Assembly: GCA_015956445.1 (NCBI GenBank)
Contig: WIUZ02000002.1
Span: forward strand, 1,054,001-1,118,000
From: Thelephora terrestris
Lineage: Eukaryota > Basidiomycota > Agaricomycetes > Thelephorales > Thelephoraceae
Direction: 5' to 3'
Length of the DNA: 64,000 bases
The first letter of the stretch is position 1. Each line of letters starts with the position of its first letter. Both the position numbers and the translations under genes were made by a program. Positions 1 to 64,000 of this stretch are shown piece after piece. The notes below the pieces were generated by a model, which ran no database searches, was not told where the DNA came from, and worked only from the letters and a program-made list of their open reading frames with translations.

Positions 1-1159
1 AAAACCTCGACGCGCACCCGGGACCCGAAGGCGTCATGCACCGCATGCGGAGGGTGATCTCTACGAGGTTGGCCAATGGGAGGACTCTGGAGAGCAGGGT
101 CGAGTCGATGGCAAGAGTGGAGTGGTCATGTACGAGGTGCGAAAGATTGTTCCCTACCACGGTCCACGGGGTGGAACGATTCTCTCTGGCATCAAACAGA
201 GAGAGCCACCCCAGAGACTCGTGGCCTCTTAATTGGAGTGACTTGAGTGAAGGAAAGACGGAAGCAGGACCACCGGGAATTCCGTTGTGAGCCAGAGCGG
301 TGACCTTTGGAGGCTTTTGTTTGGTCGTCCATTCGCGCAGGTTGGGAAGGTTCGTCAAGTGAGTAACAGCTTCAGTCGACAAAACCAAATTGGAGTGGAA
401 CTCCCGAAGAGACTCCCCACACCCCAAGATGAATGCGGAAATCTCTTCTGTTAGGCCGATTTCCTTAGTGAGGGTGGATTCTTCTCCGATACCCAGGTAG
501 ATGGTAAGGAACTGGAGGGAAGATGGGAACATCTTGATAGCTGAACGCATCACAGACACCACCTCGGTGGGGACCGTGCCCGTCGACCGATTGACCGACC
601 TGGACAGTGAGCCGAACGGATCCGTTCTGATGTCGATCCTCGTTAAATGCGATGAGAGAAAGGTGGTGATGAACGAGAAGTTGAACCTGTTGAGCCACCA
701 GTTCAACTCCCGCAATGTGAAGCGTAGGAAGGGCGGGGCGTTGCTCGACGTGGGAGCGAAGAGACTGGTGATGTCCTCCGGGAAGCCCCACACGCTCACC
801 ACAAGTCGGCGAATCCACGAGGCGTATCGCTTTAGCCTGTCCAACTCCCACATATTAAGTGGCCTTGTTAACATCTACCAGGGTTGGATTGATAATTGAA
901 GGTAGGATCTCCAGCGGAACAGATCGCTCACAATCGCCTCAACTCGGTGCTGGGTGGTAAGACGCCAGGCGTCCTCTGACAATACATGCGTGATGAGGGA
1001 TCTTATTGAGTCCTGGGTCTCCCATAATGCACTGAGAGCTGGAACTTCGAGAGCCCGGCAGGTCTGAGCGAGAGCGGCTGCGCTTCGTGGGCTGATCGCA
1101 ACGAGATGAGTGGCGATCAGCGTAGCGAGTTCATCGACACAAAAAACTCGGGCGGCCAT
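1..1159 (-). CDS. F-box-like protein, partial (runs off left edge)
   Basis: Exons read 1159-932 and 874-<1, with a 57-bp GTGAGC...TAG intron at 875-931 that keeps frame. The N-terminus (MAARVFCVDELATLIATHL, then a CRALEVPALSALWETQ segment) has the leucine-rich pattern of F-box-like modules in agaricomycete proteins, which in the family recruit substrates to SCF ubiquitin ligases. The rest is a long Leu-rich region, probably a degenerate leucine-rich-repeat fold. It is co-linear with and clearly paralogous to the next gene (1547-3323), sharing the first 50 residues almost exactly, including intron position and phase. The second exon is open to the window edge with no stop. Gene family is fairly sure; substrate unknown. 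Confidence 0.75.
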
Positions 1160-1546
1160 GGTAGTGGTGGCGGTGGTAGGTCAAGTGAGACGATCTCGTC
1201 GGATATAACACAGTGATTGCCAGTGATCGCGGGAATCGATTACTCTTTCCAGCAAGATGATCGAGTCCTGCCATCCTTTTCCCGGTGGGGAAATATTACC
1301 TCGGGTTGGCGGGACATGCTTATTAGAATCTCAGCAAATTCAAATTCGTTCTCAGTCCCACGTGCGCAAACCAAAGCAATAATCGACAGCGAGTTGTCAA
1401 ATGTCCACCCAACAAACAAAACGAAGTAGGCTGTGATCAGTCAACTTTTGACCGAACGAAAATCAAGACGCCTCCCTATCGGTTATGAGGATGTTCGTCA
1501 ATAATTATCGATAGACCCCCTCCTCAACTCTTCAACAATTCGAATA
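1160..1546 (-). other. intergenic, upstream of the first F-box-like gene
   Basis: About 390 bp between two tandem minus-strand paralogues. It must hold the promoter of the left gene and the 3' end of the right gene. No convincing TATA box, repeat or extra coding region was seen. Confidence 0.5.
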
Positions 1547-3323
1547 TCAACCTACCACCCCCTGCGTTGCCGGGGTCAGCTTCTCCTGTAGAAAACGCTC
1601 GACGCGTTCCTAAAAAACGAGAGATTTGAATAAGAATGCTCACAAGCCCACTCTCCAATCCGTCGCCAGAAAATGAGCAGAAAACTCACACGTAAAGAGA
1701 GGGAACCCTTGTGCTCCCCAGACGACTCGGACACCCTCAGTTCGTTCAAAAACTCCATCACGTCCATGGTCTCCTGAACCCTCCGACAAGCCACCATCAT
1801 ATCCGCCAGCCGGGCCCAATCGAAAGGACCCATGAATAACGTCAACGACGGAAAGATCGTATAAATCCCGATCGAGAGCAGCGCAAACTCGTAGTCTTCG
1901 GACGAGAATTTCAGAGCTCCCGTATAAAACTTGGTGAGGGCACATCGAGGCTTGCGGTGCAGATCGTGCGAGTACGCGTAGTCCACCATGGCCAGCACGT
2001 CCGCCACGGTATTCGTCACCCGGAAGTGGATTATCAATTGTTGCAAATTCGTACAGTGGACGGAGAGGAGTAAGAGGGAGAGGATCGTTGTGGAACATGT
2101 ATTGGCACCACATGGGGATGTACCCAACCTGACGATTTCCAGCTTCGGCAGTGTAGTCGCAAGGCATTCCACATCTTGATCCGAGAAGAGCGACACGCAA
2201 TGCCCTGCCTCCGCGCACGGCACGCCGAGGCCGATCTCCGCGAGGTTGATGAAGGGGAGGTATCTGGAGAGCGAGGTCGAGTCAATGTTGACAGTGAAGT
2301 TGTCGTGTAGGAGCGAAAGGTTGTTTCCCACTACGGTCCACGGATTGAAGCGATCCTTTGTAGTTTTGAAGAGGGAGAACCACTTCAGAGTTGCCTCACC
2401 GCTTAACTGAAGTGACTCCAGTGAGGGGAAACAGCAAGTGGGATCACCAGAAGCTCCATTATGAGTCAGACCCGTAACCTGTGGAGGCTCTTGTCTGGTC
2501 CTCCATTCGCGCAGGTTTGGAAGGTTCATCAAGTGGATGACAGCCTCGGTCGACAGCACCAAATTAGAGTGGAGGTTCCGAAGGGACTGCCCGCGCCCTG
2601 AGATAAACGTGGAAATCTCTTCGATTGGGCCGATCTCCTCGGCTAGCTCGGCACACAGGTCGATGGTAAGGAACTGGAGGGAAGATGGAAATGCCTTGAT
2701 AATTGAACGCATCACAGGCGCCGCCTCGGTTAGAACCTTCTCGGTCGACTGGTTGACTGACCCAGCAGGTAGATAGAATGTCGGATCGGTTCTTATAGAG
2801 ATCTTTATCAGGTGAGGGGAGAGGAAGGTGGTGATGAATGTGTAGTTGTCCTCGTTTAACCACCAAGTCAACTCCCGCAACGTAAAATGTACGGAGGGCT
2901 GGGAGTCACTCGATGTCGGAACAAAAAGTCCGGTGATGTCCTCCGAGAAGTCCCACTTCCACACCACGAGGTGACGCATCCACGAGGCGTATCGCTTCAT
3001 TTTTTCCAATTCCGATGTTTTAAGGGGGCGATTTAACGACTGTCCGGGTTGGGTACGTCATTGGGTAATCTCGAGCAGAAAATAATGCTTACAAGCAGCG
3101 GTTGACCCTGGTGACCGGTGATGGAGCTCCATGCGTCTCCCGGCAACACACATACGATAAGAGGCTTCAAACCGGCCTGTGTCTCCCATAATGCACTAAG
3201 GGCCGGAACTTCGAGAGCCCTGCAGGTCTGAGCGAGAGCAGTTGCGCTTCGTGGATTGATCGCAACGAGATGAGTGGCGATCAGCGTAGCGAGTTCATCG
3301 ACGCAAAGAACTCGGGCGGCCAT
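1547..3323 (-). CDS. F-box-like protein (547 aa)
   Basis: Model: exons 3323-3093, 3039-1690 and 1609-1547; introns of 53 bp (GTAAGC...CAG) and 80 bp (GTGAGT...TAG), both phase 0, giving 547 residues. Residues 1-50 form the F-box-like module (VDELATLIATHLVAI, CRALEVPALSALWETQ). The remainder is Leu-rich and resembles the variable substrate-side region of agaricomycete F-box proteins. The start is the first Met and matches the paralogue at 1159 exactly. The tail ERVERFLQEKLTP is reached only by the second splice; without it the frame ends in a different short tail. It is a tandem duplicate of the left-hand gene, more divergent after the F-box. Inference: expanded, fast-evolving substrate adaptor. 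Confidence 0.8.
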
Positions 3324-4074
3324 GGTGGTGGTGACGGTGGTAGGTCAAGGAGACGAGCTAGTCGGATGTGCTGAAATACGACACAGTGATCGGGACAATT
3401 GGTTATTCTTTCCGGAATCCAGACGGCAATGAGGTCCGCGATGACCTGCTCCGTCTCAACAAAGAGATGTAGCGCGAAGGTAAATCTACGACCGATCGGA
3501 TTTTTCATCTCCGTCGAGATCCTCATTGTGTCCCTGGAGCACTCGACAATGAACGATCTGGAACAACCGTCGTGGACAACAATCGCTGCGAATGTGGATT
3601 CTAATCCCGATCGTCCTGGACGGAAACAATGCTGGACAAGGCCAGACAAGGCCCTGGGACTTGTCCATGCGGTATCCGCAGGTATGTGCTAGTATGTACT
3701 ATCCGTCTGCAAGGTCGTGGAAGATCCGGCACGTACCGGGAATTGATGCACTTTCCCAGCGATGGCTTATTCGCCTCCATAGCTCGCGGTCCATTTGCTG
3801 GGGTAGCGATGTGGACTGAGCCCTGTATTGCGGTAGGACGGGTCATGGTGAGGAATCACGAAGTCACGATTGATGGATTCGCGCTCACACGAGGTCAGAG
3901 ACCCACATGTCTCTTCTTAAGGCAGGTCGCGGCATTTCCTCATGCAAAAGTGTGGCTGGCCTCGCCCGTTCTCTATACACTCCTCCATACATATAACAAA
4001 AGGCGACCGAAAACGGTTAAAAGACCATTCTTGGGCCAGCTCCCCTCTCCCACCACACTTCAGCTCGATTTGAG
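3324..4074. other. divergent intergenic region
   Basis: About 750 bp between the F-box-like gene (leftward) and the 4075 gene (rightward), so it holds both promoters. A TATA-like stretch (ATATAACAAA) lies near 3991-4000, about 75 bp before the ATG at 4075. Open frames here have no recognisable similarity and are taken as chance. Confidence 0.45.
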
Positions 4075-5347
4075 ATGCCTCCCAAAAATCCCCGCAACGG
4101 TACTAGTGAGACCTCAGATAGTGCCATCAGTAGAAGTTCCTCTGTCACCGTCGTTTCCCCGGCGGCGAGAGACACCGTGGGAGATATTGTAACCCATTTA
4201 CAAGAAATGTGAGTGCGCCGTTTCGCATACGATTAAGAGCTGACAGAAAGTATACAGAAACGATCTCATTGACGGTCTAGGTGCTGATCCAGGCGATGTA
4301 CCGGATAAGGTGGGCCTCTCAGATGACCCGCGCAATGTGTGGCGGCCACTAATCTCGCACATATTTGATAGAAGATCCTGTTACAAGAGCTTTCCAAGCT
4401 CAACCAGGACGTCAACAAGATCAAACTTGACCAAGACACTCAAGTCAAAGCGATCAAGGACGACATCCAGAAGAAAACGAAAAACGAAATTCTCGAGTCT
4501 GTAGGGTACGATTATTTTTTTACCCCCAACACTGGGCTTCTATCGTCACCGCTCCCGGCATGTGAAATCCCTAACGTACACCCACAGGGACAAGATCCAG
4601 GCCTCAGTTGTGGAAGCAGTTGCTGCCGAAACGAAAAGAAAGATGCAAATCTGGGGCGAAAAACCCCACGCTGGGGAACTCACCCAAGCGCTTCAAGGCA
4701 CATCGGATGAGAACGACGTTCTATTGGGAAAAGCGAAGATCACCTTGGAGAACTCGTGGGCTCTCTTTTCCTCGTGCGGCGCAGGGAAAGTTTCTCTAAA
4801 CTCCCTTCTCAGCCTTTCCAGGCACGCGAATTCGACCCTCGATATCGAGTATGACCGGAATACCAACCTGAAAACGATCAAACGCAAGGACGGACGCGTC
4901 AGCGAACTCTTCCCATTGAACCTGGGAGAATTCTTTTCCCAGTACGACGGTAAGCGGGCGCCTTCTAACGTGTGTGATTCGCAAAAGGCATACTAACGAA
5001 TCCGCAAGCTGAACGACTCGTCCACCTGTTCAAAGAGTACGACCTCCGCCCCCTCGAAAAGTACGAGGAAAATCTGACGAGGTTCTTGATGTTTATCGGT
5101 ATGCTCCCAACCTCCGCTCGGCGCAACCATTCAAGCGATGATATGTAAGGGAGGCTGACTTAGGTTTCACGTCGTCTGTTCAGGAATAAACCAAGCGATC
5201 CCGGACCAGCTAATCAACCTCGCGGACGAGCACCCACCCGCTTACGCCACCGATACCCAGGAGAGGAAGAACCAAAAGGGTCCCCGGGGTGGTGGGTCGC
5301 AAGAATCAAAGCAGGACACAAAGTCGTCGTCGTGGTCTTGGCGCTAG
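4075..5347 (+). CDS. unrecognised six-exon protein (311 aa)
   Basis: Exons 4075-4208, 4258-4309, 4372-4505, 4588-4949, 5009-5098 and 5184-5347 join in frame to 311 residues. Introns are 49-85 bp with GT...AG borders, and intron 4 has a clear TACTAAC branch site. The protein is hydrophilic. Residues 1-45 are Ser/Thr-rich, about 60-110 are Lys/Asp/Gln-rich and probably coiled coil, the middle is a mixed helical region (GELTQALQGTSDEN), and the C-terminus is Gly/Lys/Ser-rich and disordered. No signal peptide or membrane segment. I do not recognise the family. The last intron has an earlier possible acceptor near 5163, but it leads to an immediate stop, so 5184 is preferred. Confidence 0.7.
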
Positions 5348-5625
5348 GGCCGCTGTTTGGCATCCCGTTTCCCTCTCCTGCTACTCACGTTTCAATAGCT
5401 TTCTTGTGACTAATCTGTCGATCGCGAGCCATGTACTACCAGGCGAATGTATCCTTCGAATTCATATCTGTTTACTATCTGGCACTAATCGGCAGCCTGG
5501 TAAAGTTGAGTGCTTGAGTCCCCGTCACTCCAACCTTCCTTTTCCTGGGCGCCTCGCCCCCCATGTACAACGCCTCGGGTGACAACTGGGCAAGCTCCGG
5601 GTAGCGTTTTGGGAACCACCACATT

Positions 5626-5812
5626 GAGTGACTGTCCGTGGGATGTACACAGTGTACACTCGAATCTAGGTGAATATTTGTGGACCGTTAAGGAAGGCGA
5701 AGGACCCCGACCGCTGTGGAGGGTCAGGAACACCGCGAAATGCGGGAACTGGCACCCTTCTACGGCGGATATGTATATTTGCTGTCTAACCTATTCCCGC
5801 GGACAGTCACTC
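5626..5812. mobile_element. small inverted-repeat element (MITE-like), copy 1 of a fused pair
   Basis: A 187-bp unit starting GAGTGACTGTCCG and ending CGGACAGTCACTC. Its body contains a conserved stretch (GACCCCGACCGCTGTGGAGG). It is joined directly to a second unit. The pair as a whole is flanked by ATT on both sides (5623-5625 and 5999-6001), a likely 3-bp target duplication. No coding capacity. Confidence 0.75.
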
Positions 5813-5998
5813 ACTGTCCGTGGGATGTACACAGTGTGCACTCGAATCTATGTAGGTGATTATTTTTGGACTGTTAAGGAAGGTGAAGGACCCCGACCGC
5901 TGTGGAGGGTCAGGAACACGGCGAAATGCGGGAACTGGCACCCTTCTACGGCGGATACATATATTTGCTGTCTAACCTATTCCTGCGGACAGTCACTC
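5813..5998. mobile_element. small inverted-repeat element (MITE-like), copy 2 of a fused pair
   Basis: A second unit in the same orientation, about 95 percent like copy 1 by eye. It has lost its first five bases, so the right end of copy 1 and the left end of copy 2 share one junction. It differs by a small insertion (TGTAGGTGATT replacing AGGTGAATA) and scattered substitutions. A third, more diverged copy lies at 32739-32906. Confidence 0.75.
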
Positions 5999-6175
5999 AT
6001 TCAAGCCAGAGCAGCAAAAGTGTGCGATGTAAATTAAACTACTTTACAACTACAAAATGCCGAAACCATAGCAAAACACATGGATCTATAGACCTCGTTC
6101 GTCCGTTGGTTCCCTAACGACGTAGCTCCCAAGCAACAGCACGACCGACGGAGAAAAAAGAGACGCTCCTCCAAG

Positions 6176-8244
6176 TCACCTCAGCAACCCTCTAACGTAT
6201 TTCAAAACGTCCTTGCCCTAAAAACACACGAGCGGAGGGGGTCAGCACCGGTCAATCAAATCGTGCACGTCAAGGAGACGCTCACCCCTCGTTTCTTGAC
6301 ACCCTCGACCATCGCCTCAACGCGATCGACCTCCATATCATCGACGTTCGCAAACGACTCAGCGCTGCCGTTCGCTCCACCAACAGCGACGGACCCAGCG
6401 GTGGGCACGTTCCTATTCGCCCCATAGAACGACCTCTTCCTCGCCTTCAACACAATCGACAACATCGCCCTCCACCCCTCAGTTGGAACATCTTGTAGAT
6501 TCCCGTTCCCGTTAGCCCCGTTCAGAACTGCGCTGTGACCGGATGACGTGGGGAAACTGGGGACGATCGTAGACCGTACGACGTATGGGCAATACGGCCG
6601 ATGTTCCTTGAGCAAATCAAATTGTCTCTGCGGCCGGTTCTCTTTCTCCACGGCCTGAGGACCGAAAGCCCATAAGCCTATTCGTCGTTGGCACAGTTTG
6701 CAATACAAGAGCGAGGCGTCGCGTTTCTGTTGCGGCGTATTGGTGGTGGAAACAGATACGGAGGGTAGCCGAGAAGAAACGCTGGCAGGAGAAATCGATC
6801 CGCGTTGAGACACAGAAGGTGCAGGTTGTGTGGCTACAGCTCGCTCGCTCCGCAACGAGACTACGGAAGATGCGCGGGAGAGTGATGGCACAGCAGAAGA
6901 GGTCCTTTGAGTAGCTGACCTCTCATCCGTTGAAGGCGGAGGGAGAGTCCATCCAAACAGGGCCGTGAGAGCCGCAGTTTCCGATGGTTCCGTACTGCCC
7001 TCTTCATTTTCACGACCTGCGTCAGAAGCGGAAGAGGGTCCCGGCGAACTTCCGTCCGACTCCATAGACGTTGTCGCAACACCCGGTCGAACGTTGAATG
7101 TGCTCAGGGCAGACATCAAGGAGTGTACCTGCGTGGCGGACTGTAGGGCGAGTCAGCGATGTCTCCTACGAGACCATCGAACTATCCCTCACCAAAGGGT
7201 GTTTGACTTGAACCTCTTCTAAAACAGATTGCAAACCCAACGCCCGGATTTTTATCTCCTTCGTGGTTGCAGAAGGTGACTGTACCGGAAGGCGGTAGAC
7301 AGAGTCTGATCAAAGTGTGTCAACACTATTCAAACATCGACGCAAACACCGCTGCGCACCATCGCACTGTTGTGTTTTCCAGGGGCATCCCTCCTTGTGC
7401 ATGCTAACCAGCTGCCCCCTTTGCTTTTCCACCAGAGCATTCGCTTGAAGTACCAAGTAAAACGTCCTAGGTCAGCACAACGGCCCTACCTTGATCATGA
7501 CCTACCTACCAGCGTCGCTCTTCATCCCTCGAGTGGACACCACGACCCAAGAAATCTTGCACACCCCACACACCAGTCTGTCTCGTCCATCGTTCACCCA
7601 TCCACACTTCGCCGCGGCGACAGCGTCAATCTGAGAAGGCTTATTGGCATAAGTCGCAAGGCGGTATGTCGACAGTCGGCTAAGGAACGAAGCGGTAGAT
7701 GACGGTCGATACTCGGACGTTGACGGAGGGTGTACGGAGAGTGGGGTAGCGGAGATTCTTGAGGTGGGATTTTGGGACCGAAGTTTGAGGGTTCTTCGAG
7801 AGAGAATAGCGGCGAGATGAGGGGCCGACTTCGTGAGGGATTCCAGCCTAGAGGTGGCGGATCTAGGTGGACGCGAACGAGCGTTGAGTCGAGCGATGTT
7901 CAGCGCGATGGGGAAATAGAGCAAATCGAGCAAACTAACGGCTTGGGTTCCTTTGAAGTTATCCCGTATTTTGCCAACGTAGAATATAACGACCTCGACT
8001 TTTTAGGAGGAGGGGGGCGTTCCAGCATCTCCGAAGGCACAAAAACTGCATCATCCAATGTTTGCAACGCGTCGTCAAGCTTACGCTGTAAAGCAAGGAA
8101 GGGTCAAGCAGGCTTTCCATCGTCTCGATGGGATGAGGGTACCTTCATTGTTTGAGCGTTAGGCGAAGCTTGAGCGGTGTCCTGAATACCTTGGCTCGTG
8201 CCCAGCATATTCGAGATAGACGTGGTAGCTACTGAGGACGTCAT
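6176..8244 (-). CDS. NIPA/Rsm1-like C3HC zinc-finger protein (559 aa)
   Basis: Seven exons: 8244-8143, 8085-7940, 7847-7510, 7443-7360, 7305-7193, 7140-6286, 6217-6176; all junctions keep frame. The zf-C3HC (BIR-like) domain includes AKCGW, DRLVCGVC and, in the next exon, MHKEGCPWK. A second zinc module later (CKLCQRRIGLWAF ... EHRPYCPY) matches the Rsm1/NIPA C-terminal domain. Known relatives (human ZC3HC1, fission yeast Rsm1) act at the nuclear envelope in nuclear-basket organisation and mRNA export. The N-terminus RKLDDALQTLDDAVF is also typical. Between the zinc modules is a long Ser/Thr-rich, probably disordered stretch. All zinc ligands are visible, so the protein should be functional. 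Confidence 0.88.
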
Positions 8245-8561
8245 GGTGAAGGGAAGGAGACTATCCTACTTGCCCCTGGGTTGTTGGGGAGTGTCCAGCC
8301 GGGTTTGCGGAAGGCGAGGAAGTCGGTGCACGTGACCGCTCCGCCAGCGATGGTCACGAGCAACCGGCAATCCCCGGCCTCAACACTCATTCGCACTGGG
8401 CTGTCAAGAAACATCGTAAACGAGATCCATTACAACACACAAGGGAGCAAGTTATAGAACGGAATCGTGAGTATGGGGATAATAACAACAAGCTGTTCTA
8501 CAGGGTAGCAAAAATCGATCGTAAATGTAGATGGTTCGTAGATTGGGACCGGGCAACAACT
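8245..8561. other. short intergenic region
   Basis: About 320 bp holding the promoter of the zinc-finger gene and the 3' end of the next minus-strand gene. No further feature seen. Confidence 0.5.
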
Positions 8562-9414
8562 TTAGGCCAAGAGTACTCCCACAATTGCGGTGATAACACC
8601 GACGCTGAAGAAGCTAGCGGTGTTGACAACGCCACCGCTAGTGCCAAGACCACCGGTGGCAGAGGATGTGGGACTCGTGTTTGTCTGCGTCAAGCTAGAA
8701 AGGTGAGAGTTGACAGAGCTTATGACTGAAGAGAGGGAAGATAAGGAAGACGAAAGTCCGGAATTAGTCGACGTAGAGGATGTCGTAGAAGATGTCGTGG
8801 AGGATGTCGTGCTTGTGGACGTGGTTGGAATCGAAGCGCCGCTGAAAGTGGACGTTGGCGGGGAAGTCGACGTGACGGGAGGGAGGTCAGGGATAGAGGT
8901 CGAGGTGCCTGTGCATCCGCTGGATGGACCTGCACTGACGGTGATCACAGGAGTATCGCTGCCATGTCCGGCGGAATCGGCGAGAGTGATCACAACGCCA
9001 GTTCCCGCTGGAATCGTCACCAGACTCCAGGTGAACGTGGTACCGGTGATGTTTGTGAAAGCCGCGACAAGGGGACCACCTGCGCTACCGGTGTGGAAAG
9101 ACTAGAAGAGATGTGAGAATTCGAAGTCTGTAACGGGTCTCGTTGTACTAACAAGGCTGAATGGTGCTATAGTACCTTCGGTAAGCAAATATGAAGAAAG
9201 CGAAAACTGCGGGGACTCACGTGTTCCAGTCGTGGTGTCGTACGCGACGGTCAAGGGCGCACAGGCAGTTATGCTTGATCTACAGGGCAAAGAGCTGAGT
9301 ATGACAGGACGAGCGCTGATCGACCCAAAAGCCAATCACTGACGGAGGTACGATGTGGAACGCGCCCACGATGGAGGCCAAGAGAGAGAGCGCGGTGAAC
9401 ACGGCGAACTTCAT
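8562..9414 (-). CDS. secreted GPI-anchored Ser/Thr-rich protein (227 aa)
   Basis: Exons 9414-9344, 9279-9221, 9166-9153 (only 14 bp) and 9101-8562 join in frame. Residues 1-18 (MKFAVFTALSLLASIVGA) are a signal peptide. The core (SSITACAPLTVAYDTTTGT, then PPFSLSFHTGSAGG, then TFTWSLVTIPAGT) matches a family of small agaricomycete surface proteins with a beta-sandwich-like domain and a pair of Cys. A long Ser/Thr tract (TTSSTTSSTTSS) should be O-glycosylated. The last 18 residues are hydrophobic (FFSVGVITAIVGVLLA), as for GPI attachment. The micro-exon is supported because it restores the conserved PPFSL between two otherwise out-of-phase exons. Confidence 0.82.
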
Positions 9415-11765
9415 GACTGGATCGTAAGGAAGCGAAGACCTCTAGAGGGGGACGGTGAGGAAGAACCGGGGCAGACAGGTGCATTTATATGAAAGTGAAC
9501 GTTGTATTCCTTTTTGCGCAAGTATGACGTCGCTCGCCAGGAATATAAAATCTACGATAATTTTGAATCGGAAACGTGGATTCAAGCCCACCTCCACGAG
9601 CTGCATCATGATACGCCCTCCCTGCTGAGTCAATTCGGCAGCGAAGGCGGTGCATGTCTCCCAAAATCACTGCACCAGCGTGGTGCTCAGTGTCGGAGGA
9701 AATTGAAGCAGAACTTGACCCCACACGCGTCGTCCTCTCGTCTGAAGCAATCTTCCTTTCTTCAGACGACATATCTGGCACAAGAGGCCTTCTCAGTCTC
9801 TCTCCCGAGCCAGAAAACAGCTCGCTTGCTCATAAACACTGCTTAAAAACCGCAGCCTTTACGGAAACTTTGGTCACCTGAAATCAAATCGATCAAAGCC
9901 CAGATGCCGCGCCACTGACACGTGTGAGGGGATAACCTTGTTCTCCGTCCATCCTGTTCAAATCCCAAGTGCTTTCCACCTCTTTCCGCCTTCCAGATTC
10001 AACTCTAGGTACTCTCCACCTGCCATTTGGATCCAGGAACAGATCTCATCTGCTCTTGCGTTCTAAACAGACATCCAGAACTTCCCAAATGAAACTGGTC
10101 TCGGATTCAAGAAGCCAGATACCTTCACCTGCATCACTCCCAATTGTATTGGCCCCTGAGACCTGAGGATCGTAGTCCACTCGGTTTCTTCTATACCGCG
10201 TTCGACCAGACTCGTGGCTTATCGATTCTGCGGTCCTGCTGTCACCTCTGTTGGTCCGACCCGTGTCCATCGTCAAGCAATCTACTGATTCTCAGTCAGG
10301 TACCCTCATATCCCCTCAGGCAAACGCAAGGCGTTTGAACTCCTATTCCTGTGCTACAAAGCCGAAATGAACCGTCTCCCGGGGCTGTGTGGCTTCATAT
10401 CCCAACTATTCACAGATACGGCCTCAAGGTGGTTTCCACAAGGATCTGTCAAGGATGGCACATGAATGTTCGATGGATTGCTCTGATTTGTGGCATCCCA
10501 TAGAAGAGACTGTTATCCGATCGACATCTCGCTCTATATCTCATCTCGCACAGACGCCAACGTATTTCGGGACGTGAATAACCCTATCCCCTAGCCTGAT
10601 TGCACCCGGTTCGCCGAAGGGCCTCGGTCCCCGTATCGCCAGCCTCTTTCCCCACGTTGTCTCCTCGTTATGTGATACATAACGCCGTTCAATGACGCAT
10701 CAACGTCCCGACCCGAGAACCTATCCTACTAGATTCCTACGTATATCAGAGCGGCACTCCACAACCATTCTCTCCGTCCAGATTCACCGGCCCACTGTCA
10801 GGTGGGACCGAACGAGGGAGCCGATCGGGGATTTACACACGGCCTCCGTCATATCCACAACTGAATGGGTACGCAACGTCAGTATCGTGTAACCACACCA
10901 ATCCGGACGCCGCAATACCCGTCCTCGTGTTGTATCCCAGATCGTCACCTTTTCCACGGACTGTTCGCTCCAGAGCGCGCGTATTGTAGCCACCAGGAGG
11001 CCTTCTCGGTTGAAGGTGCACTAAGAATGCCGATGCATTACCTACAGGGTATTTTCGGAACGATATGACGTTGCGCCCAACTCTCACAAGGTTAGTACAG
11101 ATCATTGAATGTTGTACGTACTGTAGGCACCCGCGTCTTTCTTTTGAATCTGAGAACAATTCCGATTTGCGCCCAACGACACTGTGACGGCAGGGGCACT
11201 AGTTTGGCCTGGCTCGCCGACGTCTTGGGCACATGCCAACGAAAGCCAGAGACCTCTCTTCGCATTCCATCTTGCACGTCGGCTAACGGGGATTCATGGG
11301 TTTGTGGGCCGAAACCTGGAGTGATAGGAGAACGGAGAAGGCTTTTTGGCGTTATCTTGGGCTACACTCTGTTCACTATACATGAGTATTCAAATATTCA
11401 AATGCGCGTCATGCGCGAACAGTAAAACAAGGACAAAGCAGTAAAATTATACAACGCGACGAGTTGGCTCTTCGGGTTTCGCCCTTGCGAAGGGGCTCAT
11501 CAGAGGGCTTGAACAAATCGCTACCCTGACCCGATCCAAACTCCTCAAAGCTGTTGTTATTTAATTTGACTACTCCAAGACGGCAGCGACTGGGCTCCCC
11601 GCTGTGAGAAGCTTGCATCGAGTCCAGGTGATTGTCGCATAACGAAGGGGGGGTTGCTAAAGGGGGGAATTAAAGCACTTCGGGCTTGGTGTACACGGTG
11701 CTTGGCTCAACCGTGAACGCGGCGAGGAGGGCATGGGCTAGTCGTTTGCTGGGACTGAACAGTTT
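9415..11765. other. gene-poor stretch
   Basis: About 2.35 kb with no frame showing domain similarity, splice-consistent exons or composition unlike background. It contains the promoter of the GPI-protein gene at its left end. No inverted or tandem repeats were noticed. It may hold decayed sequence that cannot be read by eye. Confidence 0.4.
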
Positions 11766-12281
11766 CTAAACCGGTTCCACCACATCTGATCTGAGAGACG
11801 AAATTCGGTCGGCACCTGGATTAATCGCGCCAAGGAGACCGAACGTACCGATTTCGGACCACCTCCCCATCCATGTCCACCACCCGAACAGTCGCCGTTT
11901 GGGTTGTCGAGAACGGTTGAGGCTTGGACACCCGTTCAAGGTCGGATTCCTCCCATCGGTGGGAAATACGGGAGTAAAAGTTCGATCCTGCCGGCGTCCT
12001 GGCGACGATTTGGCGGGGTCGTCAAGGATGGACGGCCAGTCCATCACTGTCCCGGCCCTCCGCGCAGGATAAGGGTTCGCTCTCGCAGTCAAGCGCCATG
12101 CGTGAACCCCAACTCCACATCTACTTCCGCAAGAAGCTGTACCGAAAGTCGTCAGAGATTTGGTGGAACGGGCGATTGAGAGAGGCGAGTGACTTACCGG
12201 GGTGTTGCGTGAGTCCTCGGTCCTGGGTCTGTGACTCGCAGGAAGGGAAAGGGAAGGTATAACCTTCATGATGGTAGTCAT
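11766..12281 (-). CDS. possible unrecognised gene start with TATA box
   Basis: A TATAAATA box (12372-12365) and a pyrimidine-rich leader precede ATG at 12281. Exon 1 could end at a perfect GTAAGT donor near 12196, followed by an acceptor near 12138 (reading LLAEVDVELGF). Further left, a coding-like stretch (SDLERVSKPQPF, TATVRVVDMDGEVV) ends at a GTACGT donor near 11846. The pieces are in different frames and I could not assemble one convincing product. An unspliced 171-codon frame also spans the region but has unusual composition. A promoter is likely; the product is unknown. Confidence 0.35.
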   Translation of the reverse strand: MTTIMKVIPSLSLPASHRPRTEDSRNTPVSHSPLSIARSTKSLTTFGTASCGSRCGVGVHAWRLTARANPYPARRAGTVMDWPSILDDPAKSSPGRRQDRTFTPVFPTDGRNPTLNGCPSLNRSRQPKRRLFGWWTWMGRWSEIGTFGLLGAINPGADRISSLRSDVVEPV

Positions 12282-12364
12282 AGAAGGCGAAGATGAGAGA
12301 AGAGATTCGCTGTTTAGAGTACGATTGGGTGGTTGGTGAGGATGAAGGCTGCCTCTCCAGGCCG

Positions 12365-12372
12365 TATTTATA
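12365..12372 (-). promoter_or_regulatory. TATA box
   Basis: TATAAATA on the minus strand, about 85 bp upstream of the ATG at 12281 and followed by a C/T-rich leader, as in highly expressed fungal genes. Confidence 0.5.
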
Positions 12373-13293
12373 GGAAAATCTGGGTGGGTCTGTCTGAGTC
12401 ATGAAGGAGGGGGGACGAGCATGGCTCTTAACCCCCTTGTTCGTCCGTGGCTGTCGTTTGTGTTCTCAAAGCCGCGACAAATCGTGGAGTAAAGTGAGAT
12501 CTGCAGTCGTTCCAATGGCCGAGCGTGACCGCAAAGCCACGGATGGACGGCGAAAAAAAGACGCCTGGAAGGGCCGAGCACGGCATTGACCACATCTATG
12601 GCCACGACCACCCACGGGTGACGCTACCACAGAACCATTTGTGATCCAGTGCACCAGAGATCGCGCACTGACAAATGGAAGGCCTGATCCGACTGCGAGC
12701 CTGGGCGGGAAACCGCGAGTACACGGTTTTGGGCCATCCACTGAGTGTCAAAGCAGTACCCGTGGCAGTTTCAGACACCCGATGCACGGGCTCAGGCAAG
12801 GACAAGACGTTATGGCCTCTCGTCGAACAACGGTTGTTTGGACCAGCTGGACCATTCGGCTTGGTATTGTTGGACAGTTATGACACGGTGGGAGGTTTCG
12901 GGTCCCCAGGGACATGGTAGGCAAGAAGTCTGGCTGAAAACCAGAAGACCGTGTCCGATTTGGGCGACCGAAGGCCCTGATGAATTCTAGCGAAGCATGG
13001 GATAGCCTCAGAGGCGAGTGCAAGGTCTTCAGATGAAATAACCTTCCGGTATGGAATGATTACGCTGCCAATCGATATTAAAGACTGTCCGGGATTGCGA
13101 AGAGACAAAGTGGTTCGCCAAAGACGGTGCGAGCGCGAGAGGAGGACTCTGCCGACTGTCTCCGCCAGCGCTGGGCGCTTCTACCAGAGTGACCGAGGTG
13201 TGACGTTACGCGACTTGCACGCGACGCGTCCTTCGACCCTAATTACACCTCCATCTTCATCTCTCCCACCGTCAAACTCACGGCCCACCAAAC
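12373..13293. other. intergenic region
   Basis: About 920 bp between the 12281 start (leftward) and RFC5 (rightward). Several overlapping short frames exist on both strands, none with recognisable content. The promoter of RFC5 must lie at the right end, where a C-rich, CATC-rich leader precedes ATG 13294. Confidence 0.4.
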
Positions 13294-14971
13294 ATGTCGC
13301 TCTGGGTAGACAAGGTCAGAGCCATCATTTATTCATCTCAGGCAACGAAAAACCTCACTGGTTTACAGTATCGCCCGAAAACACTCGACGAGTTGAGCTA
13401 TCACGAAGGTCTCACTACACGGATGCGTGCACTCGTGAGTAGCCGTACCTCCACGTCCTTGATCATCTCACCTGCGGATTTCGGGGTTCTATGGCACTGA
13501 CCTGGTGCATGGACAGGCAAACTCAGGTGATTTCCCCCACCTGCTCGTGTATGGACCATCGGGAGCGGGCAAGAAGACCAGAATAAGCTGCATCCTCCGA
13601 GAGCTGTTTGGAAAGGGTGTCGAGCGAGTAGGTCGCATGTCTCCGCTTTTCCACACAAAAGCTAATATCCAATGCATTCGCTTTCCGCGTTTAGTTAAAG
13701 ATCGACCAACGAGTATTCCTGACCCCCTCAAAACGCAAGCTGGACGTGAACATCGTTCAGAGCAACTACCACATCGAACTGACCCCGAGCGACGTCGGAA
13801 ATTACGATAGGGTCGTGATTCAGGATCTGCTGAAGGAGATTGCGCAGACGCAGCAGGTGGATCTGAATGCCAAGCAACGGTTCAAGGGTGCGTCCGTTCA
13901 GCTTCGCCACCGTGAGTGTCCCTCACTGACGGTGTAACCTTTTCTATCCAGTCGTCGTGATCAACGAAGCAGACTTACTCTCCCGAGATGCTCAAGCCGC
14001 GCTCCGTCGGACTATGGAAAAATTCATGTCGAATATGCGCATAATTCTCTGTGCGAACAGCACTTCGCGGTTGATCGCGCCTATCAAGAGCCGATGCTTG
14101 CTCATGCGGGTTGCGGCTCCTAGCCCTGAAGAAGTCGGTAGACCCGAACCCAAAGTTCCCTGGACGTCGCTGATAGACGTCACCAATTCTTAGATAAAAA
14201 CCGTTTTACAGCAGGTGGCCAAGAACGTCGGGTTCGATTTGCCGCCTGAAGCGTCCGAGAAAATTGCGGAGGACTCCAACGGGAATTTGAGGAAAGCGAC
14301 CTTGGTGTTGGAGGCACTGAAGATGCAGTCGTGAGTCTCACTCTCACTTGCAACCCACCCTATTTCTTCTCCGTCGCCTTTCCTATTTGTAATGCGATGT
14401 TTGAGTATTGATATGGGAACTTTTGCTGTGTATTAGGAAAGATCTTAACTCCCCATCGTTGACGATACCCAAACCCGATTGGGAGAGCTATTGTCACAAA
14501 GTAGCGGACTTGATCATGTCTGAACAAACACCGGCGAAGGTTATGGAGGTTCGGGGAAAGTTTTACGAGCTTCTGAGCCACTGCATACCCCCTACGGTCA
14601 TTCTCAAGGTTTGTCACTCACCTCGTCCTGATGGCTTCATGCTCAACCATCTCATTTCTTCTTCTGTAGACCGTCGCCGAAAGGCTCGTTGACCAAATGG
14701 ATGAGTCACTGAAAGCGGATGTGATGTACTGGGCAGCGTTCTACGAGCGCAGAATGAGAATGGGAAACAAGAAGATCTTCCACCTGGAGGCGTGGGTGAT
14801 AAAAGTTATGTGCCTATACAAGGTAATGTGGTTTCATTGTTGGACCCATGGGGCCTAGTGTCTGAGGGGTGGCCATCTAATCCTGTCGGCGCTTGACTGA
14901 TAATCGGCTTTGATCCCTTGTAGCATTATTTCTTTGACGTTGACATGGAGGATCTAAATGCTTTCGATTGA
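13294..14971 (+). CDS. RFC5: replication factor C small subunit (360 aa)
   Basis: Nine exons: 13294-13314, 13369-13434, 13517-13627, 13695-13887, 13952-14133, 14194-14330, 14437-14608, 14670-14822, 14924-14971; all junctions keep frame. It is the fungal RFC5 (human RFC3) type: MSLWVDK, YRPKTLDELSYHEGL, Walker A GPSGAGKKT at residues 42-50, Walker B-like VVVINEADLL with a degenerate acid pattern typical of this subunit, the RFC box RDAQAALRRTMEK, and KSRC. It helps load the PCNA sliding clamp onto primer-template DNA with RFC1-4 and takes part in checkpoint clamp loaders. Length fits the family. Exon 1 is only seven codons. An essential housekeeping gene, with no sign of damage. Confidence 0.95.
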
Positions 14972-16370
14972 TCACCCGTTCTGATGGGGGCTAGTCAAAC
15001 CGGTGCTTTCCGTGTAAGGCTGAGCGTACGTCGGATCTTGAGCTACTAGGACATGACGAGGGGTCTGGCCAGGGCTGTTCGCACAGTAACTTTTGACACG
15101 ACAGATAGGCTCCGGATCATTGCCGATTATCTCCGTTTGGGCTGTGGACGGAACACAGTAACAGCTTCTAGACGATGGAAGGCAATAGAAACACCTCGTG
15201 CGCAGTGGTCTGACTGAGTATAGTAGTTTTGCGGAGGTCGGGCCTCGGTTGTGATGATCGCGGCCGAGACAGACCCTGAGGGTATCAGGAAATCAGAACG
15301 ACTAGATCACTGTCGAAGCTGGGGAGTTGACGAATTCTGAGCCTGAAACATGGGGAGTCTTGCGGGCGGTGAGGCCGCCCGGGACCCAATGGTTTCGACC
15401 GGCTTCCCACAGTCGTAATTTTGTGGATTGGTCGGAAATCCACGGTTATGGGCTCAACGGTGATTGAGACTTTGTTGAATCGGCCAGCCAGGAAAAAGTC
15501 GCACGCTCGTCCCATACGACTCTCTGGCTATCTAAACTTGGCGGTCTGGGTAACTCGGAAGAACAGATCAGCGCGTTTTTGTCTAGTAACTGTCTCTTCA
15601 GATCTGTCAGATCTTTTCGAACCGCAAAGGGACCTGCTCCACCACTCAGCAGCACGATTGACTGGCACTTAGTCTTCGCGCAGCCGAGTTCCGATGCACG
15701 GTGTATTCGGTGAAATGTGTGTCGAGGAAGTGGTTATTAGATGATGGAAGCAGATGGCTCGGTCGCGCACAAGCTCTAAAAGTGGGGGGTTCTACTTCTC
15801 CTTTCCGAGTCCCTCCTGGGGCACTAGCCTATATGCTAAGCGTGAGGTGGTGTACAGGCCGCGTGATCAATGGAGTTACCTCGTCGCAGCATTGCTTCTT
15901 GGTTCGCATTGTTGTGAGCTTGGTCTACTTGACACGCGAAAAAATATCCTGCTCGGGTCAGGCATGTAGGTTGTTGCAAGATGGATTGGTGGAGAAAAGT
16001 CATATGGATGGGCACCTGAGTACCTCTACCGCTTCGCGATGTTCTCGCGTACGGGACAGGGGCATATAAAACATCGAGGGACCCTGCACTCCCCCGACAA
16101 AGGTCCAACGGTACCGCGATCACACGAGCCACTATGCGTACGGTTGAACCGTGACGTCCTCTGAAGCATGAGCCTTGCCTTTTTGCAGTGTGGCCTTGGA
16201 GCGTGGGTGCAAGGGACCTCAAATAAGAGCGTAAGGTCCAACGTTCATCTTGTCAGAAACATCAGACCTGGCGGCGAGATGAGCTTGGTGTTCCACCCTG
16301 CCAGGCACTTTCGGATGGTTGAGACCCTTTCAGCAGAGAATATGGTGTGTGCGATTCACACAGCCAAAAG
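14972..16370. other. gene-poor stretch
   Basis: About 1.4 kb downstream of RFC5. No frame with recognisable similarity or a convincing chain of exons; no repeats noticed. Confidence 0.4.
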
Positions 16371-17370
16371 ATGTCACAAAAATCATCAAGTCGTGCCTTT
16401 GCGGAACTACCTTCCCTTCCGTTCCACTCTCCTCAGTCTCGCACCCGTCTTGAAGACCGTCTTCCGTCGCGTTCCGTGACGCTGGCCCGGTCCCGCCATC
16501 CAAGATCGACTCAATCCGCTCACTCGGTTTCTGTGCCCATTACCTCCCTTGCAAACCCAAATATTTCCAAAACCCCCGTCACGACCTCTATCACTTCTCA
16601 CCCTCCTTTGTTATTGCAGGTGATTACTGGCGTAGGGAATGACACACGTGCGTGAGGATCAACATTCTCAGTGTCTGCGCTCTCCAAATTGGTACGACTT
16701 ATGTGAAAACTTGCGGCTAGCTTCTTGCTGTCCGTCCTGACTTCGGTGTTGGTACCCAAGGCGAAGAAGGAGTTCTTATCAAGGGGTACATTTGGCTCCG
16801 TTTTATTCTCAAGTACTGACGGTCTTTGCCCTCGTAGGATGCTAACGAGTTCGCGTCCCGACTCACGGCTGAAGAGCGCCTCAACGGAAATTGACCATCT
16901 AGGCTTTCTTCAGCTCTCTCTCACAGACCATGGAGGATCTGCGCTTCACCTTCCTCATCTCAGGCAAGGGACCTAGCAAGGCTGATTCCGCTCGTGGTGC
17001 AATTTACGCCAAGGTTTAATTGGGGCCGCAGCCGTCGGATATCTCCCTCAGTTCATCTAGTACCAGCGTCGAAATGCCACCGTCATCGCTTGCCTCTGCT
17101 CTGTAGCTCTGATCCCCGCCCATTTGCGGGCTGCCTCCTGAGATCACGTCCCTCTCACTCACGCGTCACATATACCGAATGAGATGACGGGACATCGCTA
17201 TGTGGTTTAAGTCGTGAAACCTGAGATGTCGATGATGAAATTAATTGTATAGGTGTGAAAGTGGTCCCTCCCCGAGGGTAGTGAGCCGCCATCGAAAGAA
17301 AATCGATATTTGTGACCCGTGACCTGCAAGGCCTGTCGCTGTCTGTCAACCTCAGTAACCCCACCCCCAG
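16371..17370 (+). other. coding-like fragments, unassigned
   Basis: A Ser/Pro-rich frame beginning MSQKSSSRAFAELPS at 16371 and two short coding-like stretches (VRPDFGVGTQGEEG near 16732-16780 and DANEFASRLTAEERL near 16839-16890) sit next to possible splice sites. I could not link them in one frame or recognise a family. They may be exons of one gene or remains of one. Confidence 0.25.
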
Positions 17371-17661
17371 ATGCCGAGACAAGCGGTCCACCAGGAACAG
17401 ATGCACGACCCCGTGATGCGCCAAGACTTAGACTACGCCCACGATTACTCTTATGGCCGTGATCCAAATTCTTCTACATCATACTCCCGGCAACAGGTCT
17501 CCGCTGTGGTGAACAACCCTCAAGTTTACAATGACGATTATCGCGGCGCTCCGAATCAACGCGGACCTCAGACGACTCAAATGCATTACCCACCTACCCC
17601 GACAAAATATGTGCCACAGTCGCCGATTGATGGTTTCATGCAATGGCCACATGAGATCTAA
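17371..17661 (+). CDS. possible 3' exon, Tyr/Gln/Pro-rich tail (96 aa)
   Basis: An open frame of 96 codons starting right after a C-rich acceptor-like CCCCCAG. It is rich in Gln, Tyr, Asp and Pro (YAHDYSYGRDP, MHYPPTPTKYVP) and looks like a disordered tail rather than background. It could be the last exon of a gene whose upstream exons were not found, or a small gene starting at the Met at 17371. It is convergent with the kinase gene to the right. Confidence 0.35.
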   Translation: MPRQAVHQEQMHDPVMRQDLDYAHDYSYGRDPNSSTSYSRQQVSAVVNNPQVYNDDYRGAPNQRGPQTTQMHYPPTPTKYVPQSPIDGFMQWPHEI

Positions 17662-17833
17662 AATGGTGCGGTTGAGTATTCCTCTGGGTGTCACACAGAG
17701 CCCCAGGTTCTCTATATACAAAACTAAGCAATCTACAAAGATCTCCTACACCAAAGCAAGAAAAGAAAAGAAAAAGTAGCAGAATCGACCAAAACCTCCC
17801 ACGCCCAACTCGCAAGGGTAATTGCAAGGGTAG

Positions 17834-19332
17834 TTAAGAAGCGCTAGACAAAACCGAATCGGTTGTACTAATGGCGTCTTCCACCATGACGGGGTACACT
17901 GCAGGAGCACGCCAAGAAGGAGAGGCGATGGAGAAATGGTCAAGTAGCTCTCGGGAGGTCGGCCTAGCCGCGATATCCTCGCTCCAACACAACTGTACCA
18001 ACCCCCAGATGGTGTCGGAGAAGCCTAGAGATTCAGCTTCGCGGGGTTTCTCTGGACGTTTGCCCCTCAACACAGGTCCAATGAATGTGGGATCATGCAT
18101 ATCGTGGAATGGTCTGAGGCCAGTCAGAACCTGGGACGTGTGAACGAGGGCGCATTATGAAGAGTGTGACCAGCTCACTTCGTAAATTAGCATTCCGAGT
18201 GCATAACAGTCAGACTCGCGGGTGGAACGGCCGTTAGATTTGAAACCCTTTGGGTCCAACAATTCCGGGCTCATCCACTGACGCGTCCCTCCAGGGGAGG
18301 CAATAGTTTCGGAAAAGAAGGCACTCAAATCAGTCACGGTTGCCAGACCAAAATCCGCAATGCAAGCAATGCCCGTGTTGTCGACAAGGATGTTTGCCTG
18401 TGTCAGTCGTCAATGAGGGCGAGTGTACCTCGGAGAGATTGTACGCACTCCTTTGAGATCCGCATGAACAATGCTGTGGTCGTGGAGATAGGTAACCCCA
18501 GACATGACCTCAGAAAGCTAGATATATTCTCGGTGGGAAAGATGCGGTGGGGGAGCTGCAAGCTGGCTCACCAGTTCCAAACGGTTTGCCGCAAGATTCG
18601 ACCTTGCATACCGCATGATATTTCCATTAGGCATCCATTCGGTGAGTATGCGGAAGCGGTGTGTGTCTGTAGAGATGGACACTCCCAGCAAGGGCAGAAT
18701 GTTCCGATGTGTCAAATGTTTCCAAGCGATGATTTCTCGACACAACCGCTAGGTGAAACCTGAGTAAGGGTGATTTGCGAGGTTAATAGACCACACCTTG
18801 AAAGTCTTGCGTGGGTCCTTATCGTCCACCTTGAGACGTTTAATAGCCACAGTCCTTCCCTGGTATTCTCCATCGCTCAATTCCGTGAGCCCCCTATCGT
18901 AGTGGATGTTCCCAACGTGTATGTACTCCTCTCGAGCGATATATGATGAGGGTATGATCCCGCGCGCTTTGGATATCTTGCGAATAAGTCGTATGCACCG
19001 CCGCCAGTGTTTTTCATCGAGGTTGGACCGCAAAAGGGCCTGTGTTTGGACACTGTCAAATGTTGCTAGATGGCGTGGTGCGGCGAACGTAGCCAACTCA
19101 CTTGGTCGAGAAAATTGATAAATTCTTGAGCTTCGCTCCCCTGGAAATTTAGGACGCGAGCGATATCGGAGGGAGAATTTAACAGGGATTGAACTCCTGA
19201 AAGATACGCACTCGGAGTGATCTCCGTCGAACTGGTCTTCGTCCAGAAATGAGTGTCCGACAAAACCGTCAGGCAAGAGTCTACCCGCCGTGGGCTCAGA
19301 AGTGTACTGGTACGAGCTGCTTCGAAAGGCAT
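17834..19332 (-). CDS. TKL-type protein kinase (411 aa)
   Basis: Six exons: 19332-19102, 19039-18797, 18748-18572, 18517-18449, 18397-18179, 18130-17834; every junction is phase 0. The kinase domain starts near residue 120 and is complete: VAIKRL (Lys about 144), a Glu in the CREIIAW helix, HADLKGAN (catalytic Asp about 237), ADFGLA (Asp about 255), GGTRQWMSPELL and SDCYALGMLIYEV. The glycine loop (YDRGLTELSDG) is weak. This is the expanded agaricomycete group of tyrosine-kinase-like Ser/Thr kinases (HGDLKG...N type). Residues 1-110 are helical and unlike known domains. It is related to the two kinases at 52300 and 55065. Substrates unknown. Confidence 0.88.
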
Positions 19333-19498
19333 GTTCGCTGCACAGGGGGCGCCGTGCTATCGTGCCAAGGGGTTGTGGGAGAAATTCACCGGGCGAACGA
19401 GGTTTATATACCTATGAAAGACCGCACCACCCCGGCGAACTATCAATGGACTTGTGTCTTTTCGAACTGATGCGGCTCCCATGTAATGGTGATATAAG

Positions 19499-20215
19499 CT
19501 ACCCATATAAACACTCGAACATGATCACGCCTAGGGACCACCAATCACATGAAAACGTGTAACCGTGGCCGCGAATAACCTCTGGTGACACTATATATAA
19601 AAAGCGGCTGATCGCATGGGCGGTAGATACTTGCAAGGTAGATGACTCACTGTATGGGTTGGTGCCACAGCTGGAGGTCATTTCCGATTTTAAAGTCAGA
19701 CGCGAGATGATTGAAGAGTGGAACATTAAGAACGTACATTGCCTTGAATACGCCAACTACCGGAAACAAAACAAGTCAGTCGTCAGCGACCTTTCCTCAT
19801 CCGGAGTAGGGCAAAAGGACCGAAACCAACCTTCCTGCCGTGTTTCTCTCGCCGCGTGAAGATCCCACCTTCACCGTCTCCACCACCCATGAGCGACTCA
19901 ATGTCCTTACGGTTCATTCTCCTCGTGCGCATGCCATCCTGGAATCCGTTCATGTCCTCGATATCTACGCCGTGTTTATGTAAAAGATGGAGACGCTGCT
20001 GCTCGTAATCTATGGCAAGATGTCAGTCTACCGAAGCATCACGGATAACTGGGCCGTGACAACCCACATGCGGTATCATGCGCCCAGTGAAGATCCGTTC
20101 TGTGGGAAAGACAAAGAGTCAGCGTCTCTTACCATAGATCTAGCAGGAAACGTACGCCAAACCGAAGTCACTCAGTTCCTCTAATTCAAGCAGTATATCG
20201 GGGCGGGGGGCGGCT
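19499..20215 (-). pseudogene. fragment of an NDR/Cot1-type AGC kinase
   Basis: Reading leftward: LSDFGLA (about 20175-20155), TDLHWAHDT (about 20088), the activation-segment insert typical of NDR kinases (HGVDIEDMNG, MRTRRMNRKDIESLMGGG, about 20000-19870), then CGTNPY joined by a GTGAGT...TAG intron to MSPEVIRGHGYTFSCDWW and SLGVIMFECLYG (about 19670-19495). The N-lobe before DFG and everything after FECLYG (expected YPPF and beyond) are absent, and the region between has frame changes. NDR kinases (Cot1/Orb6) control polarity and septation; this is a relic, so an intact copy probably lies elsewhere in the genome. Confidence 0.7.
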
Positions 20216-21111
20216 GTCACACAAAGACGTTCAACCGTTGGTACGCGTCTTTTCTGGTGAACCGATTGCCCCTCTGACTCCTGGAGCGCTAACACCTTCG
20301 TGTCTTTGTCGTGCAGCTGAACCCGGAGTCGTCGTGGGTACCAAGTGGAAGTACTCTACATCATGAGTGATCCCCCGATCCCCGAATTACGACAGGCGTT
20401 TGCCGTGGATGCCGACTTTCCCCATCTTTGGCAATGGTCTCAGCAGAGCTGATTCTGACATAAAAAAAGGACGGTTTGGCCGCCGGTTCATTCTCCTTGT
20501 ACATGGTTCAAGGTGCTTGGGGGTGCCGTTCCCGTTCACTTAACGAGCTTTCTCCACTCCAGTCCCGTGCCACTTATCAGATTGAAGACGCAATCTCGCC
20601 CCCCGCTGCTGGGGTTGTGACCAGACCTTCAGAGAATCAAGATGTTACCCACAAAGGGAGAAAATTCATGGTTTTCGGATCAGGTATGTGCATCGCGACC
20701 GCCACGTGCGTTCTTATCATTTGAGGGTTGGGATATCTACGATATCTGCTTATGGACCATCGCGCGAAGTATCCCACTTGCTGTTGTCCCTCAGCGGAGT
20801 GCTTGGCATTGCGATAGGCCAACGGCCAGTTTTTGGGTCAGCGCGTCGCATTGGTGTCAAGAGAGTGATCTTCGTTCTTCGGTGTCCATTTTCGCCCGTC
20901 ACGGCCATTACTCAATATGGCCGTTCTAAATCTCATGAGCTACTCTCAAGGGGGTAACACGACATGTGAGGCGCATCCGTTTGTTGTGATCCAGACTCCA
21001 TTTCACTTGCGAAATTTTGCGCGGGGAAAAGGTGATGACGTTCAAAATGGGGCAACTAATACAATATTTACAGTCTGCCGCGCATATATATATGGATACA
21101 TGGATATACAT
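20216..21111. other. gene-poor stretch
   Basis: About 900 bp between the kinase relic and the next fragment. No recognisable coding sequence or repeat. Confidence 0.4.
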
Positions 21112-21838
21112 TTAGTCGAGGGTCGATGGGGGGAACATCCTGAGGAGCCCAGGTTGGAGGAGGAGCTGCCGGAGGAACCTCAGGTGCAGCATCCAAGAGG
21201 ATTGAGAAACCCTCTCCAAAGCCACGAGTTGCAAGTGGTCGGCATCGACCACGCCTTGTCTGAAACAGTACTTCTCCCACATGGGCTCTGGAACTGCACC
21301 TTCCACTTTCTGTTGTGGGGGTAGAACGGAAAACAAAACGATAGTCCTGGGATATCGAGCCGGACCTAGAGAGCCAGACTTACCTTGGAGAACCATTGGA
21401 CGCGTTTTGCGAGTTCGGTCGCGAGCTTGGACCTGTTGATGTTCCTGGCCGGGTGGCGGTAGTTTAAAGTGCGAATCTAGTCGCGTTCAGTAATACCTAT
21501 CAGCTTTTTCCAATAATAGACAGTCAGGGGGCCAACTTATACCAATCTGGCGCGTCCATTTCTCATAAGCCTTCCACTAGACCCCCAAAACCGTAAGCGA
21601 CCAGACCGCCAACTTTGCACGTGGTCCACTAACCTCAAATCTGATGGACACAGCTGACCTAAACCCAACGAACATAAGATCGTCACGACCGTCCAGACCT
21701 GCGTATCTCTTTTCCAAGGTGCTTTTCACCGAGAAGCCGCACTTCCCATTCACGCCGGACGTGATAAGTGCGCCTCTTTCGGCGTCAGAGATGGGGTCGT
21801 TTTTGGGGCCAGCGTAGCTCCGCTGCGGGACGCAACTC
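21112..21838 (-). pseudogene. orphan copy of the GLDGRDD domain found fused to a kinase at 54090-54851
   Basis: Pieces reading leftward: GFSVKSTLEK, YAGLDGRDDLMFVG, SAVSIRFE (about 21745-21655), a short WKAYEKWTRQ piece, IRTLNYRHPARN and RSKLATELAKRV (21476-21384), then a final exon 21309-21112. They match in order the C-terminal region of the kinase at 52300-54851 (VGLDGRDDPALG, FPGYPINRVHQ, ITKSKLVYEIAKRV). The junction after WTRQ lacks a GT donor. No kinase part is attached and no start is evident. The domain is common in agaricomycetes but I know no function for it. Either a stand-alone gene with an atypical splice or a remnant. Confidence 0.55.
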
Positions 21839-22710
21839 CCATACTGGCACCCACAGACACAAATATCTGGGTCCTACAACGCGACACCGAATGGTTTGAA
21901 TGAGGTCAAAGTTATGCCAAGAGTTGAAGGAAGTGGAGTCATGGGTCTTCACTGACGTATTTTGCAGATAGCTGTGGCAAGGACACGTTGATGTTGGTGC
22001 CAGATAACGTCGAAGTGGAATCTCCCCTCATTCCTCTTCTGAGGTGGGGGAAAGTGAAAAGAGGAGGAAGGCTTTGTTAACCCCACCCTCGACTTGGCTA
22101 GTATTCATTGTTTCGAGAAAGGCGGCGCGCCAACGAGGCAAGGATATGGGTGTGCCTGGCCGATTGGATGCCACTATTTCATACCCATGGCATTGTTGGC
22201 AGTTCGTATGCAGAAAATCGATTGGAGGTCTAGATGGGATCAGCGGATCCGAGGTTTATCAGACAAATATCTCCAAGATGGATGGCTCGAAGATCACAGG
22301 GCTCCTAGGACTGGCTGAGGGTTTGACGGTCCTAAGAGTTCCTCCAGGAACCGCTGAAACAACCGCTGGACCTCAATACGGGGCTTGGAACTCACAGGTG
22401 TGTCGAAAGTGCGAAAGTATCTGCCAACGGTGTGAAGTGTCATCGATAATTGGGGTACAAAACTGGGCTCAGACCCGGTCCGTTTGGTAAATAAGGAGCC
22501 TCAATAGGCGGCGTGACACTTGTACGAGTTCACCAATGGAGTTGAGAGATGGAATAATCAAGGCAGCTCCCATGTTCAGGCGACGGAAGAATGCAATTGA
22601 AGATGATTCAAATGATGGTAGGAGGAAACCAACAAATCTCCTTCGATCGCCGCGCCCTTATGCAGAGCGCCCTGGTGGGCGTCAACTAAGTTCTAGAAGG
22701 TGAGGCTTAC
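21839..22710. other. gene-poor stretch
   Basis: About 870 bp with only chance-like frames. The segmental duplication described below begins at its right end (near 22690). Confidence 0.4.
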
Positions 22711-23535
22711 TGCGCCACGTGAGTGGTGTTACACTCGTGGGCCCACTCGATCCACCTGCATAGGCACAAAAAAGAATCGTCAGTGCACACAGAAGCGAAC
22801 GCCCAATACGTCAAGACGAACGAATAGGACTGACCGCCCTGACACGTCATGCATGCCATAATAAGACTGGATCAATTTGGTCCCAAAAGTGCGCCCAAGA
22901 TTCGGTCAACCGATTGCATTTTAGCCACCAGTAGCAACGGGTGGCGCACCTGTAAGTGACTGTATCGCGTTCACACTTAAGATCGTCCGAGCGCACCTCC
23001 TGTGGGGAGGTATAGTGCGATCCATTCAGTGGCTGTGAACCATTTGTGTCTGAAGAAACGAAAAATATGCAAAGTCAGAGGGGGGAAGAATACAGTACCA
23101 ACTCGTGTGTGTCACAATACTACGTACCGGATCCTTTGCGACACGCAGCCTGCAGTATAGAAGCAATATGGCATGGATCTTGCTCGAGCGAATTCTGATT
23201 CTACAAAACACGTGCATGCCGTTCGTGGCACATGAGTGTCCATGAAAGTGAAAAATCACCCCGCATGGCTAGTTTGAAAGTGAGCCACTGAGGAGAACAT
23301 ACCCAATTCCAACCCGTATTACACGAGGCCGCAACGGGTGACGACCGGGCACACGCTCCGGGTGACAGGGGATAGACCGCAGATAGCGCAAAAAACAGTG
23401 CCGCCGCCCAGAGTCGTTTCGATTCCATGACTGAGGGTCGTTGGAGAAAGGGTGGGAGGATGAGGTGGGCATTGAAGCGCTCAAGTACACTTTATATCTA
23501 TGAGCTCGAGCGGAAATGCAGTGCGATTTCAGGGA
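22690..23535 (-). repeat. segmental duplication, copy 1
   Basis: About 850 bp closely resembling 25865-26725 (roughly 85 percent by eye), covering five exons of a membrane-protein gene plus its 5' flank. Similarity stops abruptly near 22700 on the left, in the intron after exon 5, and fades near 23535. Confidence 0.8.
22711..23428 (-). pseudogene. 3'-truncated copy of the Cys-rich membrane-protein gene
   Basis: Exons 23428-23303, 23200-23128, 23049-22950, 22866-22822 and 22755-22711 match exons 1-5 of the gene at 25082-26614 in length and phase. The signal peptide (LWAAALFFALSAVYPLSPG) and Cys motifs (CNTGWNW, DPCHIASILQAACR, CMTCQGGQSYS) are kept. A Cys of the CEC motif is replaced (CER). 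After exon 5 the sequence no longer resembles the full gene, so the membrane segment and tail are missing. It could still make a short secreted product, but is best read as a cut duplicate. Confidence 0.7.
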
Positions 23536-25081
23536 GACTGTGAGCCCTCGCAGCGGTCAGCTGCTGTGCGCTCTGTGTTATCGTCCCCTTCTAGATCGCG
23601 TCCTCCCCACATCTGAATTCGAGATTGGATTCGAGCATAGCCCTGTAAGGCTTTGGTGCTTAAGTTTAGGGTTGGGGTTCAGTACCCACTTGGGAAATAG
23701 CTGCATTTTTTCAGGTATATACGTCAGAATACCGAGCATGATGACATCGCACTTACAAAGGTTCCACAAATCGAGTTGTCTAAGCGTCCATTTGAGGAAA
23801 ACCGAAATGCACACATGTCATAACCTGCTACACTGGACAGCCGCCCCATCGATGCACGCAGTTTGGCTGCCGAGTCCAGGATGGGGAGGATGTGGGATGG
23901 CGTCAGGGAACGAGGAGAGGGAACGAGGCCAACGAGGTTGCGTAGAGACCGATCAGGGGAGTTGCGGAGGTGGGCACGTGTCGACGTGTTAGAGAAGACA
24001 GGATGGTTCCGAGGAGAGTACCTTGTATTGATGTATTAGCAGAGTGAAGCGGCAGATCTTGGGTGGGGGATACGCTGGGTACGTTGAACAGTGGGGGGCA
24101 GAGTGCATGGAAGAAGCGATCACTCACACTGAACGTTCTGACAAACTGCCCCGAACAAAGAGCCCAAACGCCTCTTTGAGATTTGGCTCTGATGAGCGCG
24201 ACCCCGCCACACGCAGGTGCCCGGCAATCCAGCGTTTCCACGAGTTCGGGAAACGGAACGAGCGAGTCAGGGTAGCAGGGTAGTCCATCAGCAAATCGTG
24301 GAAAGTCCGGCAATTGAATATATGGGTCTACGAAAGTCGATGTCATATGTGAACAGGGTGCAGAGCTTGGCGAGAGGGATTACGTTTTTGGATGTAAGCC
24401 GTCTGTTTTTCTTTCTTTCCTTCGTATAGTTCAAGCATGGCGTTCAGGATCGCATCTGCGAGTTAGTAACACCCTCCGTTTGATCGTGATTTTCATTGAC
24501 AGATCTATCGTCGCGATAGGGAAAACGCTTATCAACAGACGATTCATGTGAGCCGGACAGCTCGTAAGCCGTGGCATCTACGGTTAGGGTCGGCGCTAGA
24601 TATAATGGCGACCAAGCAGAAGAGATCCAGGCGCTGAAAGTCGCAATCGCGGCCCTCGACGACTTCCTACGTGAGGCCGCATTCGGAGAGGGGAGAGAGC
24701 CGAGAGACCTACGAAGCCCTAAACCAGCAGTAGATTGCCACATATACAGACAGCAGATAAAACACGATTGTGTATGAGAGACCGAGAAAAGTTACGTAAA
24801 CAATTCCGACAACAATCGATATTAGAAACAAAAGCCCAAAGCACTGGCCGGCATATCACGGTCCCTTAACTTCCCCTCGTTCCAAGGGGGAGGAAGGAAC
24901 CTTGTAAATCGGAGTAAATTAATGCCAGTGAAGTTGAATGGTCAACATCCGGAAAAAAATATGGAGCCTAAAGCTTGAAGCATGACACATCTGTTGTAAT
25001 GGGGAAGTTGCGGTCGTAGGTTGGGTTTCTCCTCAACAGGTTTAATTACACCCCCGGAGCACCAGGACGCAGATCCCAACC
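23429..25081. other. intergenic region with a short repeated patch
   Basis: About 1.65 kb. A patch at about 24165-24310 resembles 26850-26960 (sharing GAGATTTGGCTCTG and GCAGGGTAG), suggesting older duplication between the two 5' regions. Short splice-bounded coding-like pieces occur on the plus strand near 24430-24545 (KHGVQDRIC, IYRRDRENAYQQT), but no gene could be built. Confidence 0.35.
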
Positions 25082-26614
25082 TTAGCCAGGGAGTGTCCCC
25101 GTATTAACGTAGGTCGGCGGGTTTTTGGTCTCGTACGTGGGAGGTGGGAACGCCGTGAGATTGATGGGAATCTAAGGAAACGGGGTTACCGAGGGTCAGT
25201 CACCCCACGCAAAACAAAACAACTTCAAGGGAAGTAAATTGGTTATAGAAACTTACATTGTAGGTGTGACGTGGGAGATTCGCACTCGTCGGAGTGAGGG
25301 TGGGCAATATTAGTTGTCCCCGTAGACGCTGTGAAATTCCTTGACGGCGAGGTAGTTTGTGTCCCCCATCCCGCATCCTCCGTTTGATAATAAGGACGAC
25401 AATGAAGGGAAGCATAAGCAATACGACGCTTCCTACAACTCCTACACATCAAGAACCAGCAGACAAACCGTGACCAAGGAATCGGAACCTCGTAGAACGA
25501 TTGAACTTACCAACGGCGATGACTCCAGCGTTACGCTTGTTACCGGAACCACCAGTCCGTTTATGTGTTGCCTCTGGATCCCCTGTTCCGCGATCCTGTC
25601 AACGGAGAATGAATAGTGGGCACGGAGATATGGGGCTCACTGCCGATAGCCTCAGCCACAGTAACATTGTAACATTGGTCTGAGAGCGTCTTGAGGGTCG
25701 AGAAGAAATCGTGTGAAGCTGTGTAAGTTGAAAGCTAGAGGGTGGACACACGACTTACCGTAATATTGTAGAATGCCCATCGCGGTATCGCAGTCCCACG
25801 TGGAATGTCAAAGGGGTACCTGTAGAGAGATTCCGTTAACTTCGGGGCAGAGGCCCGTCGGTGGAGGTGAACCAGTGAGGCTTACTGAGCCACGTAAGTG
25901 GTGTCACACTCGTGGGCCCACGTTATCCACCTGTGTAGGCACAAAACACAACGATCGTCAGTGCACACAGAAGCGAAAGCGCAAAATATGTCAAGACGAA
26001 CGAATAGGATTGACCGCCCTGACACGTCATGCACGCCATAAGAATACTGGATAAACGTGGTTCCAAAAGTGCGCCCAAAATTTGGTCAACTGTTTGCATT
26101 GTAGCCACCGGTAGCAAAGGGTGGCGCACCTATAAGTGACGGTATCACATTCGCATCTGAGATCATCCGGGCGCCCCTCCTGTGGAGGGGTATAGAACGA
26201 TCCGTTCAGTGACTGTGGCCCATTCGTACCTAAAGAAATGAAAAAAGGACGCAAAGTCGGAAGAGGAAAGACTTCAGTGATCATCGTTCAACTCGTGTGT
26301 GTATACGTACCAGATCCGCTGCGACACGTGGCCTGCAGTATGGAAGCAACATGACATGGATCTTGCCCGAGCGAATTCTGATTCTACAAAACCCGTACAT
26401 CCCATCCACACATGAGTTTCCATGAAAGCAAAAAATGCACCCCGTATAGCAAAAGCGGAAGTGAGGAACTTCAGTGAGGAGAACACACCCATTCCCAACC
26501 CGTATTACAGGAGGCCGCCACGGGTGGCGACTGAGCCCACACTCCAGGTGACTGAGGATAAACCGCAGACAGCGCTAAAACCATTGCCACCGCCCAGAGA
26601 TGGTTCAAGTTCAT
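25082..26614 (-). CDS. Cys-rich single-pass membrane protein with two PPTY motifs (295 aa)
   Basis: Ten exons: 26614-26489, 26383-26311, 26229-26130, 26046-26002, 25930-25886, 25819-25759, 25718-25641, 25595-25511, 25441-25257, 25171-25082; all junctions keep frame. Residues 1-28 are a signal peptide. The ectodomain has CNTGW, DPCHVASILQATC, CECDTVTYS, CMTCQGGQSYS and WAHECDTTY, the pattern of an agaricomycete family of Cys-rich surface proteins. A membrane helix lies near 206-224 (VVGSVVLLMLPFIVVLII), followed by KRRMR (cytosolic side). The tail holds PPTY at 276-279 and 284-287, a class that binds WW domains such as those of Rsp5/Nedd4 ubiquitin ligases. Exon 7 reads plausibly in another frame too, so that part is less sure. 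Function unknown; a receptor or sensor role is a guess. Confidence 0.72.
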
Positions 26615-26725
26615 GACTGAGAGGTGTTGGAGAAAAGTTCGGGAGGATGGAGGGGCATGCAAAGTGGTCAAGTGCCTTTATATCCATAAGCTCGGGCGGA
26701 GATGAAGTGCGATTCCAAGGAGGCT
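25865..26725 (-). repeat. segmental duplication, copy 2
   Basis: Partner of 22690-23535. This copy continues leftward into the rest of the membrane-protein gene, so it is probably nearer the parental arrangement. Confidence 0.8.
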
Positions 26726-27251
26726 CCAAACAGCAAAGTACAGCAGTCAATCATCCACCGGTGGTTAACGCACACACGCGCCTGTCACTCGTCCGAAGCA
26801 GGGTGCTTGTTGCTTATCGCGAATAATGCGCGCCGCTTAGTCGCCGCAACTCTTGGAGATTTGGCTCTGGCGAGCACAACCCGGCCACACGCGAGTGCCC
26901 GACGATCCAACGTTGCAACGAGTTTGCAAAACAAAATTGGCGAGTTATAATAGCAGGGTAGTGAGGGTGTACTGCAAGATGGTGTGGAAGGAGGAATATG
27001 CTGTGTGAAACCATGGATCGATCTAGATCTCCACGTTTTGTATGGCCAGACGCCAGCGATCACCTGCAACACGCCCCGTGCTTTAGGCGAGACAAACGAA
27101 TCTGGTCAGACAACGCGAATAAAGAACGTTTTGACGCTTGCGTGAGGTTTGTTGCAGGCGAATCAATACATCGAAAGGAGGTCCGAAGAGCGCGGAGCCG
27201 GTTGCAGCTAGGTGAGTCGCATCCGGGGTTAGGTTTTCCCCGCAACAGACT
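26615..27251. other. intergenic region
   Basis: Promoter side of the membrane-protein gene plus the patch (about 26850-26960) shared with 24165-24310. Nothing else recognised. Confidence 0.4.
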
Positions 27252-28560
27252 TCACCTAACCCAAATCACATACCGTGATGCCGGGGCGCCCAATAACTTT
27301 AACCACGGGGGTGCGCACATCGACGAGGTGTGCGGGTTTTGGGACTCTCCCACGGAGGGGACGAATTTCATCAGGATCCCGAGGGAACGGAGTAATAAAA
27401 TGTTGGCGAGGGCCAACCACTCCTCAAAATCAACGAACAAAATGAAATGAGCAAGGATAGTTGGGGATTTCGCGTAGCATGTTGCGCGATAAATTCGGGC
27501 TGGTTGGACTGAGACCAGGAGTTGTGAGTTGTCCTTGCGAATACTCGGACGTTCCTCGACCATGAAGTGGTTGGTGGCCTCCACCCTGTTTCCGTCGCCT
27601 AATTCTAAAACGACGACGAAAGTAAGCAAAAGGAGCACTATGCCTCCCGCAACCTTTGAAACACAAAATCAAGTCCCAATACATTAGCCTATCAATTACC
27701 GGGGAATCGAAATCCCGTAGAGCGGTGACTCACCACCGGTGGTGGGCTCTGGCGCTACGCTTATTACTCTTCACAACGAGTCGGTATAGCGCAAACCACG
27801 CAGAAGTGCAAAAGCGAAACTTACCGTGACCTGTGAAGACGATGAAAAGATACTACCACCTTGCCGATTTGAGCACGCCATGTAAAGGTTGTAGATATAC
27901 GGTTGCAGAAGTCCACCTTAAATCAGCCAGTTGACCACATCGCAGCAGCAAGTTTGAGGAGGTGGCGCACCTGTACATGACAGCATCGCACTCGCATGTA
28001 AGGTCAGACGTCACGCCTACGTCTACGAGCACCGGGAACGGTTTCGGTTGGAGGCCAGTACTTGTTGGTCCAGCCAAGAATATTGCGGATACGAGTCTAA
28101 ACAAGCGGAAAAAAGGTTTTCAAGCCAGAAAGAGGTGAGTCCCCCGGATTCAAAACTTCAATGTACGCGCATACCACTCACGGACTGCACGACACGCGGC
28201 CTCGAGTATGGAACACGGATCTTGCACGAGATAATTCTTCTTGTATGAGGTCGATACGCAATTCACACGTGGGGTCCCACAAATACACACGAACGGGCGC
28301 GCTGTTCTAGGCAAGGGCGGAGAGCCTATGGAGGAGGGCCCATCCGTTCCCAGCCTGTGGGATGACGCATGGCCCTGTAGGTCTGCCTACACTACAAGCG
28401 AACGAGGACCAATCGCGGACAACGCAAGAACCACTTTCGGTCGTTGGCGCCCAGAGTTCTTTCGAGCCCATAGCCCCAAGGCGCCAGAAACAAAGCTAGA
28501 AGGAAGAAGGCATGACAGCCGCTCGAGCATTCCATCGCAGCAGTGGTGATCTCCGGCGGC
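27252..28560 (-). pseudogene. third, decayed copy of the Cys-rich membrane-protein gene
   Basis: Recognisable parts in order: a signal-peptide-like start (MECSSGCHAFFLLALFLAPW near 28540), an exon ending DLTCECDAVMY next to a GTGCGCCACC donor identical to that of the intact gene (about 28060-27970), and a membrane-helix exon (VAGGIVLLLLTFVVVL, about 27650-27600) followed by basic residues. Intervening exons are unclear and frames do not join. A paralogue that has drifted much more than the 22.7-kb copy; either a pseudogene or a very divergent gene. Confidence 0.5.
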
Positions 28561-29862
28561 GATAGAGCGAAGCTCCAAGCCCACGCTAACCCGTGACTTA
28601 GGTGTCCGCTGACAGTGAGCGCATGCAAGTGCGCGTTAGTTGTCCCAAGCACGTGTGTTAATATCCCCAGATCGTTATCATGCGTGCCACCCTGGCGTCG
28701 ATTCTGGGTATAGCTAGTGCGCTTTTAGTTATTGGGTTTGAACAGGGCGAGTAGAGAGAGAAAAAGTAACAGGGATCGGGGTGGAAGAGAGCGAATGAGC
28801 GAGGACCGAGAAATGAGGACCAGTTCGAGGTTTGCGCATGAGGGTGTGGCGTGACCGTGATCGAACTTTGGACCAAACTCCAACTTGGCGCTTTTTGTCG
28901 GCCCGTCGGGAGTCACCCCTCCCGAGTCCTCCGGCAGTTGAAGGTTAAATATCCTAAAAACCGAGTAGTACCAGCTGGACTTGAAGCTTTGATTGCAGCT
29001 TGAAGCTGTGAAGCCCCGCCTCTGGTCACCTCGTGTATGGATGACTGGACGCCAGACGAGGCGAGTTGATATCACGCACCTCAGCGTTCCGTCCGAAATT
29101 GCAACCCCTCCCGCTTCCGTTGCCAAGCGGACCATTGAAAAATACGCGATCGGCCCGGGCTTACTATTCACGCGGGAGAAAACAAGCTGGGGCTCGCACA
29201 TCGCTGCAAAAACGTAGGCGTTCAGTTAACGAGGCTCAGCCTTGCAAAATCGGAGCACAGTCAAGCCCCCAGTTACCTGGGTATCGAACTGTACTGCGGC
29301 AGTGTATATTTGGAAGGGGGGAAATTGGCTACCCATTTCGCGGACAGGGAACAACACCTGTGATATATATGATAACCTTAAAACATCCTACAAGGAGCTT
29401 GAGGACATGAACCTGTAAACAGGAACATGAGAAAACCGAGGTTGTCTACATGAAGAAGTGAGATCTGCAAGGCAGAGGTGGGGTAAGAAACGCTGCAGGT
29501 ATAAGAAAACGGCCAAGGAGATAATGGTATGCACTGCGCAGGGTAACTCTAGGGTGATATGTTCCGTCCTATGCAATAGGAGGAAGAAAGCAACGACCTC
29601 GGATGAACGGTGACGTCTATGCGATCACGACCACATGCGGATTGCGTTGCAAAGAATGAACGAAAGAGTGTAACAGGAACGGAGGGATCGGCCTTCGAGA
29701 CCGAACGACCAGGGTGAGAAGAGCAGGCGTGTACGCGGAAGCAGAGGGCAGAGAGAGACGCGGTGGGTGTAGCGACCGGAACTACAACAGTAAACCAGGG
29801 GAGGGGGTGGGTAAGGAATGTAAACTGGGGGTAGAGGAAATCATACACGGAAGTGCGCTGTT
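28561..29862. other. gene-poor stretch
   Basis: About 1.3 kb. A 158-codon minus-strand frame (29201-28725) exists but shows no domain, signal peptide or splice support. The right end is the 3' side of the SH3 gene. Confidence 0.35.
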
Positions 29863-30803
29863 TTAGAAGTTGGACCAAGACATAACTTGGTCGCGTTCGG
29901 AACTTGGCGCGTCGAGTTGGACAGTAACACCCAAGCTGGCAATTCGCATAGGCCTCTCCGCGCGAAGGCCTTTGACCGGCTTCAAGAAACACCAAGCGGG
30001 CACGGCGCCCAATTCGACCTCGTCCTTGTTCAGCATACCCGGTCGACCGACAATGCACCACCCGTCGTCAAAACTCTGCATGACCGTCAACCTTTCTCCT
30101 AAAGAAATGACTAGTTCGTCAGGTAGGACAGGGTCGAAAAGTTGGTGGGCCTTTCGTCGGTTGGATTGAGAGGACGAGGAGATCGAGGAGGCGATTGAAA
30201 ACCGGTTGCTGCGGGAATGGGAATGCACACTTAGGAACGAATCTCGGGTAACTGTGAGGACGGAGGCAGTGGAACCTCGCTTTCCAACAGACGGGGGGGT
30301 TCCGGCTTGGAGGGCGAAAGAGAAGGGGGCGAAGGGACGGGGGAGGTTACCCTCGTTTGCGTGGTAATTGACAATTTCCTGCTTCGTAACGTTCGGGTTA
30401 GTGAGGACGCGACTAGGCATGACGACCCCTTGGGCACCCAGGTGTGCTCTTGAGAACACATCGCCCTGGATACCGTAAATATCGCTATCATCGGAAAATG
30501 GAAAATGTGAGTCAAACTTTGCTGATAAGCAAGAAAGGTGTGAAATTAGTATCCGTACCTCGGAAGATATTCGTCCCCGTTTTTCTCGCCATCTTCCTTG
30601 ACGAGACCACGGACGTTGAGGAAGGCGGCGCCACGCTTATCTCCATCTCTGAGTTGGGCTCGCTTCCTCAAGAACCTGACGGTTAACCAACCAACTGCAC
30701 CCAGAAGAACCACACCAGCGACGACAAATCCAGCGATGTACATGCTGTTCGAGGAGGAATCGCTCCCGGCTCGAGGGAGGATGTGAATTGGTTGGGGTGC
30801 CAT
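29863..30803 (-). CDS. SH3-domain membrane protein (288 aa)
   Basis: Exons 30803-30559 and 30484-29863, joined by a 74-bp intron (GTACGG...TAG) that keeps frame and yields SDIYGIQGDVF across the junction. A membrane helix at about 21-45 (MYIAGFVVAGVVLLGAVGWL) is followed by RFLRKR, so the bulk is cytosolic. Residues 60-190 are Ser-rich linker. A C-terminal SH3 domain covers about 195-252 (HQLFDPVLPDELVISLGERL, DDGWCIVG, GAVPAWCFLKP), including the ALYDY-like strand, the WC pair and the PAWCF loop. This TM-linker-SH3 layout recurs in agaricomycetes; by analogy with yeast Fus1/Sho1-type proteins it may scaffold polarity or signalling at the plasma membrane (inference). Confidence 0.85.
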
Positions 30804-31565
30804 GGAAAGATTCGAGGTTTGGGGGATGGGAATGAAAGGAATGAGAATACACGGAAGTGAATGACGATTTGGGTTTGGTTTATGATAAAAGAGCGACTTG
30901 GAAAATGAAAGGCTATGTGTCGTAAGAACAAAGAAGGTGGTGAGTTAGGATGTTCACCCTGTAACCCGGAAGTCGCGTAGCGAAAGAGAGGAGATTCTTT
31001 CACTTGGACCTGGAGAAGGGGAAGAGGTGGTGGGTGAGGGAAAACGATGGGGGAGAGGGGGAAAGTCGAATAGAGATCAGTAACCAGGCAGCCACCAGTG
31101 AATGATGCGATCGTCTGATTCCGTTCCACTCGCTTCCCGCTCTCCTACAAAGTTAACCCGAGAAAATTGTTATTCCGTTTACCGAAGGAAGCCTCGACGA
31201 CTCACCTGGTTCCTTCCAAAGCTTAAGTATCTGCCCCTTGTTGCCCACAGCCACGACCCTGGGCACTGCGCGTAGAGGGCCTCGCATGATTCCGTGTGAA
31301 TCAGCAGTCAGTTACCCGCCAACGAGTGACACGACAGCAGTGCCTTGGCTACCAGGTCAGTGTGCATCGCCACCTGTGAGGGTTCCCTTGCGCAACCTCA
31401 CCGCGTGGGCGGAAAATCCTTGTTTTGTCGATCTGCTGAGATTGCTGTGTCGACCCTCTGACGTGTGCGCCGCACACCGCGGGCGTCTAACTGCGGGATC
31501 GAAAAACTTATAAAGCTCTGGGCGGCGAGATTGCAAAAAAAAAACCCCGTCCTATCTTCGATCCC
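30804..31565. other. divergent intergenic region
   Basis: About 760 bp between the SH3 gene (leftward) and the DUF6699-type gene (rightward), holding both promoters. An A-rich run (AAAAAAAAAA) lies just before the 31566 start. No other feature seen. Confidence 0.45.
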
Positions 31566-32537
31566 ATGTCTGGCCCCTTCGTCTACACCCCCACCGGCCC
31601 GTCCTACCAGGACTTCGGGTCGAGCCCCTACACTTCCCAATTTTTCAATCGCCAGAGGGTCTCACCTCACATACCCACCGTCAACCTCAACGACCCATCT
31701 GCTCCAAACACGCCCATCCGGGGCTCCAGGATCCTCGATGACGATCCCTGGACTTCTCCGCGACCTCGTAGCAGACGTCCTTCCTGGCACGCGGGGATGT
31801 CTAGTCCATTCATAGGGGCACCCTCTCTGCCCGTTCCGGATGATTTTGTCCACACGCGCCGGCGATCTTTCGATAATCGATATCAGCGACCCAATGTCGA
31901 CTACTACCAGAGCCAGCAACCGAATCCCTACCCTTGGATGACCCCTGGGACACCAATGCCTACCGCGGTACCTGGCCCCTCATACTCATACACTGGCTAC
32001 CCTCCCGTCGTCCCTTCCGAACTCCACCCCCTCCTTCGACCAGATTCCCATGCGATCTACTTCGACCTTTCGTTCTTCGAGTTTCGGCCGCTCGATGCCA
32101 AGGGGAGACCAATTCCGGCTCATACTCTCGCAGAGCCGGCTACGCACCCGCCAACCACAAGGCTCGTGATCACGTCAGACCGTATCCCCCAATGGCCAAT
32201 TCTCCTCGACTACTACGCTGCAACCGCCGGAACTGCTCGTTCCCCTTCCATGCTACCTCCCATCACGTTGGGAGACGTGTTGACCGGGATCCACGAGACG
32301 ATGCAAACCCAGATCACACATAGAGAGTGGGCGGAGCTGAGTGACACGGAGGAGACCGCGGTCGGAAAGGCGTACGTGAAGCGGTACAAACTCGTCCCCG
32401 GGTATGAAACGCGTATCGCCGCCGATGGAGTGAGGAGGATCGACTACCTCCTCAAAAGGGTCATGTTCGCCGGATTGACCAGGAAGAGCGGAGATCAGGG
32501 ATACGAGAACCTCAAGATCCACTTCAAGAGCAAGTGA
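31566..32537 (+). CDS. DUF6699-type protein (323 aa)
   Basis: One uninterrupted exon. Residues 1-150 are Pro/Ser/Tyr-rich and disordered (NPYPWMTPGTPMPT). The C-terminal half is a conserved domain of agaricomycete proteins that I match to DUF6699: SELHPLLRPDSHAIYFDLS, LAEPATHPPTTRLVITSD, ITLGDVLTGIHETMQTQI, HREWAELSD, GVRRIDYLLKRVMFAGL. No catalytic motif is known to me, and the family is uncharacterised. The start follows an A-rich leader. The C-terminus GYENLKIHFKSK fits the family. The absence of introns contrasts with its neighbours. Confidence 0.8.
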   Translation: MSGPFVYTPTGPSYQDFGSSPYTSQFFNRQRVSPHIPTVNLNDPSAPNTPIRGSRILDDDPWTSPRPRSRRPSWHAGMSSPFIGAPSLPVPDDFVHTRRRSFDNRYQRPNVDYYQSQQPNPYPWMTPGTPMPTAVPGPSYSYTGYPPVVPSELHPLLRPDSHAIYFDLSFFEFRPLDAKGRPIPAHTLAEPATHPPTTRLVITSDRIPQWPILLDYYAATAGTARSPSMLPPITLGDVLTGIHETMQTQITHREWAELSDTEETAVGKAYVKRYKLVPGYETRIAADGVRRIDYLLKRVMFAGLTRKSGDQGYENLKIHFKSK

Positions 32538-34944
32538 CACGTCGATGCCCCCAGGTACTTATATCCGAGAACCAGAGTCATGCTTCCCGAGCGACGCGCC
32601 CGCGCTCCCCCTATTTCCCCGCCCTTTATCAGTCTTGCCTTTTCTGCCAGTGATCGCCGTACTGTCATGTGTACGTATACCTACCATAGTGTTGTATCTT
32701 GTATCGATGATAGAATTCCGGATGTTGTTTCGAGTACTGGGTGACTATCCACAATTCTAGACATAATTATATCCGTCGTAGAAGGGTGCCAGTTGCCGAG
32801 TTTCGCGGTGTTCCTGACCCTACAGAGCGGTCGGGGTCCCATCATCTCCCTTATAAGGCTCGAAAAATATGTCTAGAACCATGTAGAGTCGTGTGGATAG
32901 TCACCCACTGCTAACTGATTTATGCACATTTGTTATTCTTTTGTACTTGGCGTTATCTTATTTTACTCCCAACCCTCTGAGAGTTTTGCTTGTTTAAGTA
33001 AAGCTAGTCATCCACGAACGACCAAGGCCTCGCAGCTGGCCACAACACGAGAATAGGGCGGCGTTTGCTAGTAGCGCTGGCTTACCAATACGTCTCTTTT
33101 CGAGAAGATTGAAACTACAATTGAACTCGAGGAGAAGCAGGCGCATACGCCGCGGGGCCGCTGGATTGAAACCAACCAGAGGTCAATTCTGGACTGGAGG
33201 AAGCATTTCGTGTGCGAGCAAGTGTAGCTCCAACTCGCTCCCATGACCGGCACCGCCCCAGAAAGATCAGAGTACATCCTTTGCATCGCCGATCATGATA
33301 CGGTAAGTATCGAACAGAGTGGGACATCCTGTTTTGATGACCGCGATTACCGTGTATCGAGCCCGCGGTCCTAGGACCCAGTTGTAGAGGATCCTGCTCT
33401 GTCGCGGTAAAAACGTATAACATACATCTACTGTACATCCTACCACCTGGTAAAGGGTTGTTGACGAACTCAAAGACCGAGAATTCACAACCCATTACAG
33501 CCCAACGTGCGAACCGACCAAAATGTCCGAGGTGCTACGTCCCAAAAAAATCAAAGGTATGTAAATGGAGGTTGGGGCCTATGTAAGTAAATCTTCGGAA
33601 AATGGACAAGTGGAAAGAAGATGGCGGTTTTGGATATCAAGTTGAGCGCTTGGTCTCTAGTCTTCTTTGATCTCCATAGCTCCATACCTCACCCGATAAT
33701 CGAGATCTACAGGGCCTTGGAGGAACAGGTGCTCTGTAGTACCCTATAGTCCGGACAGTAGTCATCAAAGACTCTTACCGAAAGCACCCTGCCACCTGGC
33801 GTGTACCTAGCCCACAAATATGAAGTGGGACGAGTTCCCGGCCGATGATACCCCTCCCTGACTGGATGCACACGCTCGACTTGGATCTGGACTCGGATTT
33901 TGATCTCGTAACTTTGTTGCGCGACTTTGAAGTGATATTTGAAGGGGTAAGAGATCCCTGCGTTATCAGAAGTCGACGAAGAAGTTTTCGCGGATGGTGA
34001 CAATGGCCGAGTTCCACGGACTGCTAAGATCCCCCTTTTGTTGAGGCCCGTCAACGTGTGGGCGTGTAGGCATGTGAGTTAACTGTAGGAAGTGATATGA
34101 CCCGGAAATTGAGGCCACATTGAAACTGTGAAGTCGCGAGCTTTCCCGGATTAGAGGACAAAGTTTGGGGACCGGCAACCCGCCTTGGCCACGCGTGCTC
34201 ATTTGAAATTGGCTCCCCAGTGAGACATCCTCTGGTCAATTTTCCAGCCCATCCAAACTGCGTGCGTCGGATTAGATATATGGAAATACTATGTGGCGTG
34301 GCCGTGCATCGATTCATGGTTTGAATTTTTTATGAAGGCAATACCCTGTGTGAAAATATCATACTGTTGGTCACCAAAGGGCTACCCATAATCAAGTGTT
34401 GGGGTGCTATAGGCGTCGAATCTTGCCATAGTCTGGGTGGTCGAATGCCACACCCCGCACTGCACTTGACGATGTTAACGTATCTCACATCAGTCTCGAG
34501 TTACACGGTCTTTATCCTCATAGTCCCTTATATCCGAGTTACGGCCGCTGCGTTCAAGGGAGAACTGTGGCACACACCCCTGTTAGGTGGAGTTGCCTCA
34601 CTCGATTTGATCGCTGATATTCACAAAAAACCTCGATTTCTGGCAATCAAGGTACTTTTCTCTTGGAGCGCAACCATGAAATTGAAGTTTGCTATGTCTC
34701 CTCATGCTCTATGTTTTTAAAGTGGGTGTGGTGTGTGGCAGTCCACAGAAATTTAATTTCGAAAGATGGGCAACGAACTGAGTGTGTGGGAAAGTCCGCA
34801 CGGAATCAATTTTTGGCAGAGGGTTGCCGGTCCCCACTGAAAGTTGGGGTTTTCCGATTTGGTCTCGTGATCGCGGCTACGTAGAGGTTGTGGCACACAG
34901 GGTTGAAAGGAGAATGGAAGCAACAGAATCAACTCACGAAAGGG
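32538..34944. other. gene-poor stretch with one small element
   Basis: About 2.4 kb. It contains the third MITE-like copy (32739-32906). The rest shows only short frames without similarity; one minus-strand frame near 33990-33780 looks faintly coding but is unrecognised. Confidence 0.4.
32739..32906. mobile_element. small inverted-repeat element (MITE-like), copy 3
   Basis: A 168-bp unit bounded by GGGTGACTATCC ... GGATAGTCACCC, flanked by ACT on both sides (32736-32738 and 32907-32909), a likely 3-bp target duplication. On the minus strand its body matches the pair at 5626-5998 (GGACCCCGACCGCT, GGGTCAGGAACACCGCGAAA, TGGCACCCTTCTACG). More diverged, so an older insertion or another subfamily. 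Confidence 0.75.
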
Positions 34945-36300
34945 AGAGCAAGATGGTGAGCAGCATGCTGCGTTGGCTTGGCACGGTCATACTTCAACTG
35001 GTTGCCCAAGAAGACATAGATCGGCCAAACTTTGGATGAAGCAAATTGACCAAGGCCTGTTGCATCTGAGGCAAGCATGATGGCAGCGATGGCTCGAGGT
35101 ACCTCTTGATCGGTTTCCGTAGGGTCTAGGGTAAGGAATTGAACTTTTGCGTTCTCATCAAGCCATGCCTGCGAGGTGTACAATTTGCCGTGCACTCGCT
35201 CCTCAGAATCTGATCCAGGGGGTGACCACTTGAACTCATATGGATGATGGTGGAACAAGTGGGGGCAGGGTCTGAGCTGAGCGTCTCGCGGATAATATCG
35301 CAAAACTCTCGATGCTGAAAGTCATGAATCGTTACAGGTACACCAGGAACCGGCCGTACTAGCGTTGCTGTTGATGGCTCTCCACTCTGCAACCGGGACT
35401 GTTCGGTTGCGGCCGCACGTTTCACCGCCTTCTTAACGCCGTTGGGGACGCGGATCGTGAGTGGTGTCTCGCGCCACCCGGAGCCTCCGGTTTGCCGCAA
35501 ATCCTTCTCGATTGCATCGAAATTGACCCCTTCCAGGTCAGAGGGATTGAATTCTTTATGGACGATGACGTCTCGTAAAGCATTGCGGTCCTTGCGAGAT
35601 TTTGATTCACTCGACGTCCGAAATTGGTGGTCAAAGAGGAAGGAACCGAGGTTGGGGTAAGGGTTGAGTATCTCCCTTAGTTTTCGACGTTTAGGAGGTG
35701 CGGGCATGGGCGTGGGTGCAGTTCCCTCCTCGAAAATCAATTTGGTCAGGTAGGGGATTGTCGACGGCTTGATTGGATAGAACCTCGATAAGCCAAACTT
35801 GTCAATGTTTGATCCAAGCGGCCGATTAGACGAGGGCAGGAGTGAACTTGGCGTGGAGGGCGTGGGGAGAGTCAGTGTTTCCGTAGTCATGACAGGGGAT
35901 TCTGGGTGAGGGTCCTCTGCAAGTTGTTTTCCTGGACCTTCCACATTGGGCGACGGACACGGGTGCCCCTTCGCAAAGATGAGGCCAACAGCTCTGGAGG
36001 TCTGCTCAATTCCTCTTCTTCAATCGCAAGGGACCGTAATTGGAAAACAAATTCTGTCTCTGTTGTCTATAGGGGGGTATTGGTCACCAGTTTGAACGTA
36101 AAGCGTCGATAATATGAATAAATTACCCCGAGCGGCATATCTGTCATAGGTATATCAGAGTCTGATGTTATTTCAGGCCGTTGCCCGTGGTCTTTGTGGT
36201 CGTTTCGGTGCAAGTACTACCCGATGGCTGTAAGACAGCCGGTCAGTGAAGTTCCGGTTCGAAGACGTAACATCACTTACCCCAGCAGGCGCATTATGGG
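34945..36300 (-). pseudogene. older transposase relic, left (downstream) half
   Basis: On the minus strand, 35944-35126 reads as a transposase-like region: NPYPNLGSFLFDHQF, DVIVHKEFNPSDLEGV, GWRETPLTIRVPNG, HDFQHREFCDI. A one-base frame change near 35250 leads into HPYEFKWSPP, VHGKLYTSQAWLDENAKVQ, AAIMLASDATGLGQFASSKV, WPIYVFLGNQLKYDRAKPTQ, which is the N-terminal half of a widespread basidiomycete Plavaka-like transposase. The gene stops short near 34945, so the catalytic part is gone. Upstream, RRGTRVRRPMWKVQEN (about 35960) is in another frame. Its N-terminal zinc-finger exon lies at 51436-51636, beyond the inserted 15-kb element. Confidence 0.75.
36293..36300 (+). repeat. 8-bp target-site duplication, left
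   Basis: ATTATGGG directly before the left terminal repeat; identical to 51416-51423. Confidence 0.92.
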
Positions 36301-36335
36301 AGGACCCCCGATAATTGGCGGGAGAGGTCCGACAC
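36301..36335 (+). repeat. 35-bp terminal inverted repeat, left
   Basis: Starts AGGACCCCCGATAATTGG and ends GGTCCGACAC; exact reverse complement of 51381-51415. Confidence 0.95.
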
Positions 36336-36340
36336 CGAGT

Positions 36341-36480
36341 TCGGACCAAATTCGAGGCCAAAACCCGCTGAGGTCTGTTTTTTCCCGGACCAAACTCGCT
36401 CCGAGCGCAAAAAATGCATGTTTTAACGTCCGGACCAATCGCCAGCCTTCCCGGGCTGCCGTGTATGTGATCCGGACCAA
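36341..36480 (+). repeat. subterminal repeats, left end
   Basis: Four copies of YCSGGACCAA or close variants at 36341-36350, 36384-36394, 36429-36438 and 36471-36480. The right end has three more in the same orientation. Such clusters bind the element's own proteins in CACTA-type transposons. Confidence 0.8.
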
Positions 36481-37069
36481 CCTCGGTCACGGCGGCTTGC
36501 TTCCCGGTACCTACGTTTCACATGTTTTCTGTCACGTAGTATCCCCATTGACTATCCTCCACGCTCATTCAATGGGCAATCCTATCAGAACACGGTCCCC
36601 ATTCGACATCACTGACTGGTATGGAAAACAATTCCCGAAAGACTGTTTCCAACATCCAGACCTCGAACTCTATTGCGACACTCTACGAACAATTCCGCCG
36701 CAATGCCCCGTCAATCACAGCATCATGCATCAACGTATCAATACAGTATATCAACGTTCACCCCCAGTGAGAAATCGCGCGAATGGGAACGAGCCGGGTT
36801 CATCACTGGCGAACCGGAACGAAACGTGGCAACCGGGATCTAGGCCATGCAACTCGGGTCTATCCGAAGTCGCGTGGACTTAATTAGTTCGCGCGAAGTT
36901 CAACTTCTTTAAGCTTCTCTAATTCATTTTGTACACTTAAAACATATCTTCGTGTTATCTGAATATTTGGCGTGAATTGAGATGATTTTTTTTCGAAAAT
37001 TCCTAAGTCCCTCCTTCGCTCTAAGCCTCCCATATCTCCCGGGAGCATATTGCCAACTCCCTTCCTCGA

Positions 37070-40000
37070 ATGTCCCTTGCCTTAGGTGGAGATGGGGACC
37101 CCTCGAAACTTCCTTGCAAGTGTGCGAAGTGTGCGCTTCACGGCGTAAGGTACCTTGCTAGACGGACGTGGTATAACCACAACCCAGGAGGAAAAAAAGC
37201 AAAACTTCCGAACCTTTCCCTACAAGAAATCGACCATATGATGGACCTCCCTGCCCCCAAGCGTACCAGAAGAGCTAAGAAGCGTTATGGAGAAGAAATC
37301 GTGCAGATGCGCGCACACATATCTAGCCGAATCGCGGGATCGAGCTCTGTACGTATCATATCAGATCAATATATGCGCTCTAGTTAAGTGATATTCATGA
37401 AATAATTTTTCCAGCGTGTTGAGAGACGTGAGACGACCCCAGAACTGCCCCAGTTTACCCGTCCGATGGATGGATCTCAATTTGAAGAGACTCACCCCCC
37501 TGCCGCCTTAAGCAACGAAAACGAGGAGACTGACCGAGATCGCCTTCGTTCTCCTTCTCCGGCTGGTGACAGAATGGAAGAAGACCTCCTTCCACCCCCT
37601 CTTACCCTCACAAGGAACGATGCAGATCCCCCAGATGATCAAGACGACCCTCCTCTCGATCCCGATCCCGGCGTACACCCTCCTCGCAATTTTGATTCTG
37701 ACGAAGATCCCCCACCTCCTGATTCTGATTCTGACGAAGGCGATCCTCCTTCTGACGAAGATCCTGGCGAAGCTGCTCCTCCTATTGACACTGGTCCTGG
37801 TGAGGACGACCCTCCGCTTGACTCTGATTCCGAGGAGGAGCCCCATATCACTTTGGATAAACTGAAGACCAGCTTCCAGTTTATCCAGATGGCCAAGGCA
37901 GCTACTCTGGAGTCCCAGTTCAGTCCGGCTGAACTCAGAACGCTTCGGGAGCCTCAGGAGGTCCATTTCTCTCCATCTGACGACCCAGATCTCCGGCTTT
38001 CCATCGACTTCTATATCTCGTCGCTGGATCACACTCAGTCCCAGAGGGCGTACTCTAAGGCTCAGTCTATTGTTCAGAGGACCTTCCCTAACTCGAACAT
38101 GCTTTCTTACGACCAAGTTAAACGGCGGGTTTCTGACCTCTCTGGGATTGTCACCTGGAAACACGACATGTGCTTCCATTCTTGCGTCGGCTTCACTGGG
38201 CCCTATGCGAACCTAGAGACGTGTCCTGACCGTCGTTGTCTCGAGCCACGCTACGACCAAGAGGAGCTTCGGAAATCTCATGGGAAGAAGAAAGTTCCTC
38301 GAAAGCAATTTACGACCTTCGCTCTTGGTCCGCAACTACAGGCTCGTCGGAGGAGCTCTGAGATGTCTCGCAAGATGTCCTACTGGTGCGAGAAGACTCG
38401 GGAGGAACGAGCTCGCAATCTGGATGCCGAGGACTATAGCTTCGACGACATCTTCTGCGGCTCAGATTATCTCGAGGCCGTTGAAAAGGGCGAAATCTCT
38501 GACGACGATATGGTCGTTATGTTCTCTATTGACGGCGCGCAACTCTATCGCAACAAAAAATCGGATTGCTGGATCTACATCTGGCTTATTCTGGATCTTG
38601 CGCCTGATCAGCGCTACAAAATTCGCAACATTCTGCCCGGGGGTGTTATTCCAGGTCCTGGGCATCCGAAAAATTTAGATTCCTTCCTTTTCCCTGGATT
38701 GGCGCATCTCTCTGCCCTTCAAAAGGAAGGCTTGCGCATATACGACGCATACCGCCGCAGGGTATACACCTCCCTGATCTTCTTCCTCCTCGCTCTTACA
38801 GATGCCATCGCTATGGCAGATCTCAGCGGCTCTGTTGGCCATCACGGCAAGAGAGGCTGCCGTCTTCTCTGCGAGCTCATCGGGCGAAATAAACTGGGTG
38901 GCCCACACTACTATCCAGCTTTACTCCGACCCCATGATGACCCGGACGATCCAGATCCAGATCCGGAACGCACTCATCCGGACGTCAAAATCTCGAACCT
39001 TCCCTTGGTGGATCCACTCAAATATCGCGCAAATTTGAAGAAGGTCATCACTTCGCGGACCAATGCGGACTATCGAGAGAACCGACTCGACACTGGTATC
39101 AGGAAGGCCAGTCTATTTGATTGCCTCTCCCGTAGCCTCAAACCGCCAACTTGTTTTCCTGGCGACATCATGCATCAGCCGGTTATAAATCTTACGGCTC
39201 TGATGTTCGATCTCTGGTGCGATCGCGAAGGCTGTCGTAAGGCGGATCCTGATGGTGTCTGGGACTGGGCCGTTCTAAATGGAGATGTTTGGAAGACCCA
39301 TGGAAAGAAGGTTGCGGACGCTGCGGTTTATTTCCCTCGTTCCTTCGACCGAACCCCTCGGAATCCGGCGAAGAAGATCTCAAGTGGCTATAAGGCCTGG
39401 GAACTGCTCCTCTATTTCTACGGCCTAGGACCCGGTCTCTTTTATGGAATTATTCCAGAGAAGTATTATCGACACTACTGTAAGCTAGTCATCGGTATTC
39501 GAATTATCTACCAACGCCGGATCTCACGCCAACAACTCCAACTCGCCCACAAACTTCTTCTCGAGTGGGTCCTCGAATTCGAACTTCTGTATTATCAACG
39601 GAAGATCGAGCGCCTTCATTTTGTTCGGCAGTGTGTCCACTCGGTGACTCATCTCGGCCCTGAAACTGCCCGACTAGGACCACCTTCGCTTTCGGCCCAG
39701 TGGACCATGGAGCGCGTCATCGGAATTTTCGGCTCGCTTATCAAACAGCCGTCCAATCCGTTTGCAAATCTTACGGAACAGGCCAAGAAGGTTGCAGAAA
39801 TCAATTCCCTTGTTGCCATCTGGCCGGAACTCGAACCCAAGACGAGTGACCCCCACGGATCGATTGACATTGGCCAAGGATATCTCTTGCTGGGTCCCAA
39901 AGATGAGAAGCCCTATGACGTCCCTCAAGTTGAACAAGACGCCCTCGGAATGTTTTACTCCAGCATCCCAAATCGTGGATCCACCCCTCCAAAATCTATT

Positions 40001-40483
40001 TACCGATGGGGAAGACTCCGGATTCCAACTGAACAGGTTGCGCGTTCTTATTGGAAAGAGGAAGTCCGCTCGTCTAGAAGGGCATGTACCGATCGAAATC
40101 TTAAGGTACGCGAGCTTACTTCATTCGCGTCTGGGTTTTGATCTGCACTAACGTAAATCCCACAGGTTCTCCATCAAGGTGCCGTTCGTATTGCCGAGGC
40201 AAGATATTACTTCCGCACAGACATTGCTGGAGTTCGGGAGACCCTCGCCGTTTGTTCCCTCTACTCCCCCGCCAATGAACGACTTAACCGAGAGACGTAC
40301 GGTGCCCTCAATGTATTTGAATACAAGGGTGAGGGTAGTTTAATCATTATTCGAGCGACGTCCATCATCTCAGTTGTAACGATGGTACCATTTGGTGAAC
40401 AAGTTCAGGGACGTTCTACCTTCTTTTTTTTAGTAGAAAAATTTGCACTAGGCGTAGTTGATACAGGTGTAATTTTAGAGTAG
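37070..40483 (+). CDS. Tnp2-type (CACTA-like) transposase (1095 aa)
   Basis: Exons 37070-37348, 37415-40105 and 40166-40483 join in frame to 1095 residues. N-terminus: Cys-rich finger (CKCAKCALHG) and basic stretch. Residues about 125-245 are Asp/Pro-rich and acidic. The core from about 455 matches the transposase family Tnp2: SIDGAQLYRNKKSDCWIYI, ILPGGVIPGPGHPKNLDSFL, HHGKRGCRL, GGPHYYPALLRP, FPGDIMHQPVINL, ISSGYKAWELLLYFYGLGP, HFVRQCVHSVTHL, SAQWTMERVIG. The last exon (VCSLYSPANERL, RSTFFFLVEKFAL) fits the known C-terminus. Reaction: cutting and joining at the element's terminal repeats. No break seen. Confidence 0.92.
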
Positions 40484-40666
40484 GGCAAGGATATACAGGA
40501 TAGCTGGTGTACCGTGATTTAATGTATTTTGATCGGAGTAGATACACTTCGCCTCGGTTAGATCAGATAAGCCCGATCGGACTCCGTGTTTCTGCGTCCG
40601 TTCGCCCAATTTTTTTCTCTTTTTCTCTTTTCTCAGCTTTTCTTCCTACCACCACCTTCTTCCAGG

Positions 40667-43087
40667 ATGCCATCGTCTCCGCCCATTTTTTCCAGCGACT
40701 TTGAGATCGGAGTTAGCTCGGATGCTCTCTCGGCCTCATCCCACCTATCTGCTCGGAACACAGGGTTCCTGCCGCTCTCGGATATGGGCCCGCCAAGCCA
40801 AAACAATCCTCGCGAATTTGGCGGGTTTTTTTCCCCTCCAGGTGGCGATCCTATGCGCTCCCAGCAAATGTTCATGGGATCTAGCTCTGTACGTACTCTA
40901 TGTTCCCTCTGGTTGATATTCTATATCTTTAAAAGCGTCCGGGATCTTATCACGGCCCTCCCTACACCCAAACGACCCCATACGACCACGTTTCTCGCAT
41001 GAGTGTTCCGTTTGAAGAGTTCACAAGGGTGCGCAACGATCGTGATTTCTGGCGCACCAAATACCACGAGTTAAAGTGAGTTCTCCTGCCGCATATATGC
41101 TATCATATAGCTTCATTTGTCGAATATATGCGCATAATTATTGACTATATGCGCCTATTTTAACTTGTATATCGCACTAACTTAACAAAACTACATCTAG
41201 GAGTACCCACGACACTGTCATGGAGAATATCATCGACAACGTCGCCGATATCTCCAAGAAAATCTCCGCTCGGATCATAGCGTCACAAACGACCCCCGAA
41301 GTGAAGACCCTCGATGATCCCGACGCCCCCATGACGATATCCATCGCATCTGATTCATCTGGAACCTCCGACCCACCTCGGCCATCGTCGCTGTCCACCC
41401 CAAAATACACCCGACAGCCACTTCCCCAGCTTGACCCGGCAACATACCCACTTGTCAATCACTGGGGAAACGATGGTTACAACGGGAACCGAAAGGGTGG
41501 GAAGAGGGGTGGTGAGGATACCCTCGAGGAGAAGGCGCCGAAGACCTCCGTCTTGTCCAGTTTCATGGAAGACGAAACCGGGAGGGAGATTCCTGAGAAG
41601 GTTAGGAAAGCCGCGCGCAAGACGGCTAAACAATTTTTCCAGGAGATCCTTGACAGCAACCGCGCTCCCGCCAACTGGGGAGAAGCTCCCCGCGACATCG
41701 AAAATGAGCTCGTCCACATCCTGGAGAGCGAATTTTTTTGGCTCCGACTCTGCGAGGGTCACTGGAAAGCCATCAAAGTGGCTACCAACAGCTACTCCCA
41801 GTGGCACCGCAAGGCTCTATTGCGTAAGGCCGCTGCCGAAGCTAAGAAGACAGCAGCCATGAGAAGGGCTGAGGCAGAGGTAATTGACGTCGACACCGAT
41901 GACGCCGATGAAACCAGGACCTCCAAACGTCCCAGGGACGAAGAGGAGGAGGCTGCAGGACGTCAGAAACGTCATCGCATTGACGAGCCTCAACCCACCC
42001 CTCGACCTCGCCCCACAGTAGTCCAGCCCAATGTTCCACGCAAACAGGTATGAGTGTCGTTTTTTATAGACTGTATTTGCTGCTAATACCACCTGCTAGA
42101 ATATCTTGTACGAATTTATGGGTATATGTGCGAGTGAAGTCACGTACTGACTCCATCTGCACAGTGACAAGATGAAACTTACGCCGGCCGTAGAAATGAT
42201 TCCGTTGACTCAGGTATGTGATTCTGGGGTCGTCTGTATGGTTCAATTGATTTCCCTGCCTCAAGGTTGTCTCGGAAGACAATCTACGCCCGTCTGCTTC
42301 TGGTCTCTCCCGGCGTGCATCCGACCATCCTCCCGCTTCGCTTGACTCTGCACCTGTTCCTGCCCCCCTCGAAACCTCTCTTGCACTTGCTGCTGCTATC
42401 GCTGCTGGTCCATCTGAACCACCTGTCCTCGGTCCTGCATCTAATCCTACGCCTGTCTCTGTTGCTGCGCCGACACCTGTTGTTGCTCCTGTCTCTGTTT
42501 CTGTGCCGGCATCTGTTTCTGCGACTGCTCTTGTTCTTGAGCCTCTCCCAACGACTCCCCTCGAACGTTCTGACCCACCTGCTGCTCAGGTCAACCCTGG
42601 TAAAGCCCCTAGCCCTGCGAAAAAAACTCCGGCTCTTCTTCTCGCCCCAATGGAAGACTCTGCCGGCCCCTCTGCCTCTGGTTCCGGCCTTGCTGATAAC
42701 TCGGACGTTCAGCAAGACACTCAAGTTGCTCAGACGGCTCCGAAGAAGAAGGCAAAGGCGGCCCCAAAGAAGGCAAAGGCGGCCCCAAAGAAGGCTCCCG
42801 TGAAGAAGAAATTCAAGAAACTCACTGGAAAGTATGTTGTATTCTTATATTTTCTTCATTCACCACGCTTACATCTATTCCAGGGAATTATTCTACGGCG
42901 ATTGGAAGGCAGCCAATCCTCAAAAAGAACAGGTAGACTTCGAGAACGCCTGGAAGGCTGGCAGGCCGGTTGACCGCAAGGTATGTCACGAATCCCTTTG
43001 TATGTTATCTTATCCATCAGTAAACGTGGCGAGGATTTTATTTCACGGTTGTCTGTGCTTATTTAGCAAATAAGCATAGATAACTAG
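40667..43087 (+). CDS. transposon accessory protein, disordered, Lys/Ala-rich tail (649 aa)
   Basis: Eight exons: 40667-40888, 40936-41075, 41201-42047, 42100-42107 (8 bp), 42165-42213, 42266-42831, 42884-42980, 43067-43087. The sum is exactly 650 codons. Ser/Pro-rich start, FTRVRNDRDFWRTKYHELK, an acidic middle, a helical block around 265-330 (ARKTAKQFFQEILDS, HILESEFFWLRLCEGHWKA), a basic KRPRDEEEEAAGRQKRHR nuclear-signal-like stretch, then Ala/Pro/Val repeats and KKAKAAPKKAKAAPKK. No family recognised. The layout recalls the DNA-binding partner (TnpA-like) of CACTA elements, which binds subterminal repeats, but that is inference. The last exon choice is less certain; reading through its donor adds a different tail. 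Confidence 0.75.
42100..42107 (+). other. 8-bp micro-exon
   Basis: AATATCTT between TAG and GTACGA. It is the only piece found that connects phase 0 after codon 403 with the phase of the 42165 exon, giving RKQ-NIFDKMKLTP. Without it the next exon begins with an in-frame stop. Confidence 0.55.
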
Positions 43088-43101
43088 ATTATATAACCTA
43101 G

Positions 43102-43125
43102 GTCGAGATTTTGTATAATCTCGAC
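43102..43125. terminator. hairpin between convergent genes
   Basis: A 9-bp stem, GTCGAGATT / AATCTCGAC, with a 6-base loop, located between the ends of two convergent transposon genes (43087 and 43328), in AT-rich sequence. Possible 3'-end or transcription-collision structure. Confidence 0.35.
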
Positions 43126-43327
43126 ACATCTTATGTGTGTTTGACAGTTTATTTTTTCGAGCAAGTTACGCGGCGAAATAAGATTGATTAAAGCTCGAAC
43201 TAAAATGTGACTAAGTTATGGTAAACGAGGGAGGTAATCGACGATGCAACCGAGAATAAGTGTCGAACAATTTGTGTTTAAGTGCGGGCGGCTAACGACA
43301 GGGAATCAGATCTATGGCTACATGGAA

Positions 43328-45375
43328 CTAGACGGGAGGCGGGGTGGGGGGATCGTCGGAAAGCAACGGCTCGTACTCTTCCTCTACAACGGCTCCTACT
43401 TCGTTCTGGAACTCGTGAGCGCGGGCCTCCTGGACTTGGTAGAGGCCTTCAAATATCCCATTCCAATTGTCGTCCGTGAGGTTCTTGATCTTCGCGAGGT
43501 ACATGTTGGTAGCTTTGATCCAGTTGGTTGTAGAAAACTCAGCCGTAAATGAGGTCAAGTCACCAGAGCGGTGCAAGAAATACCCGCGTTCAACCTGGGA
43601 GATGGTGAGCATGGTGCAGTCAGAGTGGAATAGAACTTACAGCGGCAGCTGCCATAGCAAGCGCGCCAACCGGGCGCCCAGCATCTTCAGATGGGAGTCG
43701 CATGTGAATCCCGGCTGACGTGAAATACGTCCAGAAAGCGCGAAGGACTGGGGGGGATTGGAACGGGCCACGGCGTTTCTGTTGCTCAAACATTAGTAGC
43801 AGCGCAGTATGCGGGGAGGGAGAACATACCTCGTCGTAGTAATTCTCTTCGCCGCGAGGAATTTCGATGGTCCCGGGGCGGAAATATTCCCAGATGAACG
43901 GTTTTTGAGAAGAGTCGAGAAGAGTTTGGACATAGGCTCCCCTTGCCGCCTTCGAGTCCAGCATTCGTTTGTTGTACTGGGTAGGGAGGTACTTGATGAC
44001 AGCAGCGAGGGCATCAGAACCGATTTGGTTCCGAAGCACACCGAGCTCGCGGTTGGTCTGTGAAGTGAGAAAATGTGAGAAAATTGAGAAGCTCGATAGC
44101 TCGGGATATTTTACCGGGAGAACTACCGCATCATCCGGATGGATTTGGAATGGGAGGTCCGGGTAGATAATGCTAAACTCTTTCTGATAAACAGGGCAAA
44201 GGGGGTTACTCCATGGCAACTTGTCATAGAAAACAATCTTCATGATGTGCCGAATGAATATGTTTCGAAATTCGAGTTTCAGGTCAAAGGGTAGGTCCTT
44301 CAGTCCTGGAGTCTGAAGATTGCCAGCCTCGTCTCTGAATCTCCTTGGCATTGAGTAAACCTAGAAATTCTTATTAGAGATGATCGCGGGAAGGGAAAGT
44401 GCCTTACTGCCTGCTGGGGCTGAGGAATTGCTTGCTGGAACTGTTGTAGATTGTTGGCGGCTTGGTGGTTTTGCGTATTGAATTGGAATGGGAAAGGCGG
44501 TTGACCAATAAAGGGTGTGGCAGCATCCGACACAGGGATCATAGGACCCATGTTCGACATGATCGGGAACACGTCCTGTTGCCAAGGAGTTGTCAACGGC
44601 GATGGAGGAACCTGGGGCGACGACGACGACGATGACATTGTGAGCATTGGAGCATGCCAGGAGTTTGCCAACGGCGATGGACTAGGAAGCTGAGATGACG
44701 ACGACGACGACGACATCGCGAGCATTGGAGCATGCCAGGGGTTTACCAACGGCGATGGACTAGGAAGCTGAGATGACGACGATGGTGTCGAGAGTGTTGG
44801 AGTGGATGACCGGCTGAGAGGCATGCTCGTCTTCGTGAGGGCCTGGGGCCAATTACTTATGAGGCCAGAGGGCTTGTTGCGGACTGTCGGGCGCACATCG
44901 TGAAATGAACTGAACCCTTTGGTACGTTTCAGAGCCCTGGTTGACAAAACCGATCAGATGGTAGTTCGTGGAGGTATTTGATTGACTTACCGGGGATTAT
45001 AAGAGCTCAAGGGGACTCTTTTCCCACCGACGAGTATGAACTCCTCGTTGTCGGCCTCAGTTGGGGCCTCAGACCCGATAACAAGGTGGTCCACGTCCTC
45101 GGGGCTGCTATCTCTTGTGAACTGAATGACAGGATGGATCAGTGGAGGGAATATGAGAAGAAAGAGTCACTTACCAATGGATCCTGTGAGATAGCAACGG
45201 CGTCATCCGGCTGCTCGAAGGCGGCCAAACGTGCCTCAAGAGCACGGATTTTGTCGTCCTTTGTCGCTTTCTTTTGTCGCTTTGTGGTTGGTATTCCGGC
45301 CCTGATCTTGGCAGCTGTAGTCATAACGGGTGCTGCTGGGTGGGTGTCCTTGTTCTTCGCTCGGGTTCCGGCCAT
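43328..45375 (-). CDS. transposon-borne DUF6532-like protein (579 aa)
   Basis: Seven exons: 45375-45175, 45121-44991, 44936-44408, 44360-44115, 44057-43830, 43778-43641, 43594-43328; all keep frame, giving 579 residues. N-terminus: basic coiled-coil-like KRQKKATKDDKIRALEARL. Residues about 130-280 are Ser/Pro-rich with three near-identical repeats (PSPLxNxWHAPMLxMSSSSS). The C-terminal half is globular: LRNQIGSDALAAVIKYLP, ARGAYVQTLLDSSQKPFIW, FQSPPVLRAFWTYF, RPVGALAMAAAAVERGYFLH. This resembles DUF6532, an agaricomycete domain often seen next to transposases; function unknown. Convergent with the 649-aa gene, divergent from the Plavaka gene. It appears undamaged. Confidence 0.8.
44590..44800 (-). 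repeat. coding tandem repeat (about 90 bp x 2-3)
   Basis: Two to three near-copies of a unit encoding SSSQLPSPSPLxNxWHAPMLxM within the 579-aa gene; (GAC/GAT)n runs of 4-6 triplets are part of it. It may vary in length between copies of the element. Confidence 0.65.
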
Positions 45376-46237
45376 GATAGAGAGGGAGAGAGTCTAAAGA
45401 GCAACACAAAGGCGGCAGAAGGGCAGAGTGGGAGAAATAAAAAGATTAAAACGAGTGAGATGAGACAATGCGAGAGATTGAATGAGGAGTGAGAGCGCAT
45501 ACCTGTCCTGTTTTATAGGTCCAGAGAAATTCAAAGCGGCATGCTCGGATGCAGAGTGGTCGGGGTCGGGGCACAATGCGCATGTCCTTCCCTTCCTCAA
45601 GGACAGTACACGTACTCAAAAAGTCCACGCCCCTGCGAGCCGACTGGTTAGAACGAGCGAGTAGTCCCATGAGGACTTCCTGCAAGGCATCAGTGATGCT
45701 GTGGGTTTCAGTTGCTTGGAAAATTGGGGTCGGAAAAGCTGATGTGGGTCGTATTGCAAAGGCTGATGTGTTTTGTGTCGAGGAGGCCAAACCGGTTGGC
45801 GTTGATAAAATCACAGTGATTGGCATCGGTGGAATTGGACAAGTCGGCATTGAAAGAACCGATGGAGCTGGTGCCGGGAAAGCCAGCACGGCTAGCATGG
45901 AGGGGATAGATGGAGTTGAAATTGGAGGAATCGGAGGAGTTAGTAGCGAAGGAATTGGTGCAGTTGGGATCGGGAAAGCTGGCACGATGGGTGCAGGGTG
46001 AGCCAACGTGGCCGTTGACGGAATAGGGGGTTCGGACCTTGGATGTCGTATAGGGTGGAAGGACGGGCCCGATGGCGAGAGAATTAGGCCTGGGTCGGTC
46101 GAGAGAGTCCGGCCTGGGTCGGTGTCAGAGGAGTCAAAGTCAGAGGATGAGAACTTGTGAAAATTTCGCCAAGTCCCACGCTGGCAACACCCTGCCACGT
46201 CGTTTCCCTCCCCACCTCCTCTCGCGGTTCCACTTTG
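45376..46237. other. divergent promoter region inside the element
   Basis: Lies between the 579-aa gene (leftward) and the Plavaka gene (rightward). A minus-strand frame (46252-45446) encodes a Pro/Ile/Ser-rich repeat-like stretch; in a second frame it ends with CALCPDPDHSASEH, which resembles a zinc knuckle. This may be an unspliced extra gene or low-complexity sequence. I could not choose. Confidence 0.35.
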
Positions 46238-49200
46238 ATGGAGGCCCTCCATCTCCCTTTTTTTATTTGCGACAAGTGTGGTAAGGTCTGCAGATCCCTC
46301 CGTGGGTTAACTCAACATAAATCTGTCCATCGGGTCCTCCCCCAGCTCGGCAATTGCAACCCCCACAACTTCCATCGCGAATTCCATCCTCTGCTCAACG
46401 GTGAGATCCACTTTTATCTATTAATTCTCTACGCTCACAGGATTCCTAAAGGATTGCCCTGTGACCACCGCGGCTGTTTTCTTCCACTGGGGGCACCGCC
46501 AGTGCCACCTCCACCACAGTCAGAGGACGACTGGACTCCATTCGCATCGCGAGCAGGCTTCGAACTCGCGAATATCTTGTACCTCAAAGCACACCTCTCC
46601 CAAAGCATCATCAATGATCTCCTCGACGTCTGGAGTGCTACACTCGTACCCCATGGAGATCTCGCCCCCATCACCAGTCATCGAGACCTCCACTCCCAGA
46701 TCGACGCCGTTGATCTCGGGAACGTCCCGTGGAGATCATACACAGCCCAATATCAGTGGCTCCGCCCCGAGAATGGTCCAGTGCCAGAATGGATGGGAAC
46801 CAAGTACCAGATCTGGTTTCGCGACCCCAGAAAGGTTGTTCACAACATCCTTGCAAACCCCGAGTTTGTATCTGGCATCGACTACGTCCCACATCAAGAT
46901 TTTCAGGATGGAGAGCGACAATACCGGGACCTCATGAGTGGGACATGGGTCTGGGAACAATGTGTAGGTTGTTTATGCGGTGGTTCCGAAGCTTGCTGAC
47001 AATCCATTGACAGGATATCATTGCGACAGACCCCACAACACATGGGGCGATGTTCGTTCCCATTGTCCTTGGCACCGACAAGACAACCGTCTCGGTTGCG
47101 ACCGGCCAGCAGGTTTACCACCCCGTCTACCTCTCGGTTGGGAACGTCCACAACCGCATCCGACGGGCACACAAGCACGCCCTTGTCTTAATTGGCTTTC
47201 TTCCAATCCCTAAAGGTGCCGCAACTTCAATGCTTCTATTTTCAACTAACCCAGCCCCGCAGGTTCCCGCGAGGACTGGAAGAGTGAATTATTCCGTGAC
47301 TTCCGCCGTCGTCTCTTCCATGGGAGTCTCACGGTTATGAACGAACCACTCAAACGTTACATGACAACATGGGATGTTGTTCGATGCGCCGACAAGCATT
47401 TCCGCCGTGCCATATATGGAATCGGGCCGTATATCGCGGACTACCCTGAGCAATCAACTGCTGCGGGGACTGTGTATGGATGGTGCGTATTGTTCGTGCT
47501 CCTCCTACCATCACGTCTGCATGCGATTAAATACCTCTTCAGGTGTGAGGCTGATCCCAAGGACCTTGATGGCTTACCCACTGAGCTCCGCACCCTCGCG
47601 CGACTCCTGAGACTCATCGACACACAAGATGAAGATACCCTGTGGTTTGGCCACGGAATCGTCCCAAATTTTTTGGCATGTCCCGCATTACCACCCATCT
47701 TGAACGCTCATTAACGATTGACCCCAGCCGTTCACTGCTAAGTTCCCACGGGCGGATATCTATGAGCTCCTCACCCCAGACCTCCTCCACCAGGCCATCA
47801 AGGGGACGTTCAAGGACCACCTTGTTTCCTGGGTGGAGGAATACCTCAAGCTCGTACACGGACCATCTCAGGGATCGGAGATTCTCGACGAGATTGATCG
47901 AAGGTTTGCTTCGATCTTTAATTTGTTCCCAAATCGTCGCTCAACCTCTTTTTAGAATTGCTCTAGTACCCCTATTTCCTGGCCTGCGTAGATTCAAACA
48001 GGGGCGTAATTTCCAGCAATGGACTGGAAACGACTCAAAAGCGTTCATGAAGGTTGTTAGTTTGAAGTCTGATAAGACTTCCATGCTGATCTCCAACAGG
48101 TCTTCGTCACTTCCCTCGAAGGCTTCGTTGCCATCGACATCATCAAGACTCTCACGGCATTCATGGACTTTTGTTACATCGCGCGACTGGACACCATCAC
48201 CGAGACTGCTCTCGATGCTCTCGACGATTCCCTCAGGAGGTTCCACCACCACCGCAAGATCTTTCAAGAAAGCGGCGTACGCCCAACAGGATTCTCACTC
48301 CCCCGCCAACATGCACTGACCCACTACCGTTACCATATCGAGAAGTTCGGAGCACCAAACGGGTTGTCGTCCTCGATCACCGAGTCAAAGCACATCACCG
48401 CCGTCAAAAAACCGTGGCGCCAGTCAAACCGTTACAACGCTCTCGGTCAAATGCTCACCACCAACTCCCGGAATGATAAACTCGCTGCTGCCCGTGTTGA
48501 CTTCTCTACCCGTGGAATGTTGAACGGCACTTGCCTTGGAGATGCGCTAGAGAGGCTTCGCAATCTCCCTGAGGACACTGCTGGTGGTGATGACGATACA
48601 GAGGATGATTCAGACAGTGATGGTGACAACGGCCAAGACCTTGACGCCGACGAAGATGAGGAGGCGACAGGTCCAGTTGACGGACCTCCCACGCTGAGCG
48701 AGGTTACCCTTGCACTGAAACCAGGTAAGGGTTTTATTTCTTCATGCACAACAATTTCTGACGACGTCACAGCTCCCGGATATCCTCTTATTTCATTCCA
48801 GGAACTTGGCCGACATATCAAGCAAGAGAACCTTGAATCCCTCGTCCGGATCTTCCTGTTTTATCAACAGAACCCCACCTTCGCCGGAACCCCTCCAATC
48901 ACTGCCTGTCCGACCGTCGAGTACGCCGACCAGATATCTGTCTTCCACTCCGCCAAGGCCGTCTTTTGCGCCCCAGGTAATCATTCCAGCATCGAGGAGC
49001 TGTACCGCGAAACCATCAGATCCACCCCAAGGTGGCAAACAAGTGGTATAACGGCGCCCCGCCGGGATTGCATCCTCATCGCCACTGGGTCAGATGAGGC
49101 TGGTACAAGGGGCCTGGATGTCGCGAGGGTGCATTTGTTCTTCTCGTTCGTGTTCAAGGGCGAACTATTTCAATGCGCTCTTGTCCACGAGTTCTGCAAG

Positions 49201-49449
49201 AGTTTTGCCGACCCAGACCTGGACAACGGTCTATGGATCTTCGAACCAGACTACGCTGAAGATGCCGGACCCAGGATCATGTCCGTCATACACATCGATT
49301 CCATCGTCCGTGCTGCACATCTATTGCCCGTCTTTGGTGGCGACACTCCCATCCCAAGGGAAATAAACTTCACCAACACTCTCGATGCATTCAGGGCTTT
49401 CTATCTAAACAAGTATATTGACTATCACGCCTTTCAAACCCTGTCGTAG
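46238..49449 (+). CDS. Plavaka-type transposase (934 aa)
   Basis: Nine exons: 46238-46400, 46452-46963, 47014-47215, 47263-47482, 47543-47675, 47728-47903, 47956-48052, 48100-48724, 48773-49449; all keep frame to 934 residues. A classic C2H2 finger is at residues 11-31 (CDKC ... HKSVH). The Plavaka core follows: DDWTPFASRAGFELANILYL, DLMSGTWVWEQ, TDPTTHGAMFVPIVLGTDKT, VSVATGQQVYHPVYLSVGNV, RAHKHALVLIGFLPIPK, PRADIYELLTPDLLHQAIKG, FQQWTGNDSKAFMKVF, LPRQHALTHYRYHIEKFGAP, SITESKHITAVKKPWRQSN. Intron 5 has a GC donor (GCATGT...CCCCAG), forced by homology on both sides. An upstream in-frame ATG at 46157 would add 27 residues. No stop or frame break: probably active. Confidence 0.9.
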
Positions 49450-49633
49450 TATGTTTTTTGTGACTGATTGATATGAATGTTATTTTCTTGTTATCGAACA
49501 TCTTATTTCGGTGATCGAACGTCTTATTTCGGTGGAACTGATGACCAGTAATTGAGTGTCAAATAACCTCAAATAACTCGGACAATATTAAATAATCGAA
49601 ATAAGATGGAATAACCAAACGCCTCTTTTACTG

Positions 49634-49825
49634 ATGTCTGACGCCGACTTCGATCAGATGTATAATGCACGCGCGCGTGAACTTGTAAGTCACAATTATA
49701 TTCTTAACTAATTGCGATGTCTATCTAACGAAACCTTCCAACAGAATGACGACCGGGAGCAATACGAGAAAGAAGAGGCTGAGAAGGAACAGGCCGAAAA
49801 GGAACAGGCCGAGAAAGAGACTTAG
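49634..49825 (+). CDS. spliced micro-gene in the element (43 aa)
   Basis: Exon 49634-49684 (MSDADFDQMYNARAREL), a 60-bp intron GTAAGT...CAG with a CTAAC branch-like site, and exon 49745-49825, NDDREQYEKEEAEKEQ followed by two AEKEQ repeats and a stop. The product is acidic/basic and almost surely one helix or coiled coil. Good splice sites and a clean stop favour a real gene, but its shortness and repeats leave room for a chance frame. No known family. Confidence 0.45.
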
Positions 49826-50199
49826 ATGTGTTGTTGTGTCCGTCGCGAGAGGGACTGGGTATGGTGTGGTATGGGGACGGAAGGAAATTAGATATCAGTA
49901 GACCCGCATTGAACGTCACCGTCTTTAGATCCAAATAGAAATTGTTCGCTCTCGCTAGATCCCGGTGTGAATTCGAGATCTATTTGGATCTATTCAAATC
50001 TAACCGTACAAACGAGTCCATTAAATATTGCTACGATTAGAAACTAATAGAACAAATCTAAGGAATGAGCCATTTGCGCGAGCCAGGACAACCGTTATCC
50101 AATCTGGTCAACTACCCGATCAAATTCGAACGGGTTCGCCCGGGTTCGACCGGTTTCTCACTGGGGTTCACCCCCCATTCAAATTTTCCTTTCTTCCAC
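49826..50199 (+). other. short non-coding stretch with an inverted repeat
   Basis: A 13-bp inverted repeat AGATCCAAATAGA / TCTATTTGGATCT at 49927-49939 and 49979-49991 could fold into a hairpin. No convincing exon was found. Confidence 0.4.
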
Positions 50200-51232
50200 T
50201 TTCCCCTCACACAGCCACTCCCTCGTGCTCGAGGCCGCAAGCCAGTGCAATCCCGCAACAGAAATCACTGCCACTCTTGTCAGGAGGGATATACCTCCTC
50301 GCAAATTTATCCAAGACCTGACGTCAGAATTCGGCCAAGCCATCCTCAACCGTCAAAGGAGCATCAGCGATCCTCTGTACGACCGGTCTTTTCTACCCTT
50401 CTGGGTCCTCACCCTATGGGAGCGTTTGGCAGAGCTGAATTCTGCGAGGGAGAAATGGGCGCTAGCGCAGATGTGGCTCCAGAAATCATCGCAATCTCTG
50501 GCCCTAGCAATGTCCACTACCGCTAAGCAACATCCCACCCAAACCGGGTGGGGTGCCGATATCACGGTTGGCCGAGAACGTGCAACGACGTTGGCGTTAC
50601 CTCAACTACTTGCAGACGCTGCTCCGTCACTCAGGGTTCTCGCGAGTCCCGCTTCCGAAACCGCATGGTTTTATCTTAAAGGATGCCGGGATTACACCCC
50701 TTAACAAGCTTCGATGTCTCGAAAACCCCTCAGGCCCCTTCGAGGAGTCAAGTTGGGCGTTTGTATTTGTTGGAGACACAATCTACATTGCTCGAGGTAT
50801 GTCTTGTCGCACAAACGAGTCAAACTGTACTTAGCATTGGCAATAGTCCTCATCTTTTACCAAAAAGGTGGCGGAAAGAACGGGCGACATGGGTGGATCC
50901 TGTATACTCCAAATGTCCACAGCGTGTCGAACGTCGGTGTCCAGCTTTTCGAGTACGCCTACCTCCGGATGTTCCGTGCAGTTCACGAGGCCGATGCGCT
51001 CCTCCAGACCAAGTGCCATAAACTTATACCAGCACGCCAACTCCTCACTGTCCTTCAGAAAACACCGCGCGCACCGCTGGGGGCTGATATCGAGATCAGC
51101 GAGGAAGATTGCGTTGTTTTTCACCTTCTAAAGACGAACGTGTCTCAGACTGGCCTCGCACTCAAGTTCATCAACAGCCGTAAAGCGAAAAAACTTGCAG
51201 GCGTCGATCAGGGGGCTGTAGAACAGGCTTAG
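50200..51232 (+). pseudogene. transposon accessory gene, apparently frame-broken
   Basis: Coding-like from about 50210 in one frame (VLEAASQCNPATEITATL, RRDIPPRKFIQDLTSEFGQ, FLPFWVLTLWERLAELNSA, WALAQMWLQKSS). It continues in another frame from about 50550 (RLAENVQRRWRYLNYLQTLL, PLPKPHGFILKDAGITPLN, SSWAFVFVGDTIYIAR to 50796), then splices in frame (intron 50797-50867) to 50868-51232 (HGWILYTPNVHSVSNVGVQL, EYAYLRMFRAVHEADALL, ending GAVEQA). No donor and acceptor explain the frame change near 50510-50550, and no start codon is clear. The WVLTLWERLAEL part recalls large accessory proteins of basidiomycete CACTA-like and Helitron elements. Function unknown. Confidence 0.5.
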
Positions 51233-51280
51233 ACAAAAAACGAAAGAAATTTCAATTTTTTATACTATCTATGTTACCAT

Positions 51281-51357
51281 TCCGGACCAAATTTCCGTCC
51301 ACCCATGACTCAATGTTCGATCCGGACCAGATGAGCACACAACATGTCCGGACCAAA
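51281..51357 (+). repeat. subterminal repeats, right end
   Basis: TCCGGACCAA at 51281-51290, TCCGGACCAG at 51321-51330 and TCCGGACCAAA at 51347-51357, in the same orientation as those at the left end. Confidence 0.8.
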
Positions 51358-51380
51358 TTTTTCAAAAACCAGGTGATTTT

Positions 51381-51415
51381 GTGTCGGACCTCTCCCGCCA
51401 ATTATCGGGGGTCCT
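51381..51415 (-). repeat. 35-bp terminal inverted repeat, right
   Basis: Exact reverse complement of 36301-36335. Confidence 0.95.
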
Positions 51416-51423
51416 ATTATGGG
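51416..51423 (+). repeat. 8-bp target-site duplication, right
   Basis: ATTATGGG directly after the right terminal repeat; identical to 36293-36300. Confidence 0.92.
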
Positions 51424-51636
51424 TGTCGTCAGCTCTCACGTGGCCGGAACTCCGGAAATCCACCAATTGAATTTTGTGAGGAGGTTTCGCGGGTTTTCAG
51501 GGACGCTATGGACCGCTCGAAATTTACGTGCCCCAGCATAAAGAAGTGTTTTGCGGGCGTCACATGTCTTGTGATGCCGGTGTAACCATCCCAGGGTCTT
51601 GAAGAGACCCCCACATCCCGCACATTCATGCGCCAT
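51424..51636 (-). pseudogene. older transposase relic, right half (N-terminal zinc finger)
   Basis: Minus-strand frame from ATG 51636: MAHECAGCGGLFKTLGWLHR, HHKTCDARKTLLY, a Cys/His finger as at the start of Plavaka-like transposases, then FNWWISGVPA and a GTGAGA donor near 51445. Read on the minus strand, this exon precedes the left relic (36300-34945) once the 15-kb element is left out, so the element landed in the first intron of this older gene. Confidence 0.65.
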
Positions 51637-52299
51637 TAAGTGTCAGTCAGCAGGCGCTGTGGTCTGCCGCTGGTTGAGGCCCTCTCTCCAGTTTGGAAGG
51701 GCAAAACGACGGAATGAAGGAGGCACGGTGGACTCGGAGGTGGAGGTTGTGAAGGCAGCGGGATGCTACATGACTCCGAGTCTGAGCGAGTCATAGCCGA
51801 CAGTGAAAGCGCCTAAGGAGAAAACAGTACGTGGTAGAGACAACGGTATTTGCTTAGCTACAACACCGTAGAACATCTTGTCTTCGGGGCACCGTGGTAC
51901 AACGTGGGTAAAACGTTACATCGCGTTGTGACTACTCAAGCACTCACCCTATCGCGATCCCGAACTTTTTCCGATGAAATTGTCTAAATGCATAGAATTT
52001 TGGTCGAACCAACGTCATGCAATAAGAGCTATTCGACTGTTAACATAACAGAGCTCTGACTATTCTGGGTGTAAATGTTACAAGTTCGAACGCGTTCGAG
52101 GTAAGGTGCCTCCAGCGAACCGATCCCAACCCAGCCTAACCGAACCGCAAGTAACCGTTCGGACGGGTTCGGTTCAGGTTCGAACCTGGGTTCTCGGTAC
52201 ATAGTTGTAACATCCTTGAACATCCCCGTGACCTCAGCCCGTCACACGCCCCGCATTCCCAACAGACATCTGCTTTTCATATCGACCAACGCTAGGGCT
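51637..52299. other. intergenic region before the kinase pair
   Basis: About 660 bp. Near 52080-52190 it is rich in TTCGAACC/GGTTCG-like words (GGGTTCGGTTCAGGTTCG). An intron acceptor (CTAG) at 52292-52295 directly precedes the kinase ATG, but no donor exon was found upstream. Confidence 0.45.
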
Positions 52300-54851
52300 A
52301 TGCAAACAATCGAGCAGACTCTCTACAGGAAGGCAGCTACGACACGCACCGGATACAACAAGGAAACGGTCGCTTTCAACGTTCCGATTCCACTCTTCTT
52401 CGACGATGACCTCTTTGCGATTGAACGTGGCCCCCGCTTAACACCCGATGAACCCCACGACTCCGCCGCACCCTCTGCATCTGAGAAGGGTATGTCAACA
52501 CCTCTTCGTTCCCTGATCTCGTGCGGAATGGTGATTGATCCTTCGCTTGATTTCAACACCGCAGCCTGTGGACGCTTGACTGGGCGTGCGTTTGCTATAC
52601 ACGAACTTCCCTCCCTAATCGACGCAATGCTCTCGAGCAAGGACATGGACGGCACGATCCGTCGCCTTTCCTGGGATGGCACACAGGCCTTTGTCGATGT
52701 GATAGATGAGGTGCGCTCGACATTTCCCTACTGTCGCGTATCTGTTGGCTGAAATTGGCATCAACACACCCCACCAAACAGGCACTGGACAGGCTCGACC
52801 TCCCTCTCTCGACAAAGAGTAAGTGTCTCAAGCTATTGCACAGGACATGTGGCAACTACGCAATTCTTCCGGGAGCCCTGAAGATCCCAGTTTTGTATGA
52901 TCGTACCAGCAATCCATTGTACAGCGGCGGAAACAGTGACGTATGGAAGGGAGAATATTGCGGCCGCGATGTTGCCGTAAAGGTTATAAGGATGTACTCA
53001 AACAGCGACTTACGGAAGGTTGTTGGGGTAAGTTTCTGATTGCTTTCTTGTTCCGCTAACAAAGCCCCGTGCAGAGATTTTGCAAGGAGGTTGTGTTGTG
53101 GAGATTCCTCCGTCATCCGAACATCCTGCCGCTGTTGGGAGTGTTGATGTCGGACACTCGATTCGCAATGGTATCGCATTGGATGCCAAATGGTAACATC
53201 AATGAACACGTCAAGGCGCATCCAGGCTTGGACCGGCTCGAACTTGTAGGCGCTCTACTTCTAACCTTACCTTTCTCCCTCTAGTAATGACCCAGGATTC
53301 TTTAGCTGACAGGCGTCGCTGGGGGGTTGAACTATTTACACAGCATCGGAATGGTCCATGGGGACCTCAAGGGGGTAGGTGTTTTATCACTAGAGTCACT
53401 TCGCCATTTTGACGAGTTTACCATTGAGTCCAACGTACTGATCGATGAAGCTGGAGGCGCCCGCCTGGCGGATTTCGGTCTACTCACGATCATCTCAGAC
53501 GCCGCGAACCACCTATCCTCGAGTACTTACACCCAAGGCGGCACGGTTCGATGGATGAGCCCGGAGCTGATCTATCCGGAGGAATTCGGATTCAAGAACA
53601 GTCGTCCGACGAAATCCTCGGATTGTTATGCTCTCGGGATGGTTATATATGAAACTATCAGCGGGAACCCGCCGTTTTACGAATGCACAGATTCTCACGT
53701 CGCCTTGAAAGTTGTGGCGGGGGAACATCCTCCTCGAGGGGTGATGTTCACGCAGACTCTTTGGAAGATATTGGAATCATGTTGGGCTTCTCGACCAAAC
53801 GACCGCCCGAATATCGAAGACATCCTCCGGCGCTTGGAAAATCATTGTGAGGTTCCGGAGTCCCTACACAACCCCCCCGGTATCGGAACTTGGGCGGGTG
53901 ACACCACGGCGATAGGAAGCACCTCCGTGGCTCCCCCCCTTACTCATGGTATTAAACCTCTGTTCGATCTCGTTTCATCTGTATCCCGACCACCGAACCC
54001 CCGAAGTGATTGCATCAGCGGGGGTACCTATCTAGTAAGCACCATCTAAGCCCACAAATCTGCACTCCCTCGTATGAAACGTTGCACAGGATTTCCCCAT
54101 GCTCTTTGAACCCGTCCAGAGCGCCGAGGAGTCAACTGTCGGTCAGCCGGTTGTGCCAGGCACCTGGTTAAAGATCCCGCAAAGCTGTTACAGTTTGAGG
54201 GCGGGAACCACGGCCTTCCCACGTACGCCAGGGGTTTCCTTCAGCGTCAATGGGGCACCTGGTATCAACATGCAACGTGCCTTGGACCAGGTTTTCGTGG
54301 GCCTGGACGGTAGGGATGACCCCGCCCTGGGATGCGCGGGCACTGGCAGTTCAGTCTCATGCAGGATACTGGTATGTTGATAATCCGATCTGATCACCAA
54401 GGAAAACACCGAACTCAAGTACTTTGTGGTGCGGTCACCAGTTTCCTGGGTACCCGATAAACAGAGTCCATCAAGTGGAGATCTTAACGCACTTTGCCTT
54501 TCGTCCATGCGCTGAAGTTTTTCTCTTTTTTTCTCAGATCGCATTAAGAACCTGGACTAAGGCTCGCTCACCAATTACGAAGAGCAAGCTTGTTTACGAG
54601 ATTGCGAAACGTGTTAGACAATACATGGACTCCCTGGCTGTTAGTAACTCTTCCCTTCTTCATCGTTCGACTCTGACGATTGACACTAGGAGATTCCAAT
54701 AGACCCATCCATCGACCCGAATTGGAGGATTGGCCGGGGCTACATGAAGCTCGACAAGATGTACTTAGTCAATATTGCCTGGGTTTCCAGGGGATCGATT
54801 CAGCCCGAAATTTGGGTTGATACTGATACTTACGATTGTGATTTAGCCTAA
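52300..54851 (+). CDS. TKL kinase with C-terminal GLDGRDD domain (668 aa)
   Basis: Ten exons: 52300-52489, 52565-52710, 52782-53027, 53075-53245, 53306-53374, 53429-54034, 54090-54371, 54442-54474, 54538-54639, 54690-54851; all keep frame. Complete kinase: GGNSDVWKG loop, VAVKVIR (Lys about 179), HGDLKGSN (Asp about 271), ADFGLL (Asp about 289), GGTVRWMSPELI, SDCYALGMVIYE. After residue 476 a second domain follows: TPGVSFSVNGAPG, VFVGLDGRDDPALG, FPGYPINRVHQ, ITKSKLVYEIAKRV, WRIGRGYMKLDKMYLVNIAW; in other agaricomycetes I know it only as an uncharacterised protein. Compared with the kinase at 55065, two N-terminal exons are missing, yet the old intron acceptor survives before the ATG. Substrate unknown. 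Confidence 0.85.
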
Positions 54852-55064
54852 CTACAATGAAGTCATGAGCAAACGGTGTAACGTCTCCTCCACGCCTTTA
54901 CCAATACTGTACGGGAGAACCGCAAACTCTCAATTGAGTCTGGGATTGGCGCCTGAGGTAACACCTTCCAGCTCACACGGTTGCATGAGGCAGGCCGCAT
55001 TTGATGGGCCCGCCTCCCCCCTTTTCATCAACCTCCATCACCGTACTACCCGCAGACTGAGTAG
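54852..55064. other. short intergenic region
   Basis: About 210 bp between two co-directional kinase genes; promoter of the second. A short frame from 54865 ends at a possible GTAACA donor; not pursued. Confidence 0.4.
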
Positions 55065-57094
55065 ATGATGACCGCAACGCGCCCAAGTGAAAACAGGGCG
55101 TCTCTCGACGACAGAATCGATGCTCTGAATAGGCACACAACTGAATCATCCCCCGCAAAGGGAGTCATCAAAGCAGTAAGCGACATCCTCGCTCTGGTCA
55201 GAGTTCGTACAGTTGTCCTGCGCTCGTCTTGTGGTCTCTAGATCTCACATGTGACCGATCAAGGACAAGAAGATCGACAACAAAGATTCCATGCAACTGA
55301 CCGAATGCTGTGTTGTTGTGTGCGAGACAGTGGAAAACGTGATCCGGGGAAAGCATGAGGGCGGTCTCGACGAATCCAAGAGGACAGCAGTGGATATGGC
55401 GGAAGGGTGTGTTAAAGGCCTTGTCCCTTTCTGCTTACCGAAGAAATTTCAGGGCTATGCGCAAAATCAAGCAGACTCTCAGGAGGGGGGCAAGCACGCC
55501 ACAAACCAGGGGTAAAGAAAAGAAGATCAAGGACTGCCTACTGGAGGCTCAACAGCTACTCAACACTCTCAACACTCTGAGTCCACCCTCTGATGAAGAT
55601 GGTATGTCTTCATTTTCCCCATCCCCGACATTTTCTGGAATACAGATTTTTTCTCTCTCTCCGCCGCAACATCATTATCATAGCCTGTGGACGCTTGATC
55701 AGACGCGAATATCTTCCAAGTGAACTCCCTCTGCTGATTGAGGGAATCCTCTTGAGCAAGGGTATAGTTGGAGCACTTCATCGCCTCCATGTCGACGATG
55801 CGCAGGTGCTCGCCGACGTGGTATATGATGTACGTTCTACGTTTGCTCGTCATCGAAAACCTGCCGATTGACGTTGACGCATTCTGTTGACTAGACAATC
55901 GGGGCACCCCACCTCCCGCTCCTAACTCGAAAGAAGTGTCTCAAGTTGTTATATAAGATGTGTGGCTACTACGCACTTGTTCCTAAAACCTTCATGGTCC
56001 TGGTTGTTTATGACAGAGTCAGCGACGCGCTGTTCCATGGGGGGTTCGCAGATGTGTGGAAGGGAGATTTTATCGGTCGGGAAGTCGCTGTAAAGGTGAT
56101 CAGGACGGACTCAAGAAGCGTATTAAAGAAGGTCACGGAGGTGAGTTATCAGTTGGCCTCCACCTCCGTACAGGAAGTCCCGACCCTGCTCCCCAGAGGT
56201 TCTGCAAAGAGGTCGTGATGTGGAAGTTCCTCCGACATCCGAATATCGTACCCATTATAGGAGTGTTGATGTTGGAGTTTAAATTCGCCATGGTGTCAGA
56301 GTGGATGGCGAATGGGATTATAAACGAATACATCAAGGCGCATCCAGAAGTCAACCGACTCGGGCTTGTGAGTGCCCTATCTTCAACCATGCCTTCCTCT
56401 AGTGACAGCCCCGGGCCCTTTAGCTGGAAGGTGTCGCTCGGGGGTTAATCTATTTACATGACATCGGACTGATCCATGGGGACCTCAAGGGGGTACGTTT
56501 TTTACCACTAGATTCACTACGTCGCCTTGATGAGTCCCCATTAAGTCCAACATACTCATAGATGAAGCTGGCCAAGCTCGCCTTGTAGACTTTGGTCTAA
56601 TGAAGATCATCTCGGACCCTGTGAACAATCTACCGACGAGCTCAAATTCACAAGAGGGTACATTGCGATGGATGAGCCCGGAACTGGCATATCCAGATCA
56701 ATACGGGTTGAAGAAGAGTAGCCCGACCAAATCTTCTGATTGCTATGCTTTCGGAATGGTTATCTATGAAGTTATTGGCGGGAACCCTCCATTTCACGAA
56801 CATCGAAAGCCAGCCGTTTACCTGAAGTTATCAAGAAGAGAACACCCTTCTCGAGGGACAAGTTTCACGGACAGTCAGTGGGAGGTGTTGGGATTGTGCT
56901 GGGCATCTGACCCAACTCACCGCCCGAGCATAGAGGTCGTTCTTCATCGCTTGCAATCAGCCCAGACGTTGCCGCAGCTACCTTCTGGGCAGGGCGGGGA
57001 AGTGGAGAAGGATGGCGACGAATCCGACTCGGATCGATCCGCGATCTGCGACCGGTTGGTAGAAGATTATGTTAAACAAAGTGTACAATCATAG
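55065..57094 (+). CDS. TKL kinase with N-terminal helical region (536 aa)
   Basis: Eight exons: 55065-55202, 55264-55406, 55453-55601, 55684-55829, 55895-56140, 56197-56367, 56424-56492, 56546-57094; all keep frame. Residues 1-145 are predicted all-helical (RIDALNRHTTESSP, VIKAVSDILALVR, MQLTECCVVVCETVENVI, AMRKIKQTLRR, LEAQQLLNTLNTL). They recall the helical-bundle N-domain placed before kinases in MLKL-like proteins (inference). The kinase is complete: GGFADVWKG, VAVKVIR (Lys about 259), HGDLKGSN (Asp about 351), VDFGLM (Asp about 369), EGTLRWMSPELA. It shares exon sizes 246, 171 and 69 bp with the 52300 gene, so they are tandem duplicates. The C-terminal domain of that gene is absent; an acidic tail (EKDGDESDSDRS) replaces it. 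Confidence 0.85.
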
Positions 57095-57622
57095 AGAGAT
57101 TTACTCGTGGCTGTAAACAAATTGTATATCAGGCGTAGCAATTCAATTGGGTGTTCCCTTAGTTGTGAGATAATAGATCCGTACTATTGACAATCTGGTG
57201 CCATCAAGTTTTCCTTGGGTGTACCCTGCGCACTACGTCTCGATATCGCACAACTTCACAAGGAATTATTGTCAGCTGCTTATATTAGCACCCAGGGAAG
57301 CAAGTCCTGGATCGGAGGGGCAGTGAACGGCGAGATCTTCAATATGATGACCTAGTTATAGCATAAAACGGCGGATGCTCCGAATTTTAACTCTCACCCT
57401 CTTCATCTCCGTCTCTCATATGCATATGCATGAAAGATCTCACAGCCACTCATTATCCCTGGGCTTTCCTCGAGAAATTCTCCGAAGTCTGTCGTGACTC
57501 TAACGATCATTAAGTACATTTCATTCTGAACTCGTGCCATTTGGGTACTCCCATCATGACAATAACTGCAGCCGTACCGCCGTGAAGATGAAATACACCG
57601 TGCTCTCTCGCCACATGACGCA
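57095..57622. other. intergenic region, convergent
   Basis: About 530 bp between the ends of the kinase gene (+) and the alpha-amylase gene (-). No feature recognised. Confidence 0.45.
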
Positions 57623-60199
57623 TCAAACGCACGCCGCGATGTTCGAGAGGAGAGTCCATACCGCGACTCCTCCTCGGATACACGTAAAGTCACCCCATCC
57701 GTCTCCCGAGAGCTTGATTCCCGCAGAGCGCGGGGCAAAGGCGTTTTTGAAGGCGTCTTGGCCATGCCCCTGAAAAAGACCACAAGAGTGTAAGCAAGGG
57801 CGTCGGCGTCGAAGGGAAGTATCCAATCCGTGTATATCTGTGACATAGTACAGACGCCATACAAACTGACCTTTCCAACAAACATCCGTATTGAGTGGGG
57901 TTTGCTCGACGAAGCGCTAAAGGGAGGGAGCGAGATTGTCGTTCGTTTCAGCTATCTCCTGTCCGAATGACCGCAGCACCAGTACAAACGTACGGGTCTG
58001 CATTACTAATGATGACTGCACAGATCTTGTGTCCCCGGCCTCTTCGCACCCAGCCAATATAGTTGGCGTCTTCCCAATAGTCGGCGACTGGACCACTCGC
58101 AACGTTCTTGCGGATCTTCAACAATGTTCTGAGCCCGGAAGCTGTCCCCGCGTCATAACACTCTTTGTTGGGGTATAGATCTCCGAAGAATACACATCTA
58201 GCGAGCGCATGGGCGAAGGCAGAGTGGGGAGAGCGGAAGCAGGCTCACGGGTGTCCTTCATCGCGTAAAAGAATCAACGCGTATGCGTGGAGCTTGAACC
58301 CCCGCAAAACCTGTAACCCAAAGTTGGCGTGCTCAGATCTCCACCGAAGAACTGAGGGGGTTATCCCATGACTCACCCAACTCTGCAAGGATTGCCCGAT
58401 TTGCTGGAGAAACCATGCGCGCTAAGTACGGGTAAAACCGATCTCGAAGAAAACAATTAAATACCGTGCTTGACAGTTCGTTAGCGAATCTGAGCCCGTG
58501 ATACATTGGGACAATCATCAACTTACTCGTGGTTGTCAACAAATGTTACGGCGTCCTTGGGTCGAAGGCTTACGACGGTGTTGGCTAATATCTTCCGCAA
58601 ATCGTACCTCGGGCCCGCTTCGCTCGCACGCCAAAAATTATCATGCAATGGTACGTCGAAGAAAGATGCCTGTAGAGCGCACCATGGAGATCATTGCCAG
58701 TCAATAAGCAAGACGGTCGAGTGGAAAAACGAAAACCACACACCAAGCCGCCGTATGCGTTGATCCAAAACATGACACGCTTGATGCTAGAGTAGCGAGA
58801 TCAGGTTCAGGTTTCTGGAGACCAGGATATATGAAACATACTCGGCGGACCAGTATTCGGCGACCACGAAGAGCCGAGGCCGGTTGGTGAGCTGTCGTGT
58901 GTGTTGTATCTAGAGCGAGCGTTCGTGAACGTGATAATAGTTTCGGGCAACCCTTCGCTTTAGAAGACGTACAAATCGTCGAAGAAACTGGCGGTCAATG
59001 TGCTTGATCGCATCTAGCCTAAACCCGTTCCCTCCCGTCGTCTGGGTATTGATCTCTCAGCTCAGAAGGTCCCAAAACGAGGCTTTATTAGAAAGACAGA
59101 CCTGTAACACCCAGTTTCCCCAGGCTAAAAGGTCTTTGACAACCTCTGGGTGGTTGTGATCAATCTTTGAACAGTGAGTGTGCGCTCGTATAGAGGTATG
59201 CAACGACCTTACGTCGACTCCAAGAAGATAATCATAGTTTCCCAGTTCATCGTCCACTCTAGACGACCAAGTTTTATTGGCCATTCTATATACCTCACGT
59301 TTCTTTGTGGTGTGGTCCCAATCAACGCCTGAACGGGTTGGCTTGTAAGCGAGCCTCGCTGGTTATCGTGGATGTTACATACCCGTGAGATGATTGTGGT
59401 TCCATTTCAGCGCGCTGTACTATCATGCAGACTGGGATTAGTCAACCATAAGGATCAAGTGTTTGAATACTCACCTTGCTCCCTCTCCCCGGGAAGTTGA
59501 ACCGTGTTGACCCCTGCCAGTCATGGGTTCAGGTCGCTGGGCTAACGACGAAAGGACAATCATACCTCTATCACTCTCGGAGGTCCTATTTCCTTCATAC
59601 GATCCTTAGGATCCACTGGGGTCACTTCGAACCTTTCCCTCTGATCAGCGCCAAGTTTGTGCTGCGATCCGGGTCAGGTGGTGGAACCGTTTGTGGAGTG
59701 GGCGTGACAAACATTCAGCACTGCATCAATTATGACGTCGATGCCATGTTGCTTTGCGACGGCAACTGCGCGCAGCAGCTCGCTCTTGGTCCCCCAACGG
59801 GTCGGAACGGTGCCTTTCTGGTCAAATTCACCGAGATCCCACTAAAGTTCGTCAGAACATGAGCGGTAACGCAACCCCCAGTAACATACAAGGTCGTAAG
59901 CATCGTAACCCTGTCCATTCTACAATAGCGTTGAGAAAGAGCGGGCGATTGCAATAGCGCCGAACGTACCTTGGACATAGCTTTGTGAGGCGGGGGCAAC
60001 CACACTTGGGTGAACCCGAGGCTCTCTAGATCCGGAACTGTCTTCTCGAAAAAGCTCCACCAGCTCATTTCGGGATGCTTGCAATCCCAGGTGAAGAATT
60101 GGATCTGTTCGACATGTAGGTCCCTTATTCGAGAAGCCAACCGAGGCGGAAACTCACCATGACGGGGTTCTCGGTGTTCTTTGTGGGCCCCAAATCCAT
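57623..60199 (-). CDS. GH13 alpha-amylase, intracellular type, one frame anomaly
   Basis: Eighteen exons from ATG 60199 to stop 57623: 60199-60158, 60104-59970, 59919-59890, 59841-59713, 59661-59566, 59513-59475, 59419-59383, 59328-59213, 59164-59102, 59041-58973, 58909-58838, 58779-58744, 58669-58527, 58403-58377, 58310-58249, 58197-57994, 57916-57871, 57769-57623. GH13 regions: IIDAVLN-H, GFRLDAIKH (nucleophile Asp), FVVAEYW (acid Glu), TFVDNH. Also IQFFTWD and DGWGDFTC. No signal peptide, so it probably hydrolyses starch/glycogen-type glucans inside the cell. The exon ending in VDNH plus two bases (58527) cannot join 58403-58377 (QIGQSLQSW) in frame with any visible acceptor; total length is one base short. 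Either damaged or misread there. Confidence 0.8.
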
Positions 60200-60365
60200 T
60201 GTATCCAAGGAGGACAATGTCGTTGAGTCACGAGGACTGTTGTATGTATGCCACAGTCTTTTAAGAATTTCCATCTCGAGCGGTGCCAGGTGGTAGGGAC
60301 GGAGCTTGATTTCTGTGCTGGCTTGATTGATCGGTGGGAATGCTAATCCACGTGGCGAGGTTGTA
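60200..60365. promoter_or_regulatory. 166-bp bidirectional promoter
   Basis: The starts of the alpha-amylase (minus, 60199) and VPS51 (plus, 60366) genes lie only 166 bp apart, so their promoters must overlap. No clear TATA box. Confidence 0.55.
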
Positions 60366-61195
60366 ATGGCTTCTCCTCAATCATCTCCCCCTTCAACCCC
60401 ACCCCCACGTCCGTCATCCACTCGGCCCTTCGGCTCACCTTTGCGACCACAATCGCCACCGTTACCGTCCGGAATCGCATCCTCGAACCCACGGACGCGC
60501 GTATCGTCACACCAATCGACACCTCCGACTCGTAGTGATTCGGTTCACAGATCCTCTTCTGGACCAGCGAACGCGTCCACCGCCTCATTACCGAACCCAA
60601 ATCAGTCAGACAGAACCCGTTCGAGAGCGCGGGACTTGTTGAGGAAGCATTATGGGTTAGGAGTTGGCCCTCCACCTCCGAGCGGAAAGCCCCAAGACCC
60701 AATGGACTTGGGTGAGCCCATGGATCGCGCCTCGGTGAATTAATTGCGATTATAACGTCCCGTTTTTACAGATTCTCCTGCATTCGATGCCAAGGCTTAC
60801 TATGAGCAATTGATCACGACTTCATCGTTGGCAACACTCCTGAAACGTGAAAGCGAACTGCTCTCAGGTATGTTGCATCGGCCCCGTTCGCCAATCGCCC
60901 GTGTTCTCAATGAAAACCAAAATCCATTTGGTTTGACGAAGAGATCCGCTCGTTGGACAGCGACCGTCAGTCTCTGGTATACAACCACCACCACGAACTA
61001 ATCGCAGCCAGCGACACCATCTCTGCCGTACGTTGATCCTCGAATCGATGAACCTACTCTTACAATCACCCGATCGTATAGATGAAAGCGAGAGCCGACG
61101 AATTGGATCCACAGCTGGATGCACTGAAAGCAGCCTTTTCTGAAATCTCGAGACTTTCGAGCAAGCTGGCGAACGAGCGGCACGCAGACGACTGA
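60366..61195 (+). CDS. VPS51: Vps51-like GARP/EARP tethering subunit (213 aa)
   Basis: Exons 60366-60711, 60772-60867, 60942-61027 and 61082-61195, all in frame. Residues 1-85 are Pro/Ser-rich and disordered. The Vps51 core follows: RARDLLRKHYGLG, PAFDAKAYYEQLITTSSLAT, LLKRESELL, IRSLDSDRQSLVYNHHHELI, ASDTISAMKARADEL. This is the conserved N-terminal segment of Vps51, which links the GARP complex to the SNARE Tlg1 at the late Golgi during endosome-to-Golgi return. The protein ends after a helical stretch (ISRLSSKLANERHADD), as in short fungal forms. A start at 60366 is chosen because no upstream in-frame ATG exists. Confidence 0.88.
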
Positions 61196-61639
61196 AATAG
61201 TTTCTCCGGCTCTCATCAACGCTGGGAATGCATTCCGGTATCTGATAACTCCGAACGCACAGTTCACCCTCAACAAAGCTAGGGTAGATCTACGAAGATC
61301 ACCGTTCAATGGGATTCGCCGACGGGGCAGATGGTCCATACAGTAAACACTTTGACATTGCAGCATCACCACGTATCATGTTACCCTTCCTTACCCTGAA
61401 CTTGTTGAGTTTACCTTCATGTCATGCTTGGGATTCGAACGAGGCTTGACATTATAGACTTACACAATACAAAGGCACTACGGGAGGGATAAAGTCTCCA
61501 ATACATACGTGTACTCGTACGAAACTCGTGCAATAAAGCCACATATAATACACATAACATCGCAGGGAATGGATACATAACCTTGAACTCATCTAAACAC
61601 CGCTCTGCAGTGCAAAATAATAATTGTAGCAGATAAATC
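61196..61639. other. intergenic region, convergent
   Basis: About 440 bp between the ends of VPS51 (+) and the RhoGEF gene (-). Shared 3' region; nothing else recognised. Confidence 0.5.
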
Positions 61640-64000
61640 TCACTCCCACATATCCCAAATGCTGCTGGCGGTATATTCGGAGCGTGGGCTGGCCCCCGGC
61701 GACGATACTGAAGGCGTCCTTCCGAGTTCGCGCGTCTCAACAAGTTCGACGATCTTGTCCTTTAGCCCCGGCGCATCGCTACCCCCGTCTCTCAGCGCCA
61801 TCAACGTCACCTTCTCTCCTGGTGACAGCCCAGAGTACAGTAACCGGATGTCTTGACCTTCCAGAACTTGAGTAAGACGCCCCGACGGCATGTGTCGGAT
61901 CTCAACGAATCCCGAAGAGAAAAGCAGGAGATGGACGCCGACGTGGGCGAATGAAACCGCCTTGGTCTCCCATCGGATGTAGCTGCACGACCGGGTAGGC
62001 GCTCCGTGTCTGGTAATATAGCACCCCAATTCTAAACAAGGTTAAGGTTTTCGTCAGTTCGGTTCATCAGGTTACCGGGTAAGTTTCGTCACGCACCATC
62101 ATAAACGACAAGTAGCTCAGAGGCATCACACCGCACCATCCCAAGCGGCCTCGCGGCTTCACACTTCACTCTGAGGGAGTTGAGGGCGGCGTTCTCGTTC
62201 GCTTTTGTAAAATCGGGAACGAGGGTAAATGTACCACTGGTCAGACTGTACAACATCCGTCAGATTGCCTGATCCTCAAAAAAAAAAAAAAAAGACCAGG
62301 CCACCCACTTTATGGGGTCCGCAACAACGACACCCTTCTCAGTGCAGATTCCGATGTTCCTTGTAAGGAGCGTGATGTCGTATGCATCTTTCGGTACAGT
62401 GAATGGCTGCGGGAGGCAAAATTTCAACCACTGAAAGGTCCATGACGGAGTTATGAACTGCGCACGTCACCGAAAGACCTGAAGGATGGTGATCCCTCTC
62501 TCCTTCTTGTCTGCGCATGTGCCTCGCTAGGGAGGACCACCTCAAGCGCATATATCGTCACCTGCATGAAACTTTTGGCAGCATAGAGCACTAAGGAAGG
62601 AATGGTGAGGACCTCGGAATACAAAATATGGAGCCAACAACTCACACATAGTTCTATTTCCGACCACTCCAGGTTTGCAAAAAAGAACATTCCTCTCGTT
62701 TCCGGACACTTTTTCGTATGTTGACTCCACGCCCGACTGGGAAGTTTGCCCGAGACTGAGCCGAGCAAACATGTCCAGAGAGTACGAAATTATCTCGTGG
62801 TTGTGGTGAATAATGACCTTGTTGAACTCTGGGAGGGTATATATCGACGTTGGGTTCACGATATTTAATATCTTAGTGAGATCTGGCCAGATAAAGAAGA
62901 CTGTATAAGCCGCAAATGTCGAACGACAAACGTCACTCACCGGTTTTCCCTCTCCGGGCAGTGTAGACACCAGTCGCCGATCCAATAATCACAAAACTCC
63001 TCCTGTGGCTTACTATTGACACCGAGAGATCAGTCCACGCTATTTATTGTTACCTGAATGCGAACCCCACTGACACATCGGTGCAACTGCCGTAATCTTT
63101 CCCATAATAAAAAGCTTGGCATCCGGAGGTTGGCCGGGTTTCAGGTGCCGATAGAATCCGGTTCGCACATCGTGTGGGGCGAGCCACTGGGACGAACAGG
63201 TAAGTCAGAACACATGCTCGCCCAGAAACTCTGGGATGCGTACCATATTTGACTCTTGGTGGACCTTCCTGACGGTGATAGCATCCGCAAGCGCATATTT
63301 CCACTTCTTTCGCATGTTGTCACTCGGTGCGTACAACGTATACCTTCGCGTGGTTTTCGAGGATGCGTGGTAAAATGTGAAAGGGTAAACTGCCTTGTAC
63401 GTCGGCCGTACCCTGTCGAGCAAACCGGCGTCTTCCAATTTCTCTCTCCTACTGTCAGCCGGGTCATCGAAAGACCCGAGTCGGAGGTATTCCAAGGGGA
63501 TAGGCTGATGATATGTTAGGCGAAATTCGTTCAGCGAGTACTAATCCTTACTCTGGATGTGAGTCGGTATCTTGTCACCCCATTGTGTTGTTCCTCCTTC
63601 GTTAATAACACTGTGAACGTTTGGGTGAACCTGTCTACAAGATCAACACACTGAACTTACGGTAATTATCCAAGAGGGCCACATGAAGGTCCACCCAAGT
63701 ATGACCCATCTCCGATCTCATGCGCCGTACCAATGTGCCCGAGTAGACGAGGGACCTGCTCTCGTTGTATAGATCCATATCCTAGACACGTTGTTACTGT
63801 TGATGCTTGCTTAAGGTAGGTGCAACATACCATGATTTCAGCCTTGACATACAACAGACTCTCGCATAAATTCCAAAATTTAACCTTCCCTTCTGCAGCA
63901 GCGATGCCAGGCTGAGTTGATTTCACAAAATCGCTCAACACCCTGATGAGTAAAGGTAACAATTCCCTGTCAGGATGCCTCGAGTCTGTGAGCTTGAAGA
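61640..64000 (-). CDS. Rho1-type GEF (DH end, PH, CNH), partial (runs off right edge)
   Basis: Eleven exons in view: >64000-63831, 63781-63661, 63610-63552, 63504-63244, 63186-63054, 63012-62941, 62900-62646, 62590-62466, 62430-62309, 62245-62097, 62031-61640; all keep frame. The first exons hold the end of the DH domain and the linker. A PH domain follows (NESRSLVYSGTLVRRM, YPFTFYHASSKTTRRYTLYA, DNMRKKWKYALADAI). Then a citron-homology (CNH) domain: RSFVIIGSATGVYTARRG, FNKVIIHHNHEIISYSLDM, ERNVLFCKPGVV, GCYITRHGAP. Fungal proteins of this layout (Rom1/Rom2, Rgf) activate Rho1 for cell-wall synthesis and polarity. Several introns are very short (35, 40, 41 bp), and one contains a 15-base T run. 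The C-terminal tail is short and ends SSIWDMWE. Confidence 0.88.

Follow-up and report, generated by a model that had tools for sequence, protein, structure and literature searches.

The insertion between positions 36293 and 51423 of the window (a stretch of 64,000 nucleotides of Thelephora terrestris DNA, contig WIUZ02000002.1, analysed as a whole) almost certainly consists of three nested cut-and-paste DNA transposons: a P-superfamily outer element, a Tnp2 element inside it and a PlavakaB element innermost. When the junctions were read directly and recomputed, each of the three layers was found to have its own pair of ends and its own target duplication, and elsewhere in the genome there are Tnp2 copies free of Plavaka, a free Plavaka copy and copies of the outer type that lack both genes. 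The original prediction had favoured an undescribed composite superfamily member, with a recent nesting whose inner ends had escaped notice as its fallback. The fallback turned out to be the right one, the inner ends being located at 36763/50165 and 43015/49636, but the layers are three in number and neither transposase is part of the outer element. Perfect outer ends are no proof that everything between them is one element.

The outermost layer is an element of 1.7 kb with ends of the AGGACCCCCGATAATTGG type, whose Ulp1-protease-like gene is interrupted. Its ends had been described accurately in the original prediction: the 35-bp terminal inverted repeats (36301-36335 on the plus strand and 51381-51415 on the minus strand) are complementary at 35 of 35 positions, the flanking 8-bp duplication ATTATGGG (36293-36300 and 51416-51423) is perfect, and the subterminal repeat CGGACCA occurs on both sides, four times on the left (36342, 36386, 36431 and 36473) and three times on the right (51283, 51323 and 51349), in one orientation throughout. 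The left piece of the element (36301-36762, plus strand) matches same-family copies at C6, C58 and C13, and the right piece extends from 50166 to 51415 (plus strand). The first piece of the Ulp1-protease-like gene, at 36461-36755, matches residues 1-116 of the query P0003 and is cut by the Tnp2 insertion, while the remaining pieces, at 50174-51018, comprise matches at 50174-50629, 50733-50828 and 50815-51018, all on the plus strand. The P0003 match that begins at 36461 extends to 36805, that is, into the Tnp2 element.

When a 30-base pattern of the 35-bp end was searched with up to 3 mismatches, we obtained 9 matches in the 40.6-Mb genome and none with the reversed pattern used as a control, thus the end is not a chance sequence. 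Four copies of the outer family were found with both ends at 3 mismatches or fewer; the three other than the present one are 1,300, 1,296 and 761 bp long and show no match to the Tnp2 or the Plavaka gene. All four complete copies have an 8-bp duplication, and none was seen at a worn copy at C23. Since no transposase domain scored above the Pfam cut-off in the four scanned pieces of the outer element, and no match resembling P0135 (a P-type transposase) was found at outer-type copies, we consider the outer element a non-autonomous member of its family. A Pfam match to a wall kinase (0.0077) on one of its pieces was taken as chance. The flanks of the outer element, when joined, matched only the two flanks present here, and no empty site was found.

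P elements make 8-bp target duplications. Judged by its relatives, the outer element belongs to the P superfamily: those full-length relatives that share its kind of ends carry a P-type transposase with an adjoining Ulp1-like gene, and an 8-bp duplication was found at the 6 full-length relatives having both end motifs (AGGACCC/GGGTCCT). This motif listing, which also includes internal copies of the motif that are not ends, is better evidence than a pair test based on 8-bp repeats, which gave 3 hits in the 56 pairings of its cross-pair control and cannot count misses because only pairs with an 8-bp repeat were looked for. The outer element shares the 8-bp duplication with the Drosophila P element (PDB 6p5a), whose transposase fold was recognized in the full-length relatives by VIA-align, used as a second look at Foldseek's own ranking, so that folds absent from that ranking carry no weight. 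In contrast to the P element, the outer element lacks a transposase, and both it and its relatives carry the Ulp1-protease-like gene. The name Ulp1-like is based on matches under the Pfam cut-off, and the version in the outer element (P0003) has just 21-26% identity to those of the full-length relatives. Sequence searches of the PDB with the Ulp1-like alignment (A1) and the P-type alignment (A2) returned no match; Pfam gave only weak matches for A2 (to PF21787, TNP-like RNaseH, for 4 members out of 40, with a best E of 0.047), NCBIfam gave nothing useful, and no domain was found in the scanned part of the N-terminal exons of the P-type relatives, a THAP-type DNA-binding domain being a feature of the P superfamily.

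None of the P-type elements found has ends almost the same as those of the outer element, although a P-type transposase supplied in trans by its relatives probably moves it. For orphan elements of mushroom genomes that have AGGACCC ends and 8-bp duplications, P-type elements carrying an Ulp1-like gene suggest a source of mobilization. It is quite unlikely that the outer element is instead a Zisupton/KDZ or hAT element. The 8-bp duplications alone fail to separate these groups from P, given that 8 bp is the length made by Zisupton and usually also by hAT according to the passages of PMC12730594 on target duplications, and KDZ transposases are common in this genome, with 125 PF18758 matches; however, none of the 125 listed matches was located in the 8 stretches of the full-length relatives when compared by eye, and KDZ/Zisupton was rejected for this layer.

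The second layer, a Tnp2-type element (36763-50165, plus strand), has the ends CCCAGTGAGAAA and TTTCTCACTGGG and is flanked by the 7-bp duplication GTTCACC (36756-36762 and 50166-50172), its insertion site lying within the outer element's Ulp1-protease-like gene. Without the Plavaka insert and one copy of the TC, its length comes by arithmetic to 6,779 bp (about 6.8 kb). The main open frame of the transposase (37406-40141, plus strand, 911 codons) contains the Pfam domain Transposase_21 (tnp2), which scored 36.6 bits with a cut-off of 28.6 in the ORF 37466-40141, and another open frame of no assigned function (41181-42053, plus strand), also present in the C2 copy, is probably a second gene of the element. 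Other copies were found at C6, C2, C4, C1 and C58, and at least 44 Tnp2 places in the genome were counted from a hand-merged list. Among Tnp2 elements of other fungi, 816 relatives were identified. The Plavaka insertion site is uninterrupted in five Tnp2 copies. We found no clean empty site for the Tnp2 insertion, since the outer copies at C6 and C58 lack the whole surrounding stretch.

The length of a target duplication reflects the spacing of the transposase cuts on the two target strands, and it is used to sort superfamilies. A perfect 7-bp duplication was present in all 11 Tnp2 elements whose two ends could be read as a pair, compared with 0 of 110 in the control, and in each of them it had the form NNTNANN and began just outside the ends CCCAGTG..CACTGGG (CCCAGTGA type). 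These pairs represent 11 of the 44 merged Tnp2 places, the others having no readable end pair of the searched patterns. Among 28 single Tnp2 ends that were fetched (20 + 8), 12 could be joined into 6 pairs and 16 were partnerless; the C4 copy was also unpaired. In a held-out check of NNTNANN on 17 unpaired ends, 9 fitted and 8 did not. The non-fitting ends include four inside one duplicated unit (L047, L048, L049 and L058) and three in which the terminus departs from CCCAGTG (L052, L056 and L057), as well as L050. Three of the fitting ends may not be independent, because the flank of L065 is that of a paired end and because L055 and L066 share their 7 bases with the C23 and C59 elements.

The second layer resembles EnSpm/CACTA (Tnp2, Pfam Transposase_21) in having a transposase above the curated cut-off and short terminal inverted repeats. 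However, it differs in its 7-bp NNTNANN duplications and its CCCAGTG..CACTGGG ends from the CMCT clade, for which the pertinent parts of Kojima (2025, PMC12730594) give 2-5 bp target duplications and mostly 5'-CA..TG-3' ends. A 7-bp duplication is reported for Kyakuja (KDZ) in section 3.2.1 of the same paper, a likeness to the second layer, but Kyakuja is without inverted repeats at its ends whereas the Tnp2 elements have them. Kyakuja/KDZ was rejected as a candidate for this layer, 0 of the 125 listed PF18758 matches lying in the 11 Tnp2 intervals when compared by eye. No report of 7-bp duplications in Tnp2/EnSpm elements was found in the portion of the open-access literature covered, which does not include Repbase. 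The Tnp2 protein itself probably produces the 7-bp duplication. We see even chances that these elements make up a Tnp2 lineage with CCCAGTG ends and a 7-bp stagger at the palindromic NNTSANN, alongside P-superfamily elements of mushrooms in which the adjoining Ulp1-like protease gene is conserved. If true, such a Tnp2 clade would lie beyond the 2-5 bp range and widen the known range of duplications in EnSpm/CACTA, and its NNTSANN target would raise a question about the transposase that can be tested.

The third layer, a PlavakaB element of 6,622 bp (about 6.6 kb; 43015-49636, plus strand), has the ends CATCAGTAAA and TTTACTGATG and the 2-bp duplication TC (43013-43014 and 49637-49638). Its transposase gene (46151-49449, plus strand) comprises open frames at 46151-46999, 47337-47714 and 48076-49449, the first two of which contain the Plavaka domain PF18759 (85 and 63 bits in the ORFs 46157-46999 and 47337-47714, cut-off 26.3). 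Open frames also occur on the minus strand (43620-44947), and much of that stretch is about 70% similar in other Plavaka copies. With both transposase domains above the Pfam cut-off, the original prediction was right to place Tnp2-type and Plavaka-type genes between the outer ends; calling them unrelated was too strong, since EnSpm and Plavaka are grouped in one CMCT clade in the corresponding part of Kojima (2025, PMC12730594). The element has in common with the PlavakaB of that paper, as far as its passages on the group go, the Plavaka transposase domain, the CATCA..TGATG ends and a 2-bp duplication (2 or 3 bp being accepted for the group), and differs from it in nothing essential. At least 64 Plavaka places were counted in the genome from a hand-merged list. 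A lone PlavakaB copy at C45:1994367-2000990 differs by one base, which is its first, and has no clear 2-bp duplication; the duplications of relatives are TA at C60 and GGG or GG at C58.

The order of insertion in time is inferred where it goes beyond what nesting requires. A non-autonomous P-superfamily element with 35-bp ends, an 8-bp duplication and a Ulp1-protease-like gene, and without a transposase, came first, a Tnp2-type element then entered the Ulp1-protease-like gene, with a duplication of 7 bp, and a PlavakaB element finally entered the Tnp2 element, with a duplication of 2 bp. The Tnp2 and Plavaka transposases each work on ends of their own, and the 35-bp ends and the 8-bp duplication were produced by neither of them. 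The intact outer ends and the 8-bp duplication fit a late move no less than an early one, and the nest could have been assembled elsewhere and then moved as a 15-kb unit, an accidental composite, through the action of a P-type transposase on its outer ends. We regard such a move as very improbable, however, given that the search of the genome turned up the nest just once (38 of 122 candidates were scored, and copy counts are lower bounds) and that the outer family is the oldest layer by copy divergence, which does not date this particular insertion.

There is next to no chance that the Tnp2 and Plavaka transposases belong to a single transposon with 35-bp ends and jointly make the 8-bp duplication, since the perfect outer ends and duplication do enclose both genes but the two findings named beforehand as fatal to such a composite were both made, namely inner terminal repeats with target duplications around both transposases and a lack of either gene in 3 of the 3 other copies with both outer ends (761-1,300 bp), and since Tnp2 copies without Plavaka and a Plavaka copy without Tnp2 exist. 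It is refuted by the inner junctions and by the copies that lack the genes; the composite-superfamily claim falls, and the nesting of transposons is ordinary. Among the at least 44 Tnp2 and at least 64 Plavaka places, four Tnp2 places lie within 15 kb of a Plavaka match: the present nest, C1:675996 and C59:1769731, where the Plavaka match lies beyond the Tnp2 ends, and a fragment at C59:1159857.

The structure of the 15.1-kb stretch at 36293-51423 is settled as three nested DNA transposons, because comparison with the whole genome (40.6 Mb in 60 contigs, here designated by C-numbers) gives the breakpoints. Re-checking confirmed the sequence features named in the original prediction: inverted ends of 35 bp, a flanking duplication of 8 bp, subterminal repeats and domains of two transposases. 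Of its two readings, that of a single element carrying both transposases was abandoned, since inner ends with their own duplications surround Tnp2 and Plavaka, and the other complete outer-type copies match neither gene. When the 15.1-kb stretch was compared with the whole genome for other copies, both Plavaka without Tnp2 and Tnp2 without Plavaka were found. Most likely, every layer is a standard cut-and-paste element with a separate transposase that recognises it, and the 8-bp, 7-bp and 2-bp duplications would belong to the P-type, Tnp2 and Plavaka ends, respectively. Identity among copies grows inwards (91-95% for the outer element, 99.1-99.8% for Tnp2 and 99.985% for Plavaka), and this gradient in the sequences agrees, without dating the insertion here, with what was most likely the order of insertion: outer, Tnp2, Plavaka. 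PlavakaB and transposon nesting are already known.

Positions 6721-13344 of the 15.1-kb query align over their full length to a single stretch of C45 with no adjoining Tnp2 sequence, and the two Plavaka copies show a single difference in 6,624 positions, at the element's first base. This lone copy (C45:1994367-2000990, region L009) begins with A, not C, and is otherwise identical to that of the window; no clear 2-bp duplication was seen at its ends. The search for uninterrupted sites was successful for the Plavaka insertion: the Tnp2 copies of C6, C2, C1, C4 and C58 are all continuous across the point without Plavaka, 5/5 reading TTATCTGACG, where the window has TTATC, Plavaka and TCTGACG. These Plavaka-free copies and the free C45 copy place the inner element at 43015-49636, flanked by a TC duplication of 2 bp. 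The element's end sequences, CATCAGTAAA and TTTACTGATG, agree with those published for PlavakaB, given in the consulted part of Kojima 2025 (PMC12730594) as CATCA..TGATG with duplications of 2 or 3 bp; two related Plavaka copies have TA (C60) and GGG or GG (C58). By eye, the insertion has GTATGT upstream and CAG downstream of it, next to the second gene of the Tnp2 element, and may lie in an intron of that gene.

The outer element survives as remnants at 36301-36762 and 50166-51415 (1,705 bp by arithmetic). Its 30-base end, with up to 3 mismatches, occurs nine times genome-wide, as four complete pairs, all with perfect 8-bp duplications, and one single end. The three other copies measure 1,300, 1,296 and 761 bp, and neither transposase gene was matched in them; for a fifth, worn pair (C23; 2 and 5 mismatches) the duplication was not found. 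An open frame of the outer element, taken from the C6 copy, has 13 protein database matches, one from Thelephora terrestris. Ten of these homologues were aligned, and eight of them show weak similarity to the Ulp1 protease family (best E 0.026); the name Ulp1-like is tentative because these matches fall below the curated cut-off. In the homologue P0003, residues 1-116 match the outer element left of the Tnp2 insertion, the match reaching some 40 bases past the Tnp2 boundary, and residues 93-247 match to the right of the insertion; the Tnp2 element therefore lies inside the Ulp1-like gene. The outer copies on C6 and C58 give no clean empty site there, since the sequence surrounding it is missing from both. 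The CGGACCA repeats (36342-36479 and 51283-51355) run in the same direction at both ends, not inward, which could let a transposase distinguish the two ends. The C59 copy of the P-type element (L069, C59:1712001-1722000, minus strand) shares 99.66% identity with the C5 copy across 4.1 kb, and its transposase gene is broken by about 2.9 kb.

The Tnp2 element (36763-50165) is flanked by the 7-bp duplication GTTCACC, and the same unit is present at further sites with 7-bp duplications that differ from the one here. Taking end pairs that bracket a Tnp2 gene, we obtained 11 elements from the 44 merged Tnp2 places, the remaining places having no readable end pair. A perfect 7-bp duplication was found in all 11, and in 0/110 mismatched end pairings used as a control. 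Besides the window, these are (with Tnp2 gene identity to the window's) C6 and C2:806808 (100%), C1 (80%), C58:697704 (76-83%), C58:1262702 (72%), C10 (65%), C5 (61%), and C23, C2:1398157 and C59 (56% each). In 11/11 the third base of the duplication is T and the fifth is A, with G or C between them in 10/11; this T-and-A pattern occurs in 5.2% of the window's own 7-mers (binomial P ~1e-14, before allowing for 336 column/base choices). Of 17 unpaired Tnp2 ends, 9 fit the pattern and 8 do not. We infer that the 7-bp length is determined by the Tnp2 protein rather than by a different product of this element.

The Tnp2 family thus departs from the duplication range and ends published for the EnSpm/Plavaka clade, which the consulted part of Kojima 2025 (PMC12730594) gives as 2-5 bp and mostly CA..TG for EnSpm, Plavaka and relatives; duplications of 7 bp are given there for Kyakuja and hAT7. 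KDZ transposase domains are abundant in the genome (125 matches), none of them in the 11 Tnp2 intervals. Such 7-bp Tnp2 elements are not mentioned in the consulted parts of Repbase Update 2015 (PMC4455052) or of the Marasmius oreades papers PMC9674265 and PMC8290104, and none is reported in the titles and abstract openings retrieved by searches of the open-access literature aimed at them, Repbase itself lying outside those searches.

Four Tnp2-type ends, at C45:9887 (L048), C45:87469 (L049), C12:1504851 (L047) and C50:5209 (L058), are nearly identical in the 40 bases outside them, and therefore represent one end copied within a larger duplicated unit. The C4 Tnp2 copy (C4:912378-925809; L012, L014) carries two insertions of its own, of about 0.35 kb and 6.4 kb, in opposite orientation, with common ends TGTTGAACC..CTGCTCAACA and apparent 5-bp flanking repeats (ggacg, caggg); they are probably a solo LTR and an LTR retrotransposon.
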